Shown here piece by piece: positions 1-64,000 of a stretch of 64,000 bases of DNA; within the stretch, counting starts at the first letter, position 1, and every line of letters starts with the position of its first letter. The stretch is from contig OZ020313.1 in assembly GCA_963971305.1 (NCBI GenBank), positions 26,080,602 through 26,144,601 of the forward strand, in the 5' to 3' direction. Origin of the DNA: Arcuatula senhousia (lineage: Eukaryota > Mollusca > Bivalvia > Mytilida > Mytilidae). The translations under genes and the position numbers were made by a program. A model generated the notes under the pieces. That model searched no databases. It saw nothing but the letters and a program-made list of their open reading frames with translations, and was not told the origin of the DNA.

Positions 1-561
1 CCTTGAAATATCGATATATAGCATATCAAAATTAACCGTTTATATCCGCGTTTTGGTACTTGTAATTTTTTTTCTCAAAATAGAAACAGAAAAAGTTGAC
101 AACATACACCATGAACATGCAGGTATCTTTCTTTCAAGTATGTAATACAAAATCATTGATAGAAAACAGCTAAAAATAATGCATAGCAAAGAAACTGTAT
201 CACAATAAAACTAGAATACTGAGTCATAAAGGGCCCCAACTGACAAAAAATCTATATTTTACTAAAAACAATAGATATTCATGAAATTTTAATACGTGAT
301 TTCTCAATTAGTACTTATTCATAGTGAAAAATGTCAAATCTGCACTCCTTAAAGTTTTGGAGATTTAGCATTCACAATAAATTGTTGACGGACAGACAGA
401 CAGACCAAGTTAAAACTATGGAGCTTCCACATCCTCAAGGTGGGGCCTTAACAATTATCATTTTCTTGGAAGACTTGTATATTCTTATTAAATACATCTA
501 ATTATAAATACATGATTTATCAAATATGGGACTCAAAGAAAATAAAAAGCTTCGCCGAGCG
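1..561. other. AT-rich sequence, no gene seen
   Basis: Contains 'GACGGACAGACAGACAGACC' and 'CCTCAAGGTGGGGCCTTA' (390-450), probably the end of another microsatellite-bearing repeat. Confidence 0.5.
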
Positions 562-2578
562 CAGCATGATACGACCCCAACATGTTGAACCCTGTACGTT
601 TTAGGCCCAATATGTAGCTACTCCAACAAAACATTTCATTAAGAGATTTGTAATTTTGTAGATATTTCAATTCTAAAATTAATGGTGACCCTAATGTAGA
701 TGAAATGAGAAGTGGTATCCCTCATATTTATCTGTGCAATTTCTGTCAAAATGCCAAGTTTCAATTTATTTGATGAATGCACGTTGATGCACGCCAAATT
801 TGAATTTTGTGTGTTTTGCTATTTTTTCTACTTTTTAAAGAATTTTTCTGAAATTTTACTGCTAACAACGGCCAAAGCGCCGTAACTCTAGGCCATTTAA
901 TTTCGGGATACAGTTTACATCTATTATGAGGAAAGGGAGAAAAAATTCGACTGACCGGAAATGAAAAAAAAAAGCACAGGAAGTGAAAATTTTGATTTTT
1001 TTAACAATTCTGTACTCCGTGCAATTTTTAAAATTTTTAAATAAAAATTTTATTTTCCTGTTTCTGAAGCAGATACCAATCGTTTAAAGTTGCTTTCATG
1101 AATGAATTTGACAATTAAAATTTTTAGTTGGAGTAGCTACAATATGGATAGTCTATTGCTCTGGACACATGCAGCCCATGGTGGACTGACAAAGGTTTTT
1201 GACACATGCTTCTCTGATGGACTTTCGACCCAGGGGGTAAAAATATAAATTTTCAATTTTGTATTCTACTCTTGAAAAGAATATTGTTTGGGGGGAAAAA
1301 ATAAAAAATCGAAAATAAAATTATGATTACAGTCCCTTAGGTAATGAGCGAAAAAAAGGTGGGGGTTGCAAAAATTTATTCTTAAATTTAGAATTGCTAG
1401 TTGGCAAGGATGAACTTGTAAAAAAAATTTTCTTAATCCGACAAGAAATAGAAAAGTTACGATTTTGGCCCCTTTTGGTCCCTAATAACATAACAGAAAA
1501 AAAAGGGGACACAAATATATATCTGCTACTTGACAAGAATAAACTTGCAAAAAAATTGTCAAAATCTGACAAGAATTAAAAAAGTTTCGATTTCGGCCCC
1601 TTTTGGCCCCTTATACGTAACAGGTGAAAAAGGGGTGGGGTCGCAAAAATAAATTCTCAAATTTGAATTCGCTACTTGACAAAAATAAACTTGCGACAAA
1701 AATTTTCAAAAACAAACCAGAAATAAAAAAGTTTTGATTATGGCCCCTTTTGGCCCCTAATTACAAAACAAGTGAAAAAAGGGATGGTTGCAAAACTTAA
1801 TTCTCAAATTTGGATTCGCTACCTGACAAGAATAAACTTGCAAAAAAAATTTTCAAACTCGGACCACAAATAAAAAAGTTTCGATTTTGGCCCCATTTGG
1901 CCCCTAATTACGTAATATGGGGAAAAAGGGGGGGTCGCCAAAATTAATTCTTAATTTTGTATCCGCTATTTGACAAGAACAAACATGCAAAAAAAATTTT
2001 CAAAATCGGACCACAAATAAAAAAGTTTTTATTTGGCCCCTTTTGGCCCCTAATTACACAACGGGGAAAAAGGGGGCACAAAAATTCCTCAAGTTCATTC
2101 TTTTATTGTAAGAAACATTCTTGACAAATTTCACAGCAATAGGCCATCCAGGACCAAAGTTATGGTGGAAACAAGTAAAATATTTGAATTTTTTGCCCCT
2201 TTTGAGCCCCTAATTTCGAAACAAAGAAAGGGGGGACCCCCAAAATCAATCCCATTCATCTTTGTATGGTAAGGAACATCACTGTCAAATTTGATAGCAA
2301 TTGGATAACTAGAACTAAAGTTATTGTGGAAACAAACAAAAAAGTAGTATTTTTGGCCCTTTTTTGGCCCCTAATTTCTAAACGAAAAATGGGGGGACCC
2401 CCAAAATCAATCCCATTCATCCTTTTATGGTAAGGAACATCATTGTCAAGTTTCATAGCAATCACATACCTGGAACTTAAGTTATTGTGGAAACACTAAA
2501 AAGTTAACAGACACCGACGACGACGACGACGACAGCATCATACCATAATACGTCCGCAAATTTTTTGCGGTCGTATAA
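562..2578. mobile_element. Pearl/Helentron-like element with about 8 core repeats
   Basis: From about 1330 to 2500 a unit of about 120-160 bp repeats, each with 'GGCCCCTTTTGGCCCCTAAT' and a following run such as GGGGAAAAAGGGGG. A (GAC)n tract (2515-2533) follows, then the hairpin CCGCAAATTTTTTGCGG (2554-2570) and the end GGTCGTAT, which is inverse to ATACGACC at 569-576. The left boundary is less certain than the right. Confidence 0.6.
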
Positions 2579-3122
2579 AAACAAGCTCACAAATAAAAAT
2601 TAGCACTAAAAGTTTTGTAAACAAAGTTACAGTAGTTAGTGAATAAATAATAACTATCTTTGGAAAATATATAAAGATGCTTAAAAATATATAAGTGTTT
2701 TATTAAATACTTGTGTCTTTGCATATTTAACACAGTGTAAAAATATGGTAGTAAATATATCCAAAAAGTCTTTACACTTTACTAAAGCCTTTTTATCTAT
2801 ATTGGTTTTTTAATGGCAATTTTAAACATTAATGCATAACAAATAAAGAAATAAAAAAAATATTCATTGCTGAGTTGCAAAATTTCTAGCAGCTGTCAAA
2901 TTTGAGCTTGATAAAATAATATTACACAACAAATAACAATATCTTATTTGCCATTTTTACTGATTTATAAACTTAATTAAATTCTCCTAACTTTACAATT
3001 TTGTTGAATGGAGTGTAACTTGTGTGCTCAAGTTTGAATGACCCTTGACCCCTCATTTCATTGGCTGAAGATAATAAGAAGGGGCATAATCAGAGAAATC
3101 TTGTTTGAATGACCCTGACCTT
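2579..3122. other. Probable DNMBP 3' UTR and downstream DNA
   Basis: AT-rich. The first few hundred bases below 3123 would be the 3' UTR of DNMBP. I could not single out a convincing polyadenylation signal; a minus-strand AATAAAA at about 2699-2705 is one candidate. Confidence 0.4.
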
Positions 3123-3302
3123 TCAATTCATTGGCTGTAGATAATTAGATGGAGCATAACCTTTGACCCCATCAGCATCAACAAACCACCATTCAGGGTT
3201 ATTCTCCTGGTCATGCTTGATTAATACTGTCACAACTTGTCCTTGAAACAAAGAGATTTCATTGCTGTTTCTGGCTTCAAAAGGGTATGCTGCATGGTAA
3301 AA
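3123..3302 (-). CDS. DNMBP: DNMBP exon 18: C-terminal SH3-7 and stop
   Basis: Encodes [38 protein letters not shown] and LQPMN, then a stop. This matches the terminal SH3 domain of DNMBP, which in known orthologues binds actin regulators such as N-WASP. The acceptor is TTGCAG. Confidence 0.94.
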   Translation of the reverse strand, partial: FYHAAYPFEARNSNEISLFQGQVVTVLIKHDQENNPEWWFVDADGVKGYAPSNYLQPMN

Positions 3303-6300
3303 CTGCAAGAAAAAAGAAGTGCTAGCCTCAACATTTGTGAAAGGTGAAAAACAAAATTATTGCAACTGTCTTGACCTTTTAAATCAGGGTTCACATTGAA
3401 AATAGCTTGTATAAAATGTTAGACCTTGCCATTAACATTATTTTGGATGTTTTCATTACTTTTCTTTATTTGCAGTTTTTTTAATGCTAAATACTACATA
3501 TGTCTCTAATACTAATAGTTTTTATATGTATAATATAATTGTTTGTTACTTATAGTCCTTTTTAATATAAAAAATCTTAGAAAACTTTTTTTTTAAACTT
3601 GAAGATATTAACCTTATCTGCATGAGTGTACTTCATACATATGATGGATCCGTCATGACAAAGCTGGAGATTTTGATTTTATTAGCTTGAGAGTGGACAA
3701 AAAAGCAGGAGATTTTAAAAGCTTTCCAATTTGCATTTCACTGTTATAAATTGGCAGGCACTAGCGTGTAGCGTAGTCTTTTTAGTTAGAAGTAGAAGAC
3801 TTCTTAGTTTTTTCAGAGAAGGTGTAAATGACACAATCAGGACTTTTCTTTATTTAAGTAAGTGCACATACTGACTGCATATTGGCTGTAAAGCGGAAAT
3901 TCTAAAACACCCAAGATTTTTCCTCTATGATCTACATGTATATCCTTGATGCTGGATTTAGCTTTCCTGTTTGCACTTTTGTTTTTGATAATTTTTTGTT
4001 CAATACTTTTGGTTTTTGATCTTTCAATGTTTTGATCCAAATGCTGTTGATAAGAAATCTTTCCTTACAATATGCATAAACAGCATAATGGAAAAAAACT
4101 GTATTTTTTGGCATTTGTATATTGTGAATATTTTCAAGTCATTAATAAAGCCCCAGAAATTAAGCCAAGCTGAGATTGTTTTATTTTATGTAAATCAGTT
4201 TTGAAAATTAAAAATCACCAGGCGATTTCATACAGAAAACATGTAATTTTACAAACTATACGGAAATCCTCTTTTACTTCTAAAGTATAAGGTTTCATAA
4301 GAAAAGAAAGCATACATGTGACGGATCCGTGATGACAAAGCTGGAGATTAAGATTTTTTTTGGCTGGAGATTAGACAAAAAAGCGGGAGATTTTCAACAC
4401 TCATTAAAATTGCATTTCAATGTCAATTGAGGGCATGAGCGTGTGCCAAATACACATGGCTTCACTGATTAATCTCAAACTGTTTATACAATCATCAGGT
4501 CAATTATGGCAATAAACCGTCCACCTAATTGACAAACCCCTAAAACACCGGAAATGTTTTATGACTGAACAATAAAAATGTCTATAAAACTAAAATTTTG
4601 TCATGTCTTGAAAAAGCGGGAGATTCCACAAAAAGTCGGGAGAACGGGAGATGGAAGATTTCGTCTCCCGGCGTGAGAATCACATGTATGAGAAAGCACT
4701 GAATTTAATTGTACTTGGTTTTACAAATACCTCTTCTGCAGAAATATTTGGGCTCATATCCTCCTCAAAAGCAAAATCTAGATCTTCTTCTTCATTTTGA
4801 TTGGTTGTTGGTGCTCCAATTGAATAGTCTGTCACAGATATATCAGGAGAGGAATGTTGTGAAACCTGACCAATCAGATCACTTGATTCATTTGATACTT
4901 GCTGGTCTATAGATGGATATAAACTGGTTGCCATACTTGTGGTATCAGTAGAAGGTTTATGTTGTCTTAATACTGATTTTGGAACAAATCCTTTGGAAGC
5001 TGAAACATATCATATTAGAATTAATATTTATAACAAATAAAGCTATCTTAATATTTTTGGGGGTGGTGTGTGGCATACCTTTTCATTTTTATGTTGTTTA
5101 ACAAAAAGAAGAGAAATTGTTCGAAGACAAGACTCAATGCAGATAAAAGCCACTTCTGAAAATATTTTTGTTGAAATAGTTTAAAGTTCTATAAATTTCA
5201 CTTTCACTTACATGTAATTGGTCAACAGGATGTAGATATTAGAAATCTTGCATTAATAAGTATGATTTGTGACTGTGTGGTCTAATTTTAGTCTAAATAT
5301 AAAGTGGATGGTTATTTTCCAATTGTATACAGTAAAACTCAATTATAATGAAGTCGCTTACAACAAATTTACGCTTATAATGAATTATTTTCAAATCCCC
5401 AACCAAACTTCAATTTCAATGTAAAATGTAGTGGATATTACAAATTCGTTTATATTTCAATAAGAATTATTTTAGATCATTTAGAGTTTATTTAATGCTA
5501 AAATGGCTTAATTGTAAAATAAATATGCATCCCCACATGTACAAAGCTAATAACAAATTTGTTGTATGACATAACAAAATTCGTTCTATCAATACAACGA
5601 TTTACGCTTATAACGAATTGTTTTCCCTGTTCCCCTGAAATTCTTTATAACCAAGTTTTTCTGTATGATGTATCAAACTAGAAAAAAAACACAAACACAC
5701 ATGTCTCCAATTTTAAGAGTATTAAAGGTTTCTAACACTAGAATATATCCAAAATACACGATGCCAAGTCTTGATATATCTCTTATTCTAACATCACTGA
5801 ACTGTGAAGTTGATTCAGTTAGTATAATTTTACAACATTTTTTGTTGGTTCATACCAAGATGAACAAATGTCTACAGTTCATCTGAACCTAAAGATAAAT
5901 CAAACTTTGGACAGACGGACAACCAAGATGACCTTAACAACATATGCCCTTATACTTGCATAGGCAAGGCATGAAAATGTTTACAATTTACTCCCACTTA
6001 CCACCATTATCAACAAACCATCGTTCTTTGTTCCCCATGGGGTCCTTGTCCATGATGACCCCCACACAGGACCCCTCGATCACAGACAAGTCCATCGCAT
6101 CTGTGGCAGTGTATGTCTGGCATACATGATAGACCTTGTCTGAGGGATATTTCTGTTGGACAAACACTCGCTGGCTATCACTCTGCTCTGAGCTTGGAAT
6201 CTACAAATATGGGTTATTATGTTTATGCTATAAAACATCCGGCCAAAATGGATTTCAATTACCAGGAAGAAGGTGAGTGACAGACTTAAGGATGATCGCT

Positions 6301-9300
6301 GGTCTATTTTAGAGATTTCTGGCAGATTTTCGGAATCCTCTGGATTTTACCATTAAAATAGGGATAACTCCTATTTTCTTTTTATGATAGGTTTAGTGAG
6401 TCATTAAAAGGTAATTTACAATTACAAAGTTTTATAAAACTTTTGTAATTTTTTGGTAGGTTTTTACACAAAAACAAGTCTAATGCTAAACCTATTAACA
6501 AGTCAGAGAAAGCCTTTTCCCGCCAAATTTTGAACGGTTATTATCTCGAAACGAGTTCAGCAACCTATGAATTTTTTAAGCCTATTTGGTACCTTTACAT
6601 GTGGTCTATTAGTCAAATATAAAAATTAAGCTTCCTTGTTATTTTTAAACTGACCAGCAAACATCCTTAAAATCCTATTTTATGATATTTTGCCTGACCT
6701 CAAGCTGATGCTGCATGCTAAATAGGCCTTGATTATTGTGTCTGATCTGAAAACTGTTCCAAAAATATTTTTCCTGTCTATCCACCTAAACCTGATACCA
6801 ATTGTAACAAAATTTTCACTCCATGAAGTAAGTTCAAGTCCAAAAAAATAATGAAACAATTAATTTATGAAGCAAGCTTCAACTAGTGGTCAGACAGATA
6901 TGCTAAATGTAATATGAGGCAGGTTAAACCTGTGATGCTCCCAAAGTAACAATTTATTTAATTCATTTTTTGTTCGAAAAAAAAAACACCTAGCTTTTCT
7001 TTTGGGTTACACGTGCGTTTAATGACCTCTTAAATTTTCAACGAAAAAAGCGTTAAGAAGCCGGACATTGAAGGAAAATTCAGCTCATAATTTATGAGCT
7101 GAATTTTCCTTCAATGTCCGGAATACATCTAAATATTGACCTTTCTACCATTATCGCTCCCTTTGGGAGCGTAAAACAAATACATTCATGTTGTCTAGTG
7201 GATATATCTATGTGACATACACCCTTGTGACTTTGCTTAAATAAAGACCTGAAATGGTTGAAACCTTTCATGAAATCATACCTTGCCATGCTTCAAATAC
7301 CTTAGAATAATAATGATATGGAGGTTTTAAACATCCATCCCTCTTAACAAAAGCAAGGCTAGTTTTTGCTAGTTTGAAGTGTGCTTCCTTCATCATCAAT
7401 GAAAATAAAATCCAGAGATAGAGAGATTTGGAAAATTGATCCATGGCATTTATACCCATCAGAAGGCTCTAAACTTGAAAATTGGTGATGGTTGCTCAAT
7501 GTTTTACAAAACTTCCTAACCACTTATTATCCAAGTTAAGTTTGCCCCTTAATCAAAATAGGATACATTTATAGTGTGTTTTTTTTTAAATGCCTTTACA
7601 TTGTATTTGTGTGTTATGCAATCTTATAACCCTTAATAGTAGAACTTAAGTTAAACAATACAATAAATGAAACAATACTGATAAAAAATTTCTGGTTACA
7701 TGTGATATATAGTATACATAATCTTTTCTACCTTATACATGCAAACACATATAATTCTAAATAAGACATATCCATGCATGTACTTTGATACTTACTTTAA
7801 AATGTTAATTGCCTTTTTATACTTATGTCATTTTTGAGCATTACAGCGGTCAAGTGTGTCGGTTTTGTGTGATGATGCATCATCAAATCAAGTGTTTGAC
7901 GTGTTGTGTCGGATTTAAAATCGACATACTTGATTTTTTTACATCAGTCGATGGATGCTTCTTAGCTAGCTGTCAGTAACTTCGAGTGTTCTCAAGAGAG
8001 TATCTTTACGTCCCGTTAATTACCTGTTGTCCTTTTGTCTCAGATACTCTCTTGTTGAATTGAACTTCTATCGATTTGATTTTTACTGTGTGTTAGTTTG
8101 TGCTTTGTTATTGATTATCATTAGGGGGAAGGTTGGCGCCAAAAAACTAGTTTAACCCCGCCACATTTTAATGTGCCTGTCCTAAGCCAGGAATCTTTAT
8201 CAAAGCTTATGTTTGTATTTAGTCGAATTTTTGTTAATTGTTTTTTGTCAAGAAGAGGGTCTTTCAATGCACTTTGGGATTAGGCTTGAATCATATGTAT
8301 TTTATTTTCAATCCAGGGGCCAATTGAAAAACAGCGAGCAGCGACCGCTGGTCACATTGAAGGCTGCTGGCTGTTTTCCATTGTGGATATTTAAAATATA
8401 CGTTTATAATGTAGGTTGTGTCGCGTACACTTATTCCACATCTCATTTTCTTCTATGCTTCGAGCTTTAAAAGTAACCTTTATTAGTTTGAAATATGTAA
8501 ATCAGAGGAAAGTTCTTTAAAAATCTGTCGAAGTAAAAAATGGCTGGATTTCGATAAACAGGAAGTAGGTGAATGACAGATCTGAAAGTTAATCCAGCAT
8601 TTTGGGACCCCACCATGATGCTGTATACCACACATCAAGTGGCTGTGATTAGTAGCTGCTGAGAAAACTGTTACGCTCATTTCTTCTGCCTGACATTCAC
8701 CATTTTAAAACCATGATTTTTCGCCGTGCAATCCGGACAAAAATGGAGATATGTTTTTTGTATACATTTTCTTGTTACTGCCTTAGAGCATTTAAATCTA
8801 GAAAATTTTAAGCTCAAAACAATACTTTGTTTTCCTCCCCTGGAAGATTTTAACATGAAGGTGATATATGGACTTAAAAGAAGAAATAAATTAGAGAAAT
8901 CCCCTTTTTCAATTTTGTAGGCATCTAAAAAATATAGCAATTGATTTACATAAGTCAAACTATCTATAGAATTGACTAGCAAGCTTACAGAGGGCAGTAA
9001 ACTAGCAGAAGGATCCTGCAGAGACATCCGTTTAGATTTCTTGTCTGTTGATTTTCCTACCGCTGGCTTCCCAAGTGACTCCATCTTAGGATTGAATCCC
9101 TTGGGTATGATGCGTAGTACAGATAATTTGTCGACCATAGCTGTGTGTCTGATGTTGAAGTTATCTACAACTGTCCCTTCTGTATCCATTAGTAGAGACA
9201 TCTATGAAAAAGTTAATGCTTAATTATTACTGAACGTTTTTTATTATGTGTTACTGTGGTTTCATTATTATTTGTGGGGTATCAATTTTCGTGATTTTTG

Positions 9301-12300
9301 TGGGTGGCATTGACCCACGAAATTTGATGCTCCACGAAAAAGTAATTTATCATTGATCTGTATGTTGCAGACTTTTGAACCACGAATTTAAGAATCCGTG
9401 AACTTATCAATTTTTATCAAACCACAAAAATTGGTTCCCACGAAAATAAATGAATCCACAGTATATTTTACTTTGATAAAGATATTCAATAAGCAGGATA
9501 GGTGAGATTAGAAACTCTTTTTTACACATACTGTGAAGGTACTTTAATTTTTGGGTATCAATTTTGTTTGATTTTTAGTTTATTGCATATTCATGGATTC
9601 ACAACTTAGTACCGTAGTTTTAAAAAAGTCGGTTCTTTTTAAAGCAATGTTTATTCTCTGTTTGTGGGAATTTAATTTTGTGGTTTGGCTGACCGACAAA
9701 AACCATGAAAATTGGTACCCCATAAGTACTTCATAAGGTTTAATATCTGTAAATTTTATGAAATTTAATCAAGCTGATAAAAAAACAATTAGCTTTGGAA
9801 ATCTATTCTACTCTTAAATTCCTAAACTTTTTCAAAACTTGTGACCTTGCTCTTTGCCCTTTTGACCCCAAACCCAATTGGCTTCTTCCTTAATTCATAA
9901 TCTTTAATGAATGCAAGTTTTGTGAAATTTTATGAAGGACTTCCACTTAAGCTTTTGCAAAAAGGCATTGCGACGAAAAATTCATATCATTTAGCAAAAA
10001 ATCTTTTGTATCTTACACCTAGTATCTCAGTCATACTCTTCATGATGCTGGAATAGAACTGTTTCTGGGCTCCGACAAAGGACCCTACACAGTCCTGTAG
10101 AAGTTTGAGGGACAGACTATACATCTTAGGTAGCTCGTCCAGGAGCTGGGCATTCAGAGCTAGGTAATTCTGCTTAGCTTCTTGTAGAGACTTCTCTGAT
10201 CCCTTCAAATAAAATAGGTTAAAACAGATATGGGATCAAGGAGTAGTGACTACTTCAACTGGGATCAATGGACAATATATGAACCCAAAGATAATAGTGA
10301 ATACTTGTCATACTAAAGGCTGCTGGATGTTTTCCATTGTGTCTGATTAATGTAGGTCATGTGGCATTCACTCATTCCATATCTCATGGTTTTCTATGAC
10401 TTAAATATTTTCTTTACTCACATTGACATATGTAAATTATCAAAATTATTGAGAATACATTACAAGAAATATTTTTACATTATTAAAGGCTTAATATGAA
10501 GAAGATTATAAACTTGTATATTTTTTAAAAGGCAAAAGAACTACTGAAGCACAGAGATATTCTGGATCTGACATGAGTCCATTTAGCTTATAATAATATT
10601 GCAGTTAGGTTGTTTTGTGTAATTCAAGTTGTTCTTTTTTTAGTGTTGTTGTTCCTTGTCTGGTCTCAACTTTTTTTGAATTCTGCCTTCTGAAATTCAA
10701 ATGCCCAGTTGGCACATCTGTGTTTCGTAAAAAACATGGTTCTTGGTCTCATTTCATAATTCTTTTATTTAATCTAGATCTATAGATACTTTTGGTAATT
10801 TCATAATTATAAAATGATACCTTTTCTTCTTTTCTCTGCAGGGAGTCAAAATCTAAGAGTTTATCAAATCTTTTCTGTATGACTTTGTTGGGACCATTAA
10901 ATAATACTATCAGTGTGTTCAGTGGACCAATCACAACTTCTGATACAGTTGACACCTATAATAATTAATAAGATATTGCTAAGACATATATGTTCCTCCA
11001 TTGTGACCATTAAATACATTGTAATACTATCAGTGTGTTCAGTGGACCAATCACAACTTCTGATACAGTTGACACCTATAATAAATAATAAGATATTGCT
11101 AAGACATATATGTTCCTCTATTGTGACCATTAAATACATTGTTATACTATCAGTGTGTTCAGTGGACCAATCACAACTTCTGATACTGCTGATACCTATA
11201 AATAAATACAACAATATCAAAACAATCATACATTTTGTTTTAGTTGCTTAACATTATACAGTGATATATGACCTTGTCGTCACCATTAGATAATTCTATT
11301 AAGGTGTTAAGTGGACTTATCTCTATAACTTATACTGTTGACACCTACAATTCAAAAACAAATCTTAAATCTTGTAGTTGCTAAGTGCTTTTCTAAATTC
11401 AATTACATCCCATGTTAAATTGAACAAGTAAAATTGCTTTTTGGATTTCAAAACCATAAGTTGCTTTTCTTAATATGTGCCAAAGCACTAAATTTTGCTT
11501 ACATAAAGTAAAAAGTTTGTCACATTAAAAAACTTCTTAGTTTCTCACAAATCACAGAATTATTATATGTACATAACAATGAATAAATTTGATAAAAAAT
11601 ACTGCAATTTGATTGGACGAAATTGTTTTCATATCCCAATGAAAAAAAAATCATGGGGAAACGCCCACTTTTTACAGGAAGTGCCACCATTTTAGTTCTT
11701 TTATGAGTAAGATTTTCATGTTTTTTAAATTGTTTTGGAAAGGAGTAGAGCCACGAAGGGCCGAAATCGGCCCTGTCTTAATTTAAAACAAAACTATGAC
11801 TAAATCTTACCTTTAGTACCATTTAGCATGAAACAAACATGTATTAGTCGATTTAGTTGATTTTCTGCATTTTGAGGCAAAAAATATAAAAATTGGACAA
11901 AATTCGTTGATTTCTGGAAATTTATTCCCAATTTATTAATAACATATTTAGATAAAAAATTCCAACATGAAATTAATTATCATAGACATAAGTGCAATAT
12001 ATATGACCTTCATGTGCGAAATATATATCACACTCTCTATTTTTTGTAAAAAAATGCGAAATTTTCACAAAAATCACATATTTCTGGAAATAGATTTTAA
12101 AATTGATATAAACAAATATTAACCAGAAATACCAACAGAAAAAAAAAATTATCGGAGACAAACAGGTAAGTAGACAGATATTTAACTAAAAATGATATCA
12201 TATTCTCTGTTTTGGGGCAAAAATTATATAATTTAAACAAAAACTGCTGATTTCTGGAAATTGATTCTCAATTCATTAATAAAATAATCAAATAGATAAT

Positions 12301-15300
12301 TCTTACACGAAATTATTTTTCAGCAACATAAGTACAGTATACTTGACATTCATGTTCGAAATGATCTCACAATTCTATTTTTTGGTAAAAAATGAGAAAT
12401 CTTCACAAAAATCACAAATTTCTGAAAATAGGTTTTGAATTTGATATAAACAAATATTAACCAGAAATATCAACAGAAAAAAAAATTATCGGAGACAAAC
12501 AGGTAAGTAGACAGATATTTAACTAAAAATGATATCATATTCTCTATTTTGGGGCAAAAATTATATAATTTAAACAAAAACTGCTGATTTCTGGAAATTG
12601 ATTCTCAATTCATTAATAAAATAATCAAATAGATAATTCTTACACGAAATTATTTTTCAGCAAAATAAGTACAGTATACTTGACATTCATGTTCGAAATG
12701 ATCTCACAATTCTATTTTTTGGTAGAAAATGAGAAATTTTCACAAAAATCACAAATTTCTGAAAATAGGTTTTGAATTTGATATAAACAAATATTAACCA
12801 GAAATACCAACAGAAAAAAATTATCGGAGACAAACAGGTAAGTAGACAGATATTTAACTAAAAATGATATCATATTCTCTGTTTTGGGGCAAAAATTATA
12901 TAATTTAAACAAAAACTGCTGATTTCTGGAAATTGATTCTCAATTCATTAATAAAATAATCAAATAGATAATTCTTACACGAAATTATTTTTCAGCAACA
13001 TAAGTACAGTATACTTGACATTCATGTTCGAAATGATCTCACAATTCTATTTTTTGGTAGAAAATGAGAAATTTTCACAAAAATCACAAATTTCTGAAAA
13101 TAGGTTTTGAATTTGATATAAACAAATATTAACCAGAAATACCAACAGAAAAAAATTATCGGAGACAAACAGGTAAGTAGACAGATATTTAACTAAAAAT
13201 GATATCATATTCTCTGTTTTGGGGCAAAAATTATATAATTTAAACAAAAACTGCTGATTTCTGGAAATTGATTCTCAATTCATTAATAAAATAATCAAAT
13301 AGATAATTCTTACACGAAATTATTTTTTAGCAACATAAGTACAGTATACTTGACATTCATGTTCGAAATATATCTCACAATTCTATTTTTTGGTAAAAAA
13401 TGAGAAATTTTCACAAAAATCACAAATTTCTGAAAATAGGTTTTGAATTTGATATAAACATATGTTAACGAATAATTCAAACAGAGAATAACTTATTATA
13501 GACACATGTTTAAGTACACAGACATTTAAATCAAAATATAATAGCATACATGTAACATCTGTTTTGGGTAAAAGAATTGTACAATTCAAACAAAAATTGC
13601 TGATTTCTGAGAAGTCTTTCTCAATTCATAAATAATCGGAAAAATTTCATCACTGTCATTCAACAACACTTGCATTGCCGTCATTCAATAATACTTTTAC
13701 CGCTCTCATTCCTCAATAACACTTTCATCGCTGTCAGACTCGTCAATTGGCTGTGGAACAACGCTAGCATCCTCTACAAACTCACCCCAGTTCCTGACGC
13801 CATACTTCACATCTGGGTGATGCCTAGCATATCCCAAATACCACAATATGGATGCAACGTGTGCACAAACACCAACAACTCTCGCACCAGCTTTACATTT
13901 GCAATACCATGCTACTATTTGAGAACAGTCATACTGGATCCACAATTGATATTTTTTAGCAGATGTGTGTCTGCTTTGTATTTTTGCTCGAATCAAATGG
14001 AGATCTTCCTGGTGTACAAAAATGTCACAGTTTCCTTCTAAATGCTCTTGCATATAACTAGATGCCATTTTAAGTTGATATATGCCACATGTTATATTTC
14101 TCAGCTCTACTTCTCCTAGTACAGGAAAGTCATCCAAAGAATCTAAAGCAGTTTTCCAAATTACAGAACGTTTTTCTATATTCTCTCTTTCGACCCTTTC
14201 TTTTAACTCGTTAACCTTCTTTGACAGATGTAGCATTTTCGCTGCGATTAATTGGTCATCATCCGCAGCTGAAAATATAAAATTATGCAACAATAGACAT
14301 GATAATCCATACTCTTATCTTTATCCCTTTTTAAAAGGGAAAGATGATTTTTTGAACATTCGCCCGTCCGTCATGCCTTCCAAACTATCATTAAATCAAA
14401 ATAAAGAGAACAACCTTCAAGACACAGAACAGGAACTTATTTTTGTATTATTTGTATGTATTTTTTCACAAACGTATTTGTTTATCCATAACCCTTTTAA
14501 GTTGAAAGGTACAGGGGTGGATCTAAGATTTTTTAAATGGGTAGGCATGAAAAATGGATATTGAAAATATCTAGAAGAATATCATCTATTTTTATTATTT
14601 TCACGCAAAATTGTGGGCATTCACTCCTTAATTACGCCCCCCCCCCCCCTTTTCGATCCGCTGTCACTTTTAACACCATGTTGATGCGGAACACCACTTA
14701 AACGGTAAGTAACGAAAATACGAAATAATATTGAGTTTTGCATTTGTTAACAGCTTTACTCTTAATAAAACGTTTAAAATTGTTTGTTTTTAAATATTTT
14801 ATTAGTCACTTCTCTCTAATATATCTGTGTCTCTGGGTTGCAGTATTATGTGGAAACATACCTGGCGAAAGTGGCGGTAAAAACTTATTTGAGATAGCAC
14901 ACACAATAGACGTATATTCGCCAATGTAGGGGACTTGGTTTGTAGGCAACACATGATCAAGATACTTCCATCTCTTGATTCTGGCATTTGCCGATTCTAC
15001 CACCCATCTAACCTGAAGTAAATACCAATTAAACTTATTACAAGCCTGACATATGCAATTTAATTTTTAAATCAAGGGGGAACGTTTGATAAAATTGAAA
15101 GATAAGTATATGATGTACGAGATGCTTCCCGCCTTTGTTAAAATGCAGAGTATTATTTAACCATGCCATGATCATGTACATTTACAATTCTGCATGTTAA
15201 ATATCAATGCTAAATATACTAGTACAGTTACTTGCAGTTTCACATACATGTACAACTTTAACGATGATTTAAAGAATCTAGACGGACGAATACACGCGTA

Positions 15301-18300
15301 TATTACTATGTTCTGGTTCTTTAAAAATAAAAGGTGGTTGCTACAGAAACAGAGTTCTAGTAAAGAAATGAAGAAAATATATATGCTTTTGGTTAATGAA
15401 AATGCTAACCTTTAATGCTGGCTTAAAATCCAGTCATAAAACTTTGTATCTAAAAAATGTAGACGTTTTAACCATTTTTTTTTCATTTTCTATCAAGACC
15501 ACGATATTTGACTTTATTTTAATTTACCTTTGTGACAAGTCGACTTGAATTTGCCTCTTCCGTGGTAAGTTGTTGCTGTCCTTTCGGTAGAAATGTTGGC
15601 ATTTCAGCTTTGATACCCATGTCCTCTAATAATTCAATGGCGTCTCGGAACCCTCGGTCCACAACAAAAATGTCGTTTTCGTTGATCCATGATTTAATGT
15701 CCTCTACGTTTGATTTTATCATGTGCTTGAGAATAGAGGCATCGTTGTTCTTTCCGTCTGCCAAGTACGGGCCAACAACAGTGATAAAGTAACCGGTTGT
15801 TGTAACAACCACCATAGGTTTAACCAATGGACGACCTTTATGTACACTAAAAGACCTCCTCTGAAATTGGAAATTGCCACTTTTGTTAATATATATATAT
15901 GTTCCGTCCAGCACTAATATTGCTTGCGTCTCCGATATATCTCCAAATAGTGTTTGAGCCAAAGGTCTTGTATGATGTTGAATAACATCTTCACGGGTAA
16001 TGTGTTGAAACCCTAAATTCTCAGGAACAAACTTCTGCATCAGAGCGTTTCTAACGGACGAAATTGCTCTTCTCAAACTTGAGGTAGAAATGTTAAAAAT
16101 GGTAGCCATAACTTTGTTACCAATGCCTGCTTTCAATTTGAACAAGAAGATGCCTAATGATGTTCTGACACTGCGAGCAGGTGTATTTCGGACATACTCA
16201 TTAACGTATGTATGCAAAATATCAAAATTAACCTTGCTTATTCCTGTAAGGTTAACATAATCAGCTGATGACAGTGCAGTATCTGAATCAAAGTCAATCC
16301 TACCTTTCTCATTACGTAGTGCTACGAACCTCAATTTCTGTAAAAGTTCCAAAATAGAGGTTCTGTTAACGAATGAATCACAATAAATGGATTTAACAAG
16401 AGGCATTGCTTCTTCTGTGAAGTTATCGTCCTTCAAATGACTTGGACAGCAGCGACTTCCTGCAGGAACTATAATTTCATTATACAGAAAAACAGAAAAT
16501 CTTGCTTGTGATGGCACTACAAGTAACTTTGGCCCAGGTTTCTTGCATATAAAACAGAAGGAATGGCTCTTAGATGTACATGGGATTTTTAGTGTAACTG
16601 ATGGCGGACTTGGCAACTCAGTGGTTGCCTTTCGTTTCGGTGTTTCAGGAATATAGTCTGGATCTTTTGAAAGAGAGTCATCACACCTGTGCGTAGTTTT
16701 TGGCCTGTTTTCATTCACATAATACTTATGTCTACATTTATTGCAAAGAGTGTCATCAGACTTTGTTGATATCAGAAAATGTTTCTGAAGATATTTTGAG
16801 AGAGATCTTGTGATTTTTCTACGCTCGTGATTTTTTGTCCTTTTGTTGCATAACACACATGGAAAATTCTTCGGACCCTTTCCTGGCATTCTGGAATAGA
16901 TTGAGAGAAAATAGAAATAATATGCATGAATTGTTTTTGGCTCTGCTTTTAAAACTGTTTAAGTTATGATAAAGAAGCAAAAATAAAATTGGCAACTGCC
17001 GGTTTTGAACTACCATTTCTAAATTCGCATAGATATAACTATGTAAAGTTATGTAGTAAACAGAGAACAAATGTCATCCCCTATTTTCTCAATTACAAAA
17101 ATCAGTTGCAAAAATTGGGATAAATCCTGCAACTTCAAGAATCGATTTATCAAAAATATTTGTTGTATGGCTCTATCTTACTGAGTTACACATGTATGCA
17201 AAAAGAAACAATGTATTTTGGATCAAGTGTTTTATAAAGTAACACTATTCAACACTACAGATTCTAAAAAAAAATGTTTTATGCTAGAATGCTTTTTTCC
17301 ATATCTTTGATGTTTTAAGAGCTTTATCTGATTCAATAATCTCTTAATATTTCAATAAAAATATAATTATAAAACGAACAAGTGAATATGTATTGCAAAA
17401 AAATAAGAATATCGAGATTCGAACTCTCTTAGTAGTCTAAAAAGTGTTAAAAATGCTGCTTAGCTAACCGACTGAGCTAAAATATTCTTAGAAGAATATG
17501 GTCTAAAATGGTATATAATTTATAGCAATCGCTGACAAAAAGTTACGCAACTGAACAAAACAAACACTGAGAAAATATACGCATAATAAATGAAAATTGT
17601 CGGTTGGATTTGATAAGACCTAATGTAGACATAACATGCATAACTGCCGTTTTGGCTATAAATGGTCACATTGAGTGACGTTGAGATTGCTTATATAATT
17701 TATTATTTAAATATCGTTTGTATTGATAGTCATTAAATGATTTAAGAAGAAAAAAACAATGCAAAAATGGAAAGTTCCCACCTGGATTCGAACGTACATT
17801 CTCACATTATAAACGCATCGCTTTAACCAATTGAGCTATGGCGGCAAAGTTAATAGAATGGTATATTTAGCATTATTTAAAAGTTAAAAAGAAATAGGAT
17901 ATTATTAGACAACAATAAGAAGTGATGACTAGCAGACGATTTCTACGGACATTACGTTAACTATCACAAACTTGTTTGCAAAGTGTTTCATCATATTTGA
18001 ATAAACAGTAGAAAAAACGTATGAGATGCAAATATTTGTAACGTAACAATCTTTCAAGTTTTTAATAAGCATGGCCATAGGCACCCATACAAATGGGGAA
18101 CCCCATTCGAAGGGAAGGATAAAATTCCAACCGGAGTATCCCGATGGCTTTGAACATCTGCTAATAATTTATTTAAGAAAGTATAGAAATTAATTTTTGC
18201 TCTGCCATGTACAAAAAGAGATAAAAGTAGTGAGTAGTGTCTATCAAAACAATGAACGTGTCGTCCGGGACAAATGGTCGTTTGGGTGACTGGAATTTCA

Positions 18301-21300
18301 ATTTACCTAAACAAATATAGAAATACTTACTTAAAATAACTAATGGACTAATATTCTGTCATCAACAAGGTGAACATCTTTTCAAACTGGAACATCTTTT
18401 AGTCGAAAACCATATGAGAATTCATTTTATCATCATGATATCGGCAGCTAACTGTACAACGTTTTAACTCACGGTTTCCCAACTTGCGCATGTTTTCGTC
18501 AGTTGACAAGCACCTCCGCCTCCCCCCTTTTTGCTACATCGGTTGGTCATATGTATACAGTTCAAGAATCATTGTACATTCAATTCATTATCAAGAAAGA
18601 ATGTAAAATAGATTGATTAAATTATATAAAAGGAAAGCTAGAAAACATAATGAAATGAAGAATCAGATACAAGTCGACCCATCACGACTGCATGGGGCAT
18701 ATAGGCTTTGAAATGTCCGGATATCAAGATATCTTATTCATGTTTTATTATTCCATCTCATATTTGGTAAGCAAATATTACAATGTACGAAAAAAAACAT
18801 CAACACCCACTTATCTATACTTTTAAATGATAATGTGTCGGAAATAGGCGGGGAATAAGACAGAAAACGTTGAAAGTGACCCGTTCTGCGTTTCATTTTT
18901 TTATTTTTTCGACTTGGCCACACTCGTCGACCAAAATAAAAAGTGGCTTATTTTGCAGTTTATTGACTATAAAATTGATAAATCATGTTTAAATTTTGGT
19001 CGACGGGTGTGGCCAATCCAAATTTTGGCATAACATCTGTAAATTTGTATAAAAATAGTCCGATTTCCGGTTTTCCGTCATGTTTCCGGATGTTATACAG
19101 CCACAATAGCCAAAAAATTTTAACAATTGATATTGACAGATAATAATTCCATGCCTAGGTAAAGTTTTGCACCAATTAAGGCGAGGCTACAACTAGTTTG
19201 AAAATTTGCCATTTACCGGGCCGATTTTGACCCTTCGTGGCTCTACTCCTTTATTTATAAGGAATGACTGTTATAATTTATTTTTTTCATTGGGGATATG
19301 AAAAAAAGTTTTGCACATTAAGTAAAATCCGTGTCGCAGATTATACAATGTGCAAATTTTTTTTTCATACCCCAATGAAAAAAAAAATTATGACAGTCAT
19401 TCCTTAAATGACTTACAAACTCTGTCAGGTACTTCTCATGGATGACCTTGTACAGTTTATAGTACTTCTGAACCTCTGGACAAGCTTTGTCGTCATAGAA
19501 ATCTAGAAGGTCTATCACAACTCCTTCATGGCAATTATAGGCATCCTAGGAAAATATAAAGTACTTAATATTGTGGCAATAAAACAATTAGCTGTTATAT
19601 AGGTTAAAGACAATAAAATCAACTACTATATAACTTGTAATTTTTGCAGAGTGAATTTTTGGCAGACTGGAATCAAAATTCTGTGATTTTTTTCTTGCTT
19701 AATATAATTTTTGCAGCTTTACATCTTTATTTACAGATAAGAATACTATATATTTTTTATGTGATTTAAAATTTTGCGGTCGAGTGTCACGTGGGAAATA
19801 CTGCAAAAATTAAATTACGGATTTACGGTATGTGAATGATAATACTGTAAAAGTAATTAAATTTGTAGGCATGGATTTTTGTGGATATTGGTAATAAATT
19901 GCATATTCATGGACTGAGGGCTATTCCAGAAATAAATGTATGAGGGGGGGGGGGGGGGGTCGGAAGGCACATTTTTTTATACCCACCATGCATAAAATTT
20001 TAAATTGTTTCCCTTTATTTTGCATTTGAGAAATATTTTATTATAGTGCCTTTTGACTCCCCCCCCCCCCCCCCCCCACATACAATTACTTCTGGAATAG
20101 CCCTTATGACTTAGTGGTTTTAAAAAATTATGTATTTTCTGTTAATTCTCAAATTACTAAATAACTGTGTAAGATTTGAATCTGTATCCTTATAGTATTG
20201 TGAAATTTTAGTGCTAAAAAAAAAACTGTTGAAAGACAGACAGAGCAATGGATGAAATAAAGACTTGATGCAGGACCCTTACAAGGGGCACCTAATACCA
20301 TTTTCATTGTATTAAATACCTGTATTTGATCCATATAAGTCTGTACATCTTTGGTGAATATTTTCACAGTTCTTTCAATTTCTCTATACTTTGATTCTAC
20401 CCTGGTGAACTCTTCATCTTTTGTCTAAAAAGAATATAAACTTAAGAATACAAATTGTACAAGAAAGTTTAATAACTTCTTTAAAATCAAACTAGTTAAA
20501 AAAAAATCTGTACATTTACATACTATTATCAATATGGATTATCTTTCTTTGACCATTATTTTTATGAAATTCAGAATAAACATTGATATAGATCTACATC
20601 ATTTTGTCTATTGGAAATAACTAAAGGATATCATCAAGATTTTACCGTTTTCATCTCCATGTCCTTTATTCTTTTTTTCTCAAATTTCATCTTATTTATC
20701 AACCTCTCAATCAGTTGTGGAAAAATATTTCATCTCTGGAGAAAATTTTGTTCCCAGCTGAATTGCACGTGCAATTGATGAGCAACTGTTTTTTTTTGTT
20801 TTTTTTTGTGAGCCTCTCCATTAATGATCAAATTTATTTCCCTTGATGTTAAAAATTCCATCATCAACTTGATCGCATTGTAGAACCTAAATATATTTCA
20901 TTTTATACTTTTTCTCATGCATACAAATACCATATAACTACTGTGGATTCATTCATTTTCGTGGGTACCAATTTTCGTGGTTTGAAAGAAATTAACAAGT
21001 TCGTAGATTCTTAAATTCGTGGTTCTGAAGTCTGCTGTATGCAAATCATTGTTAAATTTTCATTTCGTGGGGTATCAAATTTCGTGGGTCAATGCCACCC
21101 ACGAAAACCACGAAAATTGGTACCCCACAAATAATAATGAAACCACAGTATATTCTTAAATTGATTTATATTTTCACCAATTCATACCTGAGGTGATATT
21201 CCTAGATTGGTAGATATTCTGCCTTTGAATCTGCTTCCTTTCTTCCTGAGAGAATGTAGGTTGATCTTAGATAGCATGTCACCAAGAGACTGGTCTGTAT

Positions 21301-24300
21301 CTCTCTTGTACTTGTATACTGAAGTGAAAAATAAATACCATACCGTATAGCAGGAAATTTTCGCCAGGTTCTAATTTTCGCTTTATTCGCGACCATTATT
21401 CTATCGCGAAATATTGAACCCGCGTAATAAAGAATCAATATTAATTTGTATTGAGAATATAATGAAATCGTGAAAATAAATGTCCGCGTAAATAAGAACT
21501 AGGTCATTTTGGTATGAAATCGCGAAATTAGCAGGCCGCGAAAATTACCCGCTAAACGGTATGCTGGTAATTGGTAATTTTTGCAGTGTGGATTTTTGCA
21601 GATTGGAATGAAAATTTTGTGATTTTATTTTTGATGATTTTAATTTTTGTGGTTTTACATCTTTAGATATGAAAAAGAATACTTCATTCTTATCTACTGT
21701 GAAAGTACTTAAATTCGTGGGTACCAATTTTCGTGGTTTGACCTAATTATGCAAGTTCGTGGATTCATAAATTCGTGGATTTTTTATTTTGAAGAGAAAA
21801 AAAAATGGTGGTATTTGTTGATCTGTTTACGATTTCAGCACATGAAAGTGATCATTTAATTTGTATATTAAATTTAACTGTTTAAATATACCAGTTAATG
21901 TTCTTCCTCATTATGTAATTGCCAATGATTAATGTGTTAAAGAGCTTGATTATCTTATTAATTAAGCTGTAAAGGTGTGAAAAACACCTGGCAAGACTTG
22001 ATTGATTTATGATGGTCAAAGGAATTAACATTGTTTAAATCATCCTAAGGGTGTTTGTATAACAATTGGGAACTGTTTATGGCTTCAGGTGACAGGATAT
22101 GTTTATGATTTTGACAATTTAAAAAATATTTCAATTGATATTTTATGTACTCATTAATTTTTTTTCCAATGTACATATTCAGAATACAAGTATATTGAAA
22201 ATGAACACTTTACAACAAAACATTTCATTAAAACGGAAGTGTATTTATTCTTAAAAAAAACCAATAAAATCGTTTGAGTTTTGCCAAATAAACATTACAA
22301 AATATTTTCCAAGATATATTTTATGATTGATAAGCTAATATTCAAGGTATGTCTGTCCCCCAATAGCTTGAAAAACAATTTAAATAATCTTTAATGGCTA
22401 TATAATATCGGTCTACAAAGTGCATTGTAGATCACATCCAAGGTTTTTACCACAAAATAGCAATTCCAACAAGTTATTATTTCGTTGGATTCTTAAATTC
22501 GTGGATCAGCCTATCCACGAAAACCACGAAAATTGGTACCCCACGAATAAAAAGGAATTCACAGTATATAATGTTGAATTTTGCAAACCACTAAATAACG
22601 CCAAAAATCAAAATACTACAAAAATTACAAGTTATATGGTTCAAAAGAAAGCATCTTGGAATTTAAATTTGGCTGTGGGAAAATGTAGTTGAAGGCAAGA
22701 ATACTGACAAAGTCATGAGGAGCCCTAGTCCACAAAAGTAAAATAATTGTAATAAAGTTTGAAGGTTTAAATCAAAATTAAATATGCATATCCTTAAAGG
22801 GTACTAAATCTTTGCATAAAAGGATGAGTGGCAATAAGACCCATTTTTGGCCCAAGATTTACCAAGAAATTAAACCTGAGCATACAGATGCCTTAAGTTG
22901 CTGAAACATTGGCAAATTGATAGACTTAAAGAAAATATTAAGCTATTGCCATTTCTGTTAAGCTGCCATGCCAATAAGTTAACTCAAAAAGCTATGTATT
23001 AAAGAAATTGTCCTTATTTCATTGATTTTTACTAATTTTCACACACTTTTTGGTCTGAAAGAAGGTGGGCGCATCAAAACAACAACTTCATACCTGGCAA
23101 AAATGTGTAAAATGGTGAAATCCATCATTTCTAAAAGTTTGGAGTTGTTGTTTTCATGCGCCGAATGTTTTCTCAAGGAAAATATGAACGGAAACCATTA
23201 AAAAATGCAGATTTTCTTTATTTTGTGAAATAAGACCACTATATATGATGTCATAATTACGCCACATTGAAGGAAAATTGCCATATCTGATATGTTTTCT
23301 TTGTAACCACATATTAGATGATTTTTCTTATAAATATCATAACATTTGAACCGACTTCAGTTTTTTGGGCCAATTATGGGTCTTAATGCCACTCATCCTT
23401 TCAGTTTATACAAAGGCTGCTGGCAGTGTCCATTGTGGTTTTTCTAAATTATTGCTTGTTATGGGAGCTGTTTTGTACTAATAATATCAGAAAGATGAAA
23501 TGCATGCTAATATGCATAAGATGGTGTAGATATTTCCAAAATTCAGTAAAAACTTAAGCAATATGTTTGGAATATGCTCTTTTATCTGTGTAACAGTATT
23601 GCTTCCAAAACTTATTAACAATCTTTTGTTCAAGAGCTACTTTACTCAACTTTTGGTAGAGCGCCTCTCATGAGTCTTTAATAGACGAAACGCGCCTCAG
23701 GCGTAGCGAAATTTATTGTCTGGAACTTTGTTGTAATTAATATTTCTAACATCCGTGACGGTTAGCGCTGCTGGTGGAGTTTTAATTCCCCGAGGTTAGC
23801 CCGCTCCGGCATCAACACTTTTGTGTTGACGAACACATCAAAGATATAAATCATCCGTTTAAATTTCTAAATTGTCAAAACCCTAAGGTTCTTCCTACCC
23901 CAGACATAGGTTGGCCTTAGATATAATTTGGTTTTCTCGTTCGACATTTTTTAATATTATTCTATGCTCTACATATTCATGTAGTGTTTGGCATTTTCAA
24001 CTTTTGGTAGAGCGCCTCTGATGAGTCTTGAAAAGACAAAACGCGCATCAAGATGCAAAATTTATTGTCTGGAACTTTGTTGTAATTAATATTACTGCAT
24101 ACAAACATACCCAGATCTTTTCTTCGTTTGTATTCATTGATAGCTGTAGCCACTTCAGTCATGGCATTTATACCATTCAGTATCTCTATCTTGTCTTTAT
24201 GGCTGTCTTCTGTGGACTGTATGAAACAAGGCAGTAACAAACTTGCATATATAAAAACATTAAAATATACTTTGGTTTCATTATTATTTGTTGGGTATAA

Positions 24301-27300
24301 ATTTTTGTGGTTTTCATTGGTGGCCTTGACCCACAAACTTGCTAACCAATGAAAATGAAATTTAACATTTAGTTGTATGCTGCAGACTTCAGAACCACAA
24401 ATTTATTAATCCATGAACTGATCTGCTTACATGGAACCATGAAAATTGGTACAGCATGATTTGAGAAAGGTGTTTTTAGTCATTGTTGGTCAAGTAATTC
24501 AAGTTCAAATATAAATGTTAATTTTGTTTCAATCTTGGTTGCTGGTTTCTTTTTAAGTTTTCCTGGCATTATTTAGAATCTCATGTTCTCTTCTAGACAG
24601 ATATAAGCATGTTGTTGATTTGTGAAAATACATGCAAATATTTTCTTTGTTATGTATGTTAGTGCAATGTACAATAGAAGTAGATTTCCCCATTTTGTCA
24701 TGTTGACTGGTTGAATGGTTGAATGATAAAATATGGATGGTTCAATATTGAGAAATGCTTTGAAAGAAACATGTGATTTGTTGTACTAATATCAAATGCA
24801 ATAAATTAAGAGATACTGAACAAAAATTTTAAAGTAAGTTCCTCCCAGTACTTTTTATCAATAGTCAAAGGGGAATAACCCCTTCCAAAAAAAAAACTCA
24901 ACCAGTACTGTATTTTAAACTTGTTCATGCTATTTAGGGGAGTAGCATGTCGAAATTAAAAGAAATGTCTCAGAGAATTATAGGCATGAGTGTTTTTCCA
25001 AGAGTGGGGGGAAATCAAAAGACCAACCCATGCCCAGCATTTCTATGTCTGTCCCTCCACCCCAACAGGTGAACTATAAATACAAACCTTAATTAGTTCA
25101 TTCAATAATAGTGGATACTTTAATATCCTCTGTACAGGTTTGATCAGTAAGGCTTCTAAATCAAAGACTACAATCTTCTCCCGTAGTTCATTGAGTTTGG
25201 CATTAAAGTATTGCTGGATGGAAGGATCCTCTTTGTACTGAAATAGAATAGATGATAGATGATAGATAATAATTACACTCTTCATAACTGAAACAGTCGT
25301 ATTTAATTATTTTGTGTGAAAAACACAAAACAAGAATAAATGCATAGAAGAAAGGACATAATGCCCTGACTCGCAACAAGTGAACAACTTGAGTGGGATA
25401 TTTTTTCTTCATAATTTATATGTGTATGAAGTTTCATGAAATATCATACTATCTTCATGGAAAATCAATTCAACATGAAGTTGATGAGACAGGTATAATT
25501 TTTTTGTGGTTTTTATTTGTGCATACTCTGATGTATATGTATTAAGTTAAATGGAGATATCATACTCCATTCATGGTAAATTAAACCTGAACAGAGATGG
25601 ACAGATGGACAAACATGGCCCACTTCTTTCAAAGAAAGTGCAGCTGTAATATTTACTCATCTGTTCACAAATTTCAATGTTTAAATCATAACTTTAATGT
25701 TGCAGCATCTGAATCGGTTTCCAAATTGTCGACAAAGTAATCTTACAAAGCATTACAATTAATTTTGCAATATTTTATGAGAGGATTTTTCAAAATTTTT
25801 TTTGGTTAAAAAAAATACAAGTTTGAAAATCAAGTGTCAACACAAGAACAATGTTGATGGTGGAATTCTTTGTTACAAGCCAAATACAAGAAAACACTTT
25901 GGTAAGCACCTACCTAAGGTACCACTTGTAAAACTCAGAAAAACACCATTTGTGATCTAAATTATATTACAAAGTAATCTTTAAACTCATCAAAATTACA
26001 AATAGAGTTATCTCTCTTTGAACCATTTAGAAATGAAAGAAATAAATGCATATCTGTTGAAGTTCAGAAAATGAGTCATTCAATACCCACCTTTTCAAGA
26101 ATAGCAATAACTTCATCATGATTTCTACAGTATGGAGCATAAGCATTCTTCATATCATCACACAGTTTTGTGAAACAGGTACCTAATAAAATAATTTCAT
26201 AAGAAAGAAAGGTAAAATATCTACATGAATATAAAAAAAATTCTCAGAAATATTAAGTTTAAGCTATACAACTTAAAAAGATTTTTTATCTACTCTTGGT
26301 CTGTAAAGATGATAACATTTCTTTAGGTAAAATTTCTCCAGAAGAAAAGTAAAGTTTCTCTAGAAGAAGATTTAGTGTAATAATCATGATAATATCAAAA
26401 AGGCTTTAAAATGTACTTTTTTAATTATTAATTAATTATCTTCACTGTTGAAGATGTTTTTTTTCAAAAGGCACATGCATTCATTTGAACATAAGTTGAA
26501 GTTGAATTTAAGATATGTGTTTTTTGCAGTTTGAAACAGGGAGTGTCAATCTGGAAATATGAAAAAAAAACACAATTTTTGTGTTTTTTTGGCTGAATTT
26601 CACAAAAAACTCCCCCCCCTTTTTAGTGATTTAAAGGTAATGAAAGAAAATCTTAATTTCTTATTTTTGGGTTAAAAAAATCTCAGAAGCTGCTCTTTAA
26701 AATTTTCAGATTTTTTTCCCAAGGGCAAAGCATTCTGCTTGATTGTGACGATTTCAACAGGATAACTGTATTTTTTTTATAATAATCTGGGTAGAAGAAA
26801 TGTGGGTACAATTGATTTTAAATAGGCATGCTCAGTAACTATTCTTTTTTCCAAGGGTATTTAATTTGGCTGTACAACTTTTGACCTGATCAAAAGCATA
26901 ATCATATTATATTTACACAAAATGTACAATCCATGTAAATCATATTACCCAGTATTTGATCTTTAAACTCTTTGCCATTTACAGCATCTTCTAACAATGT
27001 CAGTAGCCTCTGGGAAACATGAGCTACATCCTCCATGTTTCCAAATACTGCTTCTACATCTACACTTGGGTGCTAAAAAAAAATTAATATTAAAAACATT
27101 GGTTCATAAACAGCGAGGTTTTTGTAGTTGCTGTCTGTTAAGTATTCACCCAACAATTTTGAACAAAACTTTTTACTACTCTTTCAAATAGTTTTTTTTT
27201 CTTGGTACAAAATATGGAAGGAAAAAATGCATACAAATATCATAATCCATTTTAGAACATTAATTGAGCTCAAGGTAGGTAGCCTAGTCAACTGTGAAAA

Positions 27301-30300
27301 ATCTGTCAAAGTCAAAAATGGCCGGATTTCCTTAATTAGGAAGTAGGTGAGCCCTAGACCTGAAATTGAATCCTATGGTATGGTACACCATGCTGATGCT
27401 GCATACCAAATATCAAGAGGCTGCGACTAGTATTTGCTGAGAAACTGTTTCAAAAACTATTTCCACACCTGCCTGCCATACACCCCCTCATGTTGCCCGA
27501 CAGTCACCATTTTATTACCCAGATTTTTCACTCTGTAAAATCCAGCCAAAAATGGGATGATTACTTCACATTACGGTTGAAAAGAACTTAAGTGCAAATT
27601 AGTTAAGCCATGTATTCAGAAAAAAATATCATGAGTTGAAATCTTTTAATACTTCAGATTCTAAGGTCCAGAACAGAGAAAAGAATGTCAGAGCACTTAG
27701 CTGTAATCAAAATGATTGGAATAGATTGTGTGTTGGGTTTTTTTTGGTTTTATTGTGATTTTGTCTTTTTTTGTACAATAAGCTGATTACTTTTGCAGAG
27801 TATGTGAAGTTTGTATCCATCAAATCTACAGGGTTGCCACAAATTCAAAGTTTTTTTTCAGTCATTTTCAAGGACGAAATTAGTCAATGAAATCATCTAT
27901 TCATATACCATTTCCTGAAAATACTTCACAAACAACCCATAGATTGCCAAAGTATCAAATTTCAGTGTTTTTTTCAAGAATATTTAAAAAAAAAAATTAT
28001 ATTCAATTGAAATTCAAGGTTTTTTTCTTTCTGTTTGGATCTGTGGCAACCCTGTATTTATGTACATGTATTTATCATATTTATGACTTAGCACTTAAAG
28101 TAATGTGAAGCAAAAGTTTCATGACAAGATATATTTATGTCAATATTGAAGCAATACATTGAGTACAAAAGCAGCAACACTTCTTCTTACTTTTTCAGCA
28201 GCAGGGGAGACAAATGTTTCTATACACAGGTGAAGCCCGTGTAGAAAGTCCCTCTCAGTTTGTATCAACTCCTCTATAACTCTCTCCCTCTTGTCCCGCC
28301 TTTTTTGTCTCTCTACTTCAGCTCTCTGTTTAGCCTCCTCAAGCTTTCTCTCTTCTTCTTTTCTTCTTTCTTCCTCTGCCATTTGTCTAGCTACCTCGTC
28401 AAGTTCTGAGCTTGGTAAAACCTTATGTAGATTCTCTACATAAAGTAAACAAAGTGATTTTGACATGAAAATTACAATAATTGATATACTGTGAAAGTAC
28501 TTAAATTCGTGGGTATCAATTTTCGTGGATTGGAAGTCAACTCCTTATTCGTGGATTCTTGAATTCGTGGTTTAAAAACAATCTCTATTAAAAGCAATGT
28601 GTAATACACAGTTCTTTGGGAACTTAATTTTGTGGTTTGCCTGACCCACGAAAACCACGAAAATTGGTACCCCACGACTAATAATACTTCACAGTAGATT
28701 TGTAATGGTTTTAATAGGAAACTGTTGCTTTCTATTTAGCCACCAGTGATTTCAAAATGCTTTTAACGAAATTGAAAGTAGTAAAAGATTGTTTTTGTCG
28801 CTAACTTATACTGTACATAGTTTGCTCAAAGGCATAGCTTATTTTTTTGTACAGTAATTTGTGGGAGGGGGAGGGGGTGTTGTTAGCAGGAAGTTTGTGA
28901 AAAATTTGAATGTCTGAATATTCTATAATTTAGTAGAAATACCAAAACTATATATATATATCCAACAAAATTACACAGCTTAACTTAATAGCAACATTTC
29001 TGTCGGTTGGTTTTGTGGTTTTTGTGTTCTGTGTTTCTTCATGCTGTTCTTGTTTGTGTTTACCGGTTTTGTCATTGCCCATTCGGACTTTTGACACTGG
29101 AATGCCCCATTTGTGCCTCTTTGCTTTTTTTGACGACAGTCAATTGATTCTTTACCTTTAAGACTTTCTAGTTCCTGTGTGAGCCCCTCTATATTTGCTG
29201 TATAGAATTCTATATTGTCATGGATCTCAGCATTATCTCCATCATTTTTCTGTGAAAACTCCAATTCTTCTTTACTTTTCTTGTATTTCTGAAAAGAAAT
29301 ATCAAAAATATTTTTTGAACAGTTTCCAATTTTTAGAAGTTTTAATGCCAAATGTTCATTGTTTCTATGAAAGCTTTCAAACAGAATGTATTAGACATCA
29401 TTAAAAATAGTCATATATTTATTCTTGCCATACTGTAAATCAGGAAATTTTCGCGCTGTCTTTATTTCGCGGTATGGGGACTTGATTTCAGTTCGCGCAG
29501 TTTTAATTTCGCGCTTTGATATTATTGTCCATTGACTGCAATGGTATATATTGATATTCACGAATTTTCCTTTGAGCTACCATTAACGACGCGAACTGCC
29601 GCGAAAATTTCCCGGTTTACAGTATTTTTTTCTGATAAAATCTTTTTTTTTTTTAAATACATTGTAAATAATAAATAAACTTTACATATTTTTGAAAGAA
29701 AAAATTGTCATGAGGAAATCTTCACAAGGGTGTAATTAAGTGATCATGAACTTTGCCAAAAGTGAATGACAAATAAGATCTGTTTCCATGTTAAAATCCA
29801 ATAAAGAATAACTTTAACTTTCCATGCTAAAATCCAATAAAAGATATTTTATTTTGCGACAATTAAAGTTTAAAAGCAAGCCTTAGTTATTGTGATATTT
29901 AAACCAAGGAGAAATATTTCCTTTACATTAATTAACAAAAAAAACATTTTCATTTTCTTTTTATTTTCATTTATTTCAAGTTAATATTGGAGAATTTGTT
30001 ACAAACATCTCTTGAATTCATGCAAAAGAAATAATTATTTTTATGTAATGCTTTTTAAACTGTTGATAAAGGTTTTAAGGATCTAGAAGAAAGAAAATAT
30101 CAAGACTGTATACAAAAATTTGCTTTTCAAAGTTCATGTGTTCATATTCATGCATCATCATGCATGTTATATATGTAAGTTTATAGTTTATAAATCAATA
30201 TATCTTCTGTAGTATTTTTCTTACCACAATTGATGTTTCTATTTTAAAGAAATCTTGTTTCTTTTGAACTAGTGCCTGTAATATTTTATTCCTAATACAT

Positions 30301-33300
30301 CTTTACTGTTATCTTTTAGCAGTAAAACATTTGAATAAAATTTGTGAAATTGTAAGCAAGTCATTCTAGCAAAATAGTTATTGTGGGAACACTTAAGTTA
30401 ACAGACAACCAAGCGGACAACGACAGCTTCACACCATTACACGTCCGCAATTTTTTTGAAGTCAAATCAAAATATATTTTAAGGATGTAAGGTTTCCCTG
30501 ACAATTTAATTACATTAAGGTTAATACAGACAGGTGTCACATGACTTTTGTACCTTAAAAAATGCAAAATTTAAGACCAGTGTCTATAAAGTCAATAATA
30601 AAAAATAGAATATTTGAATTTATTGAAATGAGTAATAAATATTCAATTGTTTAACAATTGCATCTATCGTTTCTTGAATAACGCATTTAAAAAAAAAACA
30701 AGGGAGATAACTCACTTCAAAATTAACCTAAATTTACAATGGAATTGAATAGTAGACAAAAATCTAAGCTGGTGAAGCCCCTGTTTTCTATGTTTTATTT
30801 TAATATATAGGTAAAAATATAACTTTTGACAAAATAAAAACAAGATCCTAATGTAAGGAATTTTTCTGAGATATGATTTTATGCCTAAAATTTGGCCTTT
30901 TCTATATAATCTATTGTAATTCAGGCATACTTTAACCACTCATATTGCAAAAACGAGCATGGTGACCCATCCTTATTTTTATTTTAAATAAAGGATATTA
31001 ATAACATGTTTCATTTGAGACCATAAAATCAAATGTTTAATGTAAGATTTTTTTTCAGTATAGGTGTCCGCATTAACCTTAAGTATATAATTAGAATAAC
31101 TTATTGAGCATGACAAACTTTGGAAAAAAGATTTTTTAAAATAAAGGAAAGCATTTACAACATGTACAACAGAAAGGAAATGGCTTATATTTCACTCATT
31201 TCTAACAGAAGTTGGTGTAATAAATCAAGGTTTGCACAGTTTCTTTTGATTATCTTCAACGAACATAAACTTATTATGACATGATGAACTATCTATTCAA
31301 AACCCAATTTCATTGCTAAATGTGCCTTAACTAAATGTCAAATATTCTATATTTGGATATTCATGAATGGTATATACATGTACATGTAATCTATAATCTA
31401 CGTATACTGGTATCAATAATTAAAGAACAATTTAAGCAACTTTTGCATGAAATACCTCTAAATCATTCTCCACTTCTTTTATTCTCTGTTTCAGATCTTC
31501 TATAATCTCAATATTAGTATCCTCTGAAAAAGAGATAAATTATACCATGTTCAAGGACAAAGTTTGACCAAAACAGTTTGTCTACATGAGTTTTTTTCAC
31601 AATGTTTTTTTTTAATTTTCTGAGGAGTCATTTACTCTCAAAAGCACCATAGTTCTTAGTTTTTTTGTCATGTTTGTAAGATTGTATTGCTGATAAGGGG
31701 TTCACATGTTCATGTTCAAGAACAAATATTTCAGGACTTTTTGTTCTATGTAAAAGGTCCACCAAAAGTCCTCAATTAGAAGTACCTGTAAATACATGCA
31801 GGTCCATACAGGTGCATGATTGTATATTGTGCGTTTAATTGTGCATGTTCATGTGTTTTTGTAATATTATCAGGGGCGGTCCAGAGTTCCATGAAGGGGG
31901 AGCGTAATAACTAAAAATGTCGGAATTTGATGAAAATTTTTGAAGTTGCTTGGTCAATTTTATACGGAAAAAATTAAAATTTCTCAATTAAAGGGGGGTG
32001 TACGCCCCACTCTGGATCTGCCACTGTCTCATTGATTTGTATTCATTTTTTCTAAAAAACCAAACTAGAGGCTCCCAGGAGCCTGAATCGCTCACCTTGT
32101 ATTCGATGATACTTATATGCTGGATATTTCATTAAAGGACTGCTACTCTGTGGAATTATCAATTTTAATGTTCTAAGGGAAACAACTCCTATCAAGAAAG
32201 GTCTTACAACTTTGACCCCATTACATAATTTTTAGATCTTTATGTGCTTAACCATATGCAATTTAAATTTTTCAAATATCTTGTATTGTTTTCAAGATAT
32301 AAGCCTTAAAAGAGCAAAATTTGAAAAAAAAACAAGAAAAAGGGCAATAACTCCTACAACCATTGTAAGATCTTCTTCAAAACTTCAGGGCAGGTAGATC
32401 TTTATGTGCTGATCATTATTATCCAAATATAATTTTAATATCTATTACCATTTTTGAGTTATTTGCAAAAAACTGCAATTTACCTTATGTTCTATTTTTA
32501 GCCATGGCGGCCATGTTTTTTGTCGAATCGAAATTTCGAACGATAATTTTGTAGACCACATACTATTGAACAACCCTACCAAGTTTCATTTCATTTGACT
32601 AAGCAGTTTCAGAGAAGAAGATTTTTGAAAAGTTGAACAAAAAACTGTGAAAATGGTCAATTTTTACAATCCAAGGGGTATAACTCCTAAAGGAATGATC
32701 CTACAACTTTGACTCTGTTACAACTTTTGTAGATCTTGATGTGCTTAGTCATATGCAATTTAAATTTTTGAAATATCTTGTATAGTTTTCAAGATATAGG
32801 GCTGAATAAGTAATTTTTTTGAAAAAAATCCAGAAAAAGGGCAATAACTCCTACATCGGTTGTTGGATCTACTTGAAAATTTCTGGGCAGGTAGATCTTG
32901 AGGTGCTGATCACTTTAACCCTATGCCAGAATTTTGATATCTGTTACCGTTTTTGAGTAATTTGCAAAAAACTGCAATTTACCCCTATGTTCTATTTTTA
33001 GCCATGGCGGCCATGTTTTTTGTCGAATCAAAATTTCGAACGATAATTTTGTAAAGGACATACTACAGAACAACCCTACCAAGTTTCATTACATTTGGCC
33101 AAGTGGTTTCAGAGAAGAAGATTTTTGAAAAGTTGGACGACGGACGACGGACGACGGACGCCAAGTGATTGCAAAAGCTCACATTGCCTTCGGCAAGGTG
33201 AGCTAAAAAGGTGTATTCTTTACTAAATTCCTGATTTTAGATGATGAAAGGTGAAAATTGCACTGTAAATTCATCAAAATGTATTAGTAAATAAACAAAA

Positions 33301-36300
33301 ATTGTTTAAAGTTAAATATATAAATATAAAACTTATTAGTGTATCATCTTACCATCTAAAAAGAAAGTGAAGTTCCAATGAAATAAATATAGATCAATAT
33401 CGCAATTTAATTTCAAAATACCAAAGAATTTAAATCTTTACAAGTACAATGTAGGTACATGGATAATGTATGGAAGGTAAACAAATTCTAAATCAAGGTC
33501 AACATAATTTAAAACCTTATCTATATATATACAGGTACATGTACATGATTGTACATTTATCAAAATATGACCAGTGTTCTCCCCAGACCCTTATAGCATC
33601 CTAGCAATGTGATACTATCTAGTTCAAATGTGATGCTATCTGGTTCAAATGTGATGCTATCTGAAATCCTCTTTCATACTAAATGTGATGCTATAATTTC
33701 ACCAAAAAAAATGCTATTATGAAAGCTGAAAATAGCAGGATCCTATTGAAAATTTCTGGGGAGAACACTGTACAAAAACTTATTTCATGTTGAAATCAAG
33801 GGAGTAGCAGGAGTTAAAATTTAAAGTTTATTCTCATGAATACCTATCATAATAATTATAAAATATATTTATTGCAAATAACTCAGATGTAAAATTTCCA
33901 TATATCTAATTATACTAATATAATGCCTTAAAAACAGCTTATTTGAAATCTCATATATGCATGTTATTTGAACTTTACATGCTTTATGCTTTAAATTCAA
34001 TTTACTTTATATAATAACATGAAAAGGATTTATTAGAAAAGGGTTAAATGTCTAAAGTTTGCTTAAAAGATACATGTACATTTGTATGTGATTAGTGAGA
34101 CACACATACGGACAGACGGACAGGGAGACTCCTATATACATGTACATGTACCTGTAATAGAATATAATGAGATGTGGAATAAGTGTTAGCGACACAGCTA
34201 ACATAAACAATCATTTAATTAGAAAGACCACAAAAAAACAGCCAGCAGCCTTCAATGAGGCAAGTAGCACAGCTTGCCATTTTGTGATTGGCCCAAGATC
34301 AAATGAAAATGCATACAATTCAAATCAAGTATTGAAATAGTCAAAGAAAGACCCCTTTCATAAATACATGTAAGCACAGAAAACATCAAATTGACAAGCT
34401 CAAGCAAAGGCTTTATAAAAAAAATTCCTAACTTAGGACTGGCACAAATGAAATGTGGCAGGGTTTAACTAGTTTTCTGGGCCCAAAGTTCCTCCTATCA
34501 GTATCAATCAACTTTGTTTGCAAGGGTATAACTATATTTTAATCAACCCTAAAAATAAAATAAAACTTATAAGAAAGCAACAACATTTCCGTTCATTCTG
34601 CTGTATCAGAAGATTTTGATCCTTTTCCTTTTATATCATGTCAGATGGACATTTTTTACCCCCTTTTGTTCAAATTAGAAAAAAAGATACCTACCCCTTA
34701 TAGTGTACAGTGTCAATGACATCATTAATATTCAAATAAATTAAATGTTGGTAAACAGATAAAGCAGATAAAACCAGGAAATATTGAAAAGATAAGTGTT
34801 ATGTTGTGAAACTGTACATCAATTATCATTACTACATGTTTGTCAATTATCATTAGAATTCAGATACATGTACTTGAACATGTTCCACCTAATCTAAATT
34901 GATAAAAGGGTAAATGACTAAAAAATCTGTCAAAGTCAAAAATGGATGGATTTTGTTAAACAGGAAGTAGGTGAGCAACAGACCTAAAATCGAATCCCAT
35001 GTTATGGGACCCCACCCTAATGCTGTATACCAAATATCAAGTGGCTGTGATTAATCTGTTACGAAAATTTTTTCCCTGCCCGCACGCTGCCCGCCCGCCC
35101 GACATTCACCATTTTAAAACCTGGATTTTTCACTCTGTGAAATCCGGCCAAAAATGAAAAAAAAACAGTACAAGTACATGGAGGTAACCTGTCAACACTG
35201 GAAAAGATGAGTTATCTTAAGGTAATTTACATGATATATGTGATATTGTTGGCCTTTATTACCTCCAACAAAGCCAGTGTTTCCACCAGAGAAAGTTTCA
35301 CAAAATGTCCCAAATTGCATCATTTTTTTTCAAAATGAGATTTTAAATTTCCGAAAAGGTAATATTTATTAGCAGAAAGAGTGATAAAAGCTTGTTGCTA
35401 AATAATTGTTTTAAATATTCCACTGAAAACAAATTTAGACAATTTACCCTGAAAATCAAGGTTTTACACATTTCAGTAACTGTTTTGAACTTTTCTCAAT
35501 CTCCCAACTCTTATAGACTAAGAATAACACATATAGATATTTCCAAATAAAAAAGGGGAGGGCAGTTTTGAAACAAGAAATCTGTGAGCCAATGCTCACT
35601 TATAATACCCCTGCTTTTGCGACTATGCATCGTGTTAAAATATAAACAAGTGTGTGTTGATTTAATGCCCTTTATCGATGCACTTGGGCTATGTAGGGCA
35701 GTCAGTTTTATTGGTGGAGGAAACCAGAGTACCTGGAGGAGACCATCGACCTTTGGCAGGTAACTGACAAACCTAATTAAACAAGTGTGACAGAACTACA
35801 GACAGAAGCAGAGGTACCAATGGGGTATCCGAATGTATGTCAAAAGTCCGAAAGGGCAGAGACAAAACCAGTAAACACCAACAAAAACGGGACAAAAACA
35901 GACAACATGTAAAACATGGAAACACAAAATAACTGAACATCAATCAACAACACGAACTCGAGTCGAAACAAGAGTGAACTCAGGTGCTCCGGAAGAGTAA
36001 GCAGTTCACAAACACAGGTAAAACAGTATACCCCGCTCTTCTTCTTCAATCAAAGAGGGGGTATAAAAATGTCAATATAATCACTGTTGATGTAAATAAC
36101 AGGATGTAGCTCTTGTAAAATAAAAATATAATGAAGCTGTCATTGAAGAGTTTGTACTTTAAACAGTTAAGTACTTGCTAAACAGAATGATTGTTTAAGT
36201 ACATTACTGTATTTACAATTCTAACCCTTAAAAGTTTAAAGTCAAATGTTCATTAATGACACATTCTTAAAACTTCCCTAATAATTTTGTAACCAACATT

Positions 36301-39300
36301 TAATAAATGAATAAAATTCAAATTAGTTGCATGCATTGCACTTAAGGGTAAAAACATGTAAAGATGAAAATTCTAATTGTAGAAAAAAAGAATTTGACCT
36401 AATTGTTCTTTTACATGTACATGTATATCAATGTAATATGGTGTTCTGGAAAAGGGGTCTCCAGGAGACAATGGTTTGTGTGCCAAGTTATTATATATAA
36501 ATGTACATGTACAAATGTACATGCATTAAAACGTTTGTCAAATAACTTTATAAACAATATACAAATGTACATGCCCATTTGTTCATCATTCAATTTCTTT
36601 ATGGACTGATGCATTCACTGACAAATTGAGCAGTAATTCTATTGTAGGGAAAATGAAAGAACCTTAGTGAGCACGCTCACATACCCCACGCGTTCCGCTA
36701 TTGGACTATCAATGTTATCCTTGAGGAATTAGTATCGAGCTACAGGAATCAATAATATTGAATGATTGTAAAAGTGAATGTGCAAGTATTTGAATACATG
36801 TATCATAACAAAGTTATGTCAAATTTCTAAGTCCAAAGGGCCATAACTCCAACAAAAATTTGGGGATATAAAATTCCTGGTAACATGCACAACTACATAT
36901 GGTGTACTTCTTGCATACCAAGTTTCGTTAAATTCTGTTCAGTAGTTTATTAGGAGTTGTGTTTACAATCTGTAATCATGATTTTCTGCAAATTTCTAAG
37001 TCCAAAGGGCCATAACTCCCACAAAAATTTGCGGATAAAAAATTCCTGGTGATATGCACAACTACATATGGTGTACTTCTTGCATACCAAGTTTTGTTAA
37101 ATTCTATTCAGTAGTTTAAGAGGAGTTGCGATTACAAGCTGTAATCATGATTTTCATTAAATTTCTAAGTCCAAAGGGCCATAACTCCCACAAAAATTTG
37201 CGGATAAAAAATTCCTGGTGATATGCACAACTACATATGGGGTACTTCTTGCATACCAAGTTTCGTTAAATTCTGTTCAGTAGTTTAAGAGGAGTTGTGA
37301 TTACAAACTTTGATCACAGACGGACGGACGGACGGAAAGACGGACGGACGGACGGACCAGTCAAAAACATTATACCCTTCGCAACTTCGTTGCGTGGGGT
37401 ATAATTATGGTGTTTGACTCAAGTACATGTACATATACCAGTTTGAATATTAAGGGAAATCAAAGCCTAAACAATTAACAAAGTTTGGGTTACACAAAAT
37501 ATGTAAACAATATACATGTACATGTATCATTACGTATACTAACCCTCTTTTTCCTCTGTGGGACTTAATGACATCAGATTGTCTGTAGGTACTGCTGGTG
37601 ATCGTGGAGGAGGACGGTTTGGAATCTGCCCTGGGGCAGGGCGCTGAGGGGCGGGTCTTGTTGGTTTGATATGCTGCCTGGGTCCCTTCTGTAAATCTTT
37701 ATTTGACTTATCAACCTTTTTGGACTTGAGTGTAGTACTCGCTGAAGTTGGAGATAGAGGTCGATCTTTTGGCACCGTTGGTCTGGGCGGTGGTGGTTTG
37801 CGTAGCGATGGTTTACGGTTAAAGTCTACAGATTCTGCTTTTTGTGGAGGTGGAGGAGGTTTCCTCATTGGAATAGGCCTTTGGCGCACTGAACTTGCAG
37901 GTTCAAGGTCAGTAAAAAAAGTTGAATAGCCTACTTTAGTCATTGTTTCTGAGGAGTTGGTAAAATTAGCAGAATCTAGAAAAGCTAAAGACTGCCGATT
38001 CTCAGGGTTAACTGTTTTAGGCTTTAACACATCAGTTATTGGAAAATTCACAGAATGTCGTTTTTTATCATTGTCTAATTTTGTCTGAATAGTGGCGTCC
38101 TTGTGTACAGCTTTTGAGATTTTTTCATCCATTTCTTCGGTCAAACTCCCTTTGCCAGAATCATCACTCAAAGTGTCTGTCCTAGTCATTTCTTTCTTTA
38201 TTTCGGACTTTACCATTGAATCTATATCACTTAATGCTAATGAATGATTACGTTTCACAGAGGTATTGATCCCAGAGTTCAAACTTGATAGCTCTGAAGA
38301 TGATCTAGATTTTGGAATATAATCTGATAGTTTGACTGATTTTTGACTTGACACTTTGGAGATATCTTGACCATCTTGAAATGTTAATGATTTACTCATA
38401 CATGTAGTTTTACTATTAACACTAATTTTGACTTGTCCAGACTTGCTATCAGTTTTGGTTACTGGCTTTAAACTAGCAGGCTTAGGTTTAAGAATTGGCT
38501 TTGGAGCAAGAGACGGCTTTGGCTTAACAGGTAGTGACGGCTTTTTGAATACATCAGGATTTGAATTTGTAATACCATTTTTCCTTTCCACAATCTTTTT
38601 CTCTGAATGTGTACTTGTGGTTTCTTGTTTTGCATTAGTACTTGTGGTTTCTTGTTCTGTTGGAAATTTCAAGTCTTTTTGTTCCTGAACATTTTGCTTT
38701 AAATCATTAACAGCAGAATGATTGACATATGTGTCTGAAATGCTTGTATTAGTAAAACTACTTTCACCACTTTGAAAACCACTGTCAGATTTAGAACTTG
38801 TATCAACTTCACTAACGATATCCAAGAATTGTTTTGGCAAAACACCGATTTGTTCCTGGTCATTTTTTGCTTGTACCCAATTATCATCAACATATTTAAT
38901 GATTTCCACTGTTTCACCTGTGAAAACATTCAAATCACCTTCAACTTCACCAGTAAAATCAAATAAGACTAGTCCATACTCAGAAGGGGCAGATAACTCA
39001 AGTTTCACATCAGCTTCATTTGTTTTGAAAATTTTCGTTTCACTTAGGCCAGAATTTTCATTTACAGCTTCTTTTTCCACTAAATCTGGTGCAGAACTAT
39101 CAGTATCATAGGCATAGGGACAGTCCACTACAATGGATACAAAACTGCTGGGAAATATTCCTATTTTATCATCAATTTGCCCCTCGATCCACTGTGAATC
39201 CACATGTTGAATTAAATAAACAATTTCATTTTCATTGAAAGATAATTCACCCTGTGATTCACCAACAAAGGGATAGAGAGTCATGCCATATGGGGAAATG

Positions 39301-40746
39301 TCTGTTTCGAGGCTTTTTGTGTTTTCATTTGTGTATGAATACTGTGTGTTAAATTCTGGACTGTCTTGGGGCTCAGATTGGGGTTCTGAATACATTTCTG
39401 GTTGAGAAGGTTCATAATTTGCATAAATATCAGAGCTTTTATCAGAAAAGCTCTCAGAATGTTTATTATTGTCATGGTTACTATTCAAAGATGGCTGATC
39501 AACAGCAGTTTGTCTTGTCAATTCCTTTCCAGATTGAACATTGTCATTTGTACTATGTGTCAATTGATTTGATTGGTTCTTCTCAGCCAATGAATAAGTG
39601 TCTTGTATAAGCTCAACACAAGCTGACAAAAACATCCCTTTTTTGTTCCCCAACTCCCCATAATACCAATCATCGTCAATAATTTCTGTAACAGTGACAA
39701 TGTCCCCTGTATTGAACCCCAATTCCTCATCAAGCTGGGCAGCAGAATCACAAAGTGCTCTAGCAAACATCGGTTCAGCCGAGTGAATACTGGCAGCTCG
39801 ATCCAGTAAGTTTTTAGGAACTTCCAGCTCTATGACGTGAGTTAAGGGAAAGATTCCAGTCTGAGAGCCAATATTACCTTGCCACCAATTATCATCGATC
39901 ATCTTGACCCCTTCTATCACCATTCCTGAAATGATATGAGATAACAGCTAAACATCTTCATATATGTAAACAAGAAAAATATTTCTACATTAAATCAAAC
40001 CTTTAAATTTGTATTTGTACCATAAATCATAAAAGTAAAAAGTGTGGTGTCAGATTCTGGTATACATGCATGTGACACTTTCACATTGAAACATATCATG
40101 TAATGTTAATTTTGCATAAATTTCAAAACTGTCATTATGTACGTGAACTTAGTATTATATGTCTAACAGTTGTATATGTAATAATTCAGTGGTTTTGAAG
40201 CTTGTCTGATTGAAGAAATTACCAAGTAAAAATGATTATGGTCACCTAATTTTTTTTTGGACTATCATATTGCATTATTAAATATAAACATCTGATCATG
40301 ATCAACTAGCTACATGTAGATGTATGTTAGTTTTGTAAAAGGAAAAATATATCTTCAAGGTTTGTGAAGTGAGTTTTTGTCTACTTATAAACTCAACATG
40401 GCACAAAACCTTAATTCATAAAATCAGATGTACATATAACCATGGTAACAATACTAATACCTTTCCTAAATTCTAGGTCACCATCTTGCTGAGCAGGAAA
40501 ATTTTCAATCGCTCCAAAGACTTTCTGGCCATGACCCACTGGAGGCATAACAACCTTCTCCACAAAGCTACTAGGAAAATTTCCTTCCGAGTTTCTGTTA
40601 CTGCCATGAAGCCAATTATTGTCTACACTTCTTGTAACTTTGATTATGTCCCCCTTATGTAGAGTTATTTCCCTTGGATGGGAAGTCTCAAAGTCATACA
40701 CAGCTCTCACATAGTGACCTACATAATCTGAGGAGCCTGGCTTCAT
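3123..40746 (-). CDS. DNMBP: DNMBP/Tuba orthologue: SH3-DH-BAR scaffold RhoGEF (18 coding exons)
   Basis: Spliced gene. CDS exons (minus strand, 5' to 3'): 40746-40461, 39925-37544, 31523-31456, 29288-29156, 28435-28191, 27072-26949, 26182-26091, 25237-25088, 24216-24111, 21318-21188, 20424-20320, 19545-19417, 10955-10821, 10202-10017, 9201-8989, 6200-6002, 4999-4731, 3302-3123. All junctions are GT-AG and every phase agrees, giving 1710 residues. Domains by approximate residue: SH3 at 12-65, 75-130, 148-203, 309-362 and 412-467; proline-rich 786-880; coiled coil 895-1012; DH 1013-1195; BAR about 1220-1440; SH3 at 1505-1570 and 1652-1708. Known family role: DNMBP activates Cdc42 and links dynamin and actin regulators at junctions and membranes. 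This domain order is diagnostic. Human DNMBP has four N-terminal SH3 domains; I see five here. The ATG sits exactly at an exon start, so the 5' UTR lies in an upstream exon I could not identify. The exon model is inferred without transcripts. Confidence 0.92.
3630..3780. mobile_element. Truncated copy of the CATACATGTGA MITE
   Basis: 'CATATGATGGATCCGTCATG', then ACAAAGCTGGAGATTTTGAT and GGCACTAGCGTG, match the left part of the 4311 element; the right half is missing. Confidence 0.55.
4311..4690. mobile_element. MITE with CATACATGTGA ends (copy 1)
   Basis: Left CATACATGTGA and right TCACATGTATG (degenerate CACATGTATG at 4681-4690) enclose about 380 bp with 'GGAGATTTT' and 'AAGTCGGGAGAACGGGAGAT' blocks. 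It is closely similar to 45016-45438. It ends 40 bp from the DNMBP exon 17 donor. Confidence 0.8.
4731..4999 (-). CDS. DNMBP: DNMBP exon 17: end of SH3-6 and acidic linker
   Basis: Starts with the SH3 end [10 protein letters not shown] Ser/Asp/Glu-rich linker with [14 protein letters not shown] follows. The donor GAG|GTATTT is 40 bp from the end of a MITE. Confidence 0.88.
5332..5668. repeat. Imperfect inverted repeat / MITE relic
   Basis: ACAGTAAAACTCAATTATAA near 5330 is partially inverse to TTATAACCAAGTTTTTCTGT near 5646. The interior repeats 'TTTACGCTTATAA'. It lies in DNMBP intron 16. Confidence 0.45.
6002..6200 (-). CDS. DNMBP: DNMBP exon 16: SH3-6
   Basis: Contains [19 protein letters not shown] and RWFVDNGG, the first C-terminal SH3 of DNMBP. 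It continues into exon 17 as [11 protein letters not shown]. The donor is G|GTAAGT. Confidence 0.9.
7061..7121. repeat. Perfect 61-bp palindrome
   Basis: The 30-nt arms 7061-7090 and 7092-7121 are exact reverse complements around one central T. The arms begin CCGGACATTGAAGG. It lies in DNMBP intron 15. Confidence 0.95.
8121..8460 (+). mobile_element. SINE-like or non-autonomous repeat, family R1
   Basis: Contains 'GGCGCCAAAAAACTAGTTTA', 'GGCTGCTGGCTGTTTTCCAT' and 'TTCCACATCTCATTTTCTTC'. Similar sequences recur near 10312-10405, 34161-34503, 49315-49740, 59932-60246 and 62508-62607. No coding capacity. Confidence 0.7.
8519..8746. mobile_element. MITE, 'CCGGATTT' family (copy 1)
   Basis: Left 'AAAAAATGGCTGGATTTCG' and right 'CAATCCGGACAAAAATGG' are imperfect TIRs. 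The interior shares 'AACAGGAAGTAGGTGA' with copies at 27300 and 34921. It lies in DNMBP intron 15. Confidence 0.65.
8989..9201 (-). CDS. DNMBP: DNMBP exon 15: linker between BAR and SH3-6
   Basis: 71 codons from [15 protein letters not shown] to SASLLPS, basic and serine-rich. The donor is TCT|GTAAGC. The frame stays open past the donor, so intron retention would add a different tail before stopping. Confidence 0.85.
9252..9463. mobile_element. MITE, 'ACTGTGG...TTCGTGGG' family
   Basis: TACTGTGGTTTCATTATTAT on the left and TGAATCCACAGTA on the right, with inner 'CCACGAA' and 'TTCGTGG' motifs inverted around the centre. Further copies lie at 9529-9735, 20939-21150, 24272-24465, 28487-28696 and 40951-41165. 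Confidence 0.75.
9529..9735. mobile_element. MITE, 'ACTGTG' family, degenerate copy
   Basis: TACTGTGAAGGTACTTTAAT on the left; 'GAAAATTGGTACCCCATAAG' near the right end. Confidence 0.6.
10017..10202 (-). CDS. DNMBP: DNMBP exon 14: BAR domain C-terminal helix
   Basis: 62 codons: [41 protein letters not shown] chose the donor GGT|GTAAGA over the adjacent G|GTGTAAG because only the former keeps frame with exon 15. Confidence 0.92.
10821..10955 (-). CDS. DNMBP: DNMBP exon 13: BAR domain
   Basis: 45 codons: [15 protein letters not shown], then [17 protein letters not shown], matching the BAR helix 'GPxKlIQKRyDKLLDYe'. The first part of this exon plus its acceptor is duplicated in tandem just upstream, in intron 12. 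Confidence 0.92.
10895..11215 (-). repeat. 120-bp tandem triplication covering acceptor and 5' part of exon 13
   Basis: The phrase AGTGTGTTCAGTGGACCAAT recurs at an exact 120-bp spacing (10912, 11032, 11152). The first copy lies inside exon 13. The next two, in intron 12, repeat the acceptor AG and about 57 nt of exon but lack the exon's 3' half and donor. Confidence 0.93.
11267..11346 (-). pseudogene. Decayed fourth copy of DNMBP exon 13 start
   Basis: Read on the minus strand after a TGTAG acceptor it gives VSTV, a stop, then [16 protein letters not shown] and DDKVI. The real exon reads [21 protein letters not shown] and PNKVI. It extends further into the exon than copies 2 and 3 and is more diverged, so it is an older, separate duplication. 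Confidence 0.75.
11850..13630. repeat. 335-337-bp tandem repeat, about 5.3 copies
   Basis: The phrase TTTAACTAAAAATGATATCA recurs at 12181, 12518, 12853 and 13188 (spacing 337, 335, 335). A diverged copy precedes (about 11850-12180) and a partial one follows (13520-13625). The inner copies are almost identical, including repeated spurious reading frames. The block lies between the left TIR and the 3' end of the transposase gene. Confidence 0.92.
13706..14268 (-). CDS. Transposase exon 3: coiled coil and SWIM finger, stop
   Basis: Begins after TTTTCAG in phase 1. It encodes a helical region, then WYCKCKAG and [13 protein letters not shown] (SWIM), and ends with an acidic tail [12 protein letters not shown]. 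Confidence 0.85.
13706..16889 (-). CDS. DDE transposase-like protein with C-terminal SWIM zinc finger (3 exons)
   Basis: Exons 16889-15528, 15012-14862 and 14268-13706 join by GT-AG in consistent phases to give 691 residues. The N-terminus has Cys pairs at 11/14 and 49/52, in a ZAD-like spacing, and a second Cys/His cluster (FCFICKK near 111, CCPSHL near 147). A helix-turn-helix-like region lies near 240-290. The DDE core reads VLDGTYIY (D328), [10 protein letters not shown] (D411) and [12 protein letters not shown] (E460). The ordered D-D-E, the DRGF motif and KGRPLVKPM are as in DDE_Tnp_4 (PIF/Harbinger, ISL2EU) enzymes. Exon 3 adds a coiled coil ([12 protein letters not shown]) and a SWIM finger, C627-x-C629-x9-C639-x-H641. 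SWIM fingers are familiar in MULE transposases but unusual behind this DDE type. Catalytic residues are intact. It lies inside a TIR-bounded element, so it is probably its transposase; a domesticated host gene is the alternative. Confidence 0.85.
14511..14670. mobile_element. Short MITE with poly-C, in transposase intron 2
   Basis: The ends ACAGGGGTGGATCTAAG and CGATCCGCTGTC are imperfectly inverted around about 160 bp with a 15-nt C run. It is the same family as the element at 31871. Confidence 0.5.
14862..15012 (-). CDS. Transposase exon 2: catalytic glutamate segment
   Basis: 151 nt between TTCAG and GTATGT. It encodes [20 protein letters not shown], the third acidic residue of the DDE triad with the usual following Arg/Lys helix, then [16 protein letters not shown]. 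Confidence 0.85.
15528..16889 (-). CDS. Transposase exon 1: zinc motifs, HTH, DDE core residues 1-454
   Basis: ATG at 16889, where the protein begins [16 protein letters not shown]. The donor AAG|GTAAAT is in phase 0. It carries the first two catalytic aspartates. Confidence 0.88.
17415..17500 (-). pseudogene. tRNA-like relic 1
   Basis: On the minus strand, TAGCTCAGTCGGTTAGCTAA resembles a D-arm/A-box and GAGTTCGAATCTC a T-arm/B-box, flanked by pairable GAATATT/GATATTC ends. The D-stem and anticodon arm do not fold properly, so this is a degenerate or tRNA-derived sequence. Confidence 0.35.
17785..17850 (-). pseudogene. tRNA-like relic 2
   Basis: On the minus strand, GCCGCCATAGCTCAATTGGT followed by GTTCGAATCC at tRNA-like spacing. 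The stems pair poorly. Same orientation as relic 1, 300 bp away. Confidence 0.35.
18915..19016. repeat. Inverted repeat near the right transposon end
   Basis: TTGGCCACACTCGTCGACCA is inverted with one or two mismatches at 18993-19016, around an AT-rich loop. It could be a small MITE or a subterminal transposase-binding site. Confidence 0.65.
19258..19406. repeat. Foldback repeat abutting DNMBP exon 12 donor
   Basis: GGAATGACTGTTATAATTTA at 19261 pairs with 19387-19403, and the arms continue for about 58 nt through a 'CATTGGGGATATGAAAAA' motif. It starts 5 bp beyond the right TIR of the 7.5-kb element and ends 10 bp from the exon 12 donor. The motif CATATCCCAATGAAAAAAA also occurs on the other flank of the transposon, near 11631. 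Confidence 0.75.
19417..19545 (-). CDS. DNMBP: DNMBP exon 12: BAR domain
   Basis: 43 codons with [10 protein letters not shown] and [19 protein letters not shown]. The donor TTT|GTAAGT is 10 bp from a foldback repeat, and a 7.5-kb transposon follows in the intron. Confidence 0.9.
19917..20106. mobile_element. MITE with opposed poly-G and poly-C tracts
   Basis: AGGGCTATTCCAGAAATAA is followed by a G run of about 17. On the other side a C run of about 19 is followed by ACATACAATTACTTCTGGAA and TAGCCCT. The TIR of about 45 bp thus includes complementary homopolymers. It lies in DNMBP intron 11. Confidence 0.82.
20320..20424 (-). CDS. DNMBP: DNMBP exon 11: BAR domain
   Basis: 35 codons: [20 protein letters not shown], then [15 protein letters not shown], typical of BAR helix 1. 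Phase 0 at both ends. Confidence 0.9.
20939..21150. mobile_element. MITE, 'ACTGTGG...TTCGTGGG' family
   Basis: Nearly perfect ends ACTGTGGATTCATTCATTTT and AATAATGAAACCACAGTA, with 'TTCGTGGGTACCAATTTTCG' inside. The best-preserved copy in the window; it lies 38 bp from the DNMBP exon 10 donor. Confidence 0.82.
21188..21318 (-). CDS. DNMBP: DNMBP exon 10: DH-BAR linker and BAR start
   Basis: Encodes [17 protein letters not shown], then [13 protein letters not shown], a basic stretch entering the BAR region. A MITE ends 20 bp upstream of its acceptor. Confidence 0.9.
21339..21563. mobile_element. MITE, 'GGAAATTTTCGCG' family (copy 1)
   Basis: Ends CATACCGT (21339-21346) and ACGGTATG (21556-21563), with 'AGGAAATTTTCGCC' and 'GCGAAAATTACCC' inside them. 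It lies 20 bp upstream of the exon 10 acceptor. Confidence 0.72.
22818..23402. mobile_element. 585-bp MITE
   Basis: AAAGGATGAGTGGCAATAAG on the left and CTTAATGCCACTCATCCTTT on the right, with TIR homology continuing through 'GACCCAT' to 'GGCCCAA' (about 38 bp). It lies in DNMBP intron 9. Confidence 0.82.
23661..23704 (+). ncRNA. Hammerhead ribozyme motif, copy 1 (core mutated)
   Basis: Stem I GCGCCT (23661-23666) pairs with AGGCGT (23699-23704). The core reads CTCATGA where canonical is CTGATGA (G5 changed to C). Stem II is GTCT/AGAC with loop TTAAT, followed by GAAA. The short palindromic stem III strand ACGCGCCT is followed by C, the predicted cleavage nucleotide (23698). Such a weak stem III usually works as a dimer. 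The G5 change predicts loss of activity. Confidence 0.78.
24012..24055 (+). ncRNA. Hammerhead ribozyme motif, copy 2 (core mutated)
   Basis: The canonical CTGATGA core is at 24018-24024. Stem II is GTCTT/AAGAC. The G12 position is A (AAAA instead of GAAA), stem III is ACGCGCAT, then C. The stem I 3' strand is decayed. G12 is the catalytic base, so this copy is probably inactive too, through a different mutation from copy 1. Confidence 0.75.
24111..24216 (-). CDS. DNMBP: DNMBP exon 9: end of DH domain
   Basis: Begins [12 protein letters not shown]; ends [11 protein letters not shown], the usual final DH helix. The donor G|GTATGT lies 15 bp from the end of a hammerhead retrozyme in the following intron. 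Confidence 0.92.
24272..24465. mobile_element. MITE, 'ACTGTGG' family, degenerate copy
   Basis: TACTTTGGTTTCATTATTAT on the left, 'CATGAAAATTGGTACAGCAT' on the right. It lies 55 bp from the DNMBP exon 9 acceptor. Confidence 0.6.
25088..25237 (-). CDS. DNMBP: DNMBP exon 8: DH catalytic core (CR3)
   Basis: Contains [19 protein letters not shown], the hallmark CR3 helix of RhoGEF DH domains, so exchange activity on a Rho-family GTPase (Cdc42 in known orthologues) is expected. Confidence 0.95.
26091..26182 (-). CDS. DNMBP: DNMBP exon 7: DH domain
   Basis: Encodes [20 protein letters not shown], the DH helix that usually reads 'YxxYCxN', then [10 protein letters not shown]. Bounded by TTAG and GTGGGT. 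Confidence 0.9.
26949..27072 (-). CDS. DNMBP: DNMBP exon 6: DH domain
   Basis: Begins [16 protein letters not shown], matching the DH segment 'VFGNIeDI' after CR1, and ends KEFKDQILG. Phase 0 in, phase 1 out. Confidence 0.92.
27300..27556. mobile_element. MITE, 'CCGGATTT' family (copy 2)
   Basis: TIRs 'TCAAAAATGGCCGGATTT' and 'AAATCCAGCCAAAAATGG'. Contains 'GCATACCAAATATCAAGAGG'. Confidence 0.7.
28191..28435 (-). CDS. DNMBP: DNMBP exon 5: coiled coil and start of DH domain
   Basis: Encodes a highly charged [11 protein letters not shown] helix, then [17 protein letters not shown], the conserved first helix (CR1) of Dbl-homology domains (pattern ELxxTExxYvxxL). The donor is AAA|GTAAGA. Confidence 0.93.
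28487..28696. mobile_element. MITE, 'ACTGTG...TTCGTGGG' family
   Basis: TACTGTGAAAGTACTTAAAT on the left and AATACTTCACAGTA on the right. It ends 51 bp upstream of the exon 5 acceptor. Confidence 0.78.
28985..29135 (+). repeat. Dispersed repeat 'GTTTT-CGGACTTTTGACAC' (family R2)
   Basis: 'TGTTCTTGTTTGTGTTTACC', 'CGGACTTTTGACACTGGAAT' and 'GTGCCTCTTTGCT'. Related copies lie near 10620-10720, 35815-36060 (inverted), 40790-40940 (inverted), 41440-41590 and 52340-52500. Probably a SINE-like sequence; boundaries are unclear. Confidence 0.55.
29156..29288 (-). CDS. DNMBP: DNMBP exon 4: coiled-coil segment
   Basis: A 133-nt exon starting [11 protein letters not shown] and ending LTQELESLK. It follows a TTTTCAG acceptor and ends at G|GTAAAG. 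It forms a Lys/Glu-rich helix between the linker and the DH domain. Confidence 0.82.
29431..29624. mobile_element. MITE, 'GGAAATTTTCGCG' family (copy 2)
   Basis: TACTGTAAATCAGGAAATTT on the left and AAATTTCCCGGTTTACAGTA on the right, an almost perfect 24-bp TIR including GCGCGAA. It lies in DNMBP intron 3. Confidence 0.82.
29625..31455. other. DNMBP intron 3, mostly plain AT-rich DNA
   Basis: Apart from the repeat fragment at 30361-30470, nothing is recognised. Short reading frames here lack family resemblance. Confidence 0.5.
30361..30470. mobile_element. Fragment of the element family at 562-2578
   Basis: Shares 'TTATTGTGGGAACACT', 'AAGTTAACAGAC' and 'ACACGTCCGCAATTTTTTTG' with the right end of the left-most element. 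Its terminal hairpin is degraded. Confidence 0.55.
31456..31523 (-). CDS. DNMBP: DNMBP exon 3: coiled-coil segment
   Basis: A 68-nt exon between CAG and GTATTT. It encodes a charged helix ending [12 protein letters not shown]. Phase 1 in and phase 0 out fit both neighbours. Confidence 0.8.
31871..32028. mobile_element. Short MITE, same family as at 14511
   Basis: Left CAGGGGCGGTCCAGAGT and right ACTCTGGATCTGCCACTG form imperfect TIRs. The right side contains a G run (GGGGGGTGTACGCCCC). It lies in DNMBP intron 2. Confidence 0.5.
32064..33208. mobile_element. Pearl/Helentron-like element, two long core repeats
   Basis: Left end: hairpin GGCTCCCAGGAGCC (32070-32083), then GCTCACCTT (32090-32098). 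Two diverged core units follow (about 32120-32640 and 32680-33130), each with 'GCCATGGCGGCCATGTTTTT'. Then a GGACGAC tract (33135-33160), the hairpin TTGCCTTCGGCAA (33185-33197) and AAGGTGAGC (33195-33203), inverse to the left end. It lies in DNMBP intron 2. Confidence 0.75.
33572..33770. mobile_element. 199-bp MITE with CAGTGTTCTCCCCAG ends
   Basis: Perfect 15-bp TIRs at 33572-33586 and 33756-33770. The interior has four imperfect 'AATGTGATGCTAT' repeats. It lies in DNMBP intron 2. Confidence 0.85.
34161..34503 (-). mobile_element. R1 family repeat, inverted
   Basis: Reverse complement of the 8121 element: 'AACAGCCAGCAGCCTTCAAT' and 'TTTAACTAGTTTTCTGGGCC'. Confidence 0.65.
34921..35157. mobile_element. 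MITE, 'CCGGATTT' family (copy 3)
   Basis: TIRs 'TCAAAAATGGATGGATTTTG' and 'GAAATCCGGCCAAAAATGA'. Contains 'ATACCAAATATCAAGTGG'. Confidence 0.7.
35158..36663. other. DNMBP intron 2 portion
   Basis: Holds an R2 repeat (35790-36062) and ATGTACATGT microsatellite tracts (36410-36575). No exon found; the exon 2 to exon 3 phase already matches. Confidence 0.5.
35790..36062 (-). repeat. R2 family dispersed repeat, inverted
   Basis: 'GTCAAAAGTCCGAAAGGGCA' and 'AAACACCAACAAAAACGGGA', extended to 'GGTGCTCCGGAAGAGTAAGC'. Confidence 0.5.
36664..37405. mobile_element. Pearl-like element, three about 155-bp core repeats
   Basis: Left end: hairpin GTGAGCACGCTCAC (36667-36680), then ATACCCCACGC. Three core units each carry 'CCAAAGGGCCATAACTCC' (about 36834, 37001, 37170). 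A (GGAC)n tract (37319-37357), the hairpin GCAACTTCGTTGC (37381-37393) and GCGTGGGGTAT follow, the last inverse to the left end. This architecture matches oyster pearl elements. It lies in DNMBP intron 2. Confidence 0.78.
37544..39925 (-). CDS. DNMBP: DNMBP exon 2: SH3-2 to SH3-5, linker, proline-rich region
   Basis: A 2382-nt exon covering residues 96-889. It completes SH3-2 ([15 protein letters not shown]) and encodes SH3-3 (DDDWYYGE), SH3-4 ([15 protein letters not shown]) and SH3-5 (DDNWVQA, GVLPKQF). A long Ser/Thr-rich, presumably disordered linker follows. Near the end come proline clusters such as [16 protein letters not shown] and RPAPQRPAP, which are candidate SH3 or EVH1 ligands. 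The single giant exon matches the large early exon typical of DNMBP genes. The donor is GAG G|GTTAGT. Confidence 0.92.
40461..40746 (-). CDS. DNMBP: DNMBP exon 1: start codon, SH3-1 and start of SH3-2
   Basis: The acceptor CAG directly precedes ATG AAG CCA GGC. Residues 1-95. SH3-1 shows the ALYDF-like motif RAVYDF, the NNWL tryptophan and the NFPSSFV end. SH3-2 begins at VFGAIENF. The donor after AGG AAA G is in phase 1. Confidence 0.9.
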
Positions 40747-40789
40747 CTGTAAAGAGAAATTATACATGTCCAAGTATATAAGCACTATT

Positions 40790-40940
40790 ATAGAAGCAAA
40801 GAGGCACCAATTGAGCATTAGAGTGTCAAAAGTCGGAAAGGGCAACGACGAAACAGGTAAACACACACAAAAACAGCACGATGAAACACAAAACAAAATC
40901 AACCGAATGGAAATCAAAAACGCAAGCTCAAATCGTATAG
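40790..40940 (-). repeat. R2 family dispersed repeat, inverted
   Basis: 'GAAGCAAAGAGGCACCAATT' and 'GTCAAAAGTCGGAAAGGGCA', the reverse complement of the family, immediately upstream (44 bp) of DNMBP exon 1. Confidence 0.55.
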
Positions 40941-40950
40941 AGTTTTAAAT

Positions 40951-41165
40951 TACTGTGGACTTACTGGTATTAATTTTCATGGGTATGATTTTTGATGGTT
41001 TACCCAAAAGACATTTCGTTGGATTCTTTATTTCATGGGTTGGTCATATTGTTACATGTTGTTATAGGATTCAATGTAAAAATAAGTTTGTTTGGTTCTT
41101 ATTTTCGTTGTTTACTGTTGCTAATGATAATTGGTACCGCCACAAATAATAATGAAACTACAGAA
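40951..41165. mobile_element. MITE, 'ACTGTGG' family, degenerate copy
   Basis: TACTGTGGACTTACTGGTAT on the left, AATAATAATGAAACTACAG on the right. Internal motifs have drifted. Confidence 0.65.
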
Positions 41166-42138
41166 TTTAGTTATGAATGACATTGAAACAAAATTATTTG
41201 CAAACGATTCTTTTAATGACTACAATGTACATTACAGGGCAATTTAGCGTGTGTGATTTTGCAAATTTTAATGAAAATTGGTATCACACTGACTGACATG
41301 AATATAAAAGGTGAAATTTTTATTCATTGAATTAATATTGCACTACAAAACAAATTTTAGTCATATTAGTTTATTGCTGATAAATAATGCCAAAAATAAC
41401 ACACTGCTGGGTATATCTTACACAAGCTTTGTCTAGTTCAGATTGCTGTCCGATTGTTTTTTGGTTTTGTGGTTTTTTTTTTTTCTGTGTTGACAGATTT
41501 TGTCTTTGTCCTTTGGACTAAATTTCAACTTTTCACATTCAACTGCCCCGTTGGTACCTTATTTCTTTTTTCTTTATCTGTACATCAATGCTTAGAATTG
41601 AGACAATGTTACTTTAAGTATTACATGTATTTATCTTAATTTGGGGGAGAAAAATATAAAGTTATTTATTTAGTTATATTGCTTTACTCCCAAGCAGCTT
41701 GATTTCGGCTATATCCGGGAGATGAACATTTTTTAAAGGGTTGAAACAATGAACATGAATCAAGAACGGGAAAATAGGCAGCCCTGATTCTGCATGAATT
41801 GAAATAATTTTAATTGATTTTTTTTATGGGTGTGCATCTAATAGACATGATAGATGCTGATCGAAATTCTACTAACAATGAAATGATTGAATGTACATGT
41901 ACATATTTATGGATTTTGCAGAGTCTTAAATCATATCAATATACATGTAGCATTAATTTTCCATCGATTGTCAAGATACACCAGATGAGCTTTGCGAACA
42001 AAGAGAGCCATATACATGTAGAAGATACAGTGAGCTACTTTGACATTACAGTTTTTTTATGTACATTTGAAACTGATATACATGTACATGTATTACTGAA
42101 ATTAACCTTTTTTTATTTTCTTGAAGCATATTGATAGG
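41166..42138. other. No gene seen upstream of DNMBP exon 1
   Basis: Repeat R2 near 41440-41590 and several ACATGTACATGT tracts. The DNMBP 5' UTR exon and promoter may lie here or further right but cannot be recognised. Confidence 0.4.
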
Positions 42139-42228
42139 TATACCCTTTTGGGATCTTGTATTCAAACTCTTTTGGTTGTGCCGAACAAAATATACATGTT
42201 CACCAAATACAAGATCAAAAAAGGGTCG
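42139..42228. repeat. 90-bp imperfect inverted repeat
   Basis: ACCCTTTTGGGATCTTGTAT pairs with ATACAAGATCAAAAAAGGGT around about 47 bp. Possibly a tiny MITE. Confidence 0.65.
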
Positions 42229-42768
42229 GATACATGTAGGATTTCCGACTCCTGTGGGCTGTCTGATGTATGGCCATTTCATTTATATTTAAGTTAACAC
42301 TTTTAAAACTGGTTTCAGTATGGTTTAAAATATAACGTCATGAAAAGATTTCTTATTCCCTGAAATCTTCTTGCCATGTTGCCGATCATTTTGTTATATT
42401 TTCACAAAAATTGTCATGGAATAGCTCATTTTATAGGCAATTATTTCTTCTTTCTAGATCAGGTTGCATTTCTGATTTAACTATTAAAATTATTTCACAA
42501 TTCATGTTTGAAAATTGGGGTGGCGAGAATTACATTGCACTTGTTGGCAAGATCTAGCCTACTCTGTGGCCATGGCCAGTTAATAGCTACAATAATGTAG
42601 CTTCTACGACATCTTTGATTAGGCGAAGCTACAATGCGGACCCATTACTCGTAATGAAGCAACTTTCTTTCTCCAACTCAAACAAAGTTTCAAGATGGTT
42701 CATAAATACCAATAACACTCTGAATAACATTGAGTTAATAAAAATTTTGGTCAAGAGTTTAGTGCCAT

Positions 42769-43133
42769 TCTCTGTAAGAATCAGGCAATAGGTGAATCGT
42801 GATTAAAAACACACACAAGTTTGACTTCAAAACACTATTCAAAATGCTTAAAAAGTACCAAAAAATGCATTGGCACTTTTTTTAAAAGTCAGTAATTTGA
42901 GATATACATTTTGTATTTTGGTTGAAATGCATAAAGTTGAATCTAAGGAAGATAACTCTGTCAAGTCACACTAAATTCTTATCATTTTAACAGAAATTTT
43001 TCTCCATCCTCTGAAACTCAAGACAACAATTATTGTTTGCTTCTTCATCAGAAGGCTATTTTGAATTACAATTTATTGTCAAACCGTGTGTTTCAAAAAG
43101 TTTTTAAATTTTGCCTGATTCTTACAGAGAAGT
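42769..43133. mobile_element. Inner MITE A of the nested set
   Basis: TTCTCTGTAAGAATCAGGCA at 42769 is exactly inverse to TGCCTGATTCTTACAGAGAA ending 43133. About 365 bp, AT-rich, non-coding. Confidence 0.82.
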
Positions 43134-43138
43134 ATTAA

Positions 43139-44034
43139 ACAGGTTGGGAATAACCCCAATTGGGATAATATATCTCAATTGGGATATATTATCCCAATTG
43201 GGATAAATGGACTTATCCCAATTGGGATAAAAGACATGTTTTTAGATATAAAAATCTATTGGCTGAATGGTGCATAGAAATGCACGTGAGAGATTATACC
43301 CAGATGTAGATGCTTCATTACAATATACGTGGATTACATAAGGGATGCTGCATTTTATGCACAGATCATAATTTTTGTCTAAAAATTTAGTCGTTATTAA
43401 TGTGAATTAACATCATTTTAGTATTGTTAAAAGTTCTTTTGTATGTATTTTTGTATAATAATGTATGTTCCCTCTGTAGTTGTGCAATTTCAAATATTTT
43501 TGGAACTTGCATAGATTTGATTTATTTTTTTAAATCTCAGAAAAAAATTCTGACAATCAAATTATTATTTTTAGTTGCAGTTATCTTTCTTTGACCAGGG
43601 TAAAAAATATTTAAAAAATAACCGAATATTTGACGTTTTCCAATGAACATTTTCTGTGAAAATATAATAACTAGAACTGAAGATTCAATCTTTTGTATAT
43701 TTTAGTATCAAGTTTTGTCATGTAATGCAATCATTGAGTCTATACCTTGTCCGATTTTGTATGATTGTAGCATTATTAACTGAATGATGCTGCAATTACT
43801 AAAATGAATTGTCACAAAAAAACGCAGCATTACACACACTATTGCAATACATCTTCATATCCCTGAAATTATAAACTTTTCAGTTGTTCTTGATTTGTGA
43901 TGCACCAAAACTCCATATCAAAATAATGCTTGAAAAACTGGTCATTTATCCCAATTGGGATAACTTCACTTATCCCAATTGGGATAAGATATCCCAATTG
44001 AGATATATTATCCCAATTGGGGTTATTCCCAACC
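43139..44034. mobile_element. Inner MITE B: Harbinger-like with ATCCCAATTGGGAT repeats
   Basis: TIR ACAGGTTGGGAATAACCCCA on the left and its inverse, ending ACCTGT, on the right, flanked by TAA on both sides. Each end carries three or four copies of the palindrome ATCCCAATTGGGAT. A TAA duplication fits PIF/Harbinger elements. Confidence 0.85.
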
Positions 44035-44377
44035 TGTTAAAGAAAACCAACATTTTTAAAATCCTGATCCCGAACTTCATAAAAAAGTTCAGGATCAAGA
44101 TCCTTCAAAAAATTGATATTTTCACGAAAATCTTTTAAAGGGGGCTAAATGTCGGAAAAATTTAAACTGAATTCGTCATTAAACATGTTAAAATACTATA
44201 AATAAGCAATATTTAAATACCAAATTTGACGTCTAATGGATTGAATTGCGCCCAGTGTGATTTCGCTTTAGGTGTTGCTCAGTTACGAGCAACAGGACCG
44301 CATTGTAGCTCTGCCCAATCAAAGATTTCAAAGGAGCAGCTACATTATTGAAGCTAATGGCCAGTATTCGTAGAGAA

Positions 44378-45015
44378 GATTTGAACAACCTTAATCCTAT
44401 TAATCCAAATATTGACCGGAATTCTGTAGCTTAAGGGCTTTTCCGAGAGAAGTTGACATTTATCTAATTACCATTACGACGATGATAACATACAAACAGA
44501 CAACAGCAAATACCAAATGAGTAAATTGCTTATTCCCATAACATAGTAATTTTATATGATATTTCAATAGCATAGTTAAAACCTTTCTTTTTTTCTCAAA
44601 CTCTTTACACTTTTGTCATACATTTAAATTCTTTGTACAGGTTAAAATCAACAAAAAACTTTGTATGTTTTGATTTTGCAGGTGATCGCCATTTTGGATT
44701 TACCTTTCAAAGGGAGGTAACAATAATTAAACAGTGGCTTTTACCACATAATTGCAAGGAGGCTACCATTAATATTGTTATTGAAGAAAATTTAAGTTCC
44801 TTAAAATTGTTGTGTGATTGTAAGATTTTTTTATTTCTTTTAGACCATTTAAATTAAAAATAGAAAATACAATGGCCATACGAAATGATAAAGAAATATG
44901 AGAATAACTAGTAAAAAATATCAAGAATAGAGACTTTTTACATGGCAAAAAAAAGAAAACAGAATTAAGGACCCCACCATGCATCCATTCAATCATAATT
45001 GATAATTGATAAAAT
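44378..45015. other. No gene seen
   Basis: AT-rich DNA between the nested MITEs and the 45016 MITE. Its short frames have no recognisable family. Confidence 0.45.
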
Positions 45016-45438
45016 CATACATGTGACGGATCAGTGATGACAAAGCTGGAGATTTTGATTTTTTTGGCTGGAGATTGGACCAAAAAGCGGGAGATTTTCA
45101 AAGTCCATTAAAATTGCATTTCGATGTCAATTGGGGGCACTAGCGTGTGCCAAATATACATGGCTTCACTGATTAATCTCATACTGTTTATACAATCATC
45201 AGGTCAATTATGACAATAAACCTTTTATTAACACCTTTACCTGTTAAATTAACGTTTACCTAATTGACAAACCCCTAAAACAACGGAAATGTTTTATGAC
45301 TGAACAATTAAAAGGTCTATAAAACTAAAATTTTGTCATGTCTTGAAAAAGCGGGAGATTACACAAAAAGTCGGGAGAACGGGAGATGGATCAAAAAGTC
45401 GGGAGATTTCGTCTCCCGGCGGGAGAATCACATGTATG
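45016..45438. mobile_element. MITE with CATACATGTGA ends (copy 2)
   Basis: Perfect 11-bp TIRs, CATACATGTGA at 45016 and TCACATGTATG at 45428-45438. The interior matches 4311-4690 in the same orientation, with a short extra segment around 45220-45255. Confidence 0.85.
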
Positions 45439-46257
45439 TAAAATTGTCTGGTCAACGAAACTTCTGTAACTTATAGCGAATTAAATGTTTCATTCCCTAA
45501 AGCTGAATAGGAACTCATCAACTGGGTACTAAAATTAAAATTAGAGTACTGGTGCTTAATCTACCTATAGAATTTAGTAATAATAGAAACTGATCTTTTA
45601 TCTAATTTTCAACAAGTAAATCTTTTATACTAGGAAATTTTGTTCCTTCATACAACAAGATAATCTCCTCTCTATAGATGTGAGTTTCAAGTGATCAGAG
45701 AGATCAGTCAACTTCCACTGTGAGGATTAAGTACGGGTACTCCAAAGTACCTTGATGAGTCCCTGTTCAGCTTAAAATTAAACATTTTATTCGCTATAAT
45801 AGTTACCGGCATATAGTAACTCAGATCATGTACCATGGCCCAGTTGCATAAGGCCAATTGCTTTGTTGAATTAGTCGATCATTTAGACTTTTTTATTCAG
45901 ATCTATATGTAATGCACCGCTGCAAGACTGTAGTTGTCGGTTAATCCAAGTCTTAATTGATGCAGGTTCACTTGATAAATTCTAAAGCACCAAAACAATT
46001 AATTATAAAGAAGGTTTGTAAATTGCTTAATATGGTCCTTTAAAGATAACCTTTTCTCGGCCTCTCATCAGCAGCAATTGAATCAAAATATAGGAAGTTC
46101 GAAAACTTAAAGTATTGAAGAAGTACTTAGACCGTCACGGTGGCCCAAACTGTTCGAACAAGAAAGACAAATCCAGCCTCGAGGATATCGACCATGTGCA
46201 ATTTTAAAAGGAAAGAAACCTTTTGTTACAAAATAATTTCGAATTTAGACATCGGAA
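45439..46257. other. No gene seen
   Basis: Unique-looking, AT-rich, no inverted repeat or credible exon found. Confidence 0.45.
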
Positions 46258-46805
46258 ATTTAAGGTTCATCTTTACACTTTGGAAAAAATGACTGATATT
46301 TAACGTCTTTTTTCAGTCTATGTGGAGCCTAAACTACACATTCAATTGCTTAATAAGGCGTAGCAGCGTCTAGATAAATAATTTTTGCATAAAATTTTAC
46401 TATCTTGTACGTGTACACTTGATTCGTTTTGCCGGGGCATTTTCTTTGCGTTTTTCAGTTCACCCAAATATAGCCAAATATCAACAATGCCCTGTCATTT
46501 GGCCTCCACGTGCTAGGAAATTTCATTATTGGTGCTATTAAATCTACTCACAATCGGTTTTGTTGGAGGTTACTTAGGGGTAATTCATGCTTTATTAATG
46601 GTAAAATATGAACGGAAAGAAAATGAATAGAGAAAACAACAAAAGTAATCAAGTAAACTGGAAGGGAAAATGATCGGCGATTTTTATATCTAGACGCTGC
46701 TACGCTTTATTTCGTGTTTCTATGTGTCGTTTAAGCCGTACATAGACTAGAAAAATAGGTAAAATATCTACCATTTTATTCGAAGTGTAACCATGAACCT
46801 TAAAT
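46258..46805. mobile_element. 548-bp MITE with long TIRs
   Basis: ATTTAAGGTTCATCTTTACA on the left and TGTAACCATGAACCTTAAAT on the right. Inner blocks AGTCTATGT and GGCGTAGCAGCGTCTAGATA (46353) are also inverted (46687-46711). TIR about 125 bp, imperfect. Confidence 0.8.
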
Positions 46806-48060
46806 CATAAAAACATATGTAAGTAAATTCTTGTCAGACAAGTCGGACTACCAGTCTTGTGATTACACCCAGGGACCTCTTGTCTACCAGCACCGGCAAT
46901 CGACCAACTGTTTAAAAATCCGAAGCTTGTCGGCATCTATAGGCAAATATAAATGTATCTTAGTTTGAATTAGATATTGATACTTACTAAACTATCTTCC
47001 TGTTGCAACATCGCATCATCGTGTTATTGGGATCACAATGGGAATAGAAAGTTTGGCATCTATGAAAAAAACTCGTGTAACTTTTGAACCATTTGTTTAA
47101 AAATGGTTGTACTAAGCGAGGGTGTACATGAACTAATACTATAGAATAGCTTTTAAGCAATTAAAGGTTTATTTTATATAAACCTTTCGTGTTTGTGCCT
47201 TTTATTTTTGTCTTTGTTGCTAGTATAAATTATGGACTCAGATTTCACAGTAGCGCTTAGCTTGTCGTTAAAAGTCCACCTTAAAAAAAACTGACATCGG
47301 GCCAGGCCGCCTAGACTCCTCAAAGCGACTGGGATGTGTGCTCTAGGTGGTTAAACGTCGGGGAAGCCCAGATATAGACTTCCGTGGCCGCCAGGCTATT
47401 GTGCGCAATAACCTGATCGCAAACCATAGTTGGCCAACGAGTTTTGCCACGCTTCATGCATAATCCCTTTGTGGACCGCCAAGTTGTGCACCACATAGGC
47501 TAAATTTTCCTCCCCTCTCTTCAAAACTTGCAGTTCCTTTGTTTCTCACCTACCCCCGTTTTTTGCCTCCCAGTGTGAATTCAACCAGAATTCAGTATTG
47601 TATTTTGGACAGATCTTTATAAGGGCTGTTCATGTAAAACTGGGTAAGTGTTGGCTATATCCCACTCAGGTAAGTATTCCTACTCCTGTGTGACCATTTC
47701 AGAATAGGGTTCTTCATTGTCAGTCACCATAAGAAAGGGTTCAAGAACGGGCGAAATATAAACCAAACTTCTCTTAGGGGCCTAAAAATAGAAATGATCT
47801 TTTGGAAAATGATTTTGCAATACTTTTTGATAAATCAAAGTGATGCATAGTTTTGTTTTTCCATTAGTATATATTAGTTATAAGATAGCGTTCCTTGTAG
47901 GTATACCGGGGTATTGAGGGTTTATTCGTTCAATCCAGTGAAAATTTTTGTTAAGTAACTCACAGAGCAGAATTTTGTGGACTGATTTCAAACAAAAAGC
48001 GAAATAGAAGTCCATTTGATTGTTCTCAATATTTATTTTTTATTCTATTAAATGACTTAT
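46806..48060. other. Intergenic; includes an unexplained GC-richer block
   Basis: About 47280-47530 is noticeably more GC-rich than its surroundings ('GGGCCAGGCCGCCTAGACTC', 'ACTTCCGTGGCCGCCAGGC') without an open frame. The rest is AT-rich. Confidence 0.45.
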
Positions 48061-48366
48061 AGGCTTTCTCTGTAACCTAATGTCTAAATTTGAACCTCTC
48101 AATTTAATATAGGCTTTCTCTGTAGCCTAATGTCTAAATTTGAACCTCTCAAGTGAATATAGGCTTTCTCTGTTGCCTAATGTCTAAATTTGAACCCCTC
48201 AAATGAATATAGGTTTTCTCTGTAGCGGCAGCCTAATGTCTAAATTTGAACCCCTCAATTTAATATAGGCTTTCTCTGTAGCATAATGTCTAAATTTGAA
48301 CCTCTTAAGTGAATATAGACTTTCTCTCTAGCCTAATGTCTAAAATTAATTTGAACCTTTCTATTG
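48061..48366. repeat. 50-bp minisatellite, 6 copies
   Basis: AGGCTTTCTCTGTAGCCTAA starts at 48061, 48111, 48161, 48211, 48267 and 48317. The spacing is 50 bp except one 56-bp unit with a 6-bp insert (GCGGCA). There is no unique spacer, so it is not CRISPR-like. Confidence 0.95.
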
Positions 48367-48776
48367 GAATATATTGTAGAAATGTGCTGGGAGCTCATCA
48401 TTTGCTTAGCAATTCAAATACCCAAATATATACATGTACATATATAGAGTAAAATCTTTTCAAAACGTCGGACTGTCTTTTCTAAGCAAATGCTATGTTG
48501 ACAATTTAAATTCACTGATATTAAGGGACCGACCATTTGACTTGAAAGGGGGGATGGAGGCTTGATTTTAGTACTACAAAAAATAAAGTCGCGATGACAA
48601 ATGTTTAAGTATACTAGCTTTATCAGGTAAGGTCGAAATCCTTTTCCAGATCATTTTTCTTCTTCTTAAGCCCTGCCACTAAATATTTAATTAAAAATCA
48701 GATCAATTTTTTTTATGATGAAATAACCAAGGCCCACTCCTCAAAAATTAAATGGTCGACCCCTTATCTGTATTAG

Positions 48777-48994
48777 CTATGCAGTCATCTGTTGTATTTC
48801 TTCATGATGCAACCAAAAACATCCCTTGTTTTTTAAGCACAGTGGTAGTTCACATTGTAGGCACTTATATCTTGTGAAAACATCCCAGCCGCTCTTGGTT
48901 CTTATGCCTTTCCTTGCACAGTAGGCACAGCGTTTGTGATTGCCTTGAATAAGGATGGGGGTGTGGAGAGGCTGTCCTTTGTCGATTCTGTAGT
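48777..48994 (-). CDS. Zinc-ribbon terminal exon F (PGBD-like module)
   Basis: After a TTTTCAG acceptor, in phase 1, the exon encodes YRIDKGQPLHTPILIQGNHK, then CAYC, an 18-residue spacer with KSGWDV, CLQC, ELPLC, CFWLHH and a stop (TAG, 48777). It is the most diverged and shortest member of the six-module set, with a 5-residue gap between the fifth and sixth cysteines. Its pattern fits the C-terminal zinc ribbon of piggyBac-derived proteins. No catalytic domain is nearby. Function is unknown; DNA or protein binding is plausible. Confidence 0.62.
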
Positions 48995-49314
48995 CTGAAA
49001 ATATAAGACAGAAATCTATTAATCATTATATATGATACAAAAAGAGAAAGTTTAACAACTGTGTAATGTTCAAAATGGTTAGAGTATTCTTTTCAATGAA
49101 TGACAGAAGTTATTTTGATAAGTTGTCTTCAAGATAAGCCAAACATGTAAACTTGTATCTGATGTAAAAAAATATGTCCAAAAACACGTGACACCTAATT
49201 TGGGACGGACGGACAAACGAACAGAGGCTCTCAGAACTTCCAATAAGACTTGATCACCTTTAATTGTGCAAAATTTATTTTAGCAAGCGGCGATCTAAAA
49301 AAAATATCCACACT

Positions 49315-49740
49315 GGAATACAAACAGCAGCCTATAATATGACCAGTGGTTGCTGCTCGCCGTCTTGCGTTGACCTAAGATTTAAATACAATACGTAAGA
49401 TTCAATACCAATTCCATAATTGTCAGAAAAAGACCCATCCCATCTGGACAAAGAGTAATTAACATAAGGATGACAAGGGCACCCAAAAGCTTCGACTAGA
49501 ATAGGCACATATAAAATGTAACGTTTTGGGCCTAAACCTAAAGCCCAAGCCGACTAAAAATACAATAAGTAAGATTCAAAATCAATCCCAAAATTGTCAA
49601 CAAAATACCTATTTCTGGACAAAGAACAATAAACAAAAAGAAGACAGAGACAACCAAAAGCTTTGACAAAGATTCCTGGCTTAGGACAGGCACATATATA
49701 ATGTGGTTAAACTAGTTTTCTGGGCCCAACATTCCCCCTA
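49315..49740 (-). mobile_element. R1 family repeat, inverted and partly duplicated inside
   Basis: Shares 'CCAGTGGTTGCTGCTCG' and 'TTAAACTAGTTTTCTGGGCC' with the family. The middle part is present twice in diverged form. Confidence 0.55.
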
Positions 49741-49871
49741 TTGATAAGATGATATGTAGTACCCAACTGCAACTGCAGAATAACAAACAATTATTACAAC
49801 CACTTCAAATGCAATAAAATTAGCAAAATAAGCATTGCTTCAATCGTGTCAATAATACCTTTTGTCAAATA

Positions 49872-51312
49872 ATTTCATTATGGATATAGCCACGTAAAAT
49901 TAACTGTAAATGCCAGTAAAACTAAAACTATGATTTTTCAAAATAAACCTGTTAATATACCAACTTCATTCACAGAGTATAAAAATATTCCTATGCAGAA
50001 TGTAAAAGAATTTAGATACCTGGGATGCTTAATAAACAGCAATGGTAGTCTGATAAACAGTACTGTGGATATGACAAATAAGGCCAGAAAAGTACTTTTT
50101 ACTGTGAAGGGGTACACATCAGACTTAAGTCAAATTCCTGTGAAAGTTTCATGCAATATATTTGATACACTCATTCATCCTATTTTAACTTATAATGCTG
50201 AAATAAGCTTCATGGACCATTATTTGAAATATTATAGAGCCAAACTTAGAGCTCACAAGAACAATCTAGAGGTAGATCCCAATACGTTTATAGATAAAAC
50301 ACCTATTGAGAAGCTACATCTAAGTTTTTGTAAAAATACACTTGGAACTAAGAGAAGTTCCTCAAATTTAGCAACTAGAGCTGAACTTGATAGACTTCCT
50401 GTTGAATCCAATGTAAAAATACAAGCCATATCATATCTTGCTAGACTCTATAGCAATGATATTAATCCAATACTAAAGGAAGCCTTTCAACTAACAGAAA
50501 AACTAGATGTTGAGGGAACATATTCTTGGAACACTTTTGCAAAAAATATTTTGGAAGAAACTAATATACAAAAACATCAGTTAGCAAACTGGGATCCAAT
50601 AAAAAAATTAGGTCATGTTAAAAAAACAATTAAAGACAATGTGACCGAATATTATAAAAAAATAACTATTAACAAAATAAAAAATTTAACAGAAGACAAT
50701 AAGTTGTTCTTATATAAAAGTATTAAAGTAACAATAAATCAAATGGAGTTTTACTTAAAACATCCAAATAAAAAAGTACGTCAAAACATAACAAAGTTTA
50801 GAATTAGTGACCATAAATTATTTATTGAAACTGGTAGATATTTAAAAATTCCCAGGCATTTGAGACTATGTGAAACCTGTAACACTTTAGATGATGAGCA
50901 ACATTTCTTTTTAAACTGTACAATTAACAAAAAAGAAAGGGATACATTACTTAAAAACCTTTTAGATTGGTATCCAAATTTTGATCTGCTTAACAATAAT
51001 GAAAAACTAATAAAAATTTTAAACCCGTCAACACCTGAAGAAATTGGGATTATTGTCTCTTTTATAGATCGGTCATTAGAACTGAGGAAGGGAGAGCCTA
51101 GTTAGTTCCAATATTTAATATAAAATGTTTATATTACTGACTATATGTTTGTTTCATATTCTTCATGTCAATTTGTTATTATTCATGTATATCATTGTTT
51201 TATAATGTATGTCATTGTCATTGTTTTGTATTGTATGCCATGACTGTACTAGTCTCTAGTTGCATTAATAAACTATATAAATATGCACAAAACCTAAAAT
51301 AAAAAAAATTAA
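49872..51312 (+). mobile_element. 5'-truncated non-LTR retrotransposon (LINE), RT C-terminal part
   Basis: Starts abruptly inside the reverse transcriptase thumb region (GYSHVKLTVNASKTKTMIF, the usual 'LxxNxSKTKxMvF' segment). It has an open frame to 51105, a short 3' UTR and an A-rich end (TAAAATAAAAAAAATT). This is a typical 5'-truncated LINE insertion. Confidence 0.8.
49930..51105 (+). pseudogene. LINE reverse transcriptase C-terminal fragment, open for 391 codons
   Basis: Encodes EFRYLGCLINSNGSL, the FxYLGxxxxxxG motif after the RT catalytic region, then IFDTLIHPILTYNAEI. Near the C-terminus is a Cys/His motif LCETCN...EQHFFLNC, as in the C-terminal zinc motif of many LINEs. The catalytic YADD region and the endonuclease are absent, so it cannot act alone. 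The lack of stop codons points to a young insertion. The clade is not determined. Confidence 0.8.
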
Positions 51313-52339
51313 CTGTCGTCTTCATGTAAAGATTGGAGATATCCATATCATGCCCAGATGAATGCCAAGATATTAAGAGCTGACACAAAACAGCTGAAAT
51401 TTGACATTTCAGTATCAATTGGAAATTTACATCATATTATAGATCGCTGCATTTCTATAGTTACTAGGAAAAACCCGCTAATTCGGGAAAATCAATCGTT
51501 GCTTTGCTTTAAAAAATACATGTATACCACACAATTAAAGCATTGCATTTACATGACCTTACATGTTGTGCTAATCTCAAATTAAAGGTTCTACGGTGTT
51601 ATTTAACTCTATATAAGTTTTTGGTTTATTATCTTTTATTGTATTTTATCCCACCTGTAAATTAAACAAAAGTCCATTGCCAGGATAAGTTTCGATCATT
51701 CGCTACGCTGATGGGTATTTATAGTCGTGACTAGGGGAAAGCCCCTCTGCATCGACTTTTAATACCTAAACAGGTATAGACTCGCTATGTGCCATGGGTC
51801 GTCCAGCCCATGACACACCACCGCCAGTGTTAGCTGCTCCAGAGTATCCTTTGTTGCTACGCAATTTATCGTTGATTCTAATTTTACACATTTTAAAACT
51901 TCAATATGGTTTTAATTTTTCTATCAAATTACATTTTTTTAACGATAAAACATCATTTACATACATTTTTATAGTAAACATACCAATATAATTTATTATA
52001 TAAAATCTTTAAATATAAAGCATATCTAATTGAAAAAAAAAATGTGAGTTTTTTGTAATTCTCTGAAAACAGGGGAAATAATTTCAAACATTTTCTAAAA
52101 AAGGAGGGTAATTCCGGAACGATGACGGCTATAGCGATTCCGGATCAATTAATAAGGTTAATAAGCAAACTGCAGACATAATTGCATATATGCTAATTAA
52201 ATTTTCAAAGGGCACAACCATCCCCTATTTTTGATATATGAAGCTTAGTCGTAGCATTTGTTGTTTAGGCTGCAACCCGGCTAACAAAAAAACGCTTCGT
52301 TATTTTAGTAGTAAAGGTATATTAGCTTTCGCGCTGTTG
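51313..52339. other. No gene seen
   Basis: AT-rich, with one GC-richer part around 51690-51850. Separates the LINE from zinc exon E. Confidence 0.45.
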
Positions 52340-52500
52340 ATTTCTGTTTGGTTGATTTTGTGGGGTTTTTTTTGGGTTTTTTTTGTGTTTCTGTGCTGTT
52401 CTTGTTCGTGTTTACCCGTTTTGTCGTTGCCCTTTCGGATTTTTGACACTCGAATACCCTATTGTTGCGTCAATGCCTCTTTGCTACCTTCAGCATCACA
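52340..52500 (+). repeat. R2 family dispersed repeat
   Basis: 'CTGTTCTTGTTCGTGTTTAC', 'TCGTTGCCCTTTCGGA' and 'CAATGCCTCTTTGCTACC'. Confidence 0.55.
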
Positions 52501-52947
52501 CAAAATGAAATGTGTATAAGATCAATACAGAATTTCAAATCTAGTTAGTATCACATTAGAGACATACCAATGGTCGGTTCTTGACTCAGTTAAAACCCTT
52601 TTACACATACTTACTCCGTTACCGTTGTTAAATGTTCATAATAGTGTCTATATGAAAAGGAATTTTGGAGGCTTTATTACATAAAAGAAAGATGGTAAAT
52701 TGCTTGGATATTCTTTCATGTAAAGATAGGCAAAAGGAAGTCGGATTGCTAAGGCTTTGTAATACAACGGGGTGACTGTTTATCAAAAATAATTCATTAG
52801 AACCAGTACACAAATTTTATTTTATCCACACCAAAATCTCTTCCAGTTCTTCAAATATAGTAAAGCTGAAACGTGCTCAAAGCGAAAAACATTACATCTC
52901 AGTGAACTTTGTTTTCATTCACATTCGGAAATGAATTCGCACTTGAA

Positions 52948-53240
52948 TTATGTATTACAACTTGGTTCTGTCTTTCCAAACACAAAAGCGTTGTGAAAAA
53001 GAATGAAACAATGTCGGTTTGTCGTGCTTGCTTTACAAAGCGGCACATTGCATTTTTCGCACTTGAAAAGGGTTTTGGGTATATGACCAGAAGTGGACAG
53101 ATATCCTGTTAGGTGACAGTATCTGCAACGTTTCTGTATCCGGTGGTCTGCAATTGTTACCAGCGAATGAGATGTCATATCACCGGTCGGCAAAGGTGGT
53201 TTCGTGGGCGAATCAAATGATTGATATCCGTGCATGAAAT
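52948..53240 (-). CDS. Zinc-ribbon terminal exon E
   Basis: Phase-1 exon after TTTTTCAG. The linker has FMHGYQSFDSPTKPPLPTGD. The module is CRYC, an 18-residue spacer (TSGHIPKT), CEKC, NVPLC, HCFILFH, then FVFGKTEPSCNT and a stop. Zinc ligands and spacing match the other copies exactly although other residues differ, which suggests selection on the fold. Confidence 0.65.
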
Positions 53241-53949
53241 CTGAAAAAAAAATACAAAAAGAAAATTTATTTTGATATACATTTCACTACAAAATAGTAG
53301 AAATATCTACTTTTATTTTTTTAATGAGGGTAACAACAAAAATTCCGAACTGATGATTCCGAACTGGGATGATCAACCTCATATTTCCAAGAATTAAAAA
53401 TACATACTAGAGAATGACTCCAATACGATGTATTTGTAATACGACTAGGTGACAAACATACATTAAAATAAAAGTACTAAGGTGGATGCAAAAAGAGATA
53501 AAAACAGGAGTTACGGATATATCTTTGCAATGTCGGTCAAGTGTAAGAGGTTTCAAAGGGTGGTGAAGCCTTATCCATGATAACAAGACCGCAAGAAAAT
53601 AACAACTTGAAAGCCTGCATAATGCATCATAAAACAAGAATGTGTCCAACAGATTACAACATTTGGGACAGACAAACGAATGGACGACAGACTGTGACGG
53701 AAGACGAGGCATAAAAACTCTAAAATTGAAGCATTCCAATTGGAAACAACCGATATCATTCAAACTAGACATTTTTTCCCATTACATGCATTAATAATTA
53801 TGCAATGGCTCCAAAACGATATATTTGTAATACGACTAGGTGACAAACCTGCATTTATCAAGGTTCTTTAAACACGAATAGAGCTTTTGGTGGTTCGCTC
53901 TTGCTTTAAACAAGGTTTAAGATATTTTTGAAACCAAAAGGAATGTAAG
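53241..53949. other. No gene seen
   Basis: 'AATACGACTAGGTGACAAAC' occurs twice (about 53440 and 53830), a short direct repeat about 390 bp apart. Otherwise unremarkable. Confidence 0.45.
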
Positions 53950-54558
53950 ATGATTCCTGAAAATACTGATATCATAACAAAAGTAAAGTTATCCTCTCTT
54001 GGAGAAGTTGACTGCTTCACCTATCTGGACAGTGTAATGGATAGCAAAGGTGATTCAGAGAGGGATATCAAATGCAGAATTGGGAAAGCAAGAACAGACT
54101 TCAGAATATGTCATCAATTTGGAGAGCTAGCAACATCATATTGAACACAAAAATCAGGCTCTTTAATTTCAACACCAAAAACCACACTATTTTACGGATG
54201 CGAGACATGGAAGACGGCAAAATGCCTCTTGAATAAGATTCAAGTCTTTGTAAACAACTGCCTCAGACAGATATTGAAGAAGTTGGCTCAGCAAAATTAG
54301 TAACATTGACCTCTGGAAGAAGACCCAACAAGAACCCATGGAATCCGAGTTGATAAAACGGAAATGGCATTGGATTGGGCACAATCCTATGAAAACCTGC
54401 ACACTCCATCACCAGACATGCAAAAGGAATCCACAAAGGAAAAAGGCGAATTAGGCGCCCTAGAAACTTGGAAGCCAAGGGGTACAGATGGACTGATGCC
54501 ACCAGACTAGCCAAAAATCGATTAAGGTGGAGAAGTGTTGTCAGTGGCCTCGGTACCG
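53950..54558 (+). pseudogene. RTE-like LINE fragment with frameshifts
   Basis: Pieces in changing frames read CFTYLDSVMDSKG, RDIKCRIGKARTDF, LFYGCETWKTAK, NNCLRQILKK, KWHWIGHNP and WRSVVSGL, matching the end of RTE-like endonuclease-reverse transcriptases ('YGSETW', 'CLRkIL', 'WIGHvLR'). A stop after the first block (54142) and later frame changes make it a pseudogene. A MITE begins right at its 3' end (54563). Confidence 0.78.
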
Positions 54559-54562
54559 TTGG

Positions 54563-55225
54563 CTTAAAGACATAGAACCTATCATTTTGGCAATTTTAAA
54601 AAAAATAATAAAATTCACACTATTTGAAGAATACATTGTAAAACCTTTGAAGAAATTGTTAAATTTTCAAAAAACCTACCAGAAAGTATCCTTTTCGACG
54701 GGAAACTGAAGGAAAAAAAACGCAGTGTCAAAAAAGAGGACAAACTAATTATAGAATGTAAACACTTGCGGGTGCCGGTAAACTGAGAAACGAAAAGTAA
54801 CCAAACGAAACGGAGCGGAACAAAAACGATACCGGTAAAGAAGTAAGCGTAAACAGTAAAATAAGCAACCGAAATCTGTACAAAAAGGAAACAAAATCGA
54901 GCGAAACTGGTAAAAAAAGAAAACTGAATCGATTTTAGCCGACACCAGTCGTTTTTTCTTAATTTACCGATTTCGTTTTCTCTTCGCCTCGTTTGGTTAC
55001 ATTTCGTTTCTCAGTTTAACAGTACCCAGTTTACCATAAGTAAATATTTATGCTGGACAATATTGAATCAACGCGAATAATTAAAATAAGATTATTTTAT
55101 AGAAAACTGAAATCATGGAGTTTTTATGTTGGTAAAGGTAAGTTTTAGATAGTATATTTTTAATATATGTACTTTTTATTCAATGTAAAAAATTGCGAAA
55201 TTGATAGGTTCTATGTCTTTAAGCA
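54563..55225. mobile_element. 663-bp MITE with nested inverted repeat
   Basis: GCTTAAAGACATAGAACCTA at 54563 is inverse to TAGGTTCTATGTCTTTAAGC ending 55224, and the homology runs on for about 60 bp. A second inverted repeat (54778-55035) with 'GGTAAACTGAGAAACGAAA' and its inverse lies inside, probably another element. Confidence 0.82.
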
Positions 55226-55537
55226 AGTAAGCAAAAGATATTCATCAGTGATCAGTGAACATGTAACTGTATCAGACAAGCTTTATCAGATAAATAATGT
55301 CTATTAGGAAAACTAGCGGGACATACTATATATAGCTAGTAAAAACTCCATTGATTAAAAAATTTATTTTGTTTACATTTCTGGATAAATTACAAGAATC
55401 TATTTTTTCACAAACGTCAGTTGTACGGTACAGCTCAGGTCTTCAAAATGTATCCTAAAAGTTTGTATTCTTCAAAAACACAACGTTGTTCTTAATAGTA
55501 AGTAAGTCGGTGTTATATGCCTTGGCAACACCAAGTG

Positions 55538-55818
55538 TTAGAACATTTTAGGACATGTTTGTAGAACTTCATCATGAAAGAGCTTAAAGCAGTCTCTATC
55601 GGTACTCTGAGCACAGCACAGGGGCACATCACATGCAACACATTTATAAAACGTCTTGTGGTGGAACCCCGACTTGGACTTAATTTTATGAATTTGACAA
55701 TATTTGCAGTATTTCTGGATCGGAAGCTTTACCATTTGATGTTGTTGCAGCATCAATTGTCCTTGGACTTCACTTACTATTGATGCCATGGGTCTGTGGA
55801 AGTTAGAGGAGCTAGGTT
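55538..55818 (-). CDS. Zinc-ribbon terminal exon D
   Basis: Phase-1 exon after CCTTTCAG. The linker starts EPSSSNFHRPMASIVSEV. The module is CKYC, 18 residues with KSKSGFHHKT, CVAC, DVPLC, DCFKLFH, then a short tail to the stop. It is closest to exon C (shared EP..SN start and MVKLP.QKYCK), so the two are recent duplicates. Confidence 0.68.
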
Positions 55819-56682
55819 CTGAAAGGAGAAATATGCTAAAATTATAATATGCTCAAATTTAAACAATCGCGTTCTATAATATTAAATGGTTCGAGGAAGA
55901 AGACGATAGCGCTTTTATGGAACATATGAATGTGGATGAATATACGATAAGATGTACATTGTATGCATATCTAAATAACTGTTTCTAAAAGAAATTCTAA
56001 AAAAAAAACCTAAACCATACAGGAGACAGTTACTAGTAGATAACGACATAACGAAAAAACAAAACACCCCAAAAGACCCAACTCGAGGTTCCGGTAGATA
56101 TTTTTAAAGAATTCAAGTAAAACCAAAATTATATCCATGTGCCCCGGAAGGGCAAACAGTTTCTGTTTTTTTTTTGTAAAGGACTGATTAGGAAAGAACT
56201 AATCTGATTTAGGTTGTTCCCTACTGTCATAGTATAGAAGTAATGAAGAAATCCCATTTTACTTTCTGCTCTGATGACATTTTCGGCATCATCATGGAAA
56301 AAGATGAATTCGGAAAAAGGTAAAGATCTATGACATGACAACATCTGTGCTTATAAACTGAACGGCAGGATGTAGCCTTCGTTATAAACAAATAAATAAA
56401 TTTTAGAAAATTATAAGTCGCATTTGCTTTGAAAGAAAATTGGATGAATTTTTTTGTAAACTTTTAAAGAGTCAAACTGACGATCATTAAAACTACGCCT
56501 AATATCGTAATATGAAATAGGCATTGCCTAACTGCGAGCACAGCATAATTCTGATAATTAAAGGTTGACAAATATTTTTGGTAAATACATGTGAAAAAAT
56601 AAACTCTCCACCTTACAACATAAAACAGAACAGATCCTCTTTTTGCTCTTATATGACAGAGTCCCACGCCTAATGGCCCTGT
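55819..56682. other. No gene seen between exon D and the TAA MITE
   Basis: AT-rich; a short R2-like stretch around 56040-56150 ('CCGGAAGGGCAAACAG'). Confidence 0.4.
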
Positions 56683-58135
56683 CACACTATAACGTTTTAG
56701 CCAATGTGTGTCGACGTTTTAGAATATATTTTCAACACGCTGGTGTGCGTTACGTAAGTTTTGTACACGTTATGAACACGCTACAAACACGTTAGCGAAC
56801 GTCAGCGTGCGTTGGTGATCGCCGAGTGCGTCGCAAATTTTTCAACATGCTTAAAATTTCCGACTTCGCCAACGTGTAAGAAATAAGTTATTCGAACGCT
56901 AGGCATAAGCTAGAAGGACGTTATACACACGCTGATGTACGCTATGTGGTCGTTGTGCGCACGTTGAAATGCGTTTGACGAACGCTAAGCTAAATGGAGA
57001 CGAACATGTCTAGCGATAATGCAGCGCACGTCTGGCGTCAGTCTAACGACCAAGAAACCTATTCAACGTGTTTAAAACGTGTGAAGAGCGCACAGAGCGT
57101 CATTGTAACGAACGAGTAGCGTATCAATCCCAGAATTTTATAAGTTAGATTGAATTACAAGGGGGAAAGTCAATTTCAAAAGCTTCACATACTAATTCAA
57201 ACCTGAAAAAATATATTTACAAAAAAAAAACAATGAACAAAGCCAAAAAAATCTTGAATATGGTCTGGAATTGAAAGTAATTCTTGCAAATTGTAATACA
57301 CCTGTCGTGTTTTCGGTGGACATTTTTTGGGTAGTAAAATACTCAAATACAACGAGTAACGACAGTCTAACTTCAATACTCATTTGAAATAATGTGTATT
57401 TTAAATATTCAATAAGCACACGCGTTTTTCTCTATTAAGGACATCTCCGTCATGCTGTCTGCGATCATTTAGGATAAGTCATAAGCTATAAAAAGGATGC
57501 TAGGCAAAATCTACAGACCGGTATTTCTTACATGTATATATTCATTTAGAGATTTTGAGAGTTTGTTAACAAGCGCATGCATTCCTCTCTGTATATTTTT
57601 GACATATCAAAATATATAATCTACACTATATTTTATTCTTTTTGACTGAGTGCAAAAATCATCACTATTGGTTAAAAAACGGCTTTAGAATAATACTACA
57701 TTCATATTACCAGAACGCTGAAAACCAATATTTTTATAACAAACTAAATTTCTATAATTATTAATAAATCCAGCAATACATTTAAGCCAGATAATAGATC
57801 TATTTGGGCTATTATGAAATAATACTAAAGAAATTAACAGAAATCCTAGGTCTCCCCACCGATAGAAAAAATATAAATTAGACTAACGCCATGAATGCGT
57901 TCTGCAGTCGTCACACATGCGCTAGGCAAACGTCAAGTACGCCGGACGAACGCTATAGATAAGTTTTGAATAAGTTTGTCGTGCGTTGCAGGTAGTTAGT
58001 CTGACGCTTTGTGGTCGTTCACAGAGATATTTTTTGAAATTTTTAACAGCGACTGCCAACGTGTTCCAACGTTTTAGAAAATTATTCGAACGTTCGGCAC
58101 ACGTTGGCTAAAACGTTATAGTGTGACAGGGCCAT
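56683..58135. mobile_element. 1.45-kb MITE, TAA-flanked, with CpG-rich tips
   Basis: TIR TGGCCCTGTCACACTATAAC and its inverse at 58116-58135, homologous for about 37 bp, flanked by TAA on both sides (TSD). The outer parts (about 56690-57130 and 57880-58130) are packed with ACGT, CGAACG and AACGTG words; the centre is ordinary AT-rich DNA. No transposase. A PIF/Harbinger-like non-autonomous element is likely. Confidence 0.85.
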
Positions 58136-58307
58136 AAGTTGAGGAATAAAATCTTTAAAAAATCAAAATATCTCATCTAAAAAAAAACATTCCCGCAAAG
58201 ACGTGGACACGTTTGTTACTGAAACATTTGATAACCTATAAAAGTAAAACATGTGCAAGGTGCTTTTTGGTAAATTTCCGATTTTTTTTATACTGGAGAA
58301 TGTAATG

Positions 58308-58733
58308 TTAAGGTTCCACTAAAGTCAACATCTGGGACATGCATTTCCTATGTAAAATTGAAAAGAATTAGGCAGGAAATTTAAAAACAGCTTTTGCTTT
58401 AAAAACTACTTCAATTGATTCCTTTCTGATACATCTAGTGCAAGCTAGATGTATTTTGTTAAACAAATGTTTTTAAATTGGATAAAATTGATTTTTTTAG
58501 TCCAAGTTAGGGTGCGTTTGACTTTCGTGAAATTGTTCTAACAAAAATCAATATTGTGTTAATTTAAATGAAATTTTCAACAAAATATCACTAGCTTGCA
58601 CTAGATATTAATGCTAAAAACTCGTTTTTTAAGTAAATTTGTTATATATTGTTTCTAATTTTACTGTATAATTCTTTTTAAATTTACATAGGAAATGCAT
58701 GTCCTAGATTTTGACTTTAGTGGAACCTTAACG
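58308..58733. mobile_element. 426-bp MITE
   Basis: GTTAAGGTTCCACTAAAGTC and its inverse at the right end. TIR about 50 bp, including 'GACATGCATTTCCTATGTAA'. AT-rich interior. Confidence 0.85.
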
Positions 58734-59931
58734 AGTTTAAGATGCCATTGTAAACATTTTTAATGAACGACTAAAAAGATTTGTTTTCGACTCGATGCAG
58801 TGAAATAAAATCTGAAATCATCGTAATTATTCTATTTCGGTGCATTTTACTAGAACGTTCAATTTGGGACAAAATGCTTGGGGCGATTGAACGTAAAATA
58901 GAAAAGTAAGAAAAAATCGATTAAAATTTGGTTACTACAAAAATGAAGCAACTCATCGTCATTAGATTATTTTTCTCCTAGTACTTTATAATGATAGATA
59001 ATTTTTGGAATGCGACAAGCAAAATGGGTTATTATTTTAACATTCACTCCAGTCCTGTATTCCTCCGACGGAAAAGCATATCCGGACGAAAAAAAATCAA
59101 TATCAGCATTAATCATCATGATTAATTAATGATAATTAATTATCAGCAAAATTTTTTCGCGGGAACTTGCTGTAGAGCTCTTCGCTCTCACGGACACTTC
59201 GTGTCCGCTACGAGCTGTGCTCGCTAAAAAAGTATTATCAAATCCAGTTTATACCGGAATACAACACTGAAGTTTAAATACACTTTGCAGTTGCACGGAC
59301 GCCACATGCAATGTGATTGGCAGGTGTAAATATTAAACGCTGGTCAATTTAAATTTAGTCAACCGAATTTTTGATGTTTTCATGCCGTAAAAAAATATAT
59401 AATTTACTAAATTTTCGAGCCGAATATGTCAATAAATTTATTTATAAGTATTAACTGTAATGTTGTTTGGGTTTAATGGTGCACACAATGTGCAATAAGA
59501 TAATGATGTTAGCCAAACGACACTAGTAGAGTAGATCGTGCAGTTGGTGCGGACACAGCAAACTAGTTAAACTGACTTTCTTCATATGAATTGAGATATT
59601 ACAAAGAAATGTTTTTTTTAATGTATTATTTAAATAAATTGGAGATACATCTTTAAATGTTAAAAGTTTTCTCAAATGATTGATGCTTAGTTCAGAAACA
59701 TTGTCATAGTTCATGGCACTATATAACAATGAACCGACTCTACCTCTTTCTTTATTTAAAAAAAATATATGCAGAATATCTACCAGTCGCCTGGAAACCC
59801 CCTTTCATCCTCAACAGAATGTAGGCGAAAGCACATTCAAAACAATACTGGATGCGCCGCGTCAGACATGACTTTCCAAACAACCTTCACGGGCAATAAA
59901 TGGGTAAATCAATAATTATGTATAGAAGATA
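58734..59931. other. No gene seen; small hairpins
   Basis: Around 59100-59225 lie an AT palindrome-like run (ATTAATTAATGATAATTAAT) and several short stems (CACGGACACTTCGTGTCCG, GAGCTCTTCGCTC). Confidence 0.45.
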
Positions 59932-60246
59932 ATGAGATGTTAAATAAGTGTACGAGACACAACCTACAATATAAACGACAATTTAAAAAAGCCCACAATG
60001 GAAAACAGCCAGCAGCCTTCAATGTGACCAGTGGTCGCTGCTCGTCGTTTTTCAATTGGCCCTGAATTGAAAATAAATTACATATGATCCATGCCCAATC
60101 CTAAAGTTTCTTCTTGACAAAAAAAAACAATTAACATAAATTCGTCGAAATACAAACAAAATCTTTGATAAAGATTCCAGGCTATATATGCTCATTTAAA
60201 ATGTGGCGGGGTTAAACTATTTTTTTGGTGCCAACCTCCACCCAAC
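59932..60246 (-). mobile_element. R1 family repeat, inverted
   Basis: Contains 'AACAGCCAGCAGCCTTCAAT', 'CCAGTGGTCGCTGCTCG' and 'ATGTGGCGGGGTTAAACTA'. Confidence 0.65.
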
Positions 60247-60424
60247 AAAGCACAAAATTACACAGTCTATTTTATTTATTTACATTTTCTACAAGTTTAT
60301 TTCTATAAAAAAAGAGCAAAAAACCTATTGAACCCCCAACTTGTTTTTTACACTGTTTATAAAGTCTTAAAAAAAAATTATATCTTCATCTTTGATATAC
60401 CGTCAAACATTCTGCACGAAGATT

Positions 60425-60717
60425 TCACTTGATGTTTGGATGACTCATAATGGTTTGTACAATTTCGTTATGATAGAGATTAAAGCATTCTCTTTGGGTA
60501 CTCTCAGCACACAAGGGCACATCGCACGCGAAACATTTAAAACTTGTTTTGTAGCAGAATCCGGCCGTGGACTTGACTTTATGAAGCTGACAAAATTTGC
60601 AATATTTCTGGTTAGGAAGTTTCACCATCAGATGCTGTACTGCCGGCTGTCCTTCACTTACTCTCGATGTCATCAAAGACATGTGTCTGTAGAATTCTAA
60701 GTTAGAGGTCCGGGGTT
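60425..60717 (-). CDS. Zinc-ribbon terminal exon C
   Basis: Phase-1 exon after TTTCTTTCAG. The linker is EPRTSNLEFYRHMS. The module is CKFC, 18 residues with STAGFCYKT, CFAC, DVPLC, ECFNLYH, ending IMSHPNIK and a stop. Here seven residues separate the fifth and sixth cysteines. Confidence 0.68.
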
Positions 60718-61618
60718 CTGAAAGAAAAAAAAATACACTTACGTTATATGCGCAAATTTTGTTAGAACTAATCACTAAGATGAGTGCAAGTACCTTCTGT
60801 AACCTGATAAAAATTGCTAGGGAAGTGTGGAAAGTGCGAGGAAATACATGTTTCTGTAAGGTGTGTGGTATAAATCTTTTAGAAACTGGTAAAACATATT
60901 ACATTATTTCACCATAGACCTAATATACAGTATATGATTTCATAAAGCATCTCAAACTGGATTACTCCAAAACTGAAAGCTTTTTAAAAATCTACTGCAA
61001 TATTAATTTCCCAGCTTTGTTTGCTGAAGTTCAAGACAATCAAAATTTAAAGAAGTGTAGCCTGCCTTCCATCCACAATAGCATTTCTAATTCTGCATGC
61101 AGTGTACACAACTGGTTCGTTGAAAACAACCAAATAGCCTCACAGGAATCATTTCATTTAGGGATCACGAACATTCAAGTATAATGTCATATATTTATAA
61201 TTCTTAAAGAAGGTAAAGTTATTAAAGAGTATAGAGAAAATATAGAATCTCTTTTGATATAAAGGTTGCCCATGCTATAAAAGTACTTTCGGATGAGTTG
61301 AGCCTCGGATATCTCAATACTTTCCAATACCCCCCTCGACTTCGAGTTAACGAGGTTCAACTTTATAGTTAGTAAGCTAAAAACAAACCTAATGTTCTGA
61401 TTAACTTGATTTATTGTGACCAACAAATATGAACATACGAAATAGCTACATTATAATGATTGTGTTTCATAACTCAATGACTTTAAGACATCACGTGAAT
61501 GAGAAAATTGTACAGCATTGGACAAGAGCAAGGCTGGTTTCAAACACATATATCACTCGAAATTGTAATTGAAAAGTTTCGATATCAAAACTAATTGCTC
61601 CAAGTAAAGAGGCGTTTT

Positions 61619-61941
61619 CTATGAAAAATAAACAGTAGGAGTTGGTTGAGAGAAAACGAACTCTTCATGGTAGAGGACAAAACAGTTCCTATCCGTATAA
61701 CTTCCGGAGCAAAGGTTAATGTTACAAGTTTGACATTTGAACTTTGTTTTGACGTTCCATCCCCGCTTCGTTTTGACTTTATATTTTTGACAATATTTGC
61801 AATCTCTTTGTTCATTGTTTGGTCCAATCGTCACAACGGGGTGTCCATCGATGTAGTTTTTGACAAGTCCACGACGGTCGGCGTTCAATAACGGTTGTGT
61901 CATGTCAGCATAACTGTATTGATGCAGTGATGATTTGTCGT
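61619..61941 (-). CDS. Zinc-ribbon terminal exon B
   Basis: Phase-1 exon after GATTTCAG. The linker is DDKSSLHQYSYADMTQPLLN, then a segment ending IGPNNEQRD. The module is CKYC, 18 residues with KTKRGWNVKT, CQTC, NINLC, NCFVLYH, then EEFVFSQPTPTVYFS and a stop. Confidence 0.68.
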
Positions 61942-62507
61942 CTGAAATCACAAAAATAAACAAGTTATTGCTTCTCCCAATGTTTCTTAAGTTTAAGTAC
62001 GACTTGAAATATTCTTTGATTACCGGTATATCATATACCGATTTTACCAGATGAACATCCGATACCACAGGGAATCCATTTTAGTGTCACGGTTCATGAC
62101 TTCTACAAGATGACATTCGCCCACTTCAACCCAGCAGAGCAAAGTAAATCCCATACATATGAACAATGATAAATGCAATCTTTCCACTGCATCTTTAGTC
62201 AAGAGTCGAATTGCGACCATCTAGAAAAATGCAGCGAGTTTTCTAGCTAGTCGAACTTTGACTAGACCCCAAATCCGATGAGCAAGCTTATACGATTTTA
62301 ATGGGTGCATTCAAATGAACATTGCAAGCCAGGAAAACGAACTCAAGCAAAAATTAGTGAAGAGAAGACAGAAAAAACACTCATAACTGCAACCAATATC
62401 AAGTACTCGTGCCAATTTAGAGGACTGAGATAATCTTATTTAAAATGCGAAAACGAACTGAACATTGCCGGGCACATCTTATTTACAAAACATGTATATG
62501 CTTTTTT

Positions 62508-62607
62508 TTCAATTGGCTGGCTGTTTTCCATTGTGGATTTTTAAATTTTACGTTTATAAATAAGTTGTGTCGCGTACACTAATTCCACATCTCATTTTCT
62601 TCTATTT
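62508..62607 (+). mobile_element. R1 family repeat, fragment
   Basis: Contains 'GGCTGGCTGTTTTCCATTGT' and 'CTAATTCCACATCTCATTTT', the right third of the family. Confidence 0.6.
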
Positions 62608-62827
62608 AATACTACATTTGTATTAAGACAATTAAAGCACAATATGACGAGATCTCGAAAACCAAATTGAAAATCAGGATTGAAATCTCGTCTCTTCAGC
62701 ATATGCTGTCACTGACCACGGTTAAAAATATCAAATGCATCAGTATCAAAATTTTAATCAAAGGAAAGAAAACATTAAAGAAATTAAAGCTTTTTTTAAC
62801 ATATATGTTAAAGTTTTGTTGTGGACT

Positions 62828-63339
62828 TCATTTGACAAACTGAAAATCCTTGCCGTCAGGTCCTTGTCCGAAAATGAACTCATTATGAAACAGGACGTAG
62901 CAATGGCGATCAGTGTTTTGTGGGCTACATAGGGGGACATCACAAGTCGCACATTTGAACATGGTTTTTAGTCTTAATCCAGACTTCGACTTGATTTTGT
63001 GTATTTGGCAATATTTGCAGTCTTTTTGGACACGTTTTTCGCTATTAACAGGGACTATTTGATGATTTGACAAGTCGCCACACGGTACTGGACCACTTGA
63101 TTCTTGGTCAAAAGGACCACAGGAAAGACTTGGAAAGTCTGCAACATGCCCAAGACCAAATGGCGGAGGTACAATATGTTCTCCGAGAACTTCCATGGAT
63201 TTCTTTGATGTTGATGTTTCCACTCTGTAGTTTTGGTTAATTCTAGGATTGGTTTCCGGCTTACGAATATACATATCACGTGCTTGACCAAAGCTTGGGA
63301 AAGTTTCAATTTGCTGGTTTCGAGGACCGAACATGGCAC
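62828..63339 (-). CDS. Zinc-ribbon terminal exon A (longest linker)
   Basis: A 512-nt phase-1 exon after TTCTTTCAG. The roughly 115-residue linker is Pro/Ser/Gly-rich and includes GAMFGPRNQQIETFPSFGQA and VPPPFGLGHVADFPSLSCG. The module is CKYC, 18 residues with KSKSGLRLKT, CATC, DVPLC, HCYVLFH, then NEFIFGQGPDG and a stop at 62828. It is nearest to the presumed 5' exons beyond the right edge. The long linker suggests a different binding surface from exons B-F. Confidence 0.7.
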
Positions 63340-64000
63340 CTGAAAGAATAAATAAGCTAGATAACACCAAAGAACTATTCCGGGATGGTATATGTTAAAA
63401 TTCTAAGCCTGAGTTGCACGTTAATAAAATTAAGTATTACCAACTCTGCAACAGCTTTTATCCATATTTTAAAAACTTCTTACTACTTTTGAGAACATGG
63501 TAATACACTCGATGCGTTGCTTTTGTGCCCGTGAAACATCTTAATTGGCATTACTACTTTTTATATTGAAAAATACCACAAACTTTGTAAGCACAATATA
63601 TAATGAGGAACTGACAACAACAACATTCAGTCTTCAACTCACTTTCAAATACAAAGAAGGGTGCCGTGTCTGTTTTGAGAAAAGAAATGGAAAAGTGTTT
63701 AAATATGATTGTAATGCCCTTGTCTCTGGCTCTATACATACCAAGTTTGATTAAAGGACACCAATAGTCTGGAAAAAATACCCGTGTAGTGGTTCAGCCT
63801 GATAACATATCAACATCACTATATCTACTTTGCTTCCTCACATTGAGGTCATTGGAAATCAAGAAATCAAACTGAAGTACAACTATATGTAAGCCAATTT
63901 GTAATGCAAATATTAAAGCAAAGACGATGTGACAAATATCATCTTTGATATAATTTATAGTAAAATATAAACCTTCCATTTGTATTTTGTGTCATAAAAA
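63340..64000. other. Upstream of zinc exon A; no exon identified
   Basis: If exons A-F are alternative ends of one transcript, this would be intron. I see no phase-1 donor attached to a convincing coding stretch here. Confidence 0.4.

Follow-up and report, generated by a model that had tools for sequence, protein, structure and literature searches.

The question raised by this locus is what six short minus-strand exons in the bivalve Arcuatula senhousia are joined to, and whether they are alternatives to one another. The window analysed is a stretch of 64,000 nt, in which an earlier note had described six interchangeable 3'-terminal exons, each encoding a variable linker and a single zinc ribbon before a stop codon. 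The exon anatomy is directly observed: exons A (m01; 48777..48994), B (m02; 52948..53240), C (m03; 55538..55818), D (m04; 60425..60717), E (m05; 61619..61941) and F (m06; 62828..63339) all lie on the minus strand, and in 6/6 the interval is exact, with TTTCAG directly before it and a stop codon at its end. All six are entered in phase 1, with two bases ahead of the frame after TTTCAG, and all six encode the spacing CX2C-X18-CX2C-X4-C-X5..8-C-X4-H. Pfam profile PF13842 (zf-Tnp_2) exceeds its gathering cut-off of 24 bits in each of them, with scores of 30.6, 27.1, 31.4, 30.1, 26.7 and 29.4 bits for A to F respectively. They consist of linker and ribbon only, and no transposase-core family is matched at E up to 10, which agrees with the claimed absence of a DDE core. 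We consider it highly probable (about 0.9) that the six are alternative 3'-terminal exons, by predicted splicing, of one minus-strand BTB gene whose core lies outside the window.

The six exons belong to a larger array, with 42 intact ribbon frames in the locus, 34 on the minus strand (C11:26129378-26186659) and 8 on the plus strand, compared to two decayed copies. The minus array extends 42 kb past the right end of the window. The idea of an amplified tail array stands insofar as neighbouring minus ribbons are more similar than by shuffled order (0/5000 shuffles), but the copy number is 42 intact ribbons rather than six; nor are the tails zinc ribbons alone, as C2H2, BEN and DUF3504 tails are also present. 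The best-scoring acceptor is in phase 1 for 41 of the 42 ribbon frames (binomial versus 1/3, p 8e-19), and this agreement is not chance; the single exception, at 26239266, has its best acceptor in phase 0 (score 2.0), with phase 1 scoring 1.7. Control open frames (80-320 aa, n=225), from which ribbon exons only were omitted, give 97, 73 and 55 for the three phases, and the count of 97 may be inflated because the controls retain C2H2, BEN and other exons of the locus. The median acceptor score is 6.25 for the ribbon exons versus 1.59 for these controls. For the C2H2, BEN and DUF3504-type frames, acceptors were found by script in 12 of 13, all in phase 1, with scores of -3.0 to 2.3 marking four as weak, and the thirteenth was seen by eye. 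Poly(A) hexamers lie within 300 nt in 29/42 exons versus 52% of random stretches, an enrichment too weak to be used as evidence.

Two head-to-head BTB genes sit between the minus and plus ribbon arrays. The shared coding exons of the minus-strand gene are at C11:26206286-26206411 (window-relative 125685-125810), C11:26200953-26202199 (window-relative 120352-121598) and, the last, C11:26198061-26198404 (window-relative 117460-117803), all on the minus strand and 53-62 kb past the right window end. PF00651 (BTB) is matched at the shared 5' exons with 39.8 and 38.4 bits. Minus exons 1 and 2 spliced in silico encode a full BTB domain that matches BCL6, BACH1 and Miz-1 structures (best E 1.3e-14), and the 60 of 86 PDB matches listed are of the BCL6/ZBTB, BACH and Kelch types. 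The last shared exon of both cores ends in a phase-1 donor, G|GTAGG (AGAG|GTAGGG in the minus core). The minus donor lies 68.5 kb from exon A, a distance that counts against their joining. Conceptual joining gives open frames of 670 codons for the minus core with window exon D, and of 663 codons for the plus core with a plus ribbon. Downstream of the minus BTB gene are the 34 ribbon exons and about 4 C2H2 exons, and its plus-strand paralogue has 8 ribbon, 2 BEN, 3 BEN-like and 3 DUF3504-type exons. The last shared minus exon would be spliced to any one of its ribbon or C2H2 exons, each bringing its own acceptor and stop; with one tail exon per splice, the mRNAs would therefore agree in the BTB module that they encode and differ in the C-terminal tail. 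The plus-strand paralogue would work likewise with its own tail exons. Joining of core and tail in A. senhousia is presumably by cis-splicing, and tail choice may reflect competition among the terminal exons and their poly(A) sites.

Isoform models of such genes are already present in databases, and the isoforms predicted for Mytilus, scallops and oysters have the core in common. The comparison comprises 119 labelled proteins (from 120 among 411 matches, with P0012 omitted as having no junction), all of them predicted models, many of which share one pipeline and one LOC, with M. galloprovincialis present as two annotations. Among the matches listed, 111 of the 114 proteins that have a same-core partner (five do not) part from it 0-6 residues past the predicted junction, whose motif was written to suit the observed core ends, and the first tail residue is GNN-coded in 119/119 (G 70, D 28, E 13, A 6, V 2). 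These 119 include P0004 (M. coruscus), which reads through the donor and is not an alternative tail, P0080 and P0081, which have one tail in common, and P0079, which is without the common N-terminus. Models from Mytilus californianus (LOC127705185 and LOC127705183) and Pecten maximus (LOC117336493) are of the same gene kind, with tails switched as predicted isoforms, and isoform numbers reach X37 in Mizuhopecten among the matches listed. Annotation is piecemeal, with scallop names such as FLO11-like and myoneurin-like, and the literature searched gave no description of this bivalve multi-tail system. In M. californianus, isoform X18 of LOC127705185 has a tail that is nearest to exon F (72% over 76 aa, the next being m05 at 53%), a pair that the tree does not resolve; for exons A-E the protein search gave no counterpart in relatives, only the known P0005, in a set where 90% clustering hides core-sharing isoforms. 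Taken with the equal phase and the phase-1 BTB-core donor on the same strand, the tail-switching isoforms predicted in relatives support the interchangeability that had been suggested, and the best reading, predicted from sequence, is an alternative-last-exon locus giving BTB proteins whose zinc tails, of piggyBac type, are interchangeable.

The arrangement could be produced in other ways. The local duplication is clear, as it would be if the array were a tandem series of small genes, each independent and with 5' exons of its own, but this very improbable reading is rejected on the equal phase in 41/42, on relatives' models that attach such tails to a BTB core, and on gap size: the gaps between minus ribbon exons have a minimum of 95 bp and a median of 758, with 19/33 below 1 kb and 8/33 below 300 bp, leaving scant space for private 5' exons. 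The gaps below 300 bp also leave little space for tail promoters, which bears on the rather unlikely alternative that tails are transcribed from promoters of their own and joined in trans to the BTB pre-mRNA, the mode described for mod(mdg4) and lola in flies. The architecture is the same as that of mod(mdg4) and lola of flies and distances reach 68.5 kb, as trans-splicing might lead one to expect, but cis-splicing is enough, and core and tail share a strand. Mytilus tails that are at least 55% identical to a place in the locus map to the minus strand for the A-core (6/6) and to the plus strand for the B-core (9/9); best hits on the opposite strand number 2/38, each at 49% identity and neither having a clear counterpart.

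To our knowledge, a single BTB core served by dozens of tails is otherwise described from insect loci only. The available parts of two papers (PMC4667647, PMC11426971) describe mod(mdg4), in Drosophila and other insects, as having the BTB domain in shared 5' exons and tens of alternative 3' exons, with most tails containing one zinc-binding FLYWCH domain and with tails tandemly duplicated; the available part of the second (PMC11426971) gives lola of Drosophila 20 isoforms on a BTB core, 17 with different C2H2 tails. Like mod(mdg4) as so described, the bivalve locus has BTB-coding shared 5' exons, many zinc-binding tail exons of equal phase (41/42) and tandem duplication, and it shares C2H2 tails with lola, from which, on the same description, it differs in having ribbons as the main tail type and more numerous tails. 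It differs from mod(mdg4) in that its tails are piggyBac-type ribbons, C2H2, BEN and DUF3504, its BTB most resembles those of BCL6, BACH1 and Miz-1, and its core and tails are on one strand and presumably joined without trans-splicing. Orthology to mod(mdg4) or lola, as a TTK-group BTB with FLYWCH tails, is not indicated: no FLYWCH domain is present in the bivalve tails scanned, and the TTK motif, FxLrWN, is absent by eye from the N-termini of both conceptual isoforms. FLYWCH tails in flies are reportedly of transposase origin. The best reading is that the bivalve locus would work like mod(mdg4) and lola, with another type of BTB and of tail.

More tentatively, pteriomorph bivalves could, separately from insects, have arrived at a combinatorial chromatin code in which BTB dimers carry 42 ribbon plus C2H2, BEN and DUF3504 tails from a single head-to-head locus, probably with further sister loci, each tail having its own DNA or chromatin target and isoform pairing giving hundreds of regulators; the tails would have been taken over from transposases, like FLYWCH in flies, and amplified locally. 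If the multi-tail reading of the locus holds, the insect loci would have a counterpart among lophotrochozoans, built on another BTB type and on transposase-like tails. This would show that the architecture arises repeatedly and would give an independent system for how one donor selects among more than 30 terminal exons. It would also provide many natural piggyBac-type zinc domains from which to learn the domain's targets, and the confusing bivalve names (FLO11-like, myoneurin-like) would denote isoforms of one gene family.

The piggyBac likeness of the ribbons, suggested in the earlier note, is supported by PF13842, which matches 6/6 window exons and 36/42 ribbons overall (29/33 at E up to 1 and 7/9 over cut-off), leaving 6/42 without a match in that scan, and by piggyBat (9c0f), to which the ribbon profile is most closely related among solved structures (E 4e-5). 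A fold search using a predicted model (mean pLDDT 67.6) ranks piggyBat and PiggyMac 1-3 (E 0.05, 0.13 and 0.97, none <0.001). The seven C-terminal ligands occur in 42/42 ribbons, which follows from their selection by such a ligand motif, and the upstream His in 39/42. Profile, Cys/His order with upstream His, and C-terminal place are shared with the cysteine-rich domain of piggyBac transposases (PF13842; piggyBat 9c0f, PiggyMac 6zop), whereas the DDE core is absent from the six window exons (scanned whole, the other 36 exons as ribbon pieces only) and the ribbon exons would be joined to BTB by splicing. The step from transposon to tail is one that we infer.

PF13842 occurs nine more times in the genome, four of them within long piggyBac-type open frames, as might be expected if the tails were functionless debris of piggyBac copies; the DDE core of such frames (L009-L012) was read by eye from the open frames, with no profile match. 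Functionless debris is scarcely credible given 42 intact versus 2 decayed ribbons, the existence of Mytilus counterparts, the great length of the branches leading to the resident piggyBac-type ribbons, and dN/dS between copies, a comparison suggested earlier, which is low in both close pairs (m31/m32, dN 0.06 and dS 0.34; m03/m04, exons C and D, C being closest to D, dN 0.31 and dS 0.85). Mytilus counterparts of m12, m33, m34, p35, p37 and p39 have starred support in the ribbon tree, which has few columns and a bootstrap that is not settled. The resident ribbons, whose positions in it are unsure, have branches of 2.2-3.2 changes per column, because of which recent piggyBac insertions are rejected as the source of the ribbons; the piggyBac-type frames now resident in the genome are not a close source of the tails.

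The tails are probably DNA or chromatin readers, and the basic two-zinc tails could direct each BTB dimer to its own DNA or chromatin target. There is a lesser, though substantial, chance that they read proteins or histones and not DNA, each bringing the common BTB core into contact with a chromatin partner of its own. The PiggyMac variant, with the order upstream H, CxxC, CxxC, C, C, H, binds histone H3 but not DNA (PMC8086355), and the ribbons have this order with the upstream His in 39/42; the available part of a further paper (PMC5666082) attributes the targeting of Mod(mdg4)-67.2 to contacts that its C-terminal region makes with Su(Hw). The PiggyMac domain has an overall negative charge (PMC8086355), whereas all 42 ribbons are basic, with pI of at least 8.3 and a median of 9.3. 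The ribbons also differ from the resident piggyBac-type frames in their Cys5-Cys6 loop, which is 5-9 residues long compared to 3.

The six minus-strand 3'-terminal exons of the window (exons A-F) lie exactly at the intervals that the earlier note gave, each with TTTCAG upstream, two bases ahead of the frame and a stop codon at its end. Each also encodes a single CX2C-X18-CX2C-X4-C-X5..8-C-X4-H module scoring above the gathering score of Pfam PF13842 (zf-Tnp_2), the piggyBac-type zinc ribbon (6/6). An AATAAA or ATTAAA lies within 300 nt of all six, as it does in 52% of random stretches. The multi-exon observation is real and bigger than that note stated: all six exons exist, but a motif scan extended rightward from the window (C11:26080602-26144601, C11 being contig OZ020313.1) to 26339999 finds 42 open frames with a ribbon motif, 34 on the minus strand (26129378-26186659) and eight on the plus strand (26224122-26245410). 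In 41 of the 42, two bases precede the frame at the top-scoring acceptor, the exception scoring 2.0 in phase 0 and 1.7 in phase 1, whereas 225 control frames have phases of 97/73/55 and a median acceptor score of 1.59 versus 6.25 for the ribbons. Spacing is X18 in 40/42 and X19 in two, Cys5-Cys6 spacing is 5-9, and a histidine lies upstream in 39/42. PF13842 is matched by 36/42 ribbons (29/33 at E up to 1 and 7/9 above the cut-off), and the six without a match to this profile are assigned by motif and likeness; a genome search with it at E 0.001 gives 19 matches inside the locus and nine elsewhere. Two more ribbon copies look decayed, at 26166403 (one Cys missing from the first pair) and 26184648 (a stop).

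Two divergent genes sit between the minus and plus ribbon arrays, with core exons at C11:26206286-26206411, 26200953-26202199 and 26198061-26198404 (minus) and at C11:26215649-26215777, 26216349-26217529 and 26217899-26218167 (plus). The second exon of both cores matches BTB (PF00651), the two sharing 57% identity across 257 aa, rising to 75% in the first 126, and minus exons 1 and 2 combined resemble the BTB domains of BCL6, BACH1 and Miz-1. Both third exons close with a phase-1 donor, AGAG|GTAGGG (minus) and AAAG|GTAGGT (plus), and conceptual splices of the minus core to exon D and of the plus core to a plus ribbon yield uninterrupted frames 670 and 663 codons long, respectively, counting the stop. 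We put the probability of this anatomy of the locus at about 0.9. Core and tail are likely joined in cis rather than in trans.

With the minus isoform as query, a protein search gave 411 matches, and the figures here are among the 120 listed. The 119 named proteins come from three orders of Pteriomorphia (Mytilus, scallops and oysters), as taken from the lineages of one species each; they include the read-through model P0004, and several entries are non-independent. Many are 'isoform Xn' of a single LOC, and are predicted models rather than reads. Among these listed matches, 111/114 proteins with a same-core partner diverge 0-6 residues past the junction motif (offset 0: 17, 1: 51, 2: 31, 3: 10, 6: 2), which is the point predicted from the donor; the cores end in ...NNPLGGFR, ...NNSWYxGxFK or, in a second scallop core, ...NSSWYMGSYK. 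P0080 and P0081 have one tail in common, and P0079 differs in its N-terminus. The first tail residue is G, D, E, A or V in all 119, as required when the last base of the donor, G, belongs to a codon divided by the intron. The isoform X18 tail of Mytilus californianus LOC127705185 is 72% identical to exon F (next best 53%), a pairing that the tree leaves unresolved, and other tails match minus ribbon exons m12, m33 and m34 and plus ribbon exons p35, p37, p39, p41 and p42. Best matches in Mytilus track core strand, with 7/7 minus for the A-core, corresponding to the minus gene, and 29/31 plus for the B-core, corresponding to the plus gene; 7/45 Mytilus tails have no match in the locus, and a protein search with tails A-E gave no new relatives.

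The tails are not all ribbons. About four minus-strand exons are of C2H2 type (C11:26187223, 26189462, 26155037 and 26160952); two were scanned, one passing the Pfam cut-off (zf-met, 22.9 vs 21.2), and the remainder are assigned by reading and by likeness to relatives' C2H2 tails. Two plus-strand exons match BEN above the Pfam cut-off, and three others with no Pfam match resemble Mytilus B-core tails and are read as BEN-like. Three plus-strand DUF3504 exons (C11:26255151-26261489, two above the cut-off) are 64-71% identical to tails of M. californianus LOC127705183 isoforms. PMC3212892 gives Crypton recombinases as the source of DUF3504, and these Crypton-like exons are a second transposon-related tail type. 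The best acceptor is in phase 1 in 12/12 non-ribbon tails with an acceptor found by script, four of them weak, and a phase-1 acceptor is seen by eye in a 13th.

Neighbouring minus ribbons resemble each other more closely than when their order is shuffled (likeness 154 vs 110; 0/5000 shuffles reach the observed value). Two close ribbon pairs have low dN/dS (0.06/0.34 and 0.31/0.85), the other 12 of the 14 pairs printed being saturated or nearly so. The genome's resident piggyBac-type ribbons fall far off in the tree; among solved structures the nearest to the ribbon profile is piggyBat 9c0f (E 4e-5).

A BTB genome search gives 11 matches: the two local cores, five close ones of 78-81% (C4:54645275(-), C4:54669471(+), C4:54880570(+), C11:590805(-) and C11:925915(+)), one of 37% (C11:35124977) and three weaker. 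One C2H2-tail genome search finds at least 31 matches (150 of 1276 candidates scored); besides the query itself, six are located 65-85 kb downstream of C4:54669471, C4:54645275 or C11:590805, in each case on the matching strand. C2H2 domains occur widely, and sister loci built on this plan elsewhere in the genome are therefore graded no higher than likely. At C4:54645275-54753746, divergent BTB cores separated by 24 kb, with plus-strand C2H2 frames downstream, likely form a sister multi-tail locus. A single locus-type ribbon frame at C11:35098653, 26 kb downstream of the 37% core, is perhaps part of a small relative.

All 42 ribbons are basic, with pI over 8. PMC8086355 describes DNA binding by the T. 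ni piggyBac domain and binding to histone H3, not DNA, by the PiggyMac variant domain. The ribbons here keep the variant order of PiggyMac but have the opposite charge, from which we may fairly infer that the tails would read DNA or chromatin. By analogy with mod(mdg4) (PMC4667647, PMC5666082 and PMC11426971), protein pairing would fall to the BTB core and the choice of target to the tail. No description of this multi-tail system was among the matches listed in searches of open PMC papers, and the word piggyBac is absent from the passages covered of a survey of transcription factors derived from transposons that includes molluscs (PMC10027918).

Between exons A and B, a plus-strand open frame of 410 codons (window 49873-51105) has no Pfam match at E 0.01 and looks like a retroelement end. 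Next downstream on exon A's own strand comes an SH3-rich gene (3123-40944, minus) with three SH3 stretches in 37542-39947 and RhoGEF-like pieces seen by eye; it is probably DNMBP/Tuba-like. Inside its region, a minus-strand open frame at 15522-16958 is, by its DDE_Tnp_4 match (PF13359, 32.2 bits), a transposase copy or remnant. A tandem array with a 335 bp unit (5.2 copies, 92% matches) occupies 11870-13635 of the window.
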